Shown: piece by piece, positions 1 to 64,000 of the stretch
How positions within the stretch are numbered: the first letter of the stretch is position 1
Layout: the number at the start of each line of letters is the position of its first letter
Origin: Porphyra umbilicalis
Taxonomy: Eukaryota; Rhodophyta; Bangiophyceae; Bangiales; Bangiaceae
Length of the DNA stretch: 64,000 bases
Assembly (NCBI GenBank): GCA_002049455.2
Contig: KV918952.1
Location: forward strand, 62,001 to 126,000
Reading direction: 5' to 3'
The notes under the pieces: model-generated
The model's input: the letters and a program-made list of their open reading frames with translations, nothing else
What the model was told of the DNA's origin: nothing
The model's database searches: none
Position numbers and translations under genes: made by a program

Positions 1-43
1 TGGACGCCCCTCGACCCGTTTTCCTCCCCCTCGCCCCCCAACC

Positions 44-445
44 ATGGCCGCCTTTGTCGCTGGCTGCTTCCCCGCCGTGGGGGTGACGACCCAGGTGGCC
101 GCCCTTGCGGGCGCCCGCCGCCGCCGCCCGACCACCGCCGCGGCCGCGGCCGCCGCCCCCGCCCGCCGCGTCGCGCTCCCGGAGATGGGCGGTGGGGATC
201 CGACGGGCGACAGCACGGGCGCGCCCGGCGTTGTCGATTATGACGCCAAGGATACGTCCGTACTCGAGGATGAGATGCGCGACGCGACGGGCGTCGACGC
301 GGACGGGTCGGCCGCCGAGACGGGGGGGGTCCCCGACCGCTCCCCTCCGCCCGCTGCCGAGGGCAAGGACACGGACGTGGTGGCGTACGGTGGTGATGAG
401 AGTGTGCTCAAGGCCGAGTCCAAGGAGACGACCGGCTCCGAGTGA
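44..445 (+). CDS. small acidic protein with possible plastid transit peptide, unknown function
   Basis: Encodes 133 residues from an ATG in an ACCATGG context directly after a C-rich leader, the start pattern shared by other host genes here. The N-terminus (MAAFVAGCFP) carries a Phe close to the start, followed by an Arg cluster and an Ala run (residues about 24-42). That resembles plastid transit peptides of red algae and glaucophytes, in which an N-terminal Phe is common. The rest is acidic and low in hydrophobic residues, rich in Asp, Glu, Gly and Thr, with no membrane segment or recognised domain. The stop TGA overlaps a perfect donor-like GTGAGT, so the reading could instead continue through a spliced exon. 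The function is not recognised. The plastid location is inference from the N-terminus only. Confidence 0.5.
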   Translation: MAAFVAGCFPAVGVTTQVAALAGARRRRPTTAAAAAAAPARRVALPEMGGGDPTGDSTGAPGVVDYDAKDTSVLEDEMRDATGVDADGSAAETGGVPDRSPPPAAEGKDTDVVAYGGDESVLKAESKETTGSE

Positions 446-2470
446 GTGGGGGGGGGGGGGGGCGGCCGGGCGGTGGGTGGGGTAGGGAGTGGTCGGCGCT
501 GGTGGCGAATGACCACAAGAGGTTCAGGCGACCTCCCCGCTCTCATCTTTCCCACGTGTTTCGCGCCGCCGCTCAGGTCCCCATGCGACCGGTTTGGCGT
601 GAGGGCGCAACCGAATGGGGCCCCGCATGCCGTCGTCTGGGTGCGAAAAGGCCAAAACCAGCTACCTGTGTTCCCTGATCAGTCTCTTGGCTCGACTGCC
701 ACCCCCACCGATACCGCCCTCTGGGTGCCTGCCGCCAAGGCGTCGCCCGCGTCACCCGCGCCGCGCTCGACGCAGCGCTGCGGCGCTCCCCCCACGTCCG
801 CGCGGGCGGCCGGGCGGTGAGCAGATATCCGATGACCACCAACCAGACCACGTCAGACCTTTTTTTGCTCTTGAAAAGCTCCATCAAGATTGGGAAACAG
901 TCTCACATATTTGATAAACACTGGGGACAACCTGCGGACTGTCCGGCTGATCAAGTCCGAACATCAAAGTGGGCCTGAATGTATCAAGTACGACGGCCGA
1001 AGCACCCCGAGATACGGTTCTTGCGTGATTCATCGGCACCCGCTGTCCTCCACTGTCCTGAATAGTACACCATATGCGGGAACCTCGTGAGCGCGTCCAG
1101 CACGGCCGCTCACAAGATGAGCAGGCACTCGGCACGCGCCGAAGTGTCAGAGCAAGTCTAGCCGTGCGCCATTGCGCTATCGCCATCTCGCCATATGTTT
1201 TGGCTGTAGCACGGCGCACCGATAGACTTGGTCTCAGGGTGCGGCGCTCCCCCCCCCACGCCATCCCACAGCGTCTGTCATCCACACACGCCGCTCGCGT
1301 CGCACGCAATGCGGCGGCGGCCGCGCAGCCGACGACGCGGCGTGTCTGGGAGCTCGCTTCAGCCACACCAGCGTCGCACCACGAGCCCCGCCCGCAGCTG
1401 GCGCGGTCCTCGCATCCGGCACCCGGTCGTTTTGTGGCGGTGCGGAACGATTCGGGGCCAAGACACTCCCCAGCAATGGGCTCCGCCGTCGGCGGATTGC
1501 ACGTCGCCGGCCACGTCAGCGGGCAATCTCCATTGCGCCGCCGGAGGTTGGCCGAGAGGCCGTCTCCGCCCCCCACGGTGCTCCGCTGTGGGGAAGACTC
1601 TAAAAAAGACTACAGTGGGTGCTGGGGTGGGCCACGCCCATGGCGGCCATCTCGTCCGTGATCCGGACCGCCGCCCACACGTTGATGGGTTGGTCCCGGG
1701 CCGGAGGGCAACGTGATTAGTTGGCACTCACACGCCCCTGCACGCCTTCCCGCCAGAGGTGAGTCCCGACCCACCGACCCGCCTTCAGCTCACGTCGGAG
1801 GCACCCACGCTGGTTCGGCGTCTCCCCCCCTCTGCTCCCGTCGCCTTCCATCCTCTCGTAGCTCCAGTTGCAAATTTTGCACCAGCTGTTAGGTGCGGCG
1901 CGACCGGCAACGGCCCTGCGGCGTGCTGATCCGGCAGCCGTGAGGGAGGTGGGTGGAGGGACTCGGCGGGCGCCCTCCAAGGCGCCCCAGGCGGTGCCGA
2001 CAGAGCAGCGACCGGCCCGAGGACCGGGGAACGTGAGGACGGCCGTCGCAGCGGCGCTTGGTCCTTGGCGCCCGCGTCGGCCCGCGCCCCCGGCGGCGCG
2101 CAAACGTGCTTGACCCGCCCCTGACTCAGACAGCCGCACGGGGGCCTGTCAGCGACCACGGCGGGTCTGACGCGCCGCCGGCTCGCGCCGGCGGGCAGCC
2201 GCGCGACGGCCGCCGGCGGCGGCGGCCGCGCGTGTCGGCAAGCTGGCCCACCCGCAATGGCCCGTCTGGGGCCCCCCGCGCGCCCGCCCGTCGGCGCGTC
2301 GGCGGGGCCCACTTAAGGGTGGCCGGTGGCGCCCGGCGGCAATCCCGGCTGCCGTCGCAACCGCAGCAAGCCTGACCTGGCGACGCACAACTCGTGCCGC
2401 CCTCCTCCCCTTCACCGTCGTCGTGACCCTTCCCCCTCGCTCCTCGATTCCCCTTTCCCCCTCCGCCACC
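446..2470. other. intergenic spacer
   Basis: No convincing gene is visible. It opens with a run of about a dozen G just after the upstream stop codon. The overlapping open frames on both strands are Arg- and Pro-rich, as expected by chance at this GC content. The last 60 bases before 2471 are a pyrimidine-rich leader ending in CCGCCACC, probably the 5' untranslated region of the CHRD gene. Confidence 0.5.
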
Positions 2471-3721
2471 ATGAGGTTCTTTGCGGCTGCCGCGCTCGCC
2501 GCGCTCGCCGCCGTCGCGGCCGCGGCTACGCCCGCAGCGGGCGCGCACGCCAACTACTTTATCGGCTTCATGTCGGGCCACCAACAAGTCCCCCCCGCCG
2601 CGTCGATGGGTAGGGGTCGGGTGTATGGGTTCCTCAACGGCCACACGCTCTCCCTCAAGTACTCCTTTTTCGGCCTGTCGACGCCCATCAACACGTCGAT
2701 TGGGGTGCACATCCACGAGGGGCTCGCCGGCGCCAATGGGCCCGTCATCTTCCCACTCGACACCAAGTTCTCTAACGGCCGCCGGGCGGGCGTTGGCCAA
2801 GCGCAGCTGCAGCTTTCGAGTGAGCAAGCGGCGGCGCTCGAGGCGCGCGGCCTCTACTTCAATTTGCACACGAATGAGTTTGCGGCGGGCGAGCTCCGCG
2901 CGCAGCTCGTGCCCAACGTCAGGGGCGCGCGGCTGCTCTCTGCGTCGCTTTTAACGGCGGCAACCAACCCAGAGGTGGAGGACACGGGCGCCCTTGGCGG
3001 CGTCGTCCTTGAGATTATGCCGTCGGGCTCCCTCGTCGTGTCGGGCTCGTTTGAGATGCTGTCGACGCCGCTGGCAGTGGACATTGCCATGGGCGCCCAC
3101 CTACACATGGGCATTACGGGCACCAATGGGGACGTGATCATTCCGCTCGTCACGACGCTCGCGGCCGACATGAAGAGCGGCAAGTTCCTCGCTGCCAACA
3201 ACACCTACACCCCCGACGCGTCCTTTCTCCAAGCCCTCAGGGACCGCGAGGTGTACGTCAATGTGCACAGCACCAAGTTCCCGTCGGGCGAAATCCGCGG
3301 CCAGGTGCTGTCGGCCGCCTCGTCGGCCGCCTTTTACACCAACCTCGTCGGCGCGGAGGAGGTGCCCGACCCGGTCATGACCAACGCGACGGGCGCCGTG
3401 TCGATTGAGTTTTTCACGCCCAACATTGTCGCCGTGACGGGCTCTTTTGCGGGCCTGTCGTCGGCGCTCGCCACCGAGATTGCCATGGGCGCCCATCTGC
3501 ACAGGGGCGCAAGGGGCGCCAACGGGCCCGTCTACCAGCCGCTCAAAGCAACGACGTCGGCCGATGGCCGGTCGGGCCGCTTCCTGCTGGCAAACAACCA
3601 GTACAACATTGCCAATTCCAGCGACGTGGCGTCGCTCTTTGCGGGCAACACGTATGTGAACATCCACTCGGCCAACTTTATGGGCGGCGAGATCCGCGGC
3701 CAGGTTGAGCTGACCGTCTAG
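2471..3721 (+). CDS. secreted protein with three CHRD domains
   Basis: Encodes 416 residues without introns. I chose the ATG at 2471 because it sits in GCCACCATGA and begins a clean signal peptide (MRFF followed by an Ala/Leu core, cleaved near residue 24). Three CHRD (chordin-type beta-sandwich) domains follow in tandem, at about residues 26-150, 155-285 and 293-416. Each contains the family's His-rich strand (GVHIHEG, GAHLHMG, GAHLHRG), a GxNGxV/I segment, and a closing NxHxxxFxxGExRxQ motif. CHRD domains occur in secreted or surface proteins and in bacterial and algal extracellular proteins. Their ligand is often unknown. The protein is probably extracellular or in the cell wall. Domains 2 and 3 are more like each other than like domain 1, suggesting internal duplication. 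The stop is TAG. Confidence 0.88.
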   Translation: MRFFAAAALAALAAVAAAATPAAGAHANYFIGFMSGHQQVPPAASMGRGRVYGFLNGHTLSLKYSFFGLSTPINTSIGVHIHEGLAGANGPVIFPLDTKFSNGRRAGVGQAQLQLSSEQAAALEARGLYFNLHTNEFAAGELRAQLVPNVRGARLLSASLLTAATNPEVEDTGALGGVVLEIMPSGSLVVSGSFEMLSTPLAVDIAMGAHLHMGITGTNGDVIIPLVTTLAADMKSGKFLAANNTYTPDASFLQALRDREVYVNVHSTKFPSGEIRGQVLSAASSAAFYTNLVGAEEVPDPVMTNATGAVSIEFFTPNIVAVTGSFAGLSSALATEIAMGAHLHRGARGANGPVYQPLKATTSADGRSGRFLLANNQYNIANSSDVASLFAGNTYVNIHSANFMGGEIRGQVELTV

Positions 3722-5378
3722 GCCGGCGTGCGTGCGTGTCTTGTATAGCTTGACTTTTTTCCTACAAAACCAACCCCTCTCTTCGTCAACCACAGTTACC
3801 CATGTTCGCTGATGGGACGCGGGCAGCCGCATGGGGCACACGCGGTGGAAAGCAGGCATATGCCTATGTGTACAGCATAGAATGAGCGAGATGCTGTGGC
3901 ACATGGCTTGTATATCGCTTCATCGCCAGAGTTGTCGCGCCCACCAGTCCTGCACAGCCCCTGCCTGCTGCTGGCCGCGCACCTCTGGGCGCCACTCGCC
4001 TCGCCCATCACTCCCACTCCGGCGCTCGACTGCGCCCCTGCCCACCCGTCCGGGCGGGCGGCGCGGCACCCACCCGTCCGGGCGGGCGGCGTGGCGGCGC
4101 TCGCCCCCGCTCGTCCGCCCCCCCCGCTCGCACCGCCGCGTTGCAGGTAGGTAAGGTAGGTATGGGGCCGACCGACGCGGCCGCCACGGGGGCCCCACAG
4201 CCCCGCGGCCGTCCAAAGGGCAGGCATAGCGTCGGCGGCGTGGAGTGTTAAGAGCGCAGCAGCAGATGGCGCGTCGGCACGCACGCGGCAGGAGTAGGGT
4301 TGGGGGGCACCCCCCCGGAAAGCGCGGCTGGTCAAAGAGTGGTGGGGAAGCCAGAAGGCAGACGCAGGCGTGCCTGAGTCTGCGGCAGATGCAGGCCTGC
4401 GCCTGCCGCCCCGTTCCCCCGCCATTGCAGGATACAGGAGGCCAGCAACACACACGTGAAGTCGACTTTTTGGAGCAACTCCATGCTCTGAAGAGCAGCA
4501 CCGACACCAGGTTCCACGTGTTTGATGCAATCCCCAGAAGGGCAGGATCAGATGGACCTGTTTGCACATGTGGCTCGCCATGCAATAGCATATTCATACT
4601 AACATGATTTGATACTTCTGCATTCCAAAGTCATGTGAATGATCGCCTCAACGGATAAGAGGTGTTCTTCAGTTCTCCTGTGACTGATGGCTTGCGACAG
4701 GGATCTCCATCATTGCGTCACGCACGTGCAGGAAGGTCCAAGGCTGAGGGCCCTCGAGGGCCCTCCTGACGTGACAGGGCTGGTCTGTCAAGCTCTAAGA
4801 ACTTGTAGCCCCCCCTCCTGGCGCTGCCATGCCGAAAGTAGCGAAAACGTCCAGAATGTGACCATGGTCGGAAGTTGAGCCATGTAGACAAACTCAGCTG
4901 CATTCGCGAGATCTCGATGCGAGCGTCTACTGTGATGAACAAAACTGCGAAATGTGTAGCCGGTCATACAGTGACGATTCTATTCTAGGGAGCCACACAT
5001 GTGCTGAAGGATTCTTGTTGGAACCGACGCGAGCCCCATTGCGTGACCTCCTGCTCTTCCACGCCCCTTCGGCACGGTTGTGCAGGCACCAGCGCCAGCT
5101 GACGCGGGCGGTGCGCGGAGCTCGCTGCGGTAAGAGGACCCAGTGGGATGTCAGATGGTGGCCCGACCTCCCTTCCCTTCTTCTACCCTTCTCCCCCCCC
5201 CACCCGTCGGCGCCTCCCTTCTCCCCCATCTACCCGTCGACGCCTCCCTTCTCTGTTGACCCGCCGTCACGCCAAGCACCCGCTCTCGCCGCCGACCCTC
5301 GGTCCGTCGCTGCTGCCTCCCCCCGCGTCTCACTCCCCCTGACCCCACTCCCGTCGACTGCCCCCCCCCCCCCCACCA
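3722..5378. other. intergenic spacer with a small direct repeat
   Basis: No gene is supported. Long minus-strand open frames around 3,800-4,600 overlap each other in different frames and look like chance products of GC content. A 23-bp sequence beginning CCCACCCGTCCGGGCGGGCG is repeated at 4041 and 4069 (period 28). The last 250 bases are a C/T-rich leader ending in a C run and ACCATGG, the start of the CBS-domain gene. Confidence 0.45.
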
Positions 5379-6490
5379 TGGCCGCCCCCGACGGCGCAGA
5401 GGAGCTCGTCGCCCTTCTCCGCACCACCCCCGCCGCGTCGGTGCCGCCAGCGAGCCGCGCCCTCATCCGCGCCGACGATGGGGAGCCCGTTGGCCGGGCG
5501 CTCGGCGCCCTCGCGGCCGCCCGCGTCCTCTCCTGCCCCGTCTACAGCCGCTCGGCGCGGCGCTACACCGCCCTCCTCGACGCCATGGACGTGGCCGTCG
5601 CCGTCCTCGGCGCGCCCGCCGGCGACGGGGAGCGCCCGGCGGCCCTGTCGGCGGTGCTCAAACGCCCCGCGGGGGCGGTTGCCAACACGTCGGGCGCCAA
5701 TGCGTTTGTCGGCCTCGACGCGACGGCGCCGCTCGCCGTCGCCGTGTCGGTCATGGCGGGGCCGGGGGCGTACCGGCTTGCGCTCGTCGAGCCGGGGGGG
5801 GGGGGCTCGTCGACCTCCTCACCCAATCGGCGGTCGTTGCGTCGCTGGCGGGGCGGGGCGTGTTTTGGGCGCCCCCGCTGGAGCGGATGAACGTGGCGGC
5901 CGTCGCGTCGGCGTGGGGGGGGGGGAGGAGGAGAGGGGGGGGGCGGGGGGGGCACCGCGTGCGCCGGTGGTGAGCATCACGGCAGCGGCGGGCGTGACGC
6001 TGCGCGACGCGCTGACGCTGCTGGTGCGCGGCGCGGCGCCGACGCTCGCAGTCGTCAATGGCGGCGGCGCGCTCGTCGGCAAGCTGTCCCCCGCCGACGT
6101 GCGGGCGCTGCTCGGCGGGGTGGTGGCGGCGGCTGCCGCCGGCGACGGCGCCGCCGTCGACGCGGCGCTCGACGCGGCGCTCGCCGTCGGGTTGGGCGAC
6201 TGGCTCACCGGCCAAGGCGTGACGACGACCGCCCGCTCGTCGGCTCCTGCGGCGGGCGCGCCACCGCCCGCCGCCGACGGGGCGGTGCTCAAGGCGCTGC
6301 CGGCAGGCGTGTCGGTGGCCGCCAACGCGCTCACCGTGGCGCCGTCAACGCGGCTCGCCGCGCTCGTCGACGCGCTCGTGGCGACGGGCCAGCACCACGC
6401 GTTTGTGCTGGCGGAGGAGGGGGGGGGGTTGCCCGCGTCGTGTCGCTGACCGACCTGCTCGCGACCGTGGCGGCGGCGGCGGGCTTGTGA
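5379..6490 (+). pseudogene. CBS-domain (AMPK-gamma/SNF4-like) protein, frame broken at poly-G runs
   Basis: The start ATG lies in ACCATGG after a C run. The reading begins MAAPDGAEELVALLR and has the alternating helix/strand pattern of CBS modules: 'LSCPVYS..YTALLDAMDVAVAVL' early, 'LVDLLTQS' in the middle, 'PTLAVVN..LVGKLSPADVRALL' and a final 'ARVVSLTDLLATV' just before the TGA at 6488. Four CBS motifs in pairs would bind adenine nucleotides, as in AMPK gamma subunits or plant CBSX proteins. The frame changes three times, each at a G-rich run: 5794-5805 (12 G), about 5914-5952, and 6419-6428 (10 G). Conserved protein sequence resumes immediately after each run, so either the assembly miscounts G or these are real frameshifts. 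The family assignment is by pattern. I could not align it. Confidence 0.6.
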
Positions 6491-9400
6491 GTAGAGGGAG
6501 GGGAGTGGGTGGTGGGGCGAGTGGGGGGGGTGTCAGCGGGGAGGACTCCGCAGACGACGGACGAGTTTGACCGAGCCGACCAGTACGATACTTCTTCGTG
6601 GGCAGTTGGGCCGTGAGAATGCATCCTGCCTGGGCAGCACCGGGGGAGGCACTAAGCTTGGCAACGTGTTCTTTCCTCCTGCAGTACGCCCGCCCATCCA
6701 CGCGCTGTTCGTCACTGTCTACACATCATATGGGGAAACACGACCGTGGCTTTGTCTTTAGCGCGACGGCTATCCACCCAGACTCGGTTGCGACGGCCAC
6801 ACGTTCCCACACTCTGCTGCTTGTCTGTGGTCAGCATCTGCTGTGCGCACTGGCGTCGACTGCGCGAATGACTCACCACACCGTAACGTTGACCGGCGCC
6901 CTTCGACCACAGCTCGAGCGCCGCCGCTGCTGCAGCGCTTGTCACCAAGTCTGAGGCGATGACACAAGTGGGTGGACCGCCCACGCACCGCGCGCGTCAG
7001 GAGATCCGTGGCGTACCGCACGCGAGTGGCAGCTCCGCAGGCCCTGCGGCGGCCGCCGCTCGCGCGGGAGGAGGGGCCGACGCGGTCGCGTCCAACAGGG
7101 TGACAAGCGTCGGCCGAGACTTGAGGGCGGGACCGTGCCAGCGTGAGCAGAGGCCTGACGCACCCGCCTGTCTGAGAGTGCCCGTTTCTATGCTGCACGT
7201 ACCGGGCACCTGGTTTCCTCACGAGGCATGCACGGCTGTCGCGGGGCACCTCGCAGTGTCAGCGTTTGTTGCTGCACAAGCGACCGACTGGCCTGGCGGT
7301 CCGTCGGCCTCCCACCACTGCCAACCTGGGGAAGACGCGCTGGCCCGCGGGGGCGCTTGCCGCCACACGCCGCGGCGCATCCTCTGGTCAGAGAGGAGGT
7401 GATTGCGCAAGTGTGGGCATACACTTGCCGTGTATGCCCGCCAGTTTCCGCCCGGCTGCCTCGGGCGGCTGACCGTGCGGTCACTACAGTAAGTAATTTA
7501 CCAAAGACGTGCTGACCGTGGCGTTACAAAAAGAAACTGAGGAAAAGAAGCACACATACCGTGGTAGACGACAAGCCGCAGCCGTCACGCCGCGCGCCGG
7601 TTCGCTGACCATTCGCATCTTCTGCGGATCGATTCCACCGTGCCGGCCCGTCGCAGCCGCTCTCGCGACGTGGATGGGTCGATGCGGCCGCCCGCCGTGA
7701 CGGCTGCGTGACTCACCGCCGCCGCCGTGCAGCGAGCTCCGCGTCGCTGCAACGAACCGCCGCTGCTGCTGCCCGCGCCGTGACGAATCCAGCCGGGATT
7801 GAGAGAGCCTCTCGTCTGGGCGCGCAGGCCGACAACGAGGGTCCCCCCGTGATGTCAAATCTATGTCGGGGCAATAAGCCATGTTTGGCCTGTTGATCCC
7901 CTACTATATGAATATCAAAAAGTACTTGAGAGAGTACTGTACGAACATGTTCTCAGCAAAATCGGTTCGAGATTACTTTCAGCGTCATATGGCAGTGTTT
8001 TTTTGTCGCGCTAGACTCACCTCAACTTAAAGAAAGACCTTTCGTCGTTTCTACCGCCTTAGAAAGGCCGGAAATTTGCTCACACGCCAATTGGGAAGGG
8101 CCATAGCGCACTTCAACAAGCGCATGTGGAGGCCAATACAGCCCCAGAGCTACAGCTATGGGATGCCTCATGCGACTGAGAGAAGATCCCGACATCAAGC
8201 CTGGAAAAACATAACATGCGGGATGCTCCTGACCCGGCTAGTTCAAGAAAGACATTGGCGAGAGGTGTGCATTATTGAGCCATCAATGGCTGGTGTCAGA
8301 AGATACCTCGGGCGTTGATGGGTTGCTTGAAGTTGTCTGCCGATTCAGCCCGGGAATCTATCGAAAAATGATATAATATCATCGAATAAGCGAGTGCTGT
8401 CTCAGAACCATCCACGACTTGTGGTTTTCTGCGCCCGACATTGTTGACCAAAGGCTTGTTGCCGGCCATATGGTAAGAAAACGGCTCGCGATGATGCGTG
8501 TTCCAGTGCGCGCACCGTCAGGGTTGGTGTCGGAACAGGTCCGGTGCTCGCATGTCGAATCTACCGGCTCCACTGCCTGGTGGTTCTGGTCTAGCGTCGA
8601 CCGGGGCTCGTCGTTGGCTGGGGACCACGTGTTTGCAGTGTAGTGATTGGGGCGGGCGACGAGGTCGGAACCGCTGTGCGGCCCTCCGTGCACTCAATGG
8701 TTGCTCCGCGCCCGATGACTGGAGCGCACGCAGGGCCGTGGAAAGAACCCCCTGGTGGTGCAGCACAACCAGGCCTCTCAGATTGCAGGACTGCGGGGAG
8801 GCCGCGCGCACCAAAGATGCGCGCGGCTGCGCTGGATGGGGATCGTTGCGCAAGTGGCATGCTCGGCCGAGGGGACAGTCGGATCCCGCGCGAGCGCGGA
8901 GGATCCCGCGCCAGCACGACGGATCCTGGGCGACGTGGTCGCCTGTTCCGTGTCATCGCTACAGGTCATGGCGGTCGTGGGAGGGTGCGCGCCGGCGCAC
9001 AACCTGCGTGCAGCCGGCCGCCTTCTGCGCGAGCAGGACGGTCGGCTACTAGTGATTTGGTTGGGCGGGCGGGCGCGCCGCCAGCGGTCGCGCTCTGGCC
9101 GCGGGGATCCCCCTCGGAGGGAGACCAATAATCCAGACGCCGCTTCCCGTCAGGCCCGTACCCTCTCTCAAACGGGTGCGAGCCGGCAGCTGCCGTCGAG
9201 CGCGGGTCGGGGTCGCGGCGACCGAGATTGTATCCCGCTGGCTTTTCCTCTCAGCGGCGCCCCTCGTCTGTCCCCGCTGTGCCAGCGTCGCTGCAGGGGA
9301 GATAGTCCCGTTGCTGAGCGTCTGCGCTCCCGAGCCCGCGTCTCCCTCCTCCCGACTCCCTCCGTCATATGCTCCAACGTCCAGCGGATCCTCTCTCGCC

Positions 9401-9513
9401 ATCAACCTCCCCAATTCCCACCCGCTGCCTCCTTGCGTCAACTGTGTGCCGACCCCCCATCGCCGCTCTCCGCCGAGAGTTGGTGTGGCGTCGACCTCGT
9501 CGGGGCGGCGGCC
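6491..9513. other. intergenic spacer, no supported gene
   Basis: Only short or mutually overlapping open frames without coding character are present. The interval 7,890-8,420 is noticeably richer in A/T than its surroundings and may contain old insertions, but I found no terminal repeats. The final few hundred bases are a pyrimidine-rich leader of the bHLH-like gene. Confidence 0.4.
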
Positions 9514-11346
9514 ATGGCGCGGCACACCCCGCCTGTGCCGTGCCCGGAGCGTTCAACGCCGCCTCCCCTCCCTCCGCACGGTTTGTCGTCTGCCAACGAT
9601 TGGTGGACGCTTCCACCGCCTGTCCCGCCGCCGCCGCACGATGGCGGGGGCCTCTTGCTGTTGGGCGACTGGTTGGGCGCGACCGTGCCGTCGCTGCCGG
9701 CCGTCGACGTGGGCAACGGCGCCGCCACCTCCAATGCCGGTGGCTGGCCGACCGACCTCCTCGGTGGGCCACCAGGCCCGACACCCTCGGCGCCGCCAGC
9801 TGGCGGGCGAGTCCCCGCAACCAACCTCGGGATGCCAGGGGTGGTGGCGCCGCACTTCTCCCCTGTGAGCGTAGCGCCGTTTGACCCGCCGCCGCCGGCG
9901 GCCGACACGCTCGACGTGACGTCGCGGCGCGGCGGTGCGGGGGTACCCGGCGGCCCTCCGCGGGCGCCCCCGCTACGACCTGCCGCCTGGGCAGCCGCCC
10001 CCGCGACCGCCGGCGGCTGCGGCGGCGCCGCGCCGGGCCCGTCGAGCGGCGGGCGACCGCCGCCGCTGCCGCCCCCGCCCAATGTGTGGCGCTCCCCACC
10101 CACCAACGGCGGGGCGGTCATGAACACGGTCACAGACGCTGCTGCTGGCGGGCGGCCGCCACCACCGCCGGCGGGCGCGGCGCGGCCGACGACGGGCACG
10201 GCCCGCCGCCGGAGGCCGGCTCCCGCCGCAGCCCGTGGCGGCGGCCGCGGCGGCGGCCGCGGCAGCAGCGGCGGTGGCAGCGAACGCCCGGCCAAGGCCG
10301 CCCGCGGCCACGCGGCAATGGCCGCCGGCACGACCTCTACTTGCGGAACGTCCCCCCCCCCCCCTATCACGGGCCATGGCGACGACGGCGACGGCGACGG
10401 CGCCGACAACGACGGCGGGGCGGGCGCCCCCGAGCGAACCGTCGCTGCCGCCGCCGGCGGGCGCGCCCGCCCCAAATCCGACGCGAGCACCTACACGGCC
10501 GCCTGCCGCGCGCGCCTCGCCGACCGCTTTGCGGCGCTGCGGGCGGCGCTCCCCGCCGAGGCCGTAGGCGGCGTCACGCACAAGGCGGCGCTGCTGGGCG
10601 TGGCGGCAACGTGCTTGCGGCGGCTGCTCGCCGACACGGCGGGCCTCCAAGTCGCCCTCACCGTCTCGTCGGCGGCCGCGCTCGACGCGTGGGTGGCCGC
10701 CGTCGTCGACGAGGCGCCGACGGTGGCCGACGCCATGGAGGGGGGGATGCACCTCTTTTGTGAGCGCACGGGGTGGGCGTACGCAGAGTTTTGGGAGGTG
10801 TCGGATGAGGGGGGGGGGGGGGCGCTCCTCCGCTTTGCGCGCAGCACCGTCGGGTCGGGCACGCCGCCGCCCGGCGCGCGACGGCGGCCACGCTTGCCCG
10901 CGTCGTTTGTAACACCCCCCCCGCCGCCGCCAGACGAGGTGGCGGCACCGCCCAGCGGCGCCCCCCCCCCCCCCGCGTCGGCAGCCGCCCTGGCGGCCTT
11001 TGCCACCTCCTCCGCGCCCTACACCTTTCCCCCACACGTCGGCGTGCCCGGCCGCGTCTACGCCTCCCTCCGCCCCGAGTGGCAGGTGGCGCTGCCGGCA
11101 GCGTCGACGACCACCTACGTGCGCGCGCGGCTCGCCGCCGCCGCGGGCGTGCGCGTGTGTTTGGCCGTGCCACTAACGGTCGGGGGGTGGTGGCGGGCGT
11201 GGCCGCGTTTTACGACACGGCCGACCGGCCGTACGAGGCGGGCACGGCCGAGTTGGCCGCCCGCATTGCGGGCGAGTTGGGGAATGCGTACGGGGTGCGC
11301 GCGCAGGAGCGGGGGGTGCGCGTGGTGGGGGGGGGGGAGTCGGGTA
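9514..11346 (+). CDS. bHLH-like protein with C-terminal GAF-type domain; one apparent frameshift
   Basis: The start ATG at 9514 lies in GCGGCCATGGCG. About 320 residues of Pro/Gly/Ala-rich disordered sequence come first. A helix-loop-helix follows at about residues 321-376 ('ACRARLADRFAALRAALP' then 'THKAALLGVAATCLRRLLAD'). The basic part is weak and lacks the usual His-Glu-Arg, so DNA binding is uncertain. From about residue 389 a GAF or bHLH-MYC_N type fold follows: 'HLFCERTGWAYAEFW', then 'GVPGRVYASLRPEWQ', then 'VCLAVPLT'. At 11182-11187 (six G) the frame shifts by one base, and the fold continues as 'GVVAGVAAFYDTADRPYE' in the next frame. The true end is uncertain. A TAG near 11346 lies two frames on, after another G run. 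It is probably a nuclear regulator. It is a single long exon. Confidence 0.6.
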
Positions 11347-14300
11347 GGCGCCGTCGCCGCCAATGGGAGTGGGGACGGTGGCGGCGGGGGGGGGGGCGGG
11401 GGGGCGGGACAGTGTGTGGCAGAGGTGCCGCCTGCCGTGTCGTGGTCGGTGGCGGCCGGCCGCGACAGCGGCCGCTGCGGCCACGCGGTGGAGTGTGGCA
11501 GTGGGTGCGGGGGAACCGAAGAGAGCGCTTGCGGGGGCACGGGCGAGCCGGATGCGTGGTTGTCTGCCGCCGATAGCGGCCGCCCTGCCTGCCATTTCTT
11601 CTTTTGTTGCGGCTATTTGTGGGCAGGGCCTTGGCGCTGCCGCCTTCTGTCGGTTGGCCGGCCCGCAGAGTGTGGTGGTGCCGCTTCGTCGCCAGTGCCG
11701 AGGCCGTGCCGCTGGCTGCGTTCGGTGGCTGCCGCTGTAGCGCTCGGCACGCGACCACCTGGGTCACATTGTCAGGGCAAGTTTGGCGAGTTCGGCGGCA
11801 CTCGCCCTTTGGAGCCGCGCGCAGGCGGGGTAGACTACCGACTGGGTCACGTTTTTGTGCACGCCGTGAAAGGCCAGGCACGGGGAGTTGGACGGTGAGG
11901 TGGTGCAATGTTGCGAGGTGCTTTGCCTTGCTACGCACCCGAGCAAGCGTGGCACGGTGGTCTCCGCAGTGGCTTGGCCATCGTTGTCTACTTTCCGGCG
12001 CTTCGCTGGCGAGGCCGTCGGTTCCGGCGGCAATGTGCTGACAGTGGCAAAGGGGTGGCGCAGGAAGAGGGGCGCTACTTGTTGAAAGTTGCGGTGAACC
12101 GTGCCAATCTGTGCAGGCTCGTAGCGGTGTGACCCATGCGCAGCAGTCCCAAAACCGTGGTGACACATGCGGCCCTTTTTGTCCCCGTTTCGCTGTCCCA
12201 GACATGTCGGCGGCTTCAAGATCTTGAGAGTCGTCACAAAATTTTGTGAGCTCTTTTTCGGTGGGTTGTCCCAAGCAATGACAGCCGGTAATATCTCCCA
12301 AAAAATGAATGGCTGATATCGCCCGCCAGCCAATGGGGTGCAGTGAATCATCATGGCTGCAACCAATGAGGGATGATCATACATTTGCGTCCTTTTTTGG
12401 ACGCAGGGACCGGTGTTTTGTTGACTGAGCGACGCACTCGTGACCAGGATAGAGAAACTGACTGTGCTTGACAGCGCTGCTTGTACAAAGTGCTTGTCAT
12501 GCTGCAAGAAGGCTCACTGCCGCCTTCGATGACTATTCCCAACTGTGGTAAGCAGCCTCCCCGGTAGCCTCACCCCCGCACCGAAGAAGACGGTGGTGGG
12601 GCAGGCAAGCGCCGTCCCCACCACCCTCCAACACCGCCGCGAGACAGTGGTGCCGCGGTGCACCACGACTGCGGCCTTTGCGGCCGACGACGGCGGCCAG
12701 GGTCGAGGCCCCGATGATGGTGCCAATGCCCCGCGGCTAGCACTCACAGCCCCGCCCCCCCACCCCCGCGCACGTGGTCGCCTCTTCCCCCTTTCCATCC
12801 GACGCCGGGTGGCTCGTGGCCCCCGTCATTGTCGGCGGCGTTGTGTGAGTGCACCTTGGTCAGTGGTCTGTCCTCGGCATGCGGCCATTCGTGTCATGGC
12901 CCTGCAGCACGGCACGGGCATACTGTGGGGAGTTTTTTTTTTTCCAGGATGCGTGCAGCCAACCCATCTGCGGCCGGTTGCAGCGCCTTGTGCGCCGCGA
13001 CTTCTGCGCTTTGTGAAGCGCTTGAGCGCATCCCTTCCATGCAGTTGTGACCTGCTATGTTCTTCCTCGTAAGGAGCGCTTCCTACCGGTGTGAAGCGAC
13101 CTAGTGAAATTGATGCGCATCACCGCCCGAAGTCGATGAAAATGTATGCTCTGGCACAGGCTCTAGGCAGGGGTTTGCAAATTCCTGTGGAGCCCCACAT
13201 GTCAAAAAAGTGTCCAAAGTGTCACCACGGCTTTGGGACTGTTGCGATGCGGGGGCCGCCACGATGGTGTTGCCTGGGCGCCGCGCGGTCACGGGTGGGA
13301 GAGTGTTTGCTGTGCGCGGGGTCCGCTGGAGCGCGATGTGCACATCCACATGCACCCACATGTGGGGTGTGAGACGGTCGGCGATAGTCGCCGAGAGTCT
13401 TGCTTGTGGCCATCCGATAGCTGAGTGGCGACCCCAGAGCAGGCCGTGTCCATATCGAGTGCGTCCCAGAAACTGCTGAAGCTTGCGGGAGGACGCATTG
13501 ATAAGCATTCACCGATGATCTTGCGGATCCACTGACCTACACGCGTCCTTTGAAAGGACACGAGCACCTACTGCAAGGAGAGTTGGCGGGGTCCCTGCAA
13601 AGCCAGACTGGCCTGATCAGGCGCCAACGTCCGGACCATCCGTGATTGACACTTTGCTGCTCTGTCAACCCGATCCCACCGAAGTACCTGGTACAGAAGC
13701 GGCAGCTGATGAGGCAACAGCGTCATGACCAATTATTTTGACCGTGTGACTCCCATCCAATGGGCGGCGGTACTCCCTGGTTAGCTCGACGCGGCCTGGC
13801 ACGGGGGTCACTGTGAGCCACTTGCGTGTACGTGTGGCCTGTAGAGAACGTTATCTGACGATACCCGTCCTCAAGCAACACAAGAAGAAGAGTGGTACCA
13901 CAGCAAACGGGCTTGACAATGAAGGGGCCTGCACGAGATGCGTTCCATGTCGCGACTGCGACGGTTGGAGAGGTGCTTCACACCCTTCCCGTGCGTCACA
14001 GTTGCGAGCCACAGGCGCCTGGAGAAACAAAAAGGAGGAGGAACGCAACAGGCATCCCTCATCATGACATGATGTCGCTGGGATGACTGTGCTCACGCGA
14101 CCGCCCGTGTCGGTAGGCGCGTCTGGCCAGTGTGGCTTGGTCCGCGACGGTTGGGCCAAAGCCCTCTTGCGCCGATGTATGAGTCGCGGCGGGCGGCGTA
14201 GGGCAGTCTATGTCACCAGACTCCCGACGTGTCCGTCATGTCATCTAGAACGGACGGCTACCGACGGGCCGATGGCGTGGGTGGGCCTTCTTTTGACGGC

Positions 14301-15247
14301 GCTGACAGCGAATGGCCGGCCCGCGAGAGCACGAGGCGGGAGGTCCGATGGGTCCTCTGCGTCACGGTTGGAACGGTATGGTGCGTCATCTTCCACCCGT
14401 TTGACAGGCTGTGGTAGCCTGCCTGGAACGTGTCTTCAACCGAAAAAAAGTCGGCCATGGATCCTCACCGGGGCCACATATGCAACGAGTCTGGCTCGAG
14501 TGGCGAGTGGATTGTTCCACAAAGAAAGCGGTGCTGGTGGCTGGCCCAGAAGCGTGACCGCTGCACAGGCCTTGGCGGGAGCGAGCCCCTGCTACCCGGG
14601 CTGTCAGGGTTGCCAGAGTGCAGTGACGGCAGCTTCACCTGGTTGCGTCTCCGCGGGTTGGTTCGGGCTGTGGAAGCTGCGGCCTCATCGTCATCACTGG
14701 TCTGCCACCGCCGTGTCTCCTATTTTGAGGGGAGCCTGGCGGGTGGAGCGCGGATCCCAACCTTCCACCCACTCGGCGGAGATATGTGGGTCAACGGCCC
14801 ATGAGCGCACCGGGCGGTATCAATGACTGGGAGATGGGGGCGTGGCGGTCTGAGCGGGTCTCTGAACGCGACCTTCATGGCGGCGAAATGACGGCTACGG
14901 GACAGTGGCGGGGCGGTCGGGGGGGTGGGCGGGCGCTCTGCCGCCCACCTGTGCGGTGGCGTCGCCCTCGCATCGGCCGCTGCGTACGAGCTTTCCGAGT
15001 GTCTGGTGATGGCTTGGGAGTTCTCTGGATGCCTTTATAGTCGCGGGGCATCGCCCCACTGCTTGGCCCCGACTTCCAAATCGACCCACGCCACTCACAA
15101 GCTGCCACCTCCATCGCCAACAGCACCTACGACCACTATATCCATCGCATAACCACCACCGTCTGCCGCACCCACCCTTCTCGGCGGGTACCCTGCCTCC
15201 CCTTCCCGAACACCCGAGGGCCCGGCTTTTGTCACCCACCCGCCACC
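11347..15247. other. long spacer, possible unrecognised exons
   Basis: No gene is supported over 3.9 kb. An open plus-strand frame at 12,545-13,072 and an overlapping minus-strand reading around 12,600-12,760 (containing GTIIGASTLAAVVG, which would suit a membrane helix) are mutually exclusive and cannot be decided. A 247-residue plus-strand frame from an ATG at 14083 has ordinary amino-acid composition but no motif. The last 70 bases are a C-rich leader ending in CGCCACCATGG. Confidence 0.35.
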
Positions 15248-17858
15248 ATGGTGGTCATCGTTCGCGACTCGGCCACCGCCCGCCTCAACGCCCGCAAGGC
15301 CGCCGCCGCCCAGTCGGGTGTGCTCACCCCTGATGCCGGCAGCGGCACCAAGACGCCGCCGCTGCCTGCCCCCGCCGTGCCCGTGGCCACCACCCTCGCC
15401 TCGCTCATCCCCGACGCCCCCGCCGGCGTCGTCCCCGCCGACGTGGCGGCGGCCGCCGACGTGCCCGTCAATGTCTACTACAACCTAACGCTTGCCGAGG
15501 TGCAGCGCCACGAGCTGGCGCTCGGCGAGGCGGTCCGCGCCGCCAATGGCGCCATGGTCGTCCGCACCGGCAAGTACACGGGGCGGTCGCCCAAGGACCG
15601 CTTCATTGTCAACCGCCCAGACGGCATTGGCGCCAAGGTCGACTGGGGGGAGGTCAACCAGCCGATTTCGCCCGCCCACAATGACGCGCTTTTTGAGTTG
15701 GTCGCCGCGGGGCTCGCCGGCAAGACGCTCTACGTCTTTGACGGCTACGTTGGCGCGTCGGTCATTAGCGGCAAGCGCGTGCGGGTCGTGACGCTCAACG
15801 CCTACCTCCACCACTTTTGCGTCAATATGCTCATCCCGCCGGCGGCGCTCGGCCAGCCTGTGCCGACGCTCGACGCGTTTGAGCCAGAGTTTACGGTCCT
15901 GTCGGCGAGCTGCGTGACCGACGAGGCCGGGTGGCGCGAGCACGGCTTGAATAGCTCGACGTTCATCACGTTTGACTTTGAGCGCCGCCTAGGCATGATT
16001 GGCGGCTCGCTCTACTCTGGGGAAATCAAGAAGTACGTTGGGCGCCGCGCTAGTGGGGGTGGTGTGCGAGCGGTGTCTTGCTCTTGGCTTTGTGGTGCGT
16101 GGTGCGCGGCGTCGTCTGGTGGTGCGTGGGAGACTGGTTGCCGAGGCGCGAGGGACTGACGTGGCGTGGCGCTTGTTTCTATGCTCGTGTGGGTATCGGC
16201 ATGGTGTCTTGTATGCAGGGGACTGTTCGCGGTCCAAAATACGCTGCTGCCTCTGGAGGGACGCCTCTCGATGCACTGCGCGGCGACGGCGACGCCAGAC
16301 GGAACCGACTCGGTGTTGTTTTTCGGGCTGTCGGGTACGTTTACGGGCTCGTTTCTGGTTTCCTGAGTGGGAAAGGGGTGCTGCCGCATCTTTTGCTGCT
16401 GCTCCTGGTGCTGGTTGCTCGTTTTCTTGCTGCGTTTGTGTGAGCTGATGAAGGTGAGCAAGCCGTTGACAAGACGCGATTGGTTTGTCTTTGATTTTCC
16501 TTCATGTGCTGGCATTGTGACTCCAGGGACGGGCAAGACGACGCTGTCCAGCGACCCGACGCGCAAGCTCATTGGCGACGACGAACACGCCTGGTTTGAA
16601 GGCGGCATCTACAACCATGGTATGTTGCTCTCTTTCGAGCTGTCTGGCTGCTACTCTGGCTTGCCTCTGGAGAGCTCCGCCGCACTTCTCCCATTTGCTG
16701 TCTACTAATTCATTCTCTCGCACTGATTGCCTGCTCTTGTTGCTTTCTTTTCCGCTCTGCCTCTTCCTCGTGCTACCACTCGACAGAGTGGGGCTGTTAC
16801 TGCAAGACGCTCGGACTGACCGAGCAGCGTGAGCCCGACATCTACCACGCTATCCGCGACGGGTACGTTTTGCTGCTTTGGTGTTTGCGACAACCGCACT
16901 CCGGTTGCCATTGTATCTGCTCTTGGCATCGCCCGAGGGCCTTGGTTGTACTCTGACCACATGGCCATCAATGAACGCCTGTTCGCTACTTTTCTCTCTT
17001 TTCATGGGCATCTTTTTACGCTGAACCGAGGCTCACTAATCCCTGCCCACCGATTGCTTGTTCTTTGGCGTTTGTTTCGTGCTCTGTCTTTCTCACGCTC
17101 TCCTCTTGCGCAGAACCGTACTCGAAAATGTCATTCTCGACGACGAAGGCAACCCCATCTACTCGGATTCGTCACTGACGCCCAACGGGCGCGCCTCCTA
17201 CCCAATGCACTATATTGGCAACCACGAGGCGTCCCGGCGGGGTCCCCACCCGCACGCTATCATCTTCCTCACGTCGGACGCGGTTGGTGTCCTGCCCGCC
17301 GTGTCACGGCTCTCGCCTGACCAGGCATCGTACCTATTTCTGAGTGGGTACACCGCCAAGGTCGCCGGCACGGAGCGGGGCGTCACGGAGCCCGTTCCCA
17401 CCTTCTCCCACTCCTTTGGTGCAGCGTTCATGCCTCTCCGCCCGGCCGTGTACGGCGACCTGCTCGCCCGCCGCATGCGCCAGCACAACACGGACGTGTA
17501 CCTTGTCAACACGGGGTGGACGGGGGGCGCCCCGGGCATCGGGAACCGCTTCCCGCTGGCGACGACACGCGCGCTCGTGACGGCGATTGTGACGGGCAAG
17601 ATGGCGGCGGCGCCGTTGACAGAGCCCGATCCCATCTTCCGCCTGCGCTCGCCCGTATCCGTCGCGGATGCTGATGGGGTGCCCATCCCCGCGGGCGTAC
17701 TCGACCCCAAAGCCGCGTGGGAGGCCCGCGGGGCGGGCGCCGAGTACGACGCGGCGGCGCGCCGCTTGGCGGCCATGTTTGTCAAGAACTGGGCGGACCG
17801 CGGGTTCCCGGCGGAGCTGACGCCGTACGGGCCCGTCTCCGAAGCCGCCGAGCATTAG
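15248..17858 (+). CDS. pckA: phosphoenolpyruvate carboxykinase (ATP), five exons
   Basis: The exons are 15248-16032, 16219-16334, 16527-16619, 16787-16862 and 17114-17858. Together they give 604 residues in frame and end in TAG. All four introns are GT-AG with donors GTACGT, GTACGT, GTATGT and GTACGT. The enzyme converts oxaloacetate plus ATP to phosphoenolpyruvate, CO2 and ADP, for gluconeogenesis or carbon-concentrating metabolism. Visible signatures are [10 protein letters not shown] (substrate-binding Arg, about residue 112), the kinase-1a P-loop [13 protein letters not shown] (about 297-309, split by intron 2), and the kinase-2/metal motif LIGDDEH (about 314-320). [17 protein letters not shown] and NTGWTGG are also present. 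These mark the ATP-using rather than the GTP-using family. The N-terminus has about 70 extra residues, Ala-rich, without an obvious targeting signal. Nothing is broken, so this looks functional. Confidence 0.96.
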
Positions 17859-18319
17859 CCGCCGCGGCCCGGTGTGGGTGGGGCTGTGAAATCAAGCAGC
17901 CCTGTTGTTACCTGTGCCCGCCGTTTGGGCGGGCGCGGTTGAGTGGCCATGGATTCGGTTGCGCTGTTCAACCCCTTGAGCGTGTGTGCTTTCGCTGCGT
18001 GTGCTTTGTTGACCCTGCCCGTGCCCCGAGCAATTCACGCACTCTTTTCGTTTTCTCTCCGCGTGCACCATGTCGCCCCAAAATTGAGTACTTTGGTCTG
18101 TAGCCGTGCTGTACCTTACGTGAAGAAGACCGTGTCACGCGTCCGATGCTGGCGCGCACAAAAGAAGAAAAACCCAAAAAACGGCGCCGTCACCCCAGAC
18201 CTCCGGGGGGTCCCGCCTCACCCCGTTGCCAAAAAGAAAACCATGCACAGACCCCGCACAACCGCACCCCAACGCAAGCGCTCACGTCTGCCCGCCGCCG
18301 CCGACCGGCTGTCCCCCCC
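17859..18319. other. spacer between converging genes
   Basis: This separates the PEPCK stop codon from the stop codon of the ankyrin gene on the opposite strand. It must hold both 3' untranslated regions. A short A-rich stretch lies around 18,160-18,250. No AATAAA signal is obvious. Confidence 0.4.
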
Positions 18320-19420
18320 TCACCCCCCACACCGTGCGTGCGTCACGACCAGCTCCCGCTCCGCCGCCCACGCGCCAGCCTCTGACGCCAACGCCCGCGG
18401 GGACAAGCCCGCCCCATTGACCGCCATCAGCGGCGCGCCCGCCCGCACGAGCAGCCGCAGCACGGCCAAGCCGCCGCCGGTGCCCGGCGCCGGCGCCGGC
18501 ACTGGCGCCGGCGCCGCCACCCGCCGGCGCCCCCCCCGCCCCTCCCCGCCACACCGCCGCACGGCGGCGTGGAGGGGCGTGTCGCCCACCCCGTCGACCG
18601 CGGCGAGCGCCGCGTCGGCGGCGCCCGCGGTGGCCGCAGCCGCGAGCAGCGCCCCCACCGACGCGGCGTTGCCCGCCGCCGCCGCCGCGTGCAGCGCCGT
18701 CACGCCGTCGGCGGCGGCGGCGAGCAGCCGCTCGCGCAGCTGCAGGGGGGGCACGCGCAGGTGGGTGGCCACGCCGCCGGCGGCGGCGGCACCCAACCAC
18801 GCGGTGAGGGACAGGGGGGGGGTGCCGCCGCCGACGGCGGGCACGGCGCCGCCGCCGCCACCCAAGCTCAACGCGCCGAGCTGCACCCGCACGTCCGCGT
18901 CGGGGGCGGCGGGGGGGTCCCGCTGCGGGGTGTCGGCGAGCCCGCCGTCGCCGCCGCCGCCGCCACCGCCGCCGCTGGCGTCGAGCAGTATCGCCGGTCG
19001 GGGTAAGCCGCCACCGAGGCCCCCCGACGGCGGCAGCTCTGCCATTGCTGCGGCTGGCAGGGGGGCGCCGCCGAGCGACGCGCGGCCCTGCCGCCGTGGA
19101 CGCGACGATGGTGCGTGGCGGGTGGCGGACGGCGGGCCGCCCCCGCTGCCGGCACCGCCGTCGCCGCCGCCGCCGCCGCCGTCGCTGCCGCCACCGCCGC
19201 CACCGCCGCCGCCGTTGCCGCCGCCGCCGCCGCCGCCGCGGCCGGTACCGCCGCCACCGGGACGGCTGCGGCCCGTCGACAGCACGCGGCCGGCGGCGGC
19301 GCGGCGGCAGCTCGACGAGACGCCCCCGCCGCGGATGGGCGGCACGCTCCGAAAGCCGAGCACCGTACTAAAGGCGAGCAGGGGGGGGCGCCGTCGGGGT
19401 CGACGCGGGGAGGCTGCCAT
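18320..19420 (-). CDS. Gly-rich ankyrin-repeat protein
   Basis: Encodes 366 residues in one exon from the ATG at 19420 to a TGA at 18320. The start was chosen because MAASPRRPRRRPP begins an Arg/Ser-rich, acid-poor leader that could target an organelle. The frame is also open upstream but has no coding character there. Residues about 60-180 are Gly-rich linkers. The C-terminal 180 residues contain at least three ankyrin repeats: 'DGVTALHAAAAAGNAASVGALL', 'VGDTPLHAAVRR', and 'GGGLAVLRLLVRAGAPLMAVNGAGLSP'. Ankyrin repeats bind partner proteins, and no catalytic domain is visible. The repetitive GCC/GGC codons make open frames on the opposite strand, which I judged to be shadows because only this strand gives ankyrin motifs. 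Confidence 0.72.
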   Translation of the reverse strand: MAASPRRPRRRPPLLAFSTVLGFRSVPPIRGGGVSSSCRRAAAGRVLSTGRSRPGGGGTGRGGGGGGGNGGGGGGGGGSDGGGGGGDGGAGSGGGPPSATRHAPSSRPRRQGRASLGGAPLPAAAMAELPPSGGLGGGLPRPAILLDASGGGGGGGGDGGLADTPQRDPPAAPDADVRVQLGALSLGGGGGAVPAVGGGTPPLSLTAWLGAAAAGGVATHLRVPPLQLRERLLAAAADGVTALHAAAAAGNAASVGALLAAAATAGAADAALAAVDGVGDTPLHAAVRRCGGEGRGGRRRVAAPAPVPAPAPGTGGGLAVLRLLVRAGAPLMAVNGAGLSPRALASEAGAWAAERELVVTHARCGG

Positions 19421-19464
19421 GACGCCCCGTCGGTTGCGTGCCTCGGATTTGAGGAGGGGAGCGG

Positions 19465-19516
19465 GACGGCACGCGCGCGCGACGACGCAGGACGGCACGC
19501 GCGCGCGACGACGCAG
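19465..19516. repeat. 26-bp tandem duplication upstream of the ankyrin gene
   Basis: The unit begins GACGGCACGCGCGCGCGACG and occurs twice in a row just upstream of the minus-strand start codon. It is CG-alternating and could lie in the promoter or 5' untranslated region. Confidence 0.7.
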
Positions 19517-20121
19517 GACGTTGCCGGAACCACGAGGGAGGCCAGACGGGATGCGCGCGCTCGCAGTGACGCCGGCGGGGGCGGGGTCGGCGGCAGCACC
19601 GATGTGTAGGGATGACGCAGTCACGCGCAACCAGGAACTCGCTCGACACTGTGTGCTTTGCCCAACCCCAGTGCCGTGCATATGCGCGCGAGGGCTGCTC
19701 TTGTCTGTGAGGGCTGGCAGCCGCTGTTGCCACCATGGTCGACGTTCCCTCAGACTGGGGCGGCAGCAGGACAACGGTCGGTGGGATTCGATACATCGGT
19801 GGCGCACTGTATCGCCATTGGTGACATCTCTATCTGCGGGGAGGCGGCCGAGCCGCATGTACGGACAGGTGCGGTTGACCGTTGCCGGCAGATTGTGATC
19901 CACGGCCGATGGTTGCGCGACGGTTCGCCACGCTTTAAATTGGTCAAGATCGTCTATCCTACTGGGGCCCTCATACCATGCACGCACCTCGTTTCAGAAA
20001 CCAGGAAGAATTCCTGTCCAATCGTTACTGATTGTCACGTGCACCGAATGACTAACAATAGGCTGTCGTTGACCGCCACGGTGCACCTCGGACGATGACA
20101 GCCGATCGTTGGCCCACGCAC
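19517..20121. other. spacer between ankyrin gene and transposon
   Basis: No gene is seen. A 21-bp sequence starting GAATTCCTGTCCAATCGTTA lies near 20,009 and recurs with one change in the same orientation near 29,975, outside the right end of the possible 20-30 kb element. Confidence 0.4.
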
Positions 20122-20143
20122 CATCGTCGCGAAAATGTACCAC
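20122..20143 (+). repeat. 22-bp inverted repeat, left copy
   Basis: Starts CATCGTCGCGAAAATGTACC. The exact reverse complement lies at 29926-29947. A perfect 22-base match is not expected by chance in 10 kb. It is either a terminal repeat of the 20-30 kb element or part of two copies of a small repeat in opposite orientation. Confidence 0.6.
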
Positions 20144-20414
20144 TCTACTGGGGGTGTGCTGGGCGTGCTGCGCGTGCTGCGGGCGTGCTGCGGGCCGAAA
20201 TTCTTACTCCCGATCTGAAATTCTTGCTGGCCCAGACGGCCCTGTGCTGGCCACGAGGGAACGTGGGCTACAAGCGGAGCCCTCATCAATCTACGACGAC
20301 GCGGAGGGAAACTGCTTGATGTAGCCTCCCAAAAAGCAGGCTACAAGTCGGTCGGCTTGAAGAATAACTGTAGCACGTGGGACGATTCAATGCCTGCCAG
20401 CGACGGCTGCTCAC

Positions 20415-20735
20415 GGATCAACTCTGGCCGTTGATTACGGGAATGTAGTGGGGTTCGCTGTCCGGTACGTACGTGGCCGTGGCCCCCTGTGATCCTCAGT
20501 GATCCTCGAGTGCGTGGCCGGTCAGGTCTCGCGGCGACGCCGCGCGCTTGCCCCCGCCCCGCCACGCGCCCGTGCAGGATCAACTCTGGCCGTTGATCAC
20601 GGGAATGTAGTGGGGTTCGCTGTCCGGTACGTACGTGGCCGTGGCCCCCTGTGATCCTCAGTGATCCTCGAGTGCGTGGCCGGTCAGGTCTTGCAGCGAC
20701 GCCGCGCGCTTGCCCCCGCCCCGCCGATGCCCCCG
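20415..20735. repeat. 162-bp tandem duplication inside the transposase frame
   Basis: The 162-bp segment beginning GGATCAACTCTGGCCGTTGA at 20415 is repeated immediately at 20577, with only a few differences and a slight divergence at the end. The period equals 54 codons, so the minus-strand reading frame stays open through both copies. Confidence 0.85.
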
Positions 20736-23700
20736 CCCAAGCCCCTGCCCCACCGCGCCCGTGCCCCCACCATGCGAATGCCCCCGCCCCGCCCCGCCGC
20801 GCCAATGCCCCCGTCCTACTCCACAACTCGGGTGCTTCTGCCCCGCCGCGCGCCCATGCCCCACACTGCCAAGCAGAGCCCTGGTCCCGTTCCCATCGGT
20901 GCCCTGACACCACTGTGGAACACTGCGCAACGACCTTTTCTTCCTTTCCCCCCGCCCCCGCCCCGACCTTTCTTTCCCTGGCACGTCCCCCCCCCCCCCC
21001 CCCCCCCCCGGAACGGCACACTCTTCTCCTCCCGCCGAGATGACTTTCCCAGATACTGCACCGGCTTTACTCGGAGCCGTCCTCACTGTCAGATGCGCAC
21101 TCACCCAGGCCCTCTCGAACAACAAACGCATTAACAAAAAGCGAGACGCCCGTCGCTCCTCCGCCGTGTTGGGGACGTCGTCGGGCATCACCGTAACGCC
21201 GTGGCGCTCACTGAGGTCCTCCCAGTCATACTCGACGGCAATCCAGCTCACAATGTCCGCAGTCGTAAGCACGTCGAGGCGTACTGCGTCTCCCTCTGCC
21301 TCCATATCCCATTGTAGGCGCTCACACCCGTACTTGGTCAGCACGCATCCGGGTGTCGCCGTAGCCTTTTCCGCTCGCCGCACCACCAGCCGCTCCCAGC
21401 CGCGGGCCCGTGTCGTTACCACTAGGGTAGCCTGACCGACCCGAATGGCCCCATCTGGTCGGCGGTACCGCAGCCAGTCAAACCACGGTGACCCATGGAA
21501 AACCGGCGCGGCCCGGATAGTGTGTTGGGCGTGCCCTCGCCTCGGTTGAGAGGCGTCGCCATAATAGAGGCTTCCGCTCCTGCAGAGGAGCGTACTCTCG
21601 GGACGGCACAGCACAGCCGCCAAGCCAGGGATACTGTGGCTCCTGGCCAGCTCAGCCAGAGAGTACTTCTTGGCATACCGCCGCCGCCGTCGTCGCCGCT
21701 GCCGCCGCTGCGGACGGCTGCGCCGTGTCCCTGCCGAGTCATAGTCGCCGCCCGTGTCGGTCCCTGGTCCCTCCTCCTCCGCGTCGGCGTTGTCCTCCTC
21801 TCCGTCGTGGAGCAGGGTGTACACCTGCTCGCTCAGCACAAGTTGCTCGACGAACTGGTCCCTCCTCTTGTTGGTAAGCTTGTAAGCGGCCTTAACTGCC
21901 TTGTGTAGGGCCTCATTATACGCACTGTTGCCGTCACCGACGTTACCCCTGAGGCGAAACTCGTCCAGAAGATGCGCCGACATGCGGTGAAGCTTGGTAC
22001 TGTGGGCTGGCCCCAGTACGGGCTGAAAGACCTCAACCACCCACGCGTGGGCCTTCTTGGCCAGCACAACCGCCTCCGAGTACAGAATACCACCGCCCTG
22101 GTTGGTACACTGTGCGGCAAAGAGTGCGTTTGTCACGACAACCAGCTCGCAAATAGCCGCAGTCAAAGCGCTGTGGTGGTCGCCATTGCCCGGGGCGCCC
22201 GCTACGCCCACGACACCGAAAGGCAGGAATGGTAGGGCACGACGGTGCTCACTGCCCGTCATTGTGGCCTGCCTTGTAGCCTCTGGGACAAAGTACCTGT
22301 GACATAGGAGCCCATACTGCCAAAAGGGACTGATAGCACGGTAGCCTCTTGTCAGTACGCGGATACGGTGAAGGGATGTGAGCCACAGCCTGCCCCCAAG
22401 CAATAAACACACCCAGTAGGGCTCAAAACGTACCCAGGGTGGATGTACGGCACGCGCAAACGACGCGACGCGTGCTTGAACCGCATATTGATGCCACGCT
22501 CGGTGTTTGTCACGGTGTCAAACCGCGCATGGGCTCCACCTTCTGCCATTTTGCGGAGGTAAACAGGCACCTCGTTGGCGACCTTCCTGTTGATACCAGT
22601 GTCCATGACCTACTCTCGGGCACACAACACACAGCACCAATACCACAAGAGCTACTCGCGCCATGTCACGGGCCGTGCACAGTGAGATACTGAACGTATA
22701 CTGAACAGGACCGAGGCAGCATACCGATAGAGAGGCGCCCGACATGGGCGCTCGCCCGCCCACCAAATGCAAGGAGCGAGCAGTTCTACTCTCGACGAGC
22801 AAAGAGACGTACGTGAAGGCGATCGAAGCCTGGCAATCGATACAGCATGCGGGGACCATTTCCAAGGCCAGCCCACGCGGCCATCGCAGGGACCACGCTG
22901 TTGAGGCTGTGCTCCAACTCTACCTCTGCACGCCTCGCCGCCGCGCCCCAAAAGGTCCCCATCGTGGCGTTCTTGAGCTGCGCCCGTACCGTCTCCTGGA
23001 CGTCTCTGCTAGGAGCATCGGCCCCGGACGCCGAGCACGAGTCCTCCCGTCCCACCATGCAGGGCGTACAGGGAAAGAGACAGCCAGTACCCTTCAGGCA
23101 CATTACGGCACGCTCCTCAGGTTGATCACACACGTAAAGGAGGGCACGTGGGGAGACACGCACTCGACCACCGCCGGGTCAGTTCAGCCACGCCCCACGG
23201 TGGCTGGCCAGCACGCTGCCCCGAAAGACGAGGTGTAAAATCCGCTGGAGCAGCTCGGAACGCACCTCATGGCCTTTGCGCGTCTTTATGAACTTGGACT
23301 CGACCTGTGGGATGTACGCTAGTGTGACCCATCGTACGTCCTTGGTGTTGATGTTGACGACGCGCATACGCAAAGGGTAAGCCGATACTGCTCCGCTGCT
23401 GCTGAGCACAGTAGCATCAGAGTACAGGTGCATCGCCAGTACTCTCGTATCCTCGTGCATAGTGCCCTCGACGTGGGCTTGCTGCTCCCGGTACATCTCC
23501 CCGTCCCAGCTGCCTCGCAGTAGCACCGACTGTGGCCCTTCCACGCCATTGTCAGCTGGAGACGGCGGCGGTCCCCAGCACAGGTCCCCTAGCTCCACTT
23601 GCATGATCTCCTCCTGGGCAGCGTCGAACGCGTCGCGGAAGAAGACGGGGTACTTGCGACCGTCAACCGCCATAACAACCTTTTTCCAGTTGAGAGGGGC

Positions 23701-24750
23701 GACGAGAGAGCGCTTGAATCGTCGAACGGCGGCAATCAACCGGTTTGCAGTGTGGAAGGCTGCTGTAAATGGCGTGCGGGAGGCGGAACTTGCCGCCTCT
23801 ACCTCCTTGGTGTACCGGTACAACCGGCGCAGCTCCTGTTGCGACAGGCCGCATCCGCCGCCCGACGTGCAGGCAAACGTGAAAACGTGCCACAGGTCTT
23901 CGCTCAGCCACGGGGCGCGCCCTCCCCCGCTGCCTCCTCCGCCCTCCAGTGGTGGAAAAGCGGTGGTTGCACGCCTGGCGTCCCCAAAGCGCTCGTAGTG
24001 GTCGAAAACCTGCTCACATAAACCCCGATCGCCACCGGCCCCGGGGCTCTGAGCTTCCGTACCGCCGTCCTCGCCTCGTACTCCTCCCCCGCCGGCACCA
24101 CTCCCACGGCCATGCCCACGCGCAGCCGCATGTACCTCTCCAGTCGTATCCTCATTATCCCCGACAGATCCATCGGTCGGGTTGGCACCGGCGGTGTTGC
24201 CTCGACGGCGCGCACGCCTCCGGTGACGGTTCTGCGCGTCAGCACGGCGCGCTCGCCTGGTACTCTCAGACGGGGCGCCTCGCCGGGCGCGACCCCGTCG
24301 AGGCGACGGCTTTGGAGGAGAGGCAGGTGCTGTGATTGCCCGAGCGAGCTCCAGGAATACCTCAGACTCCAGTCCTACTACGTCCCGCACATCCCCAACA
24401 CCCCCAACACCCCCAACACCCCCAGCATCCCCAGCATCCCCAGCGTCCCCAGCACCCCCAGCATCAGACGTGCCAGCCGTCGCGGCAGTGGCAGCCGTCG
24501 CGGCAATACCCATTGCAACCGTAGGGCCACCAGACTCATCAGACTCAATGCAAATGGCAGAACCCACTGCAACCGCAGGACCTCCGGGCTCACCAGACTC
24601 CTCAGACGCATCAGACTCTATACAAATGGTGTTGATACCCTCACACCCCGTGGGCGTTGCCTCACGGTGCGCGTGTGCCGCATGCCGGTGCTGTCCGAGG
24701 CATCGACTAAAACAGCGGCCGCAGTCTGCTGCTCGGCACGGAAAACTCAT
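20658..24750 (-). pseudogene. Plavaka/CMC-type DDE transposase with one in-frame TGA
   Basis: The exons on the minus strand are 24750-22813, 22609-22434 and 22389-20658, with GTACGT donors. Joined they give 1,282 codons in one frame, with a single TGA at 23181-23179. Order: a C2H2-type zinc finger at the start (MSFPCRAADCGRCF..HRHAAHAH); Asp/Gly-rich spacer; 'LYSDATVLSSSGAVSAYPLR' with the first catalytic Asp; a CxxC pair (PCTPC) just past the TGA; 'FDRLHVMDTGI' with the second Asp, created exactly by the exon 2-3 junction; and 'NSAYNEALHKAVKAAYKLTNKR' with the Glu. This DDE layout and the closing TNKR motif match Plavaka-type transposases, relatives of CACTA/KDZ elements. Past about 21,060 the open frame becomes low-complexity and includes the 162-bp duplication, and an alternative frame there ends 'ASDSEDGSE'. 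The true C-terminus is therefore uncertain. The copy is dead unless the TGA is read through. Confidence 0.78.
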
Positions 24751-25616
24751 CGACGCAAGCCACCAGCACTCGTAAGCAGGACAGAGCGGGCCTGGAGCTG
24801 ACCCACGGTGGGAAGAGGTGCAGCGGTCGACCGGGTCGGGAAGAAGACGGGCAGGTGGCACGAATGCATCATTCAGATATGCTGACTGTAAAGTAACCCC
24901 AGCCAGTAACACCAGAAGTAACCCCACAAGGTTCACGATATGAAATCGTATCTGTCAGTCTGTCAGCACTGGCCCCTGATCAAGAGATTGTGGGGCATCG
25001 AATGGTCCTCTCGGTAATGGATGAGAGCCCCCCAGCCTCGTGCGGGCACCGAGCCATCATTTTTGCCTGCCTGAGGGCGCTGGGTGCTCAGGAGCCACCT
25101 GATCACAGCTGCACGGGGCCGCGTGATGGTAGCTCGATACTGATGGCGAGCACTGATTGGTGCTGCGAAGCACTCCCGGTTGGCGACAGGCAAGCTGCCC
25201 AGGTTGTGTCCGCCGTGTCCGGCTCGTGTCGGCTTTTTGGGGACAGGCGAGACGGCCCGGCAACACTGCTGGCAAGGGCCTTTCTCCAGGCCTTTCTCAC
25301 GGCCCTTCTCGTTGGCCCGTTTTTGGCCCACGCCACGGCCCAGCAACACCTCCGGCAAGGGCTTTCTTTAGCCCGGTAACACCTCTTCCACGGGCGTTCT
25401 GGGGGCCCTCCTGTCCCGCCCCACTACTGCTGGTGGGTGTCCTCAAAGCCCGCTGGTCAGTTCGTCTGTGATACCTCCTTGAGGCGGCCCGCACCGCGAC
25501 AAACGGGCTCCCAGCATCCTCACGGACCCTCTCCCTGACCCCCACACGGACCCCCCCCCCTCCGACCCCGCACAGACGCTCGAACCCCCCTTCTGCCCGC
25601 GCCCGCAGTTGGCAGA
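24751..25616. other. divergent promoter region of the 20-30 kb element
   Basis: This lies between the outward-pointing transposase and the second gene, and so probably drives both. The right half is C-rich with repeated CCTTTCTC/GGCCC words. A CGCCCGCAG just before 25617 could be a splice acceptor, so the second gene may have an upstream leader exon. Confidence 0.4.
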
Positions 25617-28600
25617 ATGGCGAATGCTTCCTCTTTGGGCCGCCTACTCGTGTGCATTGGCAACGTACTGGACAGAGAGGAGACCGGAGGCCGCGGGGAC
25701 CGTGGGGCAGCGGCTGCAGCCGCCGGCGATGGCCGGAATGGAACAGGGACCGAGGCGACGGCCGTCGACGCCTACCGAGTCGCGGACGGAGCACCGACGG
25801 CCGCCGCCGACAAGGGCCGGGAGTCGACAGCCTCCCTTCTGAGCGCCGCCGTCCTCGCCCTCCGCAATTCCGGAGCAGCAGCCGCCGCCCCGCCGCCTAC
25901 TGCCCCCGTCCCGCCGCCTACTGCCCTCGCCCCGCCGCCTACTGCCCTCGCCCCGCCGCCTACTGCCGCCGCCCCGCCGCCTACTGCCCCCGTCCCGCCG
26001 CCTACTGCCCTCGCCCCGCCGCCTACTGCCCTCGCCCCGCCGCCTACTGCCCTCGCCCCGCCGCCTACTGCCCTCGCCCCGCCGCCTACTGCCCCCGTCC
26101 CGCCGCCTACTGCCCTCGCCCCGCCGCCTACTGCCCCCGCCCCGCCGCCTGCTGCTCCCGCCCCGCCGCCTACTGCCGCCGCCCTGCCGCGTGTTGCCAC
26201 TCCCTCGACGCGTGCTGCCACTCCCTCGACGCGAGCTGTCACTCCGACGCGTGCTGCCACTCCCCCGCCGCGTGCTGCCACTCCCCCGCCGCCTGCTCCC
26301 CCGCCGCGTGCTGCCACTTCTCCCCCGCAAGACGAGCGAAACTTGTCCCACTCGGTCGCGTCACACTCGGCGAGTATGGCTGGCGGCCAGGCTGGTTCCC
26401 GCGCTGGGAGCGCACCTGCCGCGTCGGCCCGCCTCGCTTCTGCCGCGGGAGGATGCTCGGGCGGATCGGCGGTGAGGAGGGCCAACAAGGACACCAGTCT
26501 CCCGGCTGAACAACTGTACGTTCTCTCTGCATGTATACTGCGTGCCTTGCCTCAATTTTTGCTTTTCCTGTCGCTTCTTGCATGGAGGTCAGAGCTGTCG
26601 TGCTCCGCGTGCGTCGATTCTGGCGCACTGGAGCGATGTCGTGTGCCGGTGGGCGTCCTGTGCCGACAGCTGACCCGAGTACTTTCTATTACTGCCCCTT
26701 ACTGCCCCTTACTGCCCCTTACTGCCCCTTACTGCCCCTATACTGCCCCGTGCTGCCCCTTTACTGCCCCGTGCTGCCCCCTTACTGCCCCGTGCTGCCC
26801 CATTTCTTCCCCTGTTCTCAGCCAGACCAAACTGTCAACCTTTTGGCCCGGCCGAAAGTGGCCAGCCCAGCAGGATGGCGAGACCTCGGCTGCTGCTGGC
26901 ACTCCGACCAAGTCATCCACGCCCAAGGCGTCTAGTTCACGCAAGCGCCTGCGCGACCGCGTGGTTTCGGCAGCGGTGGAAGACGCTGCCAACGCACTGA
27001 CGTGGCGTGTCGACGGCGTCGCGGTACCGGTTGAGCCCCCTTCCTGGTGCACCAGTACGTCAAACGCCCTGCTGTCGGCGCATATTGCCGCGCACAACAG
27101 CTTCGTCTCGGCACGTGCTGCCCAAGAGATGGCCATCCAGACAGCTCAAGCATACGCCAAGACATTTGCCCCCGCGGCCAAGCGTCGTCGCGGAGTCAGC
27201 CCCTCAGCGGATGCCGACGGCGCTGATACTACCGGCTCTGGTTTGGATGGGGAGCCACCGGCCACTGTCACCCCGCTATCACCGAGCAAGCTGTCACCCC
27301 GGGCGCGGCCAGCGGCAAAGGCCACTGCGGGTGGCACGGCAAGCGAGGACGTGATGCCGAGGGGCACGAGGGGCAAGCCACTGATCCAGGCGCTGCGCAG
27401 CTGCCTCACTAAGCGCATGCACAATGGCATCCTGGCGCCGTCCACCAACGACGACGTGTACCACTCCCGCGAGACCCTCAGGCCGTTTCTGGCGGCCGTC
27501 GTGATGGAGGTGGCCAAAGTCGACAAGAAGGACGCTGAAAAGCTCCTGCTGACCAACTTCTCCGTCCCCGCGGTCAATAACTCGAAGCTCCCTAGCTCCA
27601 AGATGCTCAAGCCGTGGCTAGGTAAGACGCGCAACAACGTACACTTTAACCTCAAGGACTGTATCTTTCGGGCGTGGACGGCGGGCAGCGGCTACGGCGG
27701 TACATCCAAGGCGGAGACAAGGCGGTTCTTACATGGCCGGGGGTACCTCAGGGGTGCCAAAGGGCGTCGGGGAGTCCTCAATGCCTTCCTGGCTGTGGTT
27801 TCCCACTGTGGTGGGGACCCGGACAAGTACACCTTTCCTGACGGGGATGACGGAGACGCACTGGCCTCGACGGTGCTCGCCACGCTGGCCTTTGTGCTGA
27901 GCAAGGTACGTTATTGGCGCCATGGACGGGGAGTGTACTGTGGCTGGGGTGTTGCAAAAGCGCTGTAGGGGGTTCCATTGAGGTACTGGCCGATACTGAC
28001 CGGCACTTGAAGCCACGGAGTTTCTTGAGTGTGTCGTCTCTGTGGCTCGTGTGTCTGTGACCCATGAAGATTCGTATGTGCCTGGAGGGAGAGTACCTCT
28101 CTGCGGACGGCAGGAAGGTGAACGAGTGCGTGCTACACGGCGGAAAGATGAAAGCGGGGCGCGCCGCTTGGGCGAAAGAGTTGACTTACCTGCATGTGGA
28201 GGTTGATGAGTCAGGAGACTACTGGGCCAAGCTCTTCAAGACGAACCAGGACGAGGACGACCGGGCAACCATTCCCAACTCCCCCGAAGAAGGTGAGCCC
28301 CCTGCTGTCCACTTGGGCGTCAACGTGAATGCCCGCGCCGACGACGAGGACGTTACTGAGAGCGAGCACGCAAGTCTGAGACAGATGGTGCGCAACTGGG
28401 TGGCGGCGCGGAAGGAGGTCGTGGACCTCGACGGGGATGGGGATGACGAGGACGGAGACGGTGGTGGGGCGAGCAGCGGCGGCGGCCACGCGCCGGCCCA
28501 TGGTGGTGCGGGCGATGATGATGGCGGTGGCGCAGGCAGTGGTTGTGCCCCCGCCGATGCGCCGCCGGGCGGTGGGGCAGGCGGTGGCGGTGGCGGCGGG

Positions 28601-29071
28601 GCGGGCGCCCCCGTAGATGCGCCGCCGCGCGGTGGGGCAGGCGGTGGCGGTGGCGGCGGGGCGGGCGCCCCCGTCGATGCGCCGCCGCGCGGTGGGGCAG
28701 GCGGTGGCGGTGGCGGCGGGGCGGGCGCCCCCGTTGATGCGCCGCCGCGCGGTGGGGCAGGCGGTGGCGGTGGCGGCGGAACGGGCGCCCCCGTCGATGC
28801 GCCGCCGCGCGGTGGGGCAGGCGGTGGCGGTGGCGGCGGAGGCGGGGATGACGGAGGTGGATGGGGGCGCGAGCTGGCAGGCCTTAGCTTGCCGCCACTG
28901 CCCTCGGTGCCGCGTCGGCTGGGTGCTGGGGTGGGGCGAGTGCCCAACTGGCAACGCCACCCCTTTGACCGCTCCGACTCTGAGGAGGAGGTGCGAAGGC
29001 CCAAGAAGAAGGTCTGGGAGCGGCGCCAGCTCGCGCGCACGGCGGGCCCGGCGGACAGTGACGATCAGTAA
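25617..29071 (+). CDS. 994-aa protein of unknown function paired with the transposase
   Basis: The exons are 25617-26515, 26822-27905 and 28070-29071. Both introns have GTACGT donors and AG acceptors, and the join keeps one frame from ATG to TAA. Order: a short N-terminal helix; a Pro-rich tract of 7-residue repeats (PPPTALA type, residues about 90-185); a basic nuclear-signal-like stretch (SSRKRLRDR) and AKRRRG; and a well-folded-looking core around residues 460-700 with aromatic and charged residues ('LIQALRSCLTKRMHNG', 'MLKPWLGKTRNNVHFNLKD'). Then come 'MCLEGEYLSADGRKVNECVL', an acidic and Gly-rich repeat tail, and 'SDSEEEVRRPKKK'. I do not recognise the fold. Its position suggests an accessory protein, for example a DNA-binding or regulatory partner such as TnpA in CACTA elements. 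It may also be a captured host gene. Confidence 0.6.
25890..26170. repeat. 21-bp coding minisatellite
   Basis: About 13 head-to-tail copies of a unit like CCGCCGCCTACTGCCCTCGC vary at one or two positions. They encode the 7-residue repeats PPPTALA, PPPTAPV and PPPTAAA in the second gene of the 20-30 kb element. Confidence 0.9.
26691..26811. repeat. ACTGCCCCTT microsatellite in an intron
   Basis: Five 10-bp units ACTGCCCCTT are followed by longer variants with CGTGCTGCCC. They lie within the in-phase intron 26516-26821. The TACTGCCC word recurs downstream of the same gene at about 29,360-29,420, where it alternates with C runs. Confidence 0.8.
28555..28845. repeat. 60-bp coding minisatellite, about five copies
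   Basis: Five nearly identical 60-bp units each encode about 20 residues (DAPPRGGAGGGGGGGAGAPV type) in the third exon of the accessory gene. Differences between units are single bases, so the array is young or homogenised. Confidence 0.92.
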
Positions 29072-29221
29072 TCGGATCCCGAGTTTTTCCGTAGCGCTCT
29101 GGGGACTGAGAGCAACACCTCATAGCGCGTTTGATGGTGTGTCTGCTACTCGCGTTGCTTGTGCTCTTGTCATTGCGTTGTTCCCGGTCTTGTTTCTGGC
29201 CTTTTTCATTGCTTGCTGTGC

Positions 29222-29330
29222 TTGCGGGGGTTGGGGGTGGGGGGTGGGGGCGCGGGGGCGGGGGGGGAGCGGGGGAGCGGGGGGAGCGGGGGGAGCGGGG
29301 GGAGCGAGGGGAAAGGGGGTGGGGCGAGCG
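29222..29330 (+). repeat. G-run tract downstream of the accessory gene
   Basis: Many runs of 3-8 G are separated by single bases or AGC, then AGCGGGGGG-type units repeat about five times. The strand could form G-quadruplexes. It lies about 150 bp past the TAA. Confidence 0.75.
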
Positions 29331-29983
29331 GGGGTGCGGGGAGAGAGGGTGCACTGCCCGTACTGCCCCCCCCCCCCCTCCCACGTACTGCCCGGTACTG
29401 CCCGTACTGCCCCCCCCCCCCACATGAAGCGTGAGAGCGCCCTGTAAAATGCCTGTCTGTGTGCAACGTTCTGCGACGGTGAGCGATAACGTGGCGCAAC
29501 AGGGGCCATTTACGACGGCGCTTCCGCGTGCGCTGCGTATCCGGATTACGACCTGCTGCGTAGCGACTGGGCGCGCGGCCACGAATCGCCGCAAGAGGGT
29601 GTCACGTAACTCCTCGGTAAATCCCATAGGACGTCCTGCAGGGTGCCTCTGGGGGCCTCCGGGTGCCTCTGGGTGCCTCCAGAATGCCTACTGGGGTGTG
29701 CGCAAGGTGCGCGCATGGCTCCCAGACACGACTTTGAGCAGTGTCAGATCGTACTGGGGATCTAAAATGCGAATATGGGACCTTACCCATTTGGAAGAAC
29801 ACTGTGGAGAACAGGGGTCCAGTACGCGACAAATCTCGGCAAATATCGTACTGGGGGCCCATTTGGGACCGTTTCAGATCAACCTGCAATACTGCTGGCC
29901 AACTCCCCAGGCACGTTCTCAGTACGTGGTACATTTTCGCGACGATGCACGTAGGATAATCGGATACTGAGACGAATTCCTGT

Positions 29984-30017
29984 CCAGTCGTTACAACTCG
30001 AAAATTGTAACGACTGG
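29984..30017. repeat. perfect 13-bp-arm hairpin
   Basis: CCAGTCGTTACAA and its exact reverse complement are separated by 8 bases. The arm sequence, in the variant GTAACGATTGG, also occurs near 30,057 and, inverted, near 20,018. Confidence 0.8.
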
Positions 30018-30952
30018 CTACCACGGCTTCCTCAGGACGGCTCTCAGCCATCCTTGTAACGATTGGATATGCGTGTTCCACGTGCATTCACTCTGATCCA
30101 CACAGTTATCCGCGTCCCACCACACACTGAAATATTTAAGCCATTTCAAAGCTGGCTCCGATTTCAATCCCTCTTAAGTGCATGTGTAGCGCATGTCCTT
30201 GATTATCTGCGAGATTTTCATATGGGATTTTATGACTTCCGCCCTTGGTACCTAATGCCCAGTCTAGACGGTGAGCCCGCGTGAACGTGATTGAGCCAAA
30301 CTGCAAGAGTAAGTCCGATGTTTCACCGTGATTGAGAACAGGTGCTCTTGACGGTGCACCATTATTTACGTTTTAGACCGAGATTCTCAGCGCTGTCGGA
30401 CCGGACAACTCGCCAACACGAGAAAGCTTGCGAGCCGCACAATCCCGATCGCGACGATGACGTCGGACGGGGGACGTGCCTGGAAGCAGCTGAGGATCCG
30501 TTGCTCAGCGAACACCTGCCGGTGCTGTCAGGGATCCGTTGCGCGCCACATCTGTCCGAACGACCACGGAACGTAAAGAGAGCGCGCCCCCCCGCCCCCA
30601 CCTTGCCCCCCTCCTCAGACAGCGCCCGCTTTACGGGTTCCTGCCACACTTGGCGCCCCTAGCACTGACACCGCCACGGTGGCACAGGGTGCACGGCTCC
30701 AGCGGCTGCTGTCGCTGGCCGAGTGCGCACGAGTTGCCTGCGCCGACAGATGAGAGGTCCGTGAACGACCCCAGCGCCACCGCGCTGCGCATCCTGCCAC
30801 TCGAGCATCCAGACCCAGTTTCCCGGATGGAACGACTATTTACAGTTGGGCATATCCAATCAATTTCCTCACGACACCGCCGTTCCAGGTCGAATGTCTT
30901 CCCCACATGGGTATGCGACTGGGAAATCTGGCCGTGATCGTCGTGTTCGTGC

Positions 30953-30976
30953 GCGAGATTTTCCAAAAAATCTCGC
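30953..30976. repeat. 10-bp-arm hairpin within a longer imperfect fold-back
   Basis: GCGAGATTTT and AAAATCTCGC flank CCAA. Weaker complementarity extends about 40 bases further on both sides (GACTGGG / CCCAGTC words), giving an imperfect fold-back of about 110 bases. Confidence 0.6.
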
Positions 30977-33900
30977 ACACGTCCACGTGCCAGTCCCAAA
31001 TGACCCAAAAGGGGCACGTTTTGAAGAGTAAGTCCGTCGTGCGCGGGAGCGTTGTTCCGTGCAAAAATCCCATATTGAAGTGGGCGTGATTGGAACGGCG
31101 TGTGCTCATTGGTGGACACGCGTGCATGCACGTTCGGAGCCTGCCGTCTATAATGGGCCTAAAGGTATCAGTACGAACCCCAGATGAGTTCTAAGGAACT
31201 AATACTCTCTGGCGATTCAGGCCCCAGAGCATCGCGCCCTCAGGGTGCCCCCCCCAGCGGTGTGCGGCGGAACAGCCTCGTCAATAAAACACTTCTCCCG
31301 GCCTCGTCCCATTGCTATGCTCACCCACATCCCTTTCCCACCGACGGCGCAATTCTAAGGACGCTCGTGATGTGTCTGTGCTTGTTGAAAACGCCGCGAT
31401 TAAACCCCGGCGTTGCGCACGCTACCTTGCATCGAAGGTTTCGACACTGTGCATCTCTTTTCTGTATACTGCGCGCACGTTCGTGTATCCAGTTTGCACC
31501 ACCCTACCACGAGAAAAGTGAACATTCTATGGTGTACGATCAACAGGTACCAACGCAGAAATCGCGCCGTGCCGCCAGTCCGCGCTTCATCATGCCCCCA
31601 GTCCACGCTTGTCTGCGAGGCCGCCGTGTTCGGAACAGTCATAGTTAAGACAATCCGTAGCATTTAGGGTGACTGAACAATAGTTTATTCGTGGTCCAGA
31701 GGGCGCATGACAAATGCGCAATTCTAATACTTTCTTGGTTCTTTGGCGATGCTGTCATCGCCGCTGTCAGGGTGGGTGAAACGTCTCGCATGTCGGGCCG
31801 TGTGGCCATATTATTGGTATATCGGTAAATTTGATCGGTAAGGGTCTCGGTATCCCGATCAATAGTCGGTATCGTCCATTTTCTCAATGGTCGGTACAGG
31901 TCTGTAATGTAATAATATTCGTATTTAATCCTGGGAGAGCTCGACCGACGCCACACACCGGGCGAGGCACTCACCGGTCCCATTAGTCGCCGACCAGATA
32001 GACCAGCAAAACAGCCACGATGCAATATTGATCGCACAAGACACCCGCGTCTAGTATGCAGGCCCTCCTGCTTCAGTCCAGCTCGCCTCCTCTGCCCAAG
32101 CAAGCGTGTCCTCTGCCCTTTCAAAAGATGCCTGGGTATCCCCAAGAGGTAGTGTTGCGGCTGCGGAACTTCCGCGCCACCAAGTTTCCTTTGCGTCATA
32201 ATGTTGGTAGCAGAGTGGGCGAGCGGTATGTTGTCGATGTATGTGCCTTGATGTGTGGGGAATGTATGGCGCGCTGTGTTACGCAGGAGTATTATTGGTA
32301 GGGAGGCGAAGGGATGGATCCGAGCTTGCCCAGGTCAGACACAGTCGAGGCCGTGGTGCTACTTGGGTGGAGTGCAGAGGCGGGAGGTTGGTATGGTCGG
32401 GGTCATGCGGTGGTCGTTGCACTGTGTGGATGAGGGTGCGGACGCGAGTGTGGCTCTAACCACATATGCCACAAAATCGGAAAATTTATGAAACGTGAGA
32501 CTACCGAGATATCGGTACAAAATCGATAAATCAGTATTCCGATTGGGAAAGAGCATTCATCGCAATGTTCGGTAAATGCCAACCTTAGTGGCCACGCCCT
32601 GACGGTCCAGAAACACAGAGCGACGGGACAGCTACGCATCGCGCGTCTGAGATGAGAACGTCCGCGAGATGCCATCGGCAACACGCCAGGTCTGACGTCA
32701 TACTGTCATGTGAACTTTCATCCACCTCATCCAGCCTGATACTGTGCATTCTATTCCGCGTATTTTGCAACGACTTCGGCAAAAGAAGTATTATATCTTT
32801 GCGACATTAGGAATGTAACCCCCGCATCCTCATCTAAGAGAGACAGACGTTTCTAATTAAACTCCTAACGCATCAGCCGACGAAAGACGGTATGAAAAAA
32901 AAAGTAGACAACAGTGACCAACTCCGTAAGAGAGGCTCAAAAATAAGAGCGCTACTGATCCATGTTCTCCAAAACCCAGCTTAGTACCAGTCGCCAAAAA
33001 TTGGAACGTGATCGGCCGGTAGGAAGAGCATGAGAGGAAAAGTTGCGAGCCCACTTACTGGCAGAGAGTTACTGTGCAAGTGTGCGAAAGATTTTCTCCA
33101 TTTGCAGGCTCCAGAGAGGTGCCCAGAGCCTCTATTTCGAATTGTGAAATAATTCGCCGGATAGTGAAGTGGCCCCCCACCCTTCTCTCTCGGTCGAACT
33201 CAAATGCTGAATAACGCTACGTGCATGAAACATGGGCCCGATCGTTAGACAAGTCACGTGCACGGGAGAAAACTCTGAGCCGTACGATTATCCGCTTCGG
33301 ACGCGGCATAAAATCTTTCAGGGCTCATCCGTTTTCAACCCAACTTCACCGCACTTTATGGCACGTTTTCTCTTTTCTCTTCGTGATTTTCAAATGGCAT
33401 TCCATCATCTCCGCTCCTCGTTTCCTAAAGGCGTCTGGTGCACGCATCCCTAATTTGCTCGACTGCACGAGGCGTCCACCGAGGCCCGCTCTCCCAAGCG
33501 TGACGCCTGAGCCCAAATAGGTACCCCCTCCCTGCGGTCATGCTACCGGATGGCGCCCTCCCAGACAGTCGACAAGAAGCATAATCTCCTGTTCGTTACA
33601 CAGCTACATGGACACCCAGCACCCATGCCAACTGATTCATTCCCGTGCAACGCAGAGCTCTTGTGGTGTGCACATCCAAAAGGCTGCGAGTATCCCCGCG
33701 TTGCTCTTTGACCGCTATCTAGGAACTGAAAGGCTCACTGTTTGTTCTTTTTTCTTACTTGTATCATGGCCACCCTTCCACCCCCGGCATCTACCACTCG
33801 GCCAGAGGACACAGATACATTCCAGGTACTCGTTCATTCGGATGTATAGTCTTCCCATACAGGACCCGTGTTGCGTCGCCAGTCTGCGTTTGTCTGGGGA

Positions 33901-34056
33901 GCGGCTCTGTTCGGAATCAGCTGCGTTAATCAGATCCTTAATGAGATACAAGACCTAACATCAGTAGACACGTTAAGTTCCAGAGGTACCACATGATGAA
34001 GTCCGTAATTCAGGTATCCATTTTTTGATCGCTCGCCCCCGAGTCGGCAGTCGTGG

Positions 34057-34320
34057 GTGGGGGGGGAGCAGCTGGTAGCGGCTGTGGCGGCTGGCCCGGC
34101 CGCGTCGCCGCCGTCGCCCGGCCCGGAGCCGTCACCGATGGACGTGGACGAGGTGGCCGCGGGCGTGTTGCGGGGCTGGGCGGCGTCGCCGCCGTCGCCC
34201 GCCCCTGAGTGGTGGCCGATGGACTTGGACGAGGAGGTGGCGGCGATTTTGTTACCGGGCCGGGCGCCAACTGCCATGCGTTCTTTGATTCTAATGACCA
34301 TGTTGATTCAGCGCACTTGA
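34057..34320 (+). CDS. short GC-rich open frame with a duplicated MD(V/L)DE motif
   Basis: Eighty-seven residues, starting MGGEQLVAAV. It holds two tandem versions of one module: 'AASPPSPGPEPSPMDVDEVAAGVL' and 'AASPPSPAPEWWPMDLDEEVAAIL'. It is a GC-rich island inside an AT-richer region. The module repeats at the protein level with conservative changes, which favours past coding use. It may be a fragment of a regulatory protein left by a transposon. The function is unknown. Confidence 0.3.
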   Translation: MGGEQLVAAVAAGPAASPPSPGPEPSPMDVDEVAAGVLRGWAASPPSPAPEWWPMDLDEEVAAILLPGRAPTAMRSLILMTMLIQRT

Positions 34321-34510
34321 TTTCATACACTTATTGATAGCCCAGAGAATAAGTATAATGCTACGACAGTAGCCCCTATACACTCATCAATCCAGATGAT
34401 GATAGAGCTGATGCGAATCTTAACAAATCTGACCATTGAGCGCCGGCTCAAAAGAAACATGGGATAGGTCGAGTCCATCTTCAAGAGAAGCATGAAAAGC
34501 AACACTACAG

Positions 34511-34636
34511 CCGTTCTCCCAAAAATCCCGCACTCCAACTGTTGCAGAAGAGTTCCAAATCGGCCTCTGCGGGGTCGTAGAGGCCGATTTGGAACTCTTT
34601 TGCAACTGTTGGAGTGCGAGATTTTTGGGAGAACGG
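34511..34636. repeat. 58-bp-arm fold-back element
   Basis: The left arm starts CCGTTCTCCCAAAAATCCCG. The right arm is its reverse complement with only three mismatches in 58 bases, around a 10-base loop (34569-34578). Weaker inverted similarity continues outward on both sides for tens of bases. It is a MITE-like or fold-back element whose transcript would form a long, nearly perfect hairpin suited to small-RNA processing. Confidence 0.88.
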
Positions 34637-35083
34637 GTGTACTATGGGTTTACATCCTCCCATGTACGGTGCACGGTGGTTCTCCATCATGTCGGGATTC
34701 GTATCTCCTCGACGGTGGGGTCACGTGAAAGGTACTGGCATTCCTACATTCAGATGCTCCCAGTGCCAAAATGTCAAGCTTCATCCTGCCCTTAGGAGGT
34801 GCTGAGAGCGCCTGTTTCATCTGGTATATTGTTTTGCCGGATAAACATGTAGCCCCCTCCCTCCTTTTCTCCCGCAATCAGAAGCCGAAACGAGGTGCGT
34901 GCATGGTATGGGGGCCTCTACTGGGGACTTTTTCTCCATCGAAGTCTTGTCGAGGATTCGCTGCGCCATCGTCTGCTTGGGACTTTTCTCAACGGAAGGT
35001 TGGACAACTGGATGATCCCGTGTATGGATCTCAGGAACACTGTCCCTTCAGTATGCAATCCAATTGTATTTGCTACACCAGTA

Positions 35084-35120
35084 TTGCAGTCTGCTGAATT
35101 TTGCCTGTCCAGGACGGAAC
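35084..35120 (+). repeat. left terminal inverted repeat of the mariner-type element
   Basis: Starts TTGCAGTCTGCTGAATTTTG directly after TA. It pairs with 39601-39637 with three mismatches in 37 positions. Confidence 0.88.
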
Positions 35121-35342
35121 AGAAACACAAGCAGGAATTTGATTTTTAAAGATAAGTTCTTACCTTCCATTATTGACCAATTTTTATTTGAGTGCAATGA
35201 CAAGTGAATCGGTCGTCGTCGGTGATGGGATCCAGCGTCACCGGTACCGTCGTCCGACGTCGGCTGCTCCGACACGCCGGCACGTCCCATCGACGTCTGC
35301 TCCCCTCCAGGCTTCCATACACGCCGAGCGCAACCGATTACC

Positions 35343-36701
35343 ATGTCTTCCAGTGGCGCTGGCGTGAGGTCAGCCGGTGCTGCCGCGGGTACAGGTACGC
35401 GCCTACGTCTGATACCATGATTGCGTCAATCGCGCCGGTCAAGAGGATTCTTGATTACGTGGAGCTGTGCAGGAGCGGGTAGCGTGGGCCCACAGTTGGA
35501 GCAGACCTCTATTTTGAGCAGGGACTAACTCTGTCCGATTCACACCATCGTGGTTTACAATCTTTGGTTGGCTGGTTGCCATCGACACCTGATGCCCTCT
35601 GCAGTAGTCGGTGCGGGTGCCCAGCGGTGTGGTCTGTGCCGTCTCCCCGGGCACAGATCTCCCCGCTGTCCAATCGGACTCGAGGACAACATCAAACACA
35701 CCTGCAAGAAGCCGTCATGTGGCCCGTGCTCGGCCACGTGTGTCGTATGCGACGAGGTCGGGCATCAGCCAGACAACGTTGACGTCAAGATCATTCGAGG
35801 CAGGGCGCCGCGTTGGTCGTGCCCCTCGTTCAACATGTCGGAGATGCAGACTCGTTTGCAGCCGAAGCTCCGCCACCTTCCTCCCACTGAGCGCAGCAAA
35901 AAGGAGGCGGCTAAGGGGCACAAGCGCACGCTCGCCGAGATCGTCCCGGAGGACAGCGAAAGATTTGAGGCACACGTGGCGCGATCGAATTCCGTCGACC
36001 TCACCGGGCTGGGTGGAGCGGCGGCATTCCCGGCCGTGCGAATGGCGGGGGGCGTAGCGGCAGCCTTGGAGGACGAGGGGGCTCCCCGTGCAGCGGCGCG
36101 CTCGATGGGAGCTTTTGTGTCCGATTTTACCACACAACCGGCAGGTGGCACATGTCAGCCAATCCCGGGGCCTGTTGGGACGGCAGTGGAAGCGGGTCGG
36201 GCCAGAGAGACGGTGATTGACGCTTTGAAGAAGGCCCTTACGGAGGTGCCGAAGTACTCTGCCGGCACGCGGTCGGGTGCCAGGCGGCGGAACCAGGAGG
36301 CCGGTTTGAGCGGCGGCCGCTCCAGTGGTTCTGAGGAGGTGCTGGGCAGCGCCAACCCATTTTTCAACGCCAAGGGGCGAGACCTGAAGCGTGCGCTGCA
36401 GCGGTACGTTGCTCTTCCGGACGGGCCGGAGCTCTCTTTGGTTAAGGCTGCCATGACCAAGTTCGTTGGACCGGGGATGGTGTACACAGGTGCATCCGTG
36501 ACTTGTGGGGAGCTTAGGTGCGCGCGGGTGCACGCGGCGCTGATGGAGTGTGCGGAGGTTTTCGACTTGACTTTACCCGCGGTGTGTGCTTCGATGCGTC
36601 AATTCATCGTCGAGCTCCGACGTGGGGATGATGACCTGCAGCGCTTTTTTAATGACCCGACCGTCACGTCACCAGCGCAGCGCTCGACGGCCTCTGAATA
36701 G
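35343..36701 (+). CDS. zinc-knuckle protein carried by the mariner-type element
   Basis: Exons 35343-35394 and 35608-36701 join in frame to 381 residues (MSSSGAGVRSAGAAAG...), with donor GTACGC and acceptor GTAG. The second exon opens with a zinc knuckle CGLCRLPGHRSPRC (C-x2-C-x4-H-x4-C). A second Cys/His cluster follows (C..C..C..C..C..C..GHQ, residues about 43-66), then a linker with basic patches. A helical C-terminal part (residues about 280-375) reads 'DLKRALQRYVALPDGPELSLVKAAM' and continues to 'MRQFIVELRRGDDDLQRFF'. Zinc knuckles usually bind single-stranded nucleic acid. No nuclease, integrase or reverse transcriptase is present. Being inside the terminal repeats, it is either an accessory transposition protein or host cargo. 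The frame is intact. Confidence 0.66.
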
Positions 36702-37297
36702 GGTAATAGAACATGACTTGTCTTTCGCGCAACCGCAAACACCACTCCCCTTCGCTTCAAACGACAGCCCCACCATCACATCATCCTTGTCGCGCTTTCT
36801 TCGCCGAGGGCTCCTGCGAAGAGTCACAAAAGTCTCACTACCAGCCCTTAATCTCTCAGGACGACGTCGAGTGACCGCTCCCATTGCTGTGGGTAGCTAC
36901 GGGGCCTCTGAGCCGGCGGCGGCAGTGGCGACGGTTGGCGGCGGCGGAAAATCAGCGATCCCGGCCGCAGGGCCCCCCGTTGGCCGGCGGCGCAGACCCG
37001 GCGAACTCCAGGCGGCGCGGAGGCGGGGCCTTGTCGTCCCAGGAGAGCACGACAGGGACGCCCCTGACACGCGGTCCCTTCGTGATTACCTCGCGCGACA
37101 GTGCGGCAGCTCTGGCGCGCGCGACGCCGACACCAAGAAAGAACAACCATCGCCATCAAGAGAGCGACAACAATACTGGGCGTCAACGGACAAGCCAATA
37201 CGTTAACAGAAATCTTACACAGCAGCAGCAGAAGCATGTGACTGCGAGGCTGGTAAAATGTAGGCAGTCGATGTTACCCTCCATGGTGTCCTTCCTC

Positions 37298-37430
37298 CAG
37301 TGAGGGTCATGCAAGCGCGAGACGTGCTCAGAATCGTTTTCCGAGAGCGGGAGCGAGCTCATCGACCCTGAGGTACCAAATGTAGTATAGAAGGAGCTCC
37401 CAGTTCGGTATGTTTCGTGCTGCCGCATGC
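37298..37430. repeat. duplicated segment, copy 1
   Basis: Begins CAGTGAGGGTCATGCAAGCG and matches 37632-37765 at roughly 80%. On the minus strand both copies read LPLSEN(D/H)SEHVSR followed by DPHW. The replacements between copies are mostly conservative (K/R, L/F), as if the segment had been coding when duplicated. Confidence 0.75.
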
Positions 37431-37631
37431 CCCCTAACATGTTGGTCGTGGTCACGGAGGGGGGGCGGAAAGCGCCTCGGCCCGTATCTCTGGCTGTGGT
37501 GGTCCATTTGTGACGCCTGTGAGTGCAAAATGCTGCGCTGGATACGTCTATGCTCGAACCGCAGTGGTCCGCACCCGGCCGCTGCTCAGAAGAAAGATAG
37601 TCAATGGGCCCCCCCGTTTGTGTCTCTTTTC

Positions 37632-37765
37632 CAGTGAGGGTCATAAAAGCGCGAGACGTGCTCAGAATGGTTTTCTGACAGCGGGAGCGTGCTCTGAGAC
37701 CCTGAGTTACCCGTTGCAGTAATGAGGGAGCTCCCAGCTCGGTGGTTTTCGTCCTGCCGCTCGCT
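37632..37765. repeat. duplicated segment, copy 2
   Basis: Begins CAGTGAGGGTCATAAAAGCG, 334 bp after copy 1, in the same orientation. Confidence 0.75.
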
Positions 37766-37941
37766 CCCCGTCATCTTGGTGTTGGTGTGAGAGCAAGTTT
37801 TGACACGTCTTCGGGTGGTTAAGTTGTCTGTGGGTTGTGTTTATGGACCGGTGTTGTGTCAGAGGTGTCGGACGCTGTCTTCGTTTAGGGCGCCTGTGGC
37901 GTAGCAGGTGACGTGTTTGGAGATGGAGAACTTGTTACAGT

Positions 37942-39131
37942 TTACGGCACATAGAGGTTGTATCGCCTCACAGCAGCGCGAGCAAACCCGCGGCACAAGT
38001 TCCCGGTGATGTGCAGTAGCATGCTATCTACGGTTGTCATTGGCCACGCGTGAAACTGATCTGGTGAGCACCAGCGCCGGATCCAACTGCTCCCCGCAGA
38101 AAAAACATTCTCTGTGGGATTGAAGTCAGGGGAGTAAGGGGGCAACAACAAAACAAACACACCCGCAGCCCTCACTCTTTGCAGGGCCACCTCGTCGTGG
38201 ATACGGGGGTTGTCCAGCACCAGGACACAGCGTGGTGGCTGTTCGGCCCAACCCCCCTTCACACACGCCGTCATGCCGGGCAGCACAAGCGTGGTCAAAA
38301 AATGAGGAAATCAACAGACGTCTGCCCCGGAGGTGGGCGAGTGATGAACCAGTCGAGCACGCGGTCGTGAGCCATAGCAACAAAAAAACTGGTTTTGGCC
38401 CCTGCGGACGACGCCACGTACAGCTCAGACCGCGTGCCACGCACCGACCATGCCCAGCGCCGCTCTGCCGCACGGCCCACCCGATGAGCTTCGTCCACGT
38501 AGACGCGGCATCTCAGAGGGATCTTCCACTGGGAAGCCACCCACGCGACCCGCTGGGCCTCGTTCCGCGTAAAAAACGCCTTCTCGATAATCTTGAGCGT
38601 GTACCCGTTCCGGGCCAAAATTCTCCCAACTGACGCCGGCGGCACTTGCACGGCGCCGTCCACGGCCACCGTCAGGGCGTTTACCGCCTCCGCCAGCTCG
38701 TCCATGAAGAGCTCTGGCTGCTTGCGTACCGCGGAGAGGACGGCATCCCGCAGCGTCGGGTTGTCCTTCACATTGTCCGCATGCCGGTTCCATTGCTCGG
38801 GGTCGTGGTGAAATTCGCCACCAGACTCCATGAAGTAGCGCAGGAAGCGCCACGCCGACCACTCGGAGAGACGCAAGCAATGCGCGGCGTCCGTGACGTT
38901 CTTTCCGTCCAGGCACACCATGCGCACAAGGTGCTGCCGCGTCTCGGCGGAGAATATGCCGAGAGCGGGGTAGCATGAAAAGGCAGGGGGTGGAATAGGG
39001 GGCAGGGAGGGAAAAAGTAGAGGTGTGGTCGGGAAAGTGCAAAGAGGGTGGACTCGCGCTTGAGGCACCAGACACGAAGAAAGACGCCAGCCAGCAAATC
39101 CGGGAGGTGGCAACAGGGACACGGTGAGCAA
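37942..39131 (-). pseudogene. Tc1/mariner (IS630-type) DDE transposase, one frameshift
   Basis: N-terminal helix-turn-helix ('ETRQHLVRMVCLDGKNVTDAAHCL', then 'SEWSAWRFLRYF'), then the DDE_3 catalytic domain. The first Asp lies in CRVYVDEAHR, the second in CVLVLDNPRIH, and the Glu in LLPPYSPDFNPTENVF. Thirty-three residues lie between the second Asp and the Glu, the expected spacing for the superfamily. Between the first Asp and the second, the frame shifts by one base at a six-T run on the coding strand (38297-38302). The frame is otherwise open. No good ATG precedes the helix-turn-helix, so a short upstream exon is likely. All three catalytic residues survive, so the element died recently or the T count is a sequencing error. 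Confidence 0.84.
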
Positions 39132-39600
39132 AAGAGTGCAAGTTGCGAAGCGGTGACAGCGCAGACTGGCGCGGTGACGTCAAAGGCAGCGGCTTCCCCC
39201 CGTCAGGCCCAGCTCACCGTCACTTCCAGGCAGCCCGTCCAGTTCCTGGGTCCCTTGACCTCTCAGCAAACGGTCAATTTTCTCCAGTCTTGCTCGATCC
39301 CGGATGCTTGTGCCACCATCGCCCGCAGAAGCCGCCAACAGAGCAGAAAACGACTGCATGGGGGATAAGGAGTCCGACCCTTCATTCCTTCTTATCGACT
39401 TGTTGAGCGGAATGAAGGCCCAGGAGAGGACAGCTGGTGCCCCGGTTTCACGTCGAGTGGCTAGAAAGACTCAAAAAAGACATATTCAACATCAAATAGC
39501 GCATGGAACTGGCTCTGAGTACTGGCCTCGTCTGTTTCCGCCAGACCTTCTCAAACACTTGCTCATCTTTCATGACAGCCACAATTGTCCCGAGAACTGC

Positions 39601-39637
39601 GTTTCGTTCTGGACAGGCAAAATTGAGCAGACTGCAA
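39601..39637 (-). repeat. right terminal inverted repeat of the mariner-type element
   Basis: Reverse complement of 35084-35120 with three mismatches, followed by TA at 39638-39639. Confidence 0.88.
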
Positions 39638-40015
39638 TATTCTCAGCAGACATCCGATCCGCCGTCGTCGAGACAATCTTCCTGACGAGGACGAACGCCA
39701 CGGTGGCCACCTGCCCATGCCTTGGAGCGATATTTTTTGAATACCCTGGGCAGGCGTCAGTTGGATTTCCGAGCGTTTTGGACGCATTTATGTACTTGCC
39801 ACGTGTGAACCACATGTGACAGAATTGGACTGATTGACTGCATTGATGCGATACCTGTGAATTTCCGAGCCAATCGCATCTGAAAGTGGGAAAGGGCTAT
39901 AGACTGCTCGCAGGCGGCGCCGCTGCCCCGACGGGCGGTGGTGGCCAACGACTGCAGCCGTGGCAGTGTCACCACTTCCCTGCTACTCCAGCGCCACCAT
40001 CCCGCATCGCGCTGG

Positions 40016-40079
40016 TGGGGCATCGAGAAACGCGAGTTCTCAACCCCCAATGAAAGACAGTCGTTTTCTTGATGCCCCA
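40016..40079. repeat. inverted repeat, 17-18 bp arms
   Basis: TGGGGCATCGAGAAACG at 40016-40032 pairs with 40062-40079, with two differences, around a 29-base spacer. Confidence 0.7.
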
Positions 40080-40107
40080 ACTAGCGGGGCTAGTGTCTAT
40101 TCTACTA

Positions 40108-40148
40108 ACCGCATCATTTGATGCGATTCGCATCCAATGATGCGGTTC
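40108..40148. repeat. 19-bp-arm palindrome
   Basis: AACCGCATCATTTGATGCG pairs with 40130-40148 with one mismatch around the loop ATT. The arm itself is an inner palindrome of CGCATCA/TGATGCG. It may mark a MITE or an element end. Confidence 0.78.
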
Positions 40149-40754
40149 TTTGGCACCGTTTTTCTCCTGGTTCCCGACCTCAAACGACGATTCTGACAAC
40201 AGAAATGGATTCAGCAGGGTCTATGTAGTCTTGGGGGATTTCGAGTGCATCCTTGGTTGAGAAAACGCAGGGTCTTGAGCGATCATCTGCGCGCCTATAG
40301 CGCATTCCCGCCATGAGCGGGCGCCAACACAACCGGCGCTGGGGTCGACTATGGTAAGCACGGACCCCCAGCGGCCCCACTGGAGGGCGCTGACATGATC
40401 CCAGCTCTCTGGGAGTGAGGGGGGGCGGTTGAGCCGACCCTTCCGCCTCCCCACGAGTATTTTGCCGCTTGGCTCCCCGCCACCCCGCTTCTTGCGCCTC
40501 CCTTCCCCCACCCCCTCGCCCCGCCCGCTGATTTCTTACGCGCCATTTTTTTGTCGCCGCGTCTATATCAACGCTCCGCGTGACCTGGCCACCTCGCACT
40601 GCCACCCCACCCCCCCACCGCCCACCGCCCCACGTCCCCACACCTGCGTACGTGCCCCCTACCCCCCCCCCCCGCCCTACCTGCACCCAAACCACTTCCT
40701 CCCTCGTCCCCCCCCCCCCTCCGCATTCCCGCCGCTCGCCTTTGGCCGTTTGTC

Positions 40755-42952
40755 ATGCCGAGACGGACTGAGGTAGGCCGAGGGGCTGCCTCGAGTCTTT
40801 CCCTGGCCGCCGCGGCCGCTGCCGCCGCCGCCGTGCCCCCCCCGCCCCCCGCCTCGGGCGTCTTGTCGGCAACTCAACAGCTCGTGTAGACCTCACCCGC
40901 GCAGTGCACCCCCAAGAAGGCCGCAGCCGCTGATCCCCGCCTGGTTGTGGGGGCGGTAGTGCACACCAAGGCACTGAACGTCACTAACTACATGGAGGTG
41001 TCCCGCTTCAGGGGGGTTCTGGCAAAGGACGTTTTCGTGGACAGCAAGCTGCTCGCCAAGGCAAGCATCCGAGCGGGGCCGGCTTCCCTGCTCGAGCCTG
41101 TCGGATCGCACCACGAAGGGTCACCAGTCAACCAGGCCTCCCAGGCGTGACCTACGTCCCCCCCCCTTCCGACCCCCCGTCCCGCTGGTCCCCACATCCG
41201 TCCCCCGGTTATGGCGCCCGCTTCGGCACCGGCTGTGGCCACTGCGCACGGGTTGAAGTGGACTGCCGGCGCGGTCATGGAGCCGGTCGGCGGGCCGGTT
41301 GCTACCCAGAGCTGGTCCGTGCGCGCCCTCAGTGGGGAGGTCATCCACGAGGAGGGGGACTCCATTGGGCCTGGGCGCTCACGGAAGCCCTATGACTGTT
41401 TCATGGCGATGTTCCCCCTCAAGCAGATGGTGTTGATGGTCCGCCTGACCTCCACCAAGCTGGCGGCGCGGGGCATGCGGCCCACGACGGGGGGGGAGCT
41501 CTTAAATTTCATCGGCGTGACCGTGCTGGCCACCCGCTATGAGTTTTGTGCCCGCGCGGACCTGTGGGCCACCAAAAGCTCGCAAATAAAACCTGGTCGC
41601 ACCCACCTTTGGCGAGCGCACAGGCCTGCCTTGCGCCCGCTCTGACGCGCTGTGGTCGTGCCTGACCTTCAGCGCGCAGTCGGAGGCAGGGGGGCGACTC
41701 GGAGAAGAGCAGGTGGCAGCTTGTTGACGACTTTGTGTCCAATATCAACGAGCAACGCTCTTCCCGCGTGTGCCCAAGAGGGTTAATTTTCGTCGACGAG
41801 TCGATGTGCAAATGGTACGGACAAGGTGGCAATTGGATCCGTACGGGCCTGCAGATGTACGACGCAATTGACCGCAAGCCCCAAAATGGATGCGAAATCC
41901 AAAATGCGGCTTGCGGTCGGAGCGGAAATATGTTACGGCTGAGCGTCGTCACGTCGACGGAGCACCGGCAGGAGACGGCCGCGGGCGACCACGACGGTCA
42001 ACCACACGGCACAGCCGTCATCAAGAACCTCGTGGCTCCGTGGGCGGGCACTACGCGGGTGATTTGCGCGGATTCTTACATCGCTAGCGTCGCGACGGCG
42101 CAGAAGCTGCTGGTGATGGGGCTCCGGTTCATCGGGGTAGTGAAGACGGCGAAGATGAGATTCCCAATGGCTTCCAGGACGATCGTACCGCTGGGTGCCC
42201 GGGGGGAGCATTTTTCATACAAGCACGCGTCGGCCGACGGCGTGACGGACTTGATGGCCGTGCTGTGGGTGGACCGCGAACGCCGCTACTTCATCGCCTC
42301 AGCGTCAAGCGCTCTCCCCGGTCAGCCATACACCCGCCGACGGTGGCGTCAGGGGGACGAGAGCGCCGCACGCGTGGCGCTAACGGTGCCACAGCCGCAG
42401 GTGGCCGAGAGGTTTTACTGCTGATTCTCACAGATAGACCGGCACAATCGCTTCCGAAAAGACGACCTCCAGCTTGAGCATAAGCTCGTCAGTCACGACT
42501 GGTCAATGCGGGTCAACCTTTCTTTGCTGGGCATGTGCATCGTGGACTCGTGGTTGTTGTACTCGGGCGCCTGTGGGGCCGCCGCGAAGCTCAACCAGAA
42601 CGAGTTTTACGAGGACGTGGCGGAGCCGCCTATCGAGAGCACTTTTGAGACGGTTGGATTGCGGCCGAGTGGGGACGCGGGGGCAGCGGCCGGTGATGTC
42701 GAATCGGTACCGCTTCGCTACGAAGTGGGCATCCACCTCACGCCGACACGCACGCGGCGCACGTGGTCATCGACTACGGATAAGAAACAGTGCGCCCAGC
42801 GTACGTGCAGGGTTTGCCACCGCCCTGGCACGTCTTGGGTGTGCTCTGGGTGTCGGGACAGTGAGTGTGTCGAGGTGTTTTGCTTTGTGCCGAAGACGGG
42901 TCGATCGTGCTTTGATAAGCACATGAGGGAAGTGCACAAGTTGGATGTCTAG
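40755..42952 (+). pseudogene. piggyBac-like transposase, decayed
   Basis: Upstream pieces (ATG at 40755, then 'VHTKALNVTNYMEVSRFRG' near 40,960) are probably N-terminal exons. From 41211 the piggyBac (DDE_Tnp_1_7) fold is clear: 'YDCFMAMFPLKQMVLMVRL', 'GELLNFIGVTVLATRYEF', and 'FVDESMCKWYGQGGNW' with the first Asp. Next come 'AIDRKPQNGCEIQNAACGRSG', 'RVICADSYIAS' with the second Asp, and 'IDRHNRFRKDDLQLE' with the third. The C-terminus is a Cys/His zinc domain (CRVCHRPGTSWVCSGC...H..EVH), usual for the family, with stop TAG. Lesions are a frame change near 41,580-41,600, another at a G run near 41,692, and an in-frame TGA at 42422-42424 just before the third Asp. The layout resembles piggyBac-like transposases of oomycetes and algae. 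This copy is inactive. Confidence 0.8.
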
Positions 42953-43670
42953 TTAGGGAAGTTATAATGCAGTTACAAAAAGCAGGAAAGTAGGAATTTG
43001 TTGTTTTTAAAGTTCGTATTTCGACTGGTCGAATGTGGCGTCTTCACCTTCGCTGTGTCGTAGCGGCTTTTCTCTCTGCCCATCTGTGGGCAACAGAGGC
43101 GACGGTAGCTTCTGCCCACAGCACCAGCACAGTAGATCTTAGACCAGGTACCTGGAAGAACTTGAATTTGCTTGTATCTGGCTTGCACCGGTTGGTGCAA
43201 GGTGTCGATTCCGACCCTCTGAGTGCCGTTTTCTCGTACAAGCACCGTACAAAGGGGAGCTCCTGGGCGCGCTAAACGGTGCCCAGAGCCCATTTTGGCA
43301 CCGTTCGCACCGCAGAAGAGGTGCATGTGAGTCTACAAAAAACGAGGCCTGTCCGTCGTTTTGCTCACCGATAGCGGCCGTAAACGTGTTTCTTGCATCC
43401 AGAAATTTGTATCTGGGACACTGCTTTCGTGCAAGCAGCTTGCACGAGATCTGTGCGGGTTCGTGCAGAGATCTTGCACCAAGTGTGCCCACATTCAATA
43501 CAAGCCGGTGCAATGTTCGTGCACGGGCCCGACACCGGTTGCACCACATCGGTACAGCCCGGTGCAGCGTGCCTGTATCCAATCGACGCACATTGAGCGG
43601 GCGCCCGGCGCCCGGCGCGGTGCCGGCATTTTGCTACTGGAAGCGCGACAAGCGCGCCCATTCACTCTCA
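42953..43670. other. spacer with dense GTGCA/TGCAC motifs
   Basis: No gene. It begins AT-rich after the piggyBac stop codon. From about 43,170 the motif described in the next entry dominates. Confidence 0.5.
43170..43590. repeat. cluster of TTGCAC / GTGCAA motifs in both orientations
   Basis: GTGCA or TGCAC occurs more than ten times in 420 bp, often paired face to face (for example GCTTGCACCGGTTGGTGCAAG, and GTGCAAGCAGCTTGCAC near 43,430). The array ends close to where the 43.7-46.4 kb gene ends, so it may be the subterminal transposase-binding region of that element. Confidence 0.65.
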
Positions 43671-46435
43671 CTATGCTCCCATCAGCCACGCCACCCCCCC
43701 CGAATCCGCCCCCCCCAGGCTGCCGCGGCCGCCACAGCGCTCCCTCGCCCCCCGCGTTCCGTCCAACCCAACCAGTCTCGCATCTACCGGGTGTCCACCA
43801 GCTTCACCCCACTCCTCTCGTGCCGCGCGGACGCCTTTCAGGCGGCGAAGCAGCGCCACGGCCGCCTCGCAGATGTCCACTTCGTTGACGGTGCCACTCG
43901 TTGCCCACTTGGAAAACTCGTACGTCTTGGTGCGCTGCCGGAAGAGCCGGAGGATGGCCACCTGCTCGAGCAGCTGCCTGTCCACTTCCACAGACACGCG
44001 CGCGGCGGCGCCAGGGAGGCGTGCTTCCGCGTCGCACGCGCTGTATACCGCGGGGTCAAGGAAAACCAGCGGCAGCAAGGCAGGGGGGGGGAAGAAGGAA
44101 GGCAGCGACGCGAGCAGCGCCCGCCTCCTCGATTGGCTGGTATTGTCGACCGGGGCGGTAGCAGCGGACGACGCCGTGGTCGACCCTTGCGGCAATGACG
44201 GCGCGGGAGTAGGGACCTGGTCCGTGCCCGCCCCCGACGCGCCGCCGCCGTCCGCCGAGGCGGCCGGCGCAAGGGCCGCAGCTACGCCAGCGCCAGATGA
44301 CGCTCCAGCCGTCCGTCCGCCCTCTCCCTTAGCGTATGCGCTCTTGCCGTCAGCTCCCTCTGTCCCTGTCGCGGCGGCCGCCACGGCGGCGCGCATGGCA
44401 GCGGCTCTGCGGGCGGCGGCGAGCTCGACTGTTGCACTCTTCGGCCGGCCCTGCAGCCGACCACACACGCAGACACAAAATTCCCGCTGCCGTACTCGCA
44501 GGCCACGTCGGAGGGCCTCCATTTTTCCGGGGACCCTCGTGCCATCGGGGCGGAACCGCGCCGCGCCATTCGCGTCGACAGCCGCTCGAAGAGGCGCGAG
44601 GGTGATTCGCAACTCGTCGCCGCCACGGATCTCCTCCAGCTCGAGCGCCGCGTCGTCGCGGGCCAGCGCGCACACGGCCTCTACGTCTGCTGGCCCGTCC
44701 CGCCCGAACGCCTTCCAGCATCGGCACACGCGGACGACCTTCGTGAAGACGAGGGAGGAGGGGTGTGAGCGCGGGGTAGAAAAGCCAATGGTCGCCTTTT
44801 GCACCGCCGCCATGTTGGAAAGGGGCTCCGCTGGCGACGCGTTGTTGCTGTGATTGTCCAAGTAGCGCCCGACGCCGCGGATGTGGCCCTCCATATTGTC
44901 GTCCGATACGAAGGCCACCTCGGCGCGCGCCGCCCCGCTTTGCCCCCGCACGTGCACAATAGGGGCGTGCAGGTAGAGGGTTGACACCTTGGCGTCCTTG
45001 GTTACCGGGTCCAGCGGCTTCACGTCCTCTCACAGGGGCCCTAGCAGGGACGCAGCCAGCTGCGCGGCGGCGGCCGAGCCCTCCCGCACGGCGGCGCCCG
45101 GGCCCGTCAGGGCGCCCCGCCACGCGGCGTTCATCAACTGCGTCAGCTGCAGGAGGATGGAAAACGCCGGGTCGAGAGAGTTGCTGAACACGGCGGGGTG
45201 GACGACAGCAGCAGCGACCAGCTCCCGAAACTCCCGCAGGTAGAGGCTGCCCATGGAGCCCTTGCCAGACATGGCGAGAAGGACCCGTCTGGCCTTGTCC
45301 TGTAGGCCTGCGGGTTGGCACGCCAATATAAACAGCACCACCCGCTTGGCGTAATTGCCCGTGCAGTGCAGCACGGGCAGTTGGAGGGACACGGGGGCGC
45401 CGCGCAGGGGCGGGTAGCCGCACACGCCGCCGGCCAGGCGACGGAAGCCATTGAAGCACTCGGTCATCGTCGTCACAGCGATCGAGCGCCCGACGTGTAG
45501 CGGCACGTCTTCCGCCAGGCAGTGGGCTCCCCGACAGTAGACGATGCCGCTGTCCTCCCCCGGCTCAGAGGAGTAGGGGACGAGACGCTTGCACATCGTG
45601 CAGGTCGTGTACAGCTCGCCGCCGAAAATCGTCATGTCAGCGTGGTGGCGGTCGGAAAAGTTTGCTAGCGCCCACACCGCCAGCTCCCACTGGCCGCCGA
45701 CGACAGCGACGGTGCGGTCTTGGTGAAATGAGACGTTACGGCTCAGCCGCAAAAAGGTCGACAGCCGACACGAGGCGCTGATAGGGCAGCGGCCGGCGTC
45801 GCTGCCGTCGGTCAGACCCCAAAGCATGTGTCCCATGGAGAAGTCGGCTGCGATAAGTGGGGGAGGGCGGAGGGGCGGGGAAGAGGTGGTGGGGGGGGGG
45901 GGGGGGCACGTGGCGTTATGCAGGAAAAGGGTACCTGACATCGCGGTTTGGCTGACGCAGAGGAGGGCGTTAGTTTCCGTCGCTGGAAAGCGTGCTCCGC
46001 GCCAGGCCCAGTACACGCCCCGTGGCGGCGCCCCCCACACTCTGCTCGTACCCTCCATGGGCTTGCTGATCTACCGCAGACAAAAATGGTGGGGCAGAGC
46101 CGCAGGGGTCGGCGCCCGCCGCAGGCGTCGACGCTCTGAAGTGCCTGGGATCCTTCCACCTCGGGCGTGGCAGCCACAGTGATCGTGTGCTGGAGGAGCG
46201 TCTTGAGGGTGTCCCGCACAAACGCCCACAGGCCGCGGTCGACGACGTTCTCCCCCGAGAGCACGTACGCGACGGGGTTCAGGTTTGTCCGCCCGTGCGC
46301 GAGCAGGGGCGACGACAAAGAGACTGTGAGGGCGGTTAGCTGCCGCCGCTTGATGGTCCCTCCGTCAGCTGCAAACGTCAAGACCAGGGGCTTACGTGGA
46401 TAAAGTTGAGACGGACATATCTGTTGGAACGTCAT
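43671..46435 (-). pseudogene. unclassified transposase-like gene with one in-frame TGA
   Basis: The minus-strand reading begins near ATG 46435 ('MTFQQICPSQLYPRKPLVLTF'). It shows a conserved-looking block 'ADGGTIKRRQLTALTVSL' with a candidate catalytic Asp, then 'VAYVLSGENVV' and 'FVRDTLKTLLQHTITV'. After a frame change near 46,080 it splices (donor GTACCC at about 45,933, acceptor CGCAG) into 'ADFSMGHMLWGLTDGSDAG'. Zinc-type Cys pairs follow (CTMCKRLV..CRGAHC), then 'LPVLHCTGNYAKRVVLFILACQPAGL'. A TGA lies at 45032-45030, and the same frame continues as 'STLYLHAPIVHVRG', 'VSDDNMEGHIRGVGRYLDNHSNN' and a Cys pair (VCVCGRL) to a TAG at 43671. The layout (DGG, zinc cluster, LHAPIxH, SDDxxEGxIR with Asp/Glu) resembles large DDE transposases, but I cannot name the superfamily. 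Confidence 0.5.
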
Positions 46436-46481
46436 GCTCAACGCCGCTGTAAGCCCTCTTGCTGTGAAAAGCAAAAGTCAA

Positions 46482-46661
46482 GAAACCAGGTACTGACAGG
46501 GTTCGAACCCCCGACTCCCGGACGCGACCCGAAGGTCACGCCTAATGAGAGTGGGTGCCTACCTTGCACTAGGCTACCCATGCGACTTCCTCGCGGTTTG
46601 GTGACCGCTGGTGCATTCGACATTTGTACCCGTGCGATTTTGAGCGAAATGTTTGCGATTT
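46482..46661 (-). mobile_element. tRNA-derived SINE-like element, copy 1
   Basis: On the minus strand there is an A-box-like TAGCCTAGTGCAAG (46563-46576) and a near-perfect B box GGGTTCGAACCC (46499-46510), 52 bases apart. Between them is a CTCATTA anticodon-loop-like segment and a GACC-TTCG-GGTC hairpin in the variable-arm position. The 5' and 3' acceptor strands pair poorly, so it is not a functional tRNA. A second copy at 59391-59579 shares the ends (GCATGGGT..., ...ACCTGGTTTC) and about 70 bases of tail beyond the tRNA part. That makes this a dispersed SINE family rather than a tRNA gene. Confidence 0.66.
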
Positions 46662-47271
46662 CACACTTTTTGTTCTTGCGCTTCTGATGCTTTGAATTGC
46701 GTGGGCTTGGCTTTGATCCCTGATGCTTTGATTTGGTGAGCGTTTTGATTTAGAGTGTGGGCGGGCGCGTGCGCGGGCGAGCTGCTTGGGCTGCGTGGTT
46801 GGCTTGAGTGCTCCGACTTGGACTACTTGAGGAGTGCCCTTGATGGGAAGAGGGGCGCTTTGGAGAGACAACCAACAAAGCACGTTCGCACACATACGCA
46901 CAAGCTCAAGCCACTCAACCACTTCACCGTGGTCCCCCATCCCCTATCCCCACTGCGTTTCAACAATATCCGCGCAGAGTACTCCTATTCTTCCGGAATC
47001 AGCCCCATAGCTTGAATCCCTTATCCTACTCTTGTTACGATCGTATGAGTATACTGATCTGTATCGGAGCTGAAGGCGCAGAGTATATCCGAATCGGAAT
47101 GGAATTAGAGTCTGCCTCTATATCCGGCTGCGCGCCAGCTGCTGGCCACGGTGGCGCAGGCGGCAGCTGTCGAGAGCACATTGTCAGCTTTCGTGGCGGC
47201 ATTGAACGTTTCAGAAAGGTACAGTCCGCTGCTCCGACCCTTCCCGCTCGAGGAGGCACGTTAAGAACTGA
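46662..47271. other. spacer, mixed AT-rich, left flank of the hAT gene
   Basis: No gene is seen. It may contain the left terminus and an upstream exon of the hAT element. I could not find a convincing terminal inverted repeat or 8-bp duplication. Confidence 0.4.
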
Positions 47272-49782
47272 TGTGCTGAAAACGGCGGCCAGGAGGCCGA
47301 TGACCCAGCCTCGTCGTCGTCCGCGCCCACCACGACTTTTTCGGAGGGGATAGTGGGTTCGTACGTGCCTTCTGGGGCTTTGAGCTGCCCTCCCACTGTC
47401 ATCCATGGCGGGAAAACGTGGCACGCCATCAAGGTCGGCGAGAAAAGTTCGACATCCCAAGGTCACGTGTCGGGCTTTTTTGACACTTTCACGGGGGACG
47501 GAGGCGCTCAGGGGGGCGACTTTGTGGTGCGCTGCCGCGTTTGTGCGATCGATGGCCACACCGCCACGTACGTCCTTCGCGGCGGCAGGTCAAGCAACGC
47601 ATGGCATCACTTCGAGAACTACGCGGCGTTCGCACACGTCGGTGACCTGCAGCGGCGCCGGCATGCCGCGGTTGTGGCGTACCGCGCCTTCAAGACTCAT
47701 CCGCGCAAGCCAGCGGCAGGTGTGACGGCGGGACCGATTGACGGCTTCCTACGGACTGCACGTTCCCGGTTAATGACGCCAGCTCAAGCTCGGCCCCACC
47801 ACTCACGTTTTGTACTGCTGATGGTGATGTCGCTTTCGCCGTTTGCGCTGGCGGGCAATCAATACTTGCTGGAATCTGTGCGGGGTCTCGGCGTTCCGTA
47901 CGATCCGCCGGCGGCGTCCACCGTCCGAGATGTGCTGCTCGATCTTCTCGTCTTCCTGACTGATCAACTGCGGGCGCAGATTAAGCGCCTTCAGGGGCGG
48001 TATCGTGGTCTTCCATTCTTCCAGCTTGTCACGGACCTCTGGACAGAGCGGCATGGCTCTGGCTCCTACGGCTCCCTTGTGCTACGCTGTGTGGACCCGG
48101 ACGGTGTATCCATCGTCGAACTTCATCTTGGTGTGGTGCCATTTGCAGGGCGCCACGACCGCATCAACATTCAAGCCTGGACGAGCCGCCTTCTTCGTCG
48201 CTTTGGTGTGCGTAGCAGCGACATCTCCTCGTCAACTTCGGACTCGGGTTCGAACGTCAAGAAGGCTTTATCGGACCTCTGGCCGTGTTGGGTGCCCTGT
48301 GCAGCACACACCTTGCACCTTGCGGTTAAGACGGCGCTTGGGGCGACGGGCGAGACGGCGACCGCAAGGTTCGAGCATCGCAACGAGCCTTCTCGATCAT
48401 CAGCGACGCGACAAAGCAGCGGGAATCCAGCGGCCGCCGACCTCCTTGGGCGTGTGCGCAAGATTTCAAACCACTTCCACAAGTCATCGGCTAGCTTCGG
48501 GATGCTGAACTCTGTTCCGTTCCCCGGTGATGCGGAGCCACGGAAGCTGATCACCGAGTCACCAGGTCGTTGGTGCTCAACGTATTTGGCACTCGTCCGA
48601 CTTTTCACCCTCATGCCCCGAATGATCGGGTTCGGAGACCTCCGTGACCTAACGGTAGCCCAGAGGCGTCAACGGCTTGGACGCGAGGATTGGGGACAGC
48701 TGCGCCACTTGATCGACGTCCTCCAATCTGCGTACGAGGCCTGCATCGCGTTACAGAGCTCTTCATCAACTGTTGCGGACGCATTCAAGCTTGTGTGCAG
48801 CCTCCGGCGGACGATGCGGCTTCCCGCGTTTCCGTGCCCAAAGGCGTTTGAAAAGCCCCACGCTGTCGGCAGGGGCGACATCCTGAAGTTCCTTGAGGAA
48901 TATGAGCGCAGATCTGATGTGATGGAGCTTGACAATCGCTTGTACAAGCACCAGGCGGTGCCTGTCAAGGCATTGCGCACCGTCGACGGTCTTCGCAGCG
49001 GGGCGGCAACCTTCATTTCCGTCGTCCAACGCGAGTTGGACCGTCGCTTTTTCAACTCGGCGCATCCGAGCAAGAACTGGCTCGCCAACGACGCTGTGTT
49101 GGCTGCCACGCTGGTCACACCTGGCGGGGCCGCGATGCTGCGTAAGGGAGCTGCGCGCGATGGGCAAGATGCCCCTATCGACCGCGCTCACGCAGCTGTT
49201 GTGGCCACGGCAGAGAGCCTCATTGACGCGAGCGCCTCCGCGCCCGCACGACAACTGGAGCTGGAACAAGAGCGTAAGAGATGCCGCACTACGCTTAACG
49301 ACTGGGACTCATACGAGAGCCGCGGCGCGTCCGAGAGCGCGCCAGCCGAGCTTGTCAAGCGAGAGCTCGACAGCTTCCTGGCTACGTACTCTGCCTCGGT
49401 CAACACCGGGGTGCTCACGTTCTGGTCGGCCCGCGGGGACGAGTACCCATTGTTGATGCTGGTGGCCTGCGCGTTGCTTGGGGCATCTGGGTCGTCTGCC
49501 GCATCCGAGCGGGAGTTCTCGACGGCCGGGATGGTACTGCGCAAGGACCGCTCCACGCTGCTCGCAACACATGTAGAGATGCATTGCTTTGTGCGTTTTA
49601 ACGCCCACCTCGTTCCCTCTGACTTGTCGGCTATCCCTGTGTTGACGCAGGCGGCCCGGCCAGGTGCACGCGCGAGTATGCGCGCCATTTCTGTTGATAT
49701 GCCTGTGGATGGGGGGTTGTCGGGAGATTCGACGTCGAGCGGCAGCGATATGTTTTTGGAGAGCACCGATGAGGTGGAGTGA
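47272..49782 (+). CDS. hAT-family transposase
   Basis: The frame is open from 47272 to the TGA at 49780, more than 830 codons, with no internal stop. It starts inside a Ser/Thr-rich segment without an ATG. The first in-frame ATG (about 47,773) lies past the zinc finger, so the true start is probably in an upstream exon. Order: BED-type zinc finger ('CRVC' followed by 'SSNAWHHFENYAAFAH'); RNase H-like core with 'LVTDLWTE' (first Asp, near 48,030) and 'TSDSGSNVKKAL' followed by 'CAAHTLHL' (second Asp and the CxxH); the RW motif 'GRWCSTYLAL'; and an alpha-helical insertion. The C-terminal hAT dimerisation domain is 'FWSARGDEYPLLMLVACALL', 'SSAASEREFSTAGMVL', 'LLATHVEMHCFVRFN'. This is the best-preserved transposase in the window and could be active. 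Confidence 0.86.
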   Translation, partial: CAENGGQEADDPASSSSAPTTTFSEGIVGSYVPSGALSCPPTVIHGGKTWHAIKVGEKSSTSQGHVSGFFDTFTGDGGAQGGDFVVRCRVCAIDGHTATYVLRGGRSSNAWHHFENYAAFAHVGDLQRRRHAAVVAYRAFKTHPRKPAAGVTAGPIDGFLRTARSRLMTPAQARPHHSRFVLLMVMSLSPFALAGNQYLLESVRGLGVPYDPPAASTVRDVLLDLLVFLTDQLRAQIKRLQGRYRGLPFFQLVTDLWTERHGSGSYGSLVLRCVDPDGVSIVELHLGVVPFAGRHDRINIQAWTSRLLRRFGVRSSDISSSTSDSGSNVKKALSDLWPCWVPCAAHTLHLAVKTALGATGETATARFEHRNEPSRSSATRQSSGNPAAADLLGRVRKISNHFHKSSASFGMLNSVPFPGDAEPRKLITESPGRWCSTYLALVRLFTLMPRMIGFGDLRDLTVAQRRQRLGREDWGQLRHLIDVLQSAYEACIALQSSSSTVADAFKLVCSLRRTMRLPAFPCPKAFEKPHAVGRGDILKFLEEYERRSDVMELDNRLYKHQAVPVKALRTVDGLRSGAATFISVVQRELDRRFFNSAHPSKNWLANDAVLAATLVTPGGAAMLRKGAARDGQDAPIDRAHAAVVATAESLIDASASAPARQLELEQERKRCRTTLNDWDSYESRGASESAPAELVKRELDSFLATYSASVNTGVLTFWSARGDEYPLLMLVACALLGASGSSAASEREFSTAGMVLRKDRSTLLATHVEMHCFVRFNAHLVPSDLSAIPVLTQAARPGARASMRAISVDMPVDGGLSGDSTSSGSDMFLESTDEVE

Positions 49783-50039
49783 GCAGAGTTATGGGTGTGC
49801 TCCATTCGCCGAGCTGTCGGGAGTTTTTCTTGTGCTTCTTTGTGCTTGAGCAATGGCTTCTGTTTTTTGTGGCACCGATAGGTTCAGAATGCGAGCCTTT
49901 TTCATTCAGTTGCCTGCTTGCCAGAGGAGCTCTACGCCGTCGTGCGACAGGATTAGGATGGCGCCCCGTCGACACTGACAACGAGCTGGCACCCGCAGGC
50001 GGCGGATCTGACGCCGCAAGAGGTCGGTTGGACGCTAGC
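49783..50039. other. right flank of the hAT gene
   Basis: A/T-richer tail after the TGA, probably containing the 3' end of the element. The right terminus is not identified. Confidence 0.35.
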
Positions 50040-51720
50040 GGTAGCGGCGACTACGACACCGTGTCGCCGCCCGCGGGCTGCACGACAAAGCTGCCGCCAC
50101 GTCGCCGCCCGTTGGCTGCAACGACAAAGCTGCCGCCACGTCGCCGCCCGCGAGCTGCAACGACGAAGCTGCCGCCACGTCGCCGCCCGCGGACGCCGCG
50201 GCCGATCCTGACGAAGATCCACAGCCCGCGGGCAGCTCCGCGCATGTCGGCGACCCGCCGCCGCATGTCGGCGGCGGCGCCAGCGACCACTATTCGCCGC
50301 CGCTAGCAGGCGGCGCGACAACCGACACCAAGAAGCCTCCGCCTGTGCGGCGCCGCGCCGGTGCCGCCGCAAAGCCGCCGCCAGCACGCCACGTCGACAA
50401 CGACGACGATGTGTCGCCGCTCGCTGACCGCGCAAGCAGCGCCTTCATCATCCTGGCGCTTGTGCGCGGCGTCACCGCCGCCGACACCGCGCCGACGACA
50501 TCGGGCGGTGCCGAAGACGACGACCACGGGCGGCCTGCCTCCGGCACCCGCGCCGACGTCTTCAACGACGGGCCAGTACTGAGCTGGGGCGACGAGGCCG
50601 CCAGCATGACGCATCGCGTGGACAGCGGCGGCACCGGAGTACGCGTGCCACCGCTCAGTGGCGGCAAGGCCGACGCCGACGAAGCGGCGCCGCCTCCGCG
50701 AGACGCCGACAATGGCAAAAGAGCATTCGCCTGCGGGCGACTGGGACAAAGATTTTATTCAGCCGCCAGTGGCCCGGGGCAGCGTTCAAGACGATGGAAA
50801 GGCGCTCCTCTCGGGCGCCGATGGCACCGATGGGAGCCCGCCGCCTGTCGCAGGCAGAACACGCCGTGAAAATTCGTTCCCAAGTGCGCGGACCCCGCCG
50901 GCAACGCCGCCAACGACAGTTCGCTCGCGGGTGGCGGTGGCGATCACGACAAAAAGCCGCCACCCGTGGGCGCAGGCGGTGTTGATGACGACACGATGCT
51001 GCTCGAGGGCGCATTTTGCGCCGAGAACGGCAAGGCAGTGACGGCGGGCCGCGGCAGCGGCACGCTGCTCATGGGCGGCGGCTACGACGCTGCCGAACCG
51101 CCGCCACCCCCGGGCGCGGTTCCATCGCCACCATTTACGAGGTTCCCGCGAGCGGCGGTGCCAACGCCGAACGCGCGCGGACGCACGTGGGCAGTGGCAG
51201 CAGCGTCGACAACACGCCGCCTGAGGTAGGCAGCGGCCTCTCACCGACGCCCGCCTGCGGCGGCTTCCACAACGGCACACCGCCACGCGCGGGCTGCGCC
51301 GCAGCTGTTGACGACGCGGCGCCGCTTCAGAGCGCGGGCTCCAACGCCGCCGATCCTCCGCCGCCTGTTGGCGGCGCCGGAAACTAGGCCAACGCGACGC
51401 CGCTCCCGATTGTCGACAACAACGCCTCTGACGCGCCGGCGGCAGCGGCCGGCGGCGTTTACAGCGGCTGCGTGATTCCCACCAGCGGCGCGCACGACGC
51501 TGACGCGGCGCAGCGTGCGAACGAAGGCATCAAAAACTATAACGCGCAGCAGCCCACGGGCGCCTATGCATACGTCGCCAACGCGCCGACGGCGTTGGCT
51601 GGTGCCGTCAACGACGACAACACGACGCTGCCAGCGGACGGCAGCACCCACTACGCCGCTTCAGCGAAGCGCAGAGGAGGGCTATCAGCACGGGCGCGTA
51701 ATGTGGATCGTGGTTGAAGG
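50040..51720 (+). pseudogene. decayed low-complexity Ala/Gly/Pro/Asp-rich coding region
   Basis: Protein-like sequence is recognisable but changes frame several times. Examples are 'CNDKAAATSPPAS' repeats (50,080-50,200), 'HVGDPPPHVGGGASDHYSPPLAGG', 'HVDNDDDVSPLADRASSAFIIL', 'EHSPAGDWDKDFIQPPVARG', and 'GAGGVDDDTMLLEGAFCAENG'. It ends with 'NAPTALAGAVNDDNTTLPADG' near 51,650. The common theme is short Ala/Gly/Pro stretches alternating with Asp/Asn. Single-base differences between repeat units (for example TGCACGAC versus TGCAACGAC) account for frame changes. No domain is known. I infer a repeat-rich gene that has decayed, or a multi-exon gene that I cannot assemble. Confidence 0.35.
50088..50194. 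repeat. 39-bp tandem repeat, three copies
   Basis: Units starting AAGCTGCCGCCACGTCGCCG begin at 50088, 50127 and 50166. Each encodes 13 residues. Confidence 0.85.
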
Positions 51721-52415
51721 GCAGGGCGGGAAGGGGGAGGGCAAGAGGAGTGTCGTCTGGCGTCGAAATGTTGGGCGGCTCGAGCAGAACGGTCTGAATG
51801 AGCTATTGGCCGCAACGCAGGCGCCCGCGCAAGCACCGAAACCGTGCTGCCATTCGCAGGTGGCGGTGCCAACGCCGATGACTAGGCGCCAGGGTGGTGC
51901 AGCGAGCCCCGCCGTCATTGGCTGCCGGGGGCATCTCGGGAGCACGTCAGAGCGAGCGTGCCCGCCGCTGTCGCTCACATCTGTTTGGTGTCGGGCGCCC
52001 CGACGCAGCCCCCCCCCCCTTCCTCCCTCTCCCCAGGCCTTCTCTCCGCTCCGTGAGCGTGGGCGTGCCATCCGTGCCCGCCTCTTTTTTCGCGCCCGTA
52101 GGCGGCGTTGCGAAGGGCTGATTCCCGGCCCTTCTACATGGCTCCCTCCCCCGCCGCCGCACGACGGTGCTCTGGCTGGTTGCGTCGGCAACGGCGGTGC
52201 CCCGCGGGGCCCGCCAGCATGCACTACTCGCCGCGGCGGCCGCGCGTCCGCTGTGGGCAGCACCGCCAACCACATGAGGTGCGGCACCTCCCAGGTCTAA
52301 TGCTGCCCCCGCCGGGCAGGCCGGCGACGTCCGCCCAGACGGCGCCGAGGAGAGGCACTTTTCGCCGCGCGCGGCGCCGCCGGCTGCCAGCGACGACTAT
52401 CCGCACCGCCGTCCG
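51721..52415. other. spacer, no clear gene
   Basis: GC-rich, with overlapping open frames on both strands. A weakly protein-like stretch 'WLPPPPPHDGALAGCVGNGG' near 52,140 resembles the Pro-rich style of the bHLH-like gene's N-terminus. This may be only compositional. Confidence 0.3.
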
Positions 52416-53752
52416 GTGTTTTCGCCGCCGCCGCCGCCGCTGGCTCTCTTCCGCCCACCCGACGGGCACACTTTCCCCGAGCACTCCCTCCTCACCCGCA
52501 CCACGATGGCCGCTTCGTGCATGGCTGAGCTCGCTTCGACCGCCCCGGCGACCGATGCGGTGCATTGGGTCGGTCCGCTTGTTCCGCTGTGGCTCAGCTG
52601 CGGCGGACCGGCCGCCGTGCCGCCCGCACACCTGTGTATCGGCGGCAGCGACGCGTCTGCTGTGGCGGCGTCAGCGGCGGCGGTGTCAGTCAGCCGGGCG
52701 AGGCCGCCGTCGTCGACGATGGCTTCGCGCGCTTCCCGTCGACCGCCCACGTGCCCGCGGTCGTCTACCGCAGCCTCGTCTGCGGCACGGGCGCGGTCGT
52801 CGAAGCGCGGACGGGGGCGGTGGGCATACCTACCGGGGGCAGACCTCGCGCCACCACCCACGTTTGCCGGTGGGTGTATTCCTCGCCAGAAGCGGACCTC
52901 TTGGCGGCGTGAGAGCTGCCTACCGGCGGCATCGTGGCGGACGGGGCGTCTTAACCTGCTGCGCCGGCGATGTCCGGCGGTGCCGACAGCGCCGTCGACG
53001 GTGGCCCCGTGCGCGCTCTCATCCCATGGGTCAGGTCGGCCTTTAGCCTTCGGCCGCGGTTGGTGGGCACGTTGCGCTGCGACGCAGGGCTGTGTACGTC
53101 GAACCTGGGGGGGGGTACGGCGGGTCCGTTGCCGACGCGTTGACGCGCGCCGAGCGGGACCCCCTGCGCGTGTCTTTTTGCGCGTTGCACGCGCTGGCGG
53201 GCACCCACGGCGGCGGTGAGGAGGCGGATCCCGGTTGGTCGCGGAGGGTGGCCCTCGCGCGCGCGCCGGCAGTGACGGAAGCGGCGGCAGCGGCAGCGGC
53301 AGCATCGCCGCCGGCGCGTTTTATCTCTACTTGTCGGCCGAGTGCGGCTTGGCGGGACACGTCTCACAGGCAGGCGGCGGCGTCGTGCACGTGCCACCGC
53401 TGTCACCGCCGCCGGCGCCGCTGCCGCCGCTGCTGCCCCCCCCCCAAGCTCCACGGCGGCGCATGGCAGCGGGACACCAACGGCGGCCACGCCCGTGCTC
53501 TGTGCGGCGGCTCCACCTCTGCCGCCGCCGCCGCCGCCGCACCCTCCTCCTTCTGTCGGCGGGCTACGCCGACGCCCAGTTGGCGGCGCGGGTGTCCGTC
53601 GCACCGTTGACAACGTGCGTAACCGCCATGCCCTCGCTGCGCGATCGATGCAGTCGCCTGCGCGGCACAAAGACCCCTCGGCACGGAACAGCGAGCGACG
53701 CGCCGCTGCGGGACGACGCAAGGGAAACTCCATTCCTTCACCGAAAAAATAA
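52416..53752 (+). pseudogene. decayed or unassembled multi-exon gene, unknown product
   Basis: Successive protein-like blocks appear in different plus-strand frames: 'ALFRPPDGHTFPEHSLLTRT', 'ATDAVHWVGPLVPLWLSCGG', 'VVDDGFARFPSTAHVPAVVY', 'RALIPWVRSAFSLRPRLVG', 'TLRCDAGLCTSNLGGGYGGS', and 'GAFYLYLSAECGLAGHVSQ'. The last is a Pro run followed by 'RTVDNVRNRHALAARSMQSP' and a basic tail ending in TAA at 53750. The order and amino-acid quality suggest one gene. Frame changes without convincing splice sites suggest decay or G/C-run errors. No family is recognised. Confidence 0.35.
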
Positions 53753-55812
53753 AAAGGACTTTTACGACAGGACTCAAGACACGTGGCGACACCCGCGCCT
53801 CCCCTTCTTTGCCTTCCCGCCTACAGCCGCACCACGTCGCGACCGCTGCCTCTCCCATTGCCTCTACCACGGACGCCCCCCTTGCAACCAACGGCACGCG
53901 CCGGACCCTCCCCCTCCACCATAAAGGTCGCTCCACGCACCCTGTCTGGCCACCGCCACCTTTCTTGGGCCCCTTGCAAATCATATTTCATCCACCAAGG
54001 CGACCGCATTTCCACAGAGTCCCAATCGCGCAACCCCCCAGAGCCACCTGCACCGGCGCTGCCACGGTCGCCGCGAGCCCGGCCGAAGCGGCGAATGCGA
54101 AGAGACCCGCAGCCGCGTCCTCGTGCGGCAACGCCACGGCGGCGACGCGGAAGCTGGCCCCATCGACGGGGAGGAGAGTGGCGCCGCGGGAGCTTGTGGG
54201 AGCGGCGGCGAGGGCGGCGGCGGTGGCGGCTGCGGCACCCGCCGCGGCAGGCGTCGGCACCGCCGCCATGGATGTGTCGGAAGCGGCGGGCATTACAGCC
54301 CCTGCCCGCCGCCACCACGTCTTCGACGTCGTTGACCGCGACGACGGTCACCCCCGTCGCCGCGGAAGCGTCGCCGGAGGCAGTGACGGTGGCGGCGTCG
54401 CCTGAGCGGTTGTCGGCGGCGTGGCGGCGGTCACCGCCGCGGCCAGCCGGTTCGGTCCGACATAAACATGGCACCTGCCCCCCCCTCACCCATTGCCACC
54501 CCCCCCCGCGCCCACATAAGGCCCGCGCCCAGCCGTGGCCGAGTTCCCCCCTGCTGCCGACAACGGCCGAAAAGCGAGCACCGCCGCGACCGAAACCCTC
54601 GTCGCAACGGGGGTGACGGCTTCGAGCCACTTGCCCGCGACTGCCCCGGCGAGCGCAAGGGCCAACGGCGGTAGCGGCAACGCAGCCAGAGGCGGCCGGG
54701 GGAACGACAGCACCGCAATCAGGTGGCAGTAAACGCCGTGCCCGCCCAAGATAGGGCGCCCGTCGCCACCGGCGCGCCGCCGGCGCGCCAAGCTTCATCG
54801 GGGCGGCGTGTAGACGCCGCCGGCGGCGTCGTCGTCCACGGCAAGGGGGAGTGAGTTGCACTTGCCGCGTGCGATGAGGTTGGTGGCGACCACAGGGAGC
54901 GACGTCTGCCGCCGCGACCTGCGGCTGCGAGCGTCGGTGGGCCCCGCTGTCACGGCGGCGGCGACGGAAGGTGGCGGCGCAGGCCACGGGGCACCAGTGG
55001 CAGCGTGTGCGCAGATGGCGGCGGCCGCCTGCCGTGGTGGCGGCCGCGGACGTGTCGGCTGAATGGCAGCGGCGGTGGCGCCGGGGGAGGTGCCGCCCAA
55101 GTGGCGGCGGCCGCACCACGCTGCTGGAACGCCTTCCATCATTCAGGATGCCCCCTCGCCCTCTTGCATCGGTCTGCGCCCATGGCGAGGGAGGCGTAGC
55201 TGGCACTGGTGCCACACGACCGCAAAGTAGCCGGTCGCAGCCGCGGGTGTGGTGGCGTGCACACCCTGGTGTGCAGCAGCAAACAATTTGACGCCAGGCA
55301 CGCCCCTTGCGGACGCACTCGACAGGCCCCTTTCCCCACACAGCACCTCAGCAAGACGTCGAGGCTTCCTGCCGGCTGAAAGGCGGCAGTCCAAGCACAG
55401 CTCACGCCACACGTTCAGATGAGGGCTCTCGCCACCCTCGCGCCAGCGCCAAAACTTCTTCCGGGAACCCTCCAGAAGCGGCGCTGCGCAAAGGCCAGCT
55501 GGCCGGTCGGACATCACGAGATCAGCAATCTGGCACGCGCGTCGTTCCTATTTTCTGGACTGGCGCCCCCGGAATCCGTAGAAATCAATCGGATTCGACT
55601 ATTCGATTCTATCCAAAAACGAACGCACACATGATTCAGATAAAATATTGATTTGGACTCCAATCAAAAGGAGATATCTTAATACGGAATCGAGCCCGTG
55701 TGAAAAAATAAATCTGGAGTGCTCTCCGACAGCCAAAGATTATATCTGATTGTTGCACGAAATCGCTGATCCGAAAGCCCCTGGTCAAGACCGCCGGCGA
55801 AGCGGTGGCAAA
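53753..55812. other. GC-rich low-complexity spacer ending in an AT-rich island
   Basis: Open frames on both strands are Ala/Arg-rich and ambiguous. An Ala-rich plus-strand frame at 53809-54405 and a 65-residue frame at 54535-54732 (MAEFPPAADNGRKASTAATE) may be remnants like those at 50-51.7 kb. From 55,555 to 55,760 composition switches abruptly to A/T-rich, which may be an insertion or the 3' untranslated region of the minus-strand gene that ends at 55813. Confidence 0.35.
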
Positions 55813-57260
55813 TCAGGAAACGGTGGCCCCGGCGACCGCCGCCTGGTCAATTGCCAACTGGAGCGCCTCTTGCACGTCAAAGGCGACCGCCAAAATCTTG
55901 AGGGGGCTGCCCCCGTCGAGGTCCTCCAAGTAGGACTCGGCTTGCACCTGCAGCGCCGCCAGCGCCTTCGGGTCGTCCGGCACCTCCGCGTAGCACCCCT
56001 CCGTATCGGCGCTGGCGTTGAAAATGAAGATGCCCCTGTCCTCGTCCTCCGACACGAACTCCTCGCTCTCGCCACGGATCCCAACACCGGTGCCGCCCGT
56101 CGCGCCGGCGTCCTCCCAGGAGGCGTTGGCGTGGCTCTTACGGCGCCTCTGCTGCCCCCATCGGTTCTGGTACCGCCGTACACCCGCCACGCCGCTGCCA
56201 CCAACGTAGTCCCATCGCAAGAGCCCCCCCATGACCGCTCGCGTGAAGAAAAAGTGGCCGACGCCATCTCGCTTAAATGCGACACGCCGCTCCTCCCGCG
56301 GCTCCGCGCGTGTCGGGAACAGATGCATCTGCGAGAGGCCGTGTGATAGCCTCAGCCGGCCGTCGCGGGAGCGGCCACTTCGGTCGCTTCGGTGGACGAG
56401 CTCCACCCACGCACGAGTGCGCGCCACGGAGCCAGCCGAGTGTCCGTCCCGCAGCAGCTGCGCCCACCGGCCGCGGGCAGCCTCTTCGCGCTTTCGCTTG
56501 TAGGTGCGGGCGAAGACCTGCGACGCCCGCCGCTTTTCCGCCCTCGTGGCGGCTAAGTAGACGAGGTCGGCTGTCACGTCGCGCCGCTGCACAGATGACA
56601 CGTGGCCGTGCGCGACCGCCGAGCGGCTTGTCGCAGTGGCCGTCGCAGCGCGCCTCGCAACGTCTTGCAGGTCCTCCGAGCTCAAGGCCTGCCCTTCGCC
56701 CAGCCCCCGAAAGGAAGACCACGCCTCCCCCGTATGCCACTCACCAGCTTTTTGAGCGCACGCGGACGCGACGAAATCGACCGACTGAATGGCATTAGCA
56801 CGGGAGCCATACATGGCAGGTACTAAGTGCGACAGAGCCCGCACGTAGACCTCGAGGGGCGGCGTCCAGGCCGCCGCTCTGACGACCACGACCGCTGACA
56901 GGCGCTCCGCATCATCCGAACAGCCCGACAGTGGCCCGCGGATGATCCAGCGTCGTCACTGTGTGCCGCGGTGGGCGGCGCAGCGGATTGCGGCCGCACA
57001 GCCCGACGGGTGGGCATTGGTGGCTGCCGCCGAGCAGGCTGGTGGCTCAACGCCCTCCACCTCGACGACCCGAAAAGCTGGCGCCAGACACCTGCGCCGG
57101 CCTTGGCTGCCGGAGGTGTACTGGCCGCGCTCGTTGCGCTTCCGCACCAGGGCGGCGCCACGGAAATCGACGGAGGGGTGAGTCGGCGCTGCACCGCTGC
57201 TCTCGACTATGCGAAAGAGGCGTCGGTCAAGTCATCGTCGTCCGTGGGGGAGTCCGGCAT
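55813..57260 (-). pseudogene. orphan gene with one in-frame TGA and one frameshift
   Basis: The minus-strand start ATG at 57260 follows a C-rich leader and reads 'MPDSPTDDDDLTDASFA'. After a one-base frame change near 57,205 the long frame continues: 'VDFRGAALVRKRNERGQYTS', 'CLAPAFRVVEVEGVEPPACS', a TGA at 56958-56956, then 'RRWIIRGPLSGCSDDAERLS' and 'YVRALSHLVPAMYGSRANAI'. A Lys/Arg-rich helical part follows ('RTYKRKREEAARGRWAQLLR'), then 'GVGHFFFTRAVMGGLLRWDY', an acidic stretch, and a folded-looking C-terminus ('QVQAESYLEDLDGGSPLKIL') to a stop at 55813. About 480 residues in all. No domain is recognised. The clean second half argues for recent loss or for read-through. Confidence 0.5.
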
Positions 57261-58878
57261 GGCCGGGATGGTGGGGGAGGGGGGGGTGCGGCGTGTGTGA
57301 GACAGGGAGGAAAGACAGCAGTCGGGGCACAACGATCCGCTGCACGCGCACCAACAGCGGTGCGTAGCAGACATTGACACTGCAGCCGCTCAATTGGTCA
57401 ATGCCATTGGGGCATGTCCTTGAAACTCCCTCTCCGCTCTGTGGCGATTTGGTGCATCCCGCGCGCCTCGTTAACATATCTAACCGCACTACAGGCCTCA
57501 TTTGCAGGCTTGGACCTTATCTCTCCTCCGTGGGCACACTTCAGGGGACGGGCGGAAAAATGTCGGCCATACAGGGAGCCCCGCATGAATGTTTACGGTC
57601 AGCCAGCGCTTTTTATTGGGCGTACCCATTGCTTTTCCAAATGAATGAGCCAGAACCCAACGCGTCGGTTGCCGATACTTACAATTTCCGTCGCCACTTC
57701 ACACACACGACGGACGGCCATCGCCGTGCCCGACCCCTCGATCGTCCCCACCGCTATCGTCCCCATCGCTGTCCCTAACCCCTTCATCGTCCCCACCGCT
57801 ATCGTCACCATCGCCAAGACCGTAAACACCGTCAAGGTCCTCCCAAGCGCCCTCTCGTGCGCCCCTCCCCCCTGCAAGGCTGGCCATGACGTGGGTTGCG
57901 GGCGCCAGCGGCGAGCGACACTGCATGGGTATCGTGATAGCAGTCGCCACAGGCTGGTACGGGGCAGCGCGGCCGTGGTTGTTCCGCTGAATCCTCGCTT
58001 CGTCATCGTGGCCCGCGAATGTTGACGCCTCCCCCGACACGGCACCCGGAAGGTCCCTCCCTGCCGCGTGGTGTCGCCCCGTGCCTCCCCCCTCCTGAGC
58101 CGTCACACATGTCGGATCTTATCACTCCTGGATCCTCTGTGCGTGTGGAGGAGCGCAGCGCATCTGTGGCTCGGAGCATAGTGACGGGGTACAATGGTCG
58201 GATGAGCTTGTAGAGCGCTGGCAGGGCTGGTGGACTGTTGCTGACCGTTGCCTTATCTCATGACTGTGTTTTTGGTCGCCCTGGATATCCTGCTGCCTGT
58301 AACATTTGCGATTCTTCCATTGATGGGCTGGGCTGTACTACCGCTTTCACGCTGTGCCTGCAGGATCACGGCGGTAGCAAAGACCTGTAGGACCCAAGAG
58401 GGGCATTTCTCTTGGCCGGCGCGTCGGCGGAGGCCGGCTCATCCTCCTCCTTTTCGCCACAGTCGCCGCCGCAGCCGTCGCCGCACCAGCGCCGGCGCGG
58501 GCCACTATGTCGGGGGCGGTGGCTTTACCGCCGCGCTTGGGCCGGCCCCGGAGAGCACGGCGGCAGGAGGGGGGGGGACGCCGACATTTGGCCTGCAGCG
58601 GCGAAGTCAATGCAACCGCGGCATTTGGGTAGGGGGGAGCTCATCCTGAACGGCATTGCCGTTCCCGTCCGCGGCGGCGCGCCGTATAAGTGCGGAGTGG
58701 CCCTCGCCCCGGTCGCCGCGAGTGGCCCCAGACCCTATCGCCGTGGATGTCTCCGGCGGCTTCCAGACCCGCACCCGCATCGGCACCAGCACCAGCATTA
58801 GCGTCGGACGCTGCAGGCGGCGCGCGGATACCCTGGTGCCACGTCCGTCTGCGCGCCCTACTGCCCGCCACCCTTAAG

Positions 58879-59003
58879 CGCTTGGACGCCCACAACCCGC
58901 AGGCGCTTGGACGCCGACCACCCGCAGTCGCTTGGACGCCGACCACCTGCAGTCGCTTGGACGCCGACCACTTACAGGCGCTTGGACGCCCACCACGTCG
59001 CCC
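58879..59003. repeat. 25-bp tandem repeat, five copies
   Basis: Units starting CGCTTGGACGCCGACCACCT begin at 58879, 58904, 58929, 58954 and 58979, with one to four differences each. The period is not a multiple of three, so the array is non-coding or frame-changing. Confidence 0.9.
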
Positions 59004-59272
59004 CGTGTGCCGCCGTACAGGCGGTTGCGTTACCGTGTGTCGGCCGCGTTCGTCGCCGCCGACGGATGGCCACGGGCCGGTTGTGTTCCTCTGGACGAGG
59101 GCAACGGGTCCATTGTGCTGTTGTGGACGACCTGCTGCCAGAGTAGCAGGCTCCAACGGCAATGACATGGAACTGTCTTTCGGGGAGAAGGCAGGGGGAG
59201 AGGTTTTTTGCGTGCGGTGAGAAAGTGTGGGGAGCTTGAGCAACACGAAGGCATCGCCAGTCCAGTGTCGGG

Positions 59273-59326
59273 AAAGACATGGAATACCACCAGCAACGGA
59301 AAGATATGGAATACCACCAGCAACCG
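59273..59326. repeat. 27-bp tandem duplication
   Basis: Two copies starting AAAGACATGGAATACCACCA differ at two positions. They lie about 65 bp from the second SINE-like copy. Confidence 0.85.
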
Positions 59327-59390
59327 TAGCAAAGAAGCGAAACGTGCTGAACGGGCATGCTTGTCGCCGCCGCTCAAAAAAACTATTAAA

Positions 59391-59579
59391 GAAACCAGGT
59401 GACTGCAGGGAATCGAACCCCCAATTTTCGGATCGTGGTCACTATGGCCCACGCTTACGTCTCACATGTCAGGGGCCTCTTCTACCATCAGGCCACCCAT
59501 GCGATTTCTTCGCGGTTTGGTACCTGGATGCATTTTGCATATTTATACGGTGCCATTTCTTTTGAAATGTTCGATTCGT
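59391..59579 (-). mobile_element. tRNA-derived SINE-like element, copy 2
   Basis: On the minus strand it has an A-box TGGCCTGATGGTAG (59482-59495) and a B box GGTTCGATTCC (59409-59419), with a GTGG/CCAC stem between. It shares both ends and the tail with the copy at 46482-46661. The A-to-B distance (62 bases) is longer than in a simple tRNA. The body between the boxes differs strongly between the copies while the boxes and flanks are conserved, as expected for a family driven by RNA polymerase III. Confidence 0.66.
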
Positions 59580-60568
59580 CTTGATCCTAAAGGTCGATCT
59601 CAAGCATTAAAACCTCTGGCGGCGACGCATGCTCAGTCCCACCAGAGACGGACACCATCGCACCCAATGCCGAATGTTCCGCTGTAGAAAGAACCATCAC
59701 CTCGCAAACTTTCATTCTATGTGCCCCGTTCCAAAGTGTGGACTGTATTTTGGAGCTTTGTCGTGCGTGAAGAAAAAGTAGAGTGCCGGTTTCGCGGTTC
59801 TTTTTGCGCCCTCGTTGGTGCCATGCTTCCAAGATGGGCATGTGAGGCGTGCTCGACCAGGGAAAGTTGAAAGCATGTACATGACGAGCCTTTCAGCCTG
59901 TCAGAAGTTGAAACTGAGCATTGCGGAAGCGCTGGCGGTCAGGACCAAAAGTGAAGCGCCGGCCCTTGGACTAGGTCGTATCGTTTCATGTCACTCGCTG
60001 GTCGCACAGATTACGAAGCGGGGGCTACTATTTGATTGCATGTTCTGTTTTTCGTCTCATACAAGCCAGCCGGCATGATCCGCCCTTTCAATTTGAGTCG
60101 ACTGTATTTATCGGCTGGATCATTGTTGCAACGGCTATTGCTGAGCTGGAAATCGGACGCAGCGCTTTACCAGTGCCGCGCGACTCATGCGCATTCAGGC
60201 GCTTCTCGCACTCACAGCCCCTGTTTTTCGGAGTACCGCTGGAACTCCCATATCTGTCATCTGAGAGACTTTGGCTCCTGGAGGACAATTTTGGACGCTC
60301 CCACATCGTTTTTGGCACAGGTTTTAGTGCATGAGATATACCTTTAGTGAGGGATTCCTTTGGCTTCTTCCCCCACGACCGAATATATGAGACCGGTGCA
60401 TAACAACGACATTTGCGCGAGGTCGTGGTGTATGGCGAATCCATTCAATGCAGACTGTACTGTACAGTGAGACACATCCCTCTCTGTCGACCACCATGAG
60501 CCGCCGCCATCCCTGCAACAGCAGAAGTCGCAACCGACAGACTGCGTCAAAGTAACGGAGGACAAGCA

Positions 60569-61066
60569 TTGGCCTGCCCCCCCACCCCAGGCGCACCCCC
60601 CCCCGGCAACCCCCTCCCAGGGACCACTCCCCCAGGCGCGCCCGCGCCCCCACTGGAACCCCCCCCTTTTCGCACCCGCCTCACTGTGACGGGCAACCAC
60701 AGCCTCGCCGCCGACTACTCGCTTCTGGTCAACACCAGATCCAAGGCGCTTGCGTTTTCTCCGGCCGGCAGCACCGACCTGCTCCTTATCTCCCTCTCCG
60801 GCGGCCGCGTCGACGTGCTCCACGTTGCCGCGGAGGAGTGGGCCGCCGCCCTTGACAGATGGGAGCGGGGCGTTGGCTCTGTCGCCTCCTCGGCGACCGG
60901 GGGGCAGGTCGCCGTCGTCCATGCCGACGGCCTGAGCGTGTGCGGGCGACGGCTGGCGTCGGGGTTGTTGGTGGAGGAGCTGGGGCGCATTAACCTCGTC
61001 ATGCCACCGCCGCGGCTGGTGAGAGGGGTGGCGCGGGCGGGGAGCGCCTCCGCCGCCGTCGCCTGA
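60569..61066 (+). CDS. possible exon, WD40-like fragment
   Basis: The open frame has no ATG and ends in TGA. After a Pro-rich start it reads 'RLTVTGNHSLAADYSLLVNT', 'ALAFSPAGSTDLLLISLSGG', 'GSVASSATGGQVAVVHADGL'. The alternation of short strands with Gly/Asp turns resembles beta-propeller blades. It could be one exon of a larger gene or a fragment. I cannot find partner exons. Confidence 0.3.
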   Translation: MACPPTPGAPPPGNPLPGTTPPGAPAPPLEPPPFRTRLTVTGNHSLAADYSLLVNTRSKALAFSPAGSTDLLLISLSGGRVDVLHVAAEEWAAALDRWERGVGSVASSATGGQVAVVHADGLSVCGRRLASGLLVEELGRINLVMPPPRLVRGVARAGSASAAVA

Positions 61067-62707
61067 GCAGTCTTCGTACGCAGACGGCCGACAAAGCGCA
61101 GACGCCACAGCCGCAGTCGTCGCCGTCCCTGACAGGTGTCGACGGCACTCAAGCTCGGGGTCCCCGCCCTGGTGACGGCGACACCTAAGGTTGTCACAGC
61201 CCGCCGCCACCCACGCGATGACTACCTTGGGCGGGGCAGGTTGTCAACGCCACGACACTCACGGCCGCCTTGTGGTCGGCCAAGAGGGATGAAACGCAAT
61301 CGACCGTAGAGCGGAATGTGGCAACAGGATTGCAAACGAGCGAAAAGCACACACCAACCAACACGACCGGGGAGAGTTAGAAAGCAGATGTAGGACACCA
61401 GCATGCCACCACCCGTCCACCTACCCTCCCACCCGCTCGCGCATACTGACCAGAAAAACACGACAAGAGCATACAAGAGTAGCTGCCCAGCATACAAATA
61501 AATGTGTGGGCCAGTGGCAAAAAGAATGTCCCCCCAACCACACGCCACCTACCAAATCGCAGCTCGTCCACCCACAGCCAGACGGCGCATCAGGCTCTTG
61601 CGGCCTGCGGGATGACTATGGACGTCTTTAGTGCGGCCACGTCGGCTGCTACCAACTTACCGACTGCTGGAGGTGAGGGGAGCGGGGGAGTAAGGGCCGA
61701 GGGGGGAGGGGGCGGTGGTGGTCGGGAGCAAGACGCGAGGGTGACGGCGGGTGGCGGTGCGGCGTCGCGGTGGCGACGACAGCGGTCCGTCGCGGAGCAG
61801 CGAACGTGGCGGCCAGTGGTCGTTCCCACCGCGGTATCGAGCGTCGGTTGGCAGGGAGGCTACGGGTCTTGAAGAGCGATAGGAACGGACCTCAAAGTGC
61901 CGAGAGGTGCTGTGCGACCCCGGCCTGAGGAGGCAGAGACCTCTTCTTTTGTCCAAGCCTCCCGGCTTACGATGTAAAAAGTCCCAATGGACACACTTTG
62001 GGACTCAAAAGCAGCGTACATGGCATTAATAGAGGTTTGTAAGCGGGGCCTTCTTTGGGACTTGGTTCAGTGGTAGTTGTGGCCGCGACTTCGCGGTTCT
62101 AATTCGAGGTCACCGTACAACGACAGGTGGATGGCGTAGCGTCTTCTCCCTTTTCTCTCGCTCGGCGCTACGAGGATCTGTGATTGCCATTGTCGTTGGC
62201 AGTGCGGGCGCTCCCGCCAGCAAGGCGGGCCTGAGCGCAACGGCCGCTCGCCTTGCACGCGGTAGGTGCGGTTGTTTCAATGCCATCCCCTGCCGTGTAC
62301 GGCGAGCGGTGGCCCCTGAGCACGCGGTGGCGTAACGGCTGGCGGAAGAGCGACTGCCGGGCTACGGGCGTACCTGCCTGCAAGATGCGGGCTTTGAGTT
62401 GCTGGTAAGTCTTGGTCGAATCTGTGCAGGGCACTGGCTGCGGCGCTTGTGGAGGGCGAAGGTGGAGAGCGCTGGTGGAGGGATGTGAGGGTGGGCAGGA
62501 AGGCGGCAAACAGAAGCCGGCCGCCGGGCTACGAGCGTGGCCTGTGAGGTCGGCGGCCGCCTTCTGGGGAACGGGACATGCAAGCCATTCTGTCGATTGT
62601 CGAGAGACAGAGGGCAGCCCCAAGCAACGACCAGCCAACTACCGGCCGACCGAGTGCGACGGCCAGTGACAGCTTGTGTTACGTTCTGCCCATCCTCACC
62701 ACCCGCC
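61067..62707. other. spacer, no supported gene
   Basis: A weak plus-strand start (ATG near 61,610, 'MTMDVFSAATSAATNLPTAG') is followed by a donor-like GGTGAGG and then G-rich sequence, and could be a first exon. A small hairpin (AAGTCCCAA at 61979-61987 with its inverse at 61997-62005) and a nearby TTTGGGACTTGG lie at 61,979-62,066. The final 70 bases are a leader for the next gene. Confidence 0.35.
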
Positions 62708-64000
62708 ATGACGCCCGCCGAGACATTCTCTGTCGCCCTCCGCCTGGCCTTTGAGGTAACTCCCATTGATTCTGTGCACGGGTCCAATGTCCCGATGCTC
62801 TACCTCCTCCACATCGTCATGCACTTCCGCAACTTGGTCAAGGTGCCCTCGGCCGCCGACACGGCGGCCCTGGCCAAGGACATGCAAGACCTCTTCGAGA
62901 AGTGCAATGTTAAAGGAGCTGTTGCCGTCCTTGCCGGTGCGCTCGGGGTCGAAGCCGAAAATTTGGACGTCAAGGAACGCGTGCTGGTATGTTGTGCCAC
63001 TCCTGTTACCCCCGCACCTCCCTTTCATCTCTCCTTTTGTTGTCGAGCTTGTAGAGTGATACCTGTGCTCCATGATCGTCCACGCGGGCAGACGCTGACC
63101 ACGGCTTACCGCTTCTCATTTGCATACTGCTAGTTTTTCGGGCGCCTCTGCTGTGTACCGCGTACCCTCGGGGCCTTGTGTGTGGACAGATTGGCAAGCA
63201 CGTGCAGCACCAGCCCTTCCTCTTCAACGGCATCGAGGCGGTGGCGCTCGTCAACCCCGGCAAAAAAGAGCGCGCATAGGAGTGCAAGATCATTCGGGGG
63301 CGAGAGGGCTGGCTGCTCCCCGCGCCTGCCGGCCGCCCGGCAGCGACGCCGGCGCTGACCGCGGCCGAAGCGGCCGCGGATGCTAAGAATGTGTCCGAAA
63401 TTCTAGACAACAGCGGCACGGGGCTCCCCGGCTGTTGCGAGGCCCAGCGGATCGAGGCCCTTGTCGACGACTCGTCGGGCGACGGCAGTGCCCCGGTGGC
63501 AGGGAGCACCCCCCCCGCTGCCGTCAAGGTCGCCTTTAACTTGACAGATGCCCACAGGGCGGACCCTTGCTTCACGCCACTGCTGGACACCCTCCGCCCG
63601 CGTATGACTCCCGGCGGGGCGACGACCGACGCGGCGTCGTCAGCCACCGCGGGTGGCCGCGGCCGCCGCACCGCTCGCGGTCGGGGAGCGCCCGCGGGTG
63701 GCACTGGTGGCGCCCGCCCGCCACCCACGCCACCGGTGTCAGGTGTGGCCAAGCCCCGCCGGGGAAGGCGGGGCGCTGGGGTGGCCAAGTCTGTCCGCTC
63801 CGTGCGCACCGAGGAGCAGAATGCGCAGCAGGTGGCAGCCGAGGAGATGGCAACGGACGCCTTCCTGCAGGGGCAGGCAGCGGTGGACGTCGTCACGCCG
63901 CCCTACACGGTCAGGGAGGTGGAGCCCAACGAGGCGTGGGCCCACGGCGGCGTCTTGGTGGTCGTCCAGTTTCCCTTTGCCATCGACGACTCTTGGCGCC
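62708..64000 (+). CDS. unrecognised gene, two exons visible, in-frame TAG, runs off the window
   Basis: Exon 1 (62708-62986) begins MTPAETFSVALRLAFEV and ends in phase 0 at a GTATGT donor. Exon 2 starts at 63190 after ACAG ('IGKHVQHQPFLFNGIEAVAL'). A TAG at 63277-63279 would stop translation at 122 residues. The same frame then stays open for 240 codons to the window end ('ECKIIRGREGWLLPAPAG', a Gly/Arg-rich linker with RGRG, and 'TPPYTVREVEPNEAWAHGGV' at the end). That last motif is faintly like the start of an IPT/TIG domain, but I would not rely on it. Either the gene is short and a second frame follows, or the TAG is a nonsense mutation. Confidence 0.45.

What the first reader, a model, noticed from the sequence alone, without database searches (positions are those of the whole stretch)
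35084..39637. Large Tc1/mariner-type element carrying a zinc-knuckle gene
Near-identical 37-bp inverted termini, TA on both sides and an IS630-type DDE transposase define a mariner-superfamily element. At 4.55 kb it is two to three times the usual size and includes an intact, spliced, 381-residue zinc-knuckle gene on the other strand. Tc1/mariner elements normally encode only the transposase. The second protein could be a nucleic-acid-binding transposition partner, or cargo. The intron in the extra gene and the intact frame suggest it is or was expressed.
Basis: partly seen in the sequence, partly recalled or inferred. Interest (0 to 1): 0.78.

Follow-up and report, generated by a model that had tools for sequence, protein, structure and literature searches.

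The report
Two-gene Tc1/mariner transposon with zinc-knuckle
This is one copy of a large family of jumping genes of the mariner type that, unlike almost all of their relatives, carry a second gene for a zinc-binding protein next to the gene for their own cutting enzyme, and have kept the two genes together long enough that the protein probably helps the element to move.

Summary
Confirmed. Window 35084-39637 is a TA-flanked element with 37-nt inverted ends. It holds a zinc-knuckle gene (+; short exon, 210-nt intron, 382 aa) and an IS630/Tc1-type transposase (-). Related repeats show the empty site with one TA. This copy's transposase is broken by a frame break; the zinc-knuckle frame is open.

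The second gene is no accident of this copy. In the 83.8-Mb assembly, 75 of 90 related transposase loci have a zinc-knuckle gene within 20 kb, 69 convergently. Of 54 more distant transposases 2 do, none convergently; of 48 loci of an unrelated hAT transposase, 5. In 11 of 12 elements examined the ends enclose both genes, down to about 31% zinc-knuckle identity. The two proteins diverge in step (Mantel r 0.93), with dN/dS about 0.2 between subfamilies. Named holders of the zinc-knuckle protein are Pyropia yezoensis only.

So this is a two-gene Tc1/mariner clade (DD33E). In that superfamily I found accessory genes described only in ciliates. A role of the protein in transposition is inferred, not shown. 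New variant of a known kind.

The parts
35084..39637 (.). whole element between the TA target duplications (TA at 35082-35083 and 39638-39639)
   Evidence: inverted ends; empty sites in related repeats
35084..35120 (+). left terminal inverted repeat
   Evidence: same TATTGC...AATTTTG core in other subfamilies
39601..39637 (-). right terminal inverted repeat
35343..35394 (+). zinc-knuckle gene, exon 1 (17 codons + 1 nt)
   Evidence: spliced translation; 17-18 codon first exon before a GT, by eye, in five of six subfamilies
35395..35604 (+). intron, 210 nt, GT...AG, phase 1 (predicted; no transcript seen)
35605..36701 (+). zinc-knuckle gene, exon 2 with stop; CCHC knuckle, second Cys/His module, helical C-terminal part
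   Evidence: open frame; 109 matching stretches in the genome; conserved Cys/His; model
37277..37786 (.). two direct repeats of 176 nt (78% alike, start-to-start 334 nt) in the spacer between the convergent genes
37942..38945 (-). IS630/Tc1-type DDE transposase, in two frames (N part 38298-38945, C part 37942-38310): broken in this copy
   Evidence: the C106 copy reads through the same region in one frame (400 aa stop to stop), though its N-terminal end does not line up with relatives

Best explanation
The element is a member of a two-gene clade of IS630-Tc1-mariner DNA transposons. Shown by sequence: TA-flanked inverted ends enclose a convergent pair, a zinc-knuckle gene with a short predicted first exon and a DDE (DD33E) transposase, with a spacer between them that holds repeats in the two elements looked at closely; the pair has been inherited together across deep subfamilies. 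Inferred: the element moves by ordinary cut-and-paste at TA by the transposase, and the basic, 40-kDa zinc-knuckle protein is an accessory nucleic-acid-binding factor of transposition (end or subterminal binding, complex assembly or nuclear delivery). The second proteins of PIF/Harbinger and ISL2EU are described as DNA-binding, but their function was called unknown in the paper I saw (PMC4482050). This copy no longer makes a whole transposase, so it could only be moved in trans.
For: Linkage: 75 of 90 transposase loci at 42% identity or more have a zinc-knuckle gene within 20 kb, 69 convergent (hits); about 4 of 90 expected at random. Of transposases under 38% identity 2 of 54, none convergent. 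hAT control 5 of 48. Both genes within the ends: 10 of 12 elements by alignment, C49 by terminal motif. Identities of paired genes to the window query correlate (Spearman 0.87 over convergent pairs). Co-divergence: Mantel r 0.93, 0 of 10,000 permutations, 11 elements; trees share 5 of 7 splits. Constraint: dN/dS 0.17-0.31 (zinc-knuckle) and 0.08-0.19 (transposase) in the printed between-subfamily pairs. Exon 1/intron pattern. Both frames open in 14 pairs (by eye). IS630 relationship. Zinc residues kept.
Against: No biochemical, expression or binding evidence. Within subfamilies dN/dS is 0.28-1.01 (zinc-knuckle) and 0.34-1.00 (transposase), so single copies drift; dS between subfamilies is 1.0-1.5 in the pairs printed (larger ones were not), near saturation. 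15 of 90 related transposases show no zinc-knuckle gene within 20 kb and 6 of 90 show one in another orientation. From the other side, 27 of 96 zinc-knuckle loci had no related transposase within 20 kb, for instance C93, which has a left end but no transposase match in the 10 kb fetched. The C9 element has an extra copy of the left terminal motif between its two genes. No family in Pfam, NCBIfam or the PDB sequences matches the protein, and no fold comparison could be run. In E. coli, ChIP-seq of the TBE accessory proteins and transposase showed no difference from input in any combination (PMC12242761, section 20).
Confidence: 0.62

Rival explanations
1. The zinc-knuckle protein is element-encoded and selected for, but acts on host control (anti-silencing, RNA binding or export, repression of copy number) rather than in the transposition reaction.
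For: Equally consistent with linkage, co-divergence and constraint. Zinc knuckles often bind RNA (recalled). Tc1/mariner elements generally lack accessory proteins (PMC12242761 section 20), so their chemistry seems not to need one.
Against: Nothing here speaks specifically for it, and nothing excludes it.
Confidence: 0.28
2. Passenger: a host gene was captured once by an ancestral element and has been amplified without function for the element.
For: Copies within a subfamily evolve with dN/dS up to about 1; many copies carry stops.
Against: Identity down to about 30% with conserved residues, a repeated exon pattern and dN/dS about 0.2 between subfamilies. A single-copy host homologue was not specifically sought.
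Confidence: 0.07
3. Chance or artefact: two unrelated elements lie side by side, or the termini are spurious.
For: Nested insertions occur in this family, and C9 has a terminal motif between its two genes.
Against: Repeated convergent pairing inside TATTGC ends, empty sites, control 0 for the terminal motif, hAT control.
Confidence: 0.01

Closest known systems
TBE elements of Oxytricha (Tc1/mariner; PMC4724952 passages, PMC12242761 passages and section 20)
   Same: Tc1/mariner transposase plus accessory genes, one with a predicted zinc finger; accessory ORFs under purifying selection; short tandem repeats between two ORFs; multi-gene organisation kept across families
   Different: three ORFs (42, 22, 57 kD), the 57-kD one with a predicted kinase domain; telomere-like TIRs and ANT target; ciliate germline. 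Here two genes, TA target, TATTGC termini, no kinase match.
Tec (Euplotes), Sardine/Thon, Anchois (Paramecium) (PMC3464196, PMC7325037, passages)
   Same: Tc1/mariner elements with more than one ORF (Anchois 3.6 kb, Sardine about 6.7 kb)
   Different: Tec, Sardine and Thon carry a recombinase gene and long TIRs; Anchois carries two hypothetical ORFs; the passages I read mention no zinc knuckle
PIF/Harbinger and ISL2EU (PMC4482050, passages)
   Same: what it may work like: DDE transposase plus a second protein described as DNA-binding in one element
   Different: Myb/SANT or YqaJ partner, another transposase family
Typical Tc1/mariner (DD34E Tc1, DD34D mariner)
   Same: TA target, TIRs, DDE_3 catalytic domain; only weak helix-turn-helix matches upstream of it
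   Different: one gene; 34 residues between the last two catalytic residues. Here 33, and a second gene

Membership tests
IS630-Tc1-mariner superfamily | TA target duplication | tested here: met
   11 places elsewhere are continuous across the junction; two of these, fetched and aligned, have one TA where the element has TA at both ends
IS630-Tc1-mariner superfamily | terminal inverted repeats | tested here: met
   39 nt, 92%; same core in other subfamilies
IS630-Tc1-mariner superfamily | DDE_3/IS630-like catalytic domain with D, D, E/D | tested here: met
   C106 copy: DDE_3 60.1 bits, cut-off 28.6; NCBIfam IS630 86.5 bits, under its cut-off of 100; triad in the alignment; window C part DDE_3 42.5 bits
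Tc1 family, DD34E | 34 residues between the second D and E | tested here: not met
   33 in 15 of 15 rows other than the fungal one, 3 of these with one catalytic residue replaced; 34 in the fungal relative P0127
Typical Tc1/mariner | single transposase gene | tested here: not met
   second gene within 20 kb at 75 of 90 related loci, inside the ends in 11 of 12 elements
TBE | three ORFs incl. 57-kD zinc-finger/kinase protein | tested here: not met
   two genes found; no kinase family among the Pfam matches of 22 members
TBE | telomere-like TIR and ANT target | tested here: not met
   TATTGC ends and TA target; TBE values from PMC4724952
Tec / Sardine | tyrosine recombinase gene | tested here: inconclusive
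   five frames of the window element, incl. the 211-aa one of the spacer, gave no recombinase match; other frames, and the spacer of the C29 element, were listed but not searched
PIF/Harbinger | Myb/SANT partner protein | tested here: not met
   no Myb/SANT family among the Pfam matches of 22 members
CCHC zinc-knuckle proteins | C-x2-C-x4-H-x4-C | tested here: met
   residues 9, 12, 17, 22 kept in 14/14, 13/14, 17/18, 24/25 of the rows that have a residue there; Pfam zf-CCHC itself not reached

The most novel reading that the evidence does not exclude
A deep eukaryotic lineage of Tc1/mariner has become an obligate two-protein transposition system: a DD33E transposase that needs a zinc-knuckle partner to assemble on or find its ends. 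It would be the first outside ciliates that I know of, and the zinc-protein partner would have been acquired independently of TBE.
Probability: 0.42. Interest if true: 0.77.

Novelty: new variant of a known kind. Interest (0 to 1): 0.6.

Why it matters
Tc1/mariner transposases are the standard case of self-sufficient transposition (recalled; see also PMC12242761 section 20). A clade with a lasting second gene lets one ask directly what a partner adds, and whether accessory proteins arose more than once in this superfamily (TBE in ciliates, this clade in what appears to be a Bangiales red alga). The family has dozens of copies, some with both frames open, plus miniature elements with the same ends as natural substrates, so a test is practical. 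It also says that at least four protein clusters named 'hypothetical protein' in Pyropia yezoensis belong to such elements or their relatives.

Tried and rejected
A single-copy gene was rejected: 109 matching stretches, 69 of 96 merged loci near a related transposase. A relation of the second protein to a known family was sought in Pfam, NCBIfam and PDB sequences, without result. Relatives in IMG/VR viral contigs and in prokaryote genomes: none confirmed, by a search seeded with short patterns. The 10-kb and 15-kb inserts in the C106 and C161/C123 copies were considered as parts of a larger element and rejected: they are an LTR element with 392-bp LTRs and an element with other 22-nt termini.

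Rows dropped: of 14 elements first put together, C93 (no transposase match) and C123 (left end not in the DNA fetched, transposase damaged) were left out of the 12. C353 and C446 have the same flanks and may be one insertion seen twice; both are in the 12 and in the Mantel test. C161 was not in the Mantel test (transposase piece too short); C161 and C353 were left out of the trees. One transposase locus at 38% identity (C116, zinc-knuckle gene 253 nt away, convergent) falls between the two classes and was counted in neither. The classes are identity classes to one query, not a tree; one search did not list all its matches. Of the hits of the second zinc-knuckle query, ten stretches picked by eye as new were added; those of the third added none.

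Paper searches: (all ten allowed). None returned a paper on a two-gene Tc1/mariner of red algae; the library holds open-licence PMC papers only.
Full report
WHAT IS IN THE WINDOW. Arms 35082-35120 and 39601-39639 are inverted repeats of 39 nt, 92% complementary, beginning TATTGCAG on both sides. Between them lie a plus-strand open frame of 390 codons (35529-36701), two minus-strand frames with transposase similarity (38295-39179 and 37942-38310), and a spacer with two 176-nt direct repeats. Pfam finds DDE_3 in the C-terminal transposase frame (42.5 bits, cut-off 28.6) and nothing in the plus-strand frame. The two transposase frames overlap out of register, so the transposase of this copy is broken. 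The plus-strand gene can be read as a 52-nt exon, a 210-nt GT-AG intron and the long frame: 382 aa, about 40 kDa, computed pI 9.1. It has a CCHC knuckle and a second set of cysteines and a histidine. In a 39-sequence alignment these are kept in nearly all of the rows that have the region (14 to 31 rows, by position).

IT IS AN INSERTION AT TA. The left flank belongs to a repeat. A query made of the two flanks joined at one TA has 14 matches: the window's own two flanks, one place on one side only (C20), and 11 places that run across the junction without a break. Two of the 11, fetched and aligned, read CCAGTAATCTC where the window has CCAG-TA-element-TA-TTCTC.

THE FAMILY. The window is G000:C192:62001-126000 of an 83.8-Mb assembly. 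The zinc-knuckle frame has 109 matching stretches and the transposase N part 151, not all listed. Merged, the listed ones are 96 zinc-knuckle and 145 transposase loci; ten stretches from a second zinc-knuckle query raised the former to 105. Of 90 transposase loci at 42% identity or more, 75 have a zinc-knuckle locus within 20 kb: 69 convergent, 3 same strand, 3 divergent; 15 have none. Of 54 loci under 38% identity, 2 have one (same strand), 52 none. One locus at 38% lies between the classes. From the other side, 69 of 96 zinc-knuckle loci had a related transposase within 20 kb and 27 had not. Uniform placement of 96 loci would give about 4 of 90. The hAT transposase of the same window, as a control, has a zinc-knuckle locus within 20 kb at 5 of 48 loci, the window's own among them. 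The distance between the paired genes is 1.6 kb at the median over 64 convergent pairs within 12 kb.

BOTH GENES LIE INSIDE THE ENDS. Twelve elements were examined with both flanks, out of 14 put together. In ten, alignment of the two ends gives an inverted repeat outside both genes that starts with TATTGC or has it within 4 nt of its start: C192 (the window), C106, C161, C9, C64, C353, C446, C5, C342, C29. C353 and C446 share their flanks. C9 has a further copy of the left motif between its genes. C49 has the ends by the terminal motif, although the alignment picked another inverted repeat. C46 gave no end. Of 26 pairs of facing terminal motifs, 4 enclose both genes, 1 part of the transposase alone (C240, 1455 bp), and 21 neither; 15 of the 21 are 163 bp long, and the six of these printed begin and end with TA. 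Upstream of the zinc-knuckle gene, 15 of the 20 fetched loci have TATTGC 532-643 nt before the CCHC region, by eye.

A DISTANT SUBFAMILY HAS THE SAME PLAN. The C29 element (L061/L062) is 11.4 kb, with 51-nt ends (94%), an open transposase frame of 379 aa, an open zinc-knuckle frame of 392 aa (30-32% identical to the window's), and between them a 3.28-kb inverted repeat (98.5%) containing repeats 484 nt apart. By eye pairs (C353 and C446 both counted) have both frames open, at least 370 aa from stop to stop, with no stop in the matched part.

AGE AND CONSTRAINT. Zinc-knuckle and transposase distances correlate over 11 elements (Mantel r 0.93; 0 of 10,000 permutations). FastTree trees of ten elements share 5 of 7 splits. 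NG86 dN/dS between subfamilies, in the pairs with dS under 1.5 that were printed, is 0.17-0.31 for the zinc-knuckle exon and 0.08-0.19 for the transposase part, at dS 1.0-1.5; within subfamilies it is 0.28-1.01 and 0.34-1.00. The first gives long-term constraint on both proteins, with the caution that dS is near saturation; the second shows that individual copies decay. Read by eye, the first exon is 17 or 18 codons plus 1 nt before a GT in five of six subfamilies, which makes a real intron likely. Some copies have lost the start codon, the C161 and C123 copies have GC in place of GT, and the sixth subfamily (C5/C46/C353) has no clear donor at that place.

TRANSPOSASE TYPE. The frame of the C106 copy gives DDE_3 at 60.1 bits and NCBIfam IS630 at 86.5 bits, under that model's cut-off of 100. 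The profile meets Sleeping Beauty and Mos1 in the PDB only weakly (E 0.005 and 0.007). Between the second D and the E there are 33 residues in 15 of 15 rows other than the fungal one (three of the 15 with one catalytic residue replaced) and 34 in the fungal relative. A text search for DD33E found 3 papers; the one on transposons mentions it for a pogo variant in bees (PMC8472432, passages).

DISTRIBUTION. The only organism named for the zinc-knuckle protein is Pyropia yezoensis (I4F81_002709, I4F81_009761). The transposase has two P. yezoensis names, two EukProt entries and a distant Tilletia protein. Other hits are unnamed, mostly metagenome proteins; in each of these searches only about 8,000 candidates were scored. 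No relatives in viral contigs or prokaryote genomes were confirmed. The host is therefore probably a Bangiales red alga (lineage); the species is not established, and the inference rests on transposon proteins.

HOW IT PROBABLY WORKS. Shown: insertion at TA, conserved ends, both genes between them, shared inheritance, constraint. Inferred: cut-and-paste by the transposase; an accessory role of the zinc-knuckle protein. The nearest precedent is TBE, whose 57-kD zinc-finger/kinase and 22-kD proteins are under purifying selection (PMC4724952, passages). The authors of PMC12242761 (section 20, read whole) call such proteins surprising for Tc1/mariner, and saw no effect of them on DNA binding profiles in E. 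coli. So the presence of a second gene is well supported here, while its job is open: a transposition partner is my first choice, host control the main rival.

NOVELTY. Tc1/mariner elements with accessory genes are known in ciliates (PMC3464196, PMC4724952, PMC7325037, passages). This clade differs in gene content, termini, target and catalytic spacing, and appears to be from red algae: a new variant of a known kind. That it is undescribed rests on ten searches of an open-licence library and is not proof.

Noticed in passing
window 20122-29947: 9.8-kb element with perfect 22-nt inverted termini (CATCGTCGCGAAAATGTACCAC) and a frame (23182-24954, -) with a sub-threshold Plavaka transposase match (24 bits, cut-off 26.3); the same kind, 15 kb with a nested LTR element, is inserted in the C161 copy of the two-gene element and, without that nested element, in C123.
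   Followed up: partly
window 47272-49782 (+): Uninterrupted 836-aa frame with a hAT dimerisation domain; 55 matching stretches in the genome.
   Followed up: partly
L021/L022 (C106 copy): A 10.26-kb LTR element with 392-bp LTRs 99.5% identical sits inside this copy with an apparent 5-bp duplication, so probably a recent insertion.
   Followed up: partly
L061 2395 to L062 135 (C29 element): A 3.28-kb inverted repeat (98.5%) with repeats 484 nt apart lies between the two convergent genes; several related pairs are also 4.7-11 kb apart, but their spacers were not read. Why such an element keeps a giant palindrome is unexplained.
   Followed up: partly
L032-L037 and 9 further places: 163-bp miniature elements with the same termini, 15 counted by the terminal motif.
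   Followed up: partly
L053 with L066 (C9 element): A further copy of the left terminal motif lies between the zinc-knuckle gene and the transposase, so a nested or composite structure is possible there.
   Followed up: no
L058 and L059 (C353, C446): Two contigs carry the same element with the same flanks: probably one locus assembled twice (haplotypes) or a segmental duplication.
   Followed up: no
window 15041-16159 (+) and 2171-3721 (+): A PEPCK (ATP) exon and a protein with three CHRD stretches: ordinary genes beside the transposons.
   Followed up: no
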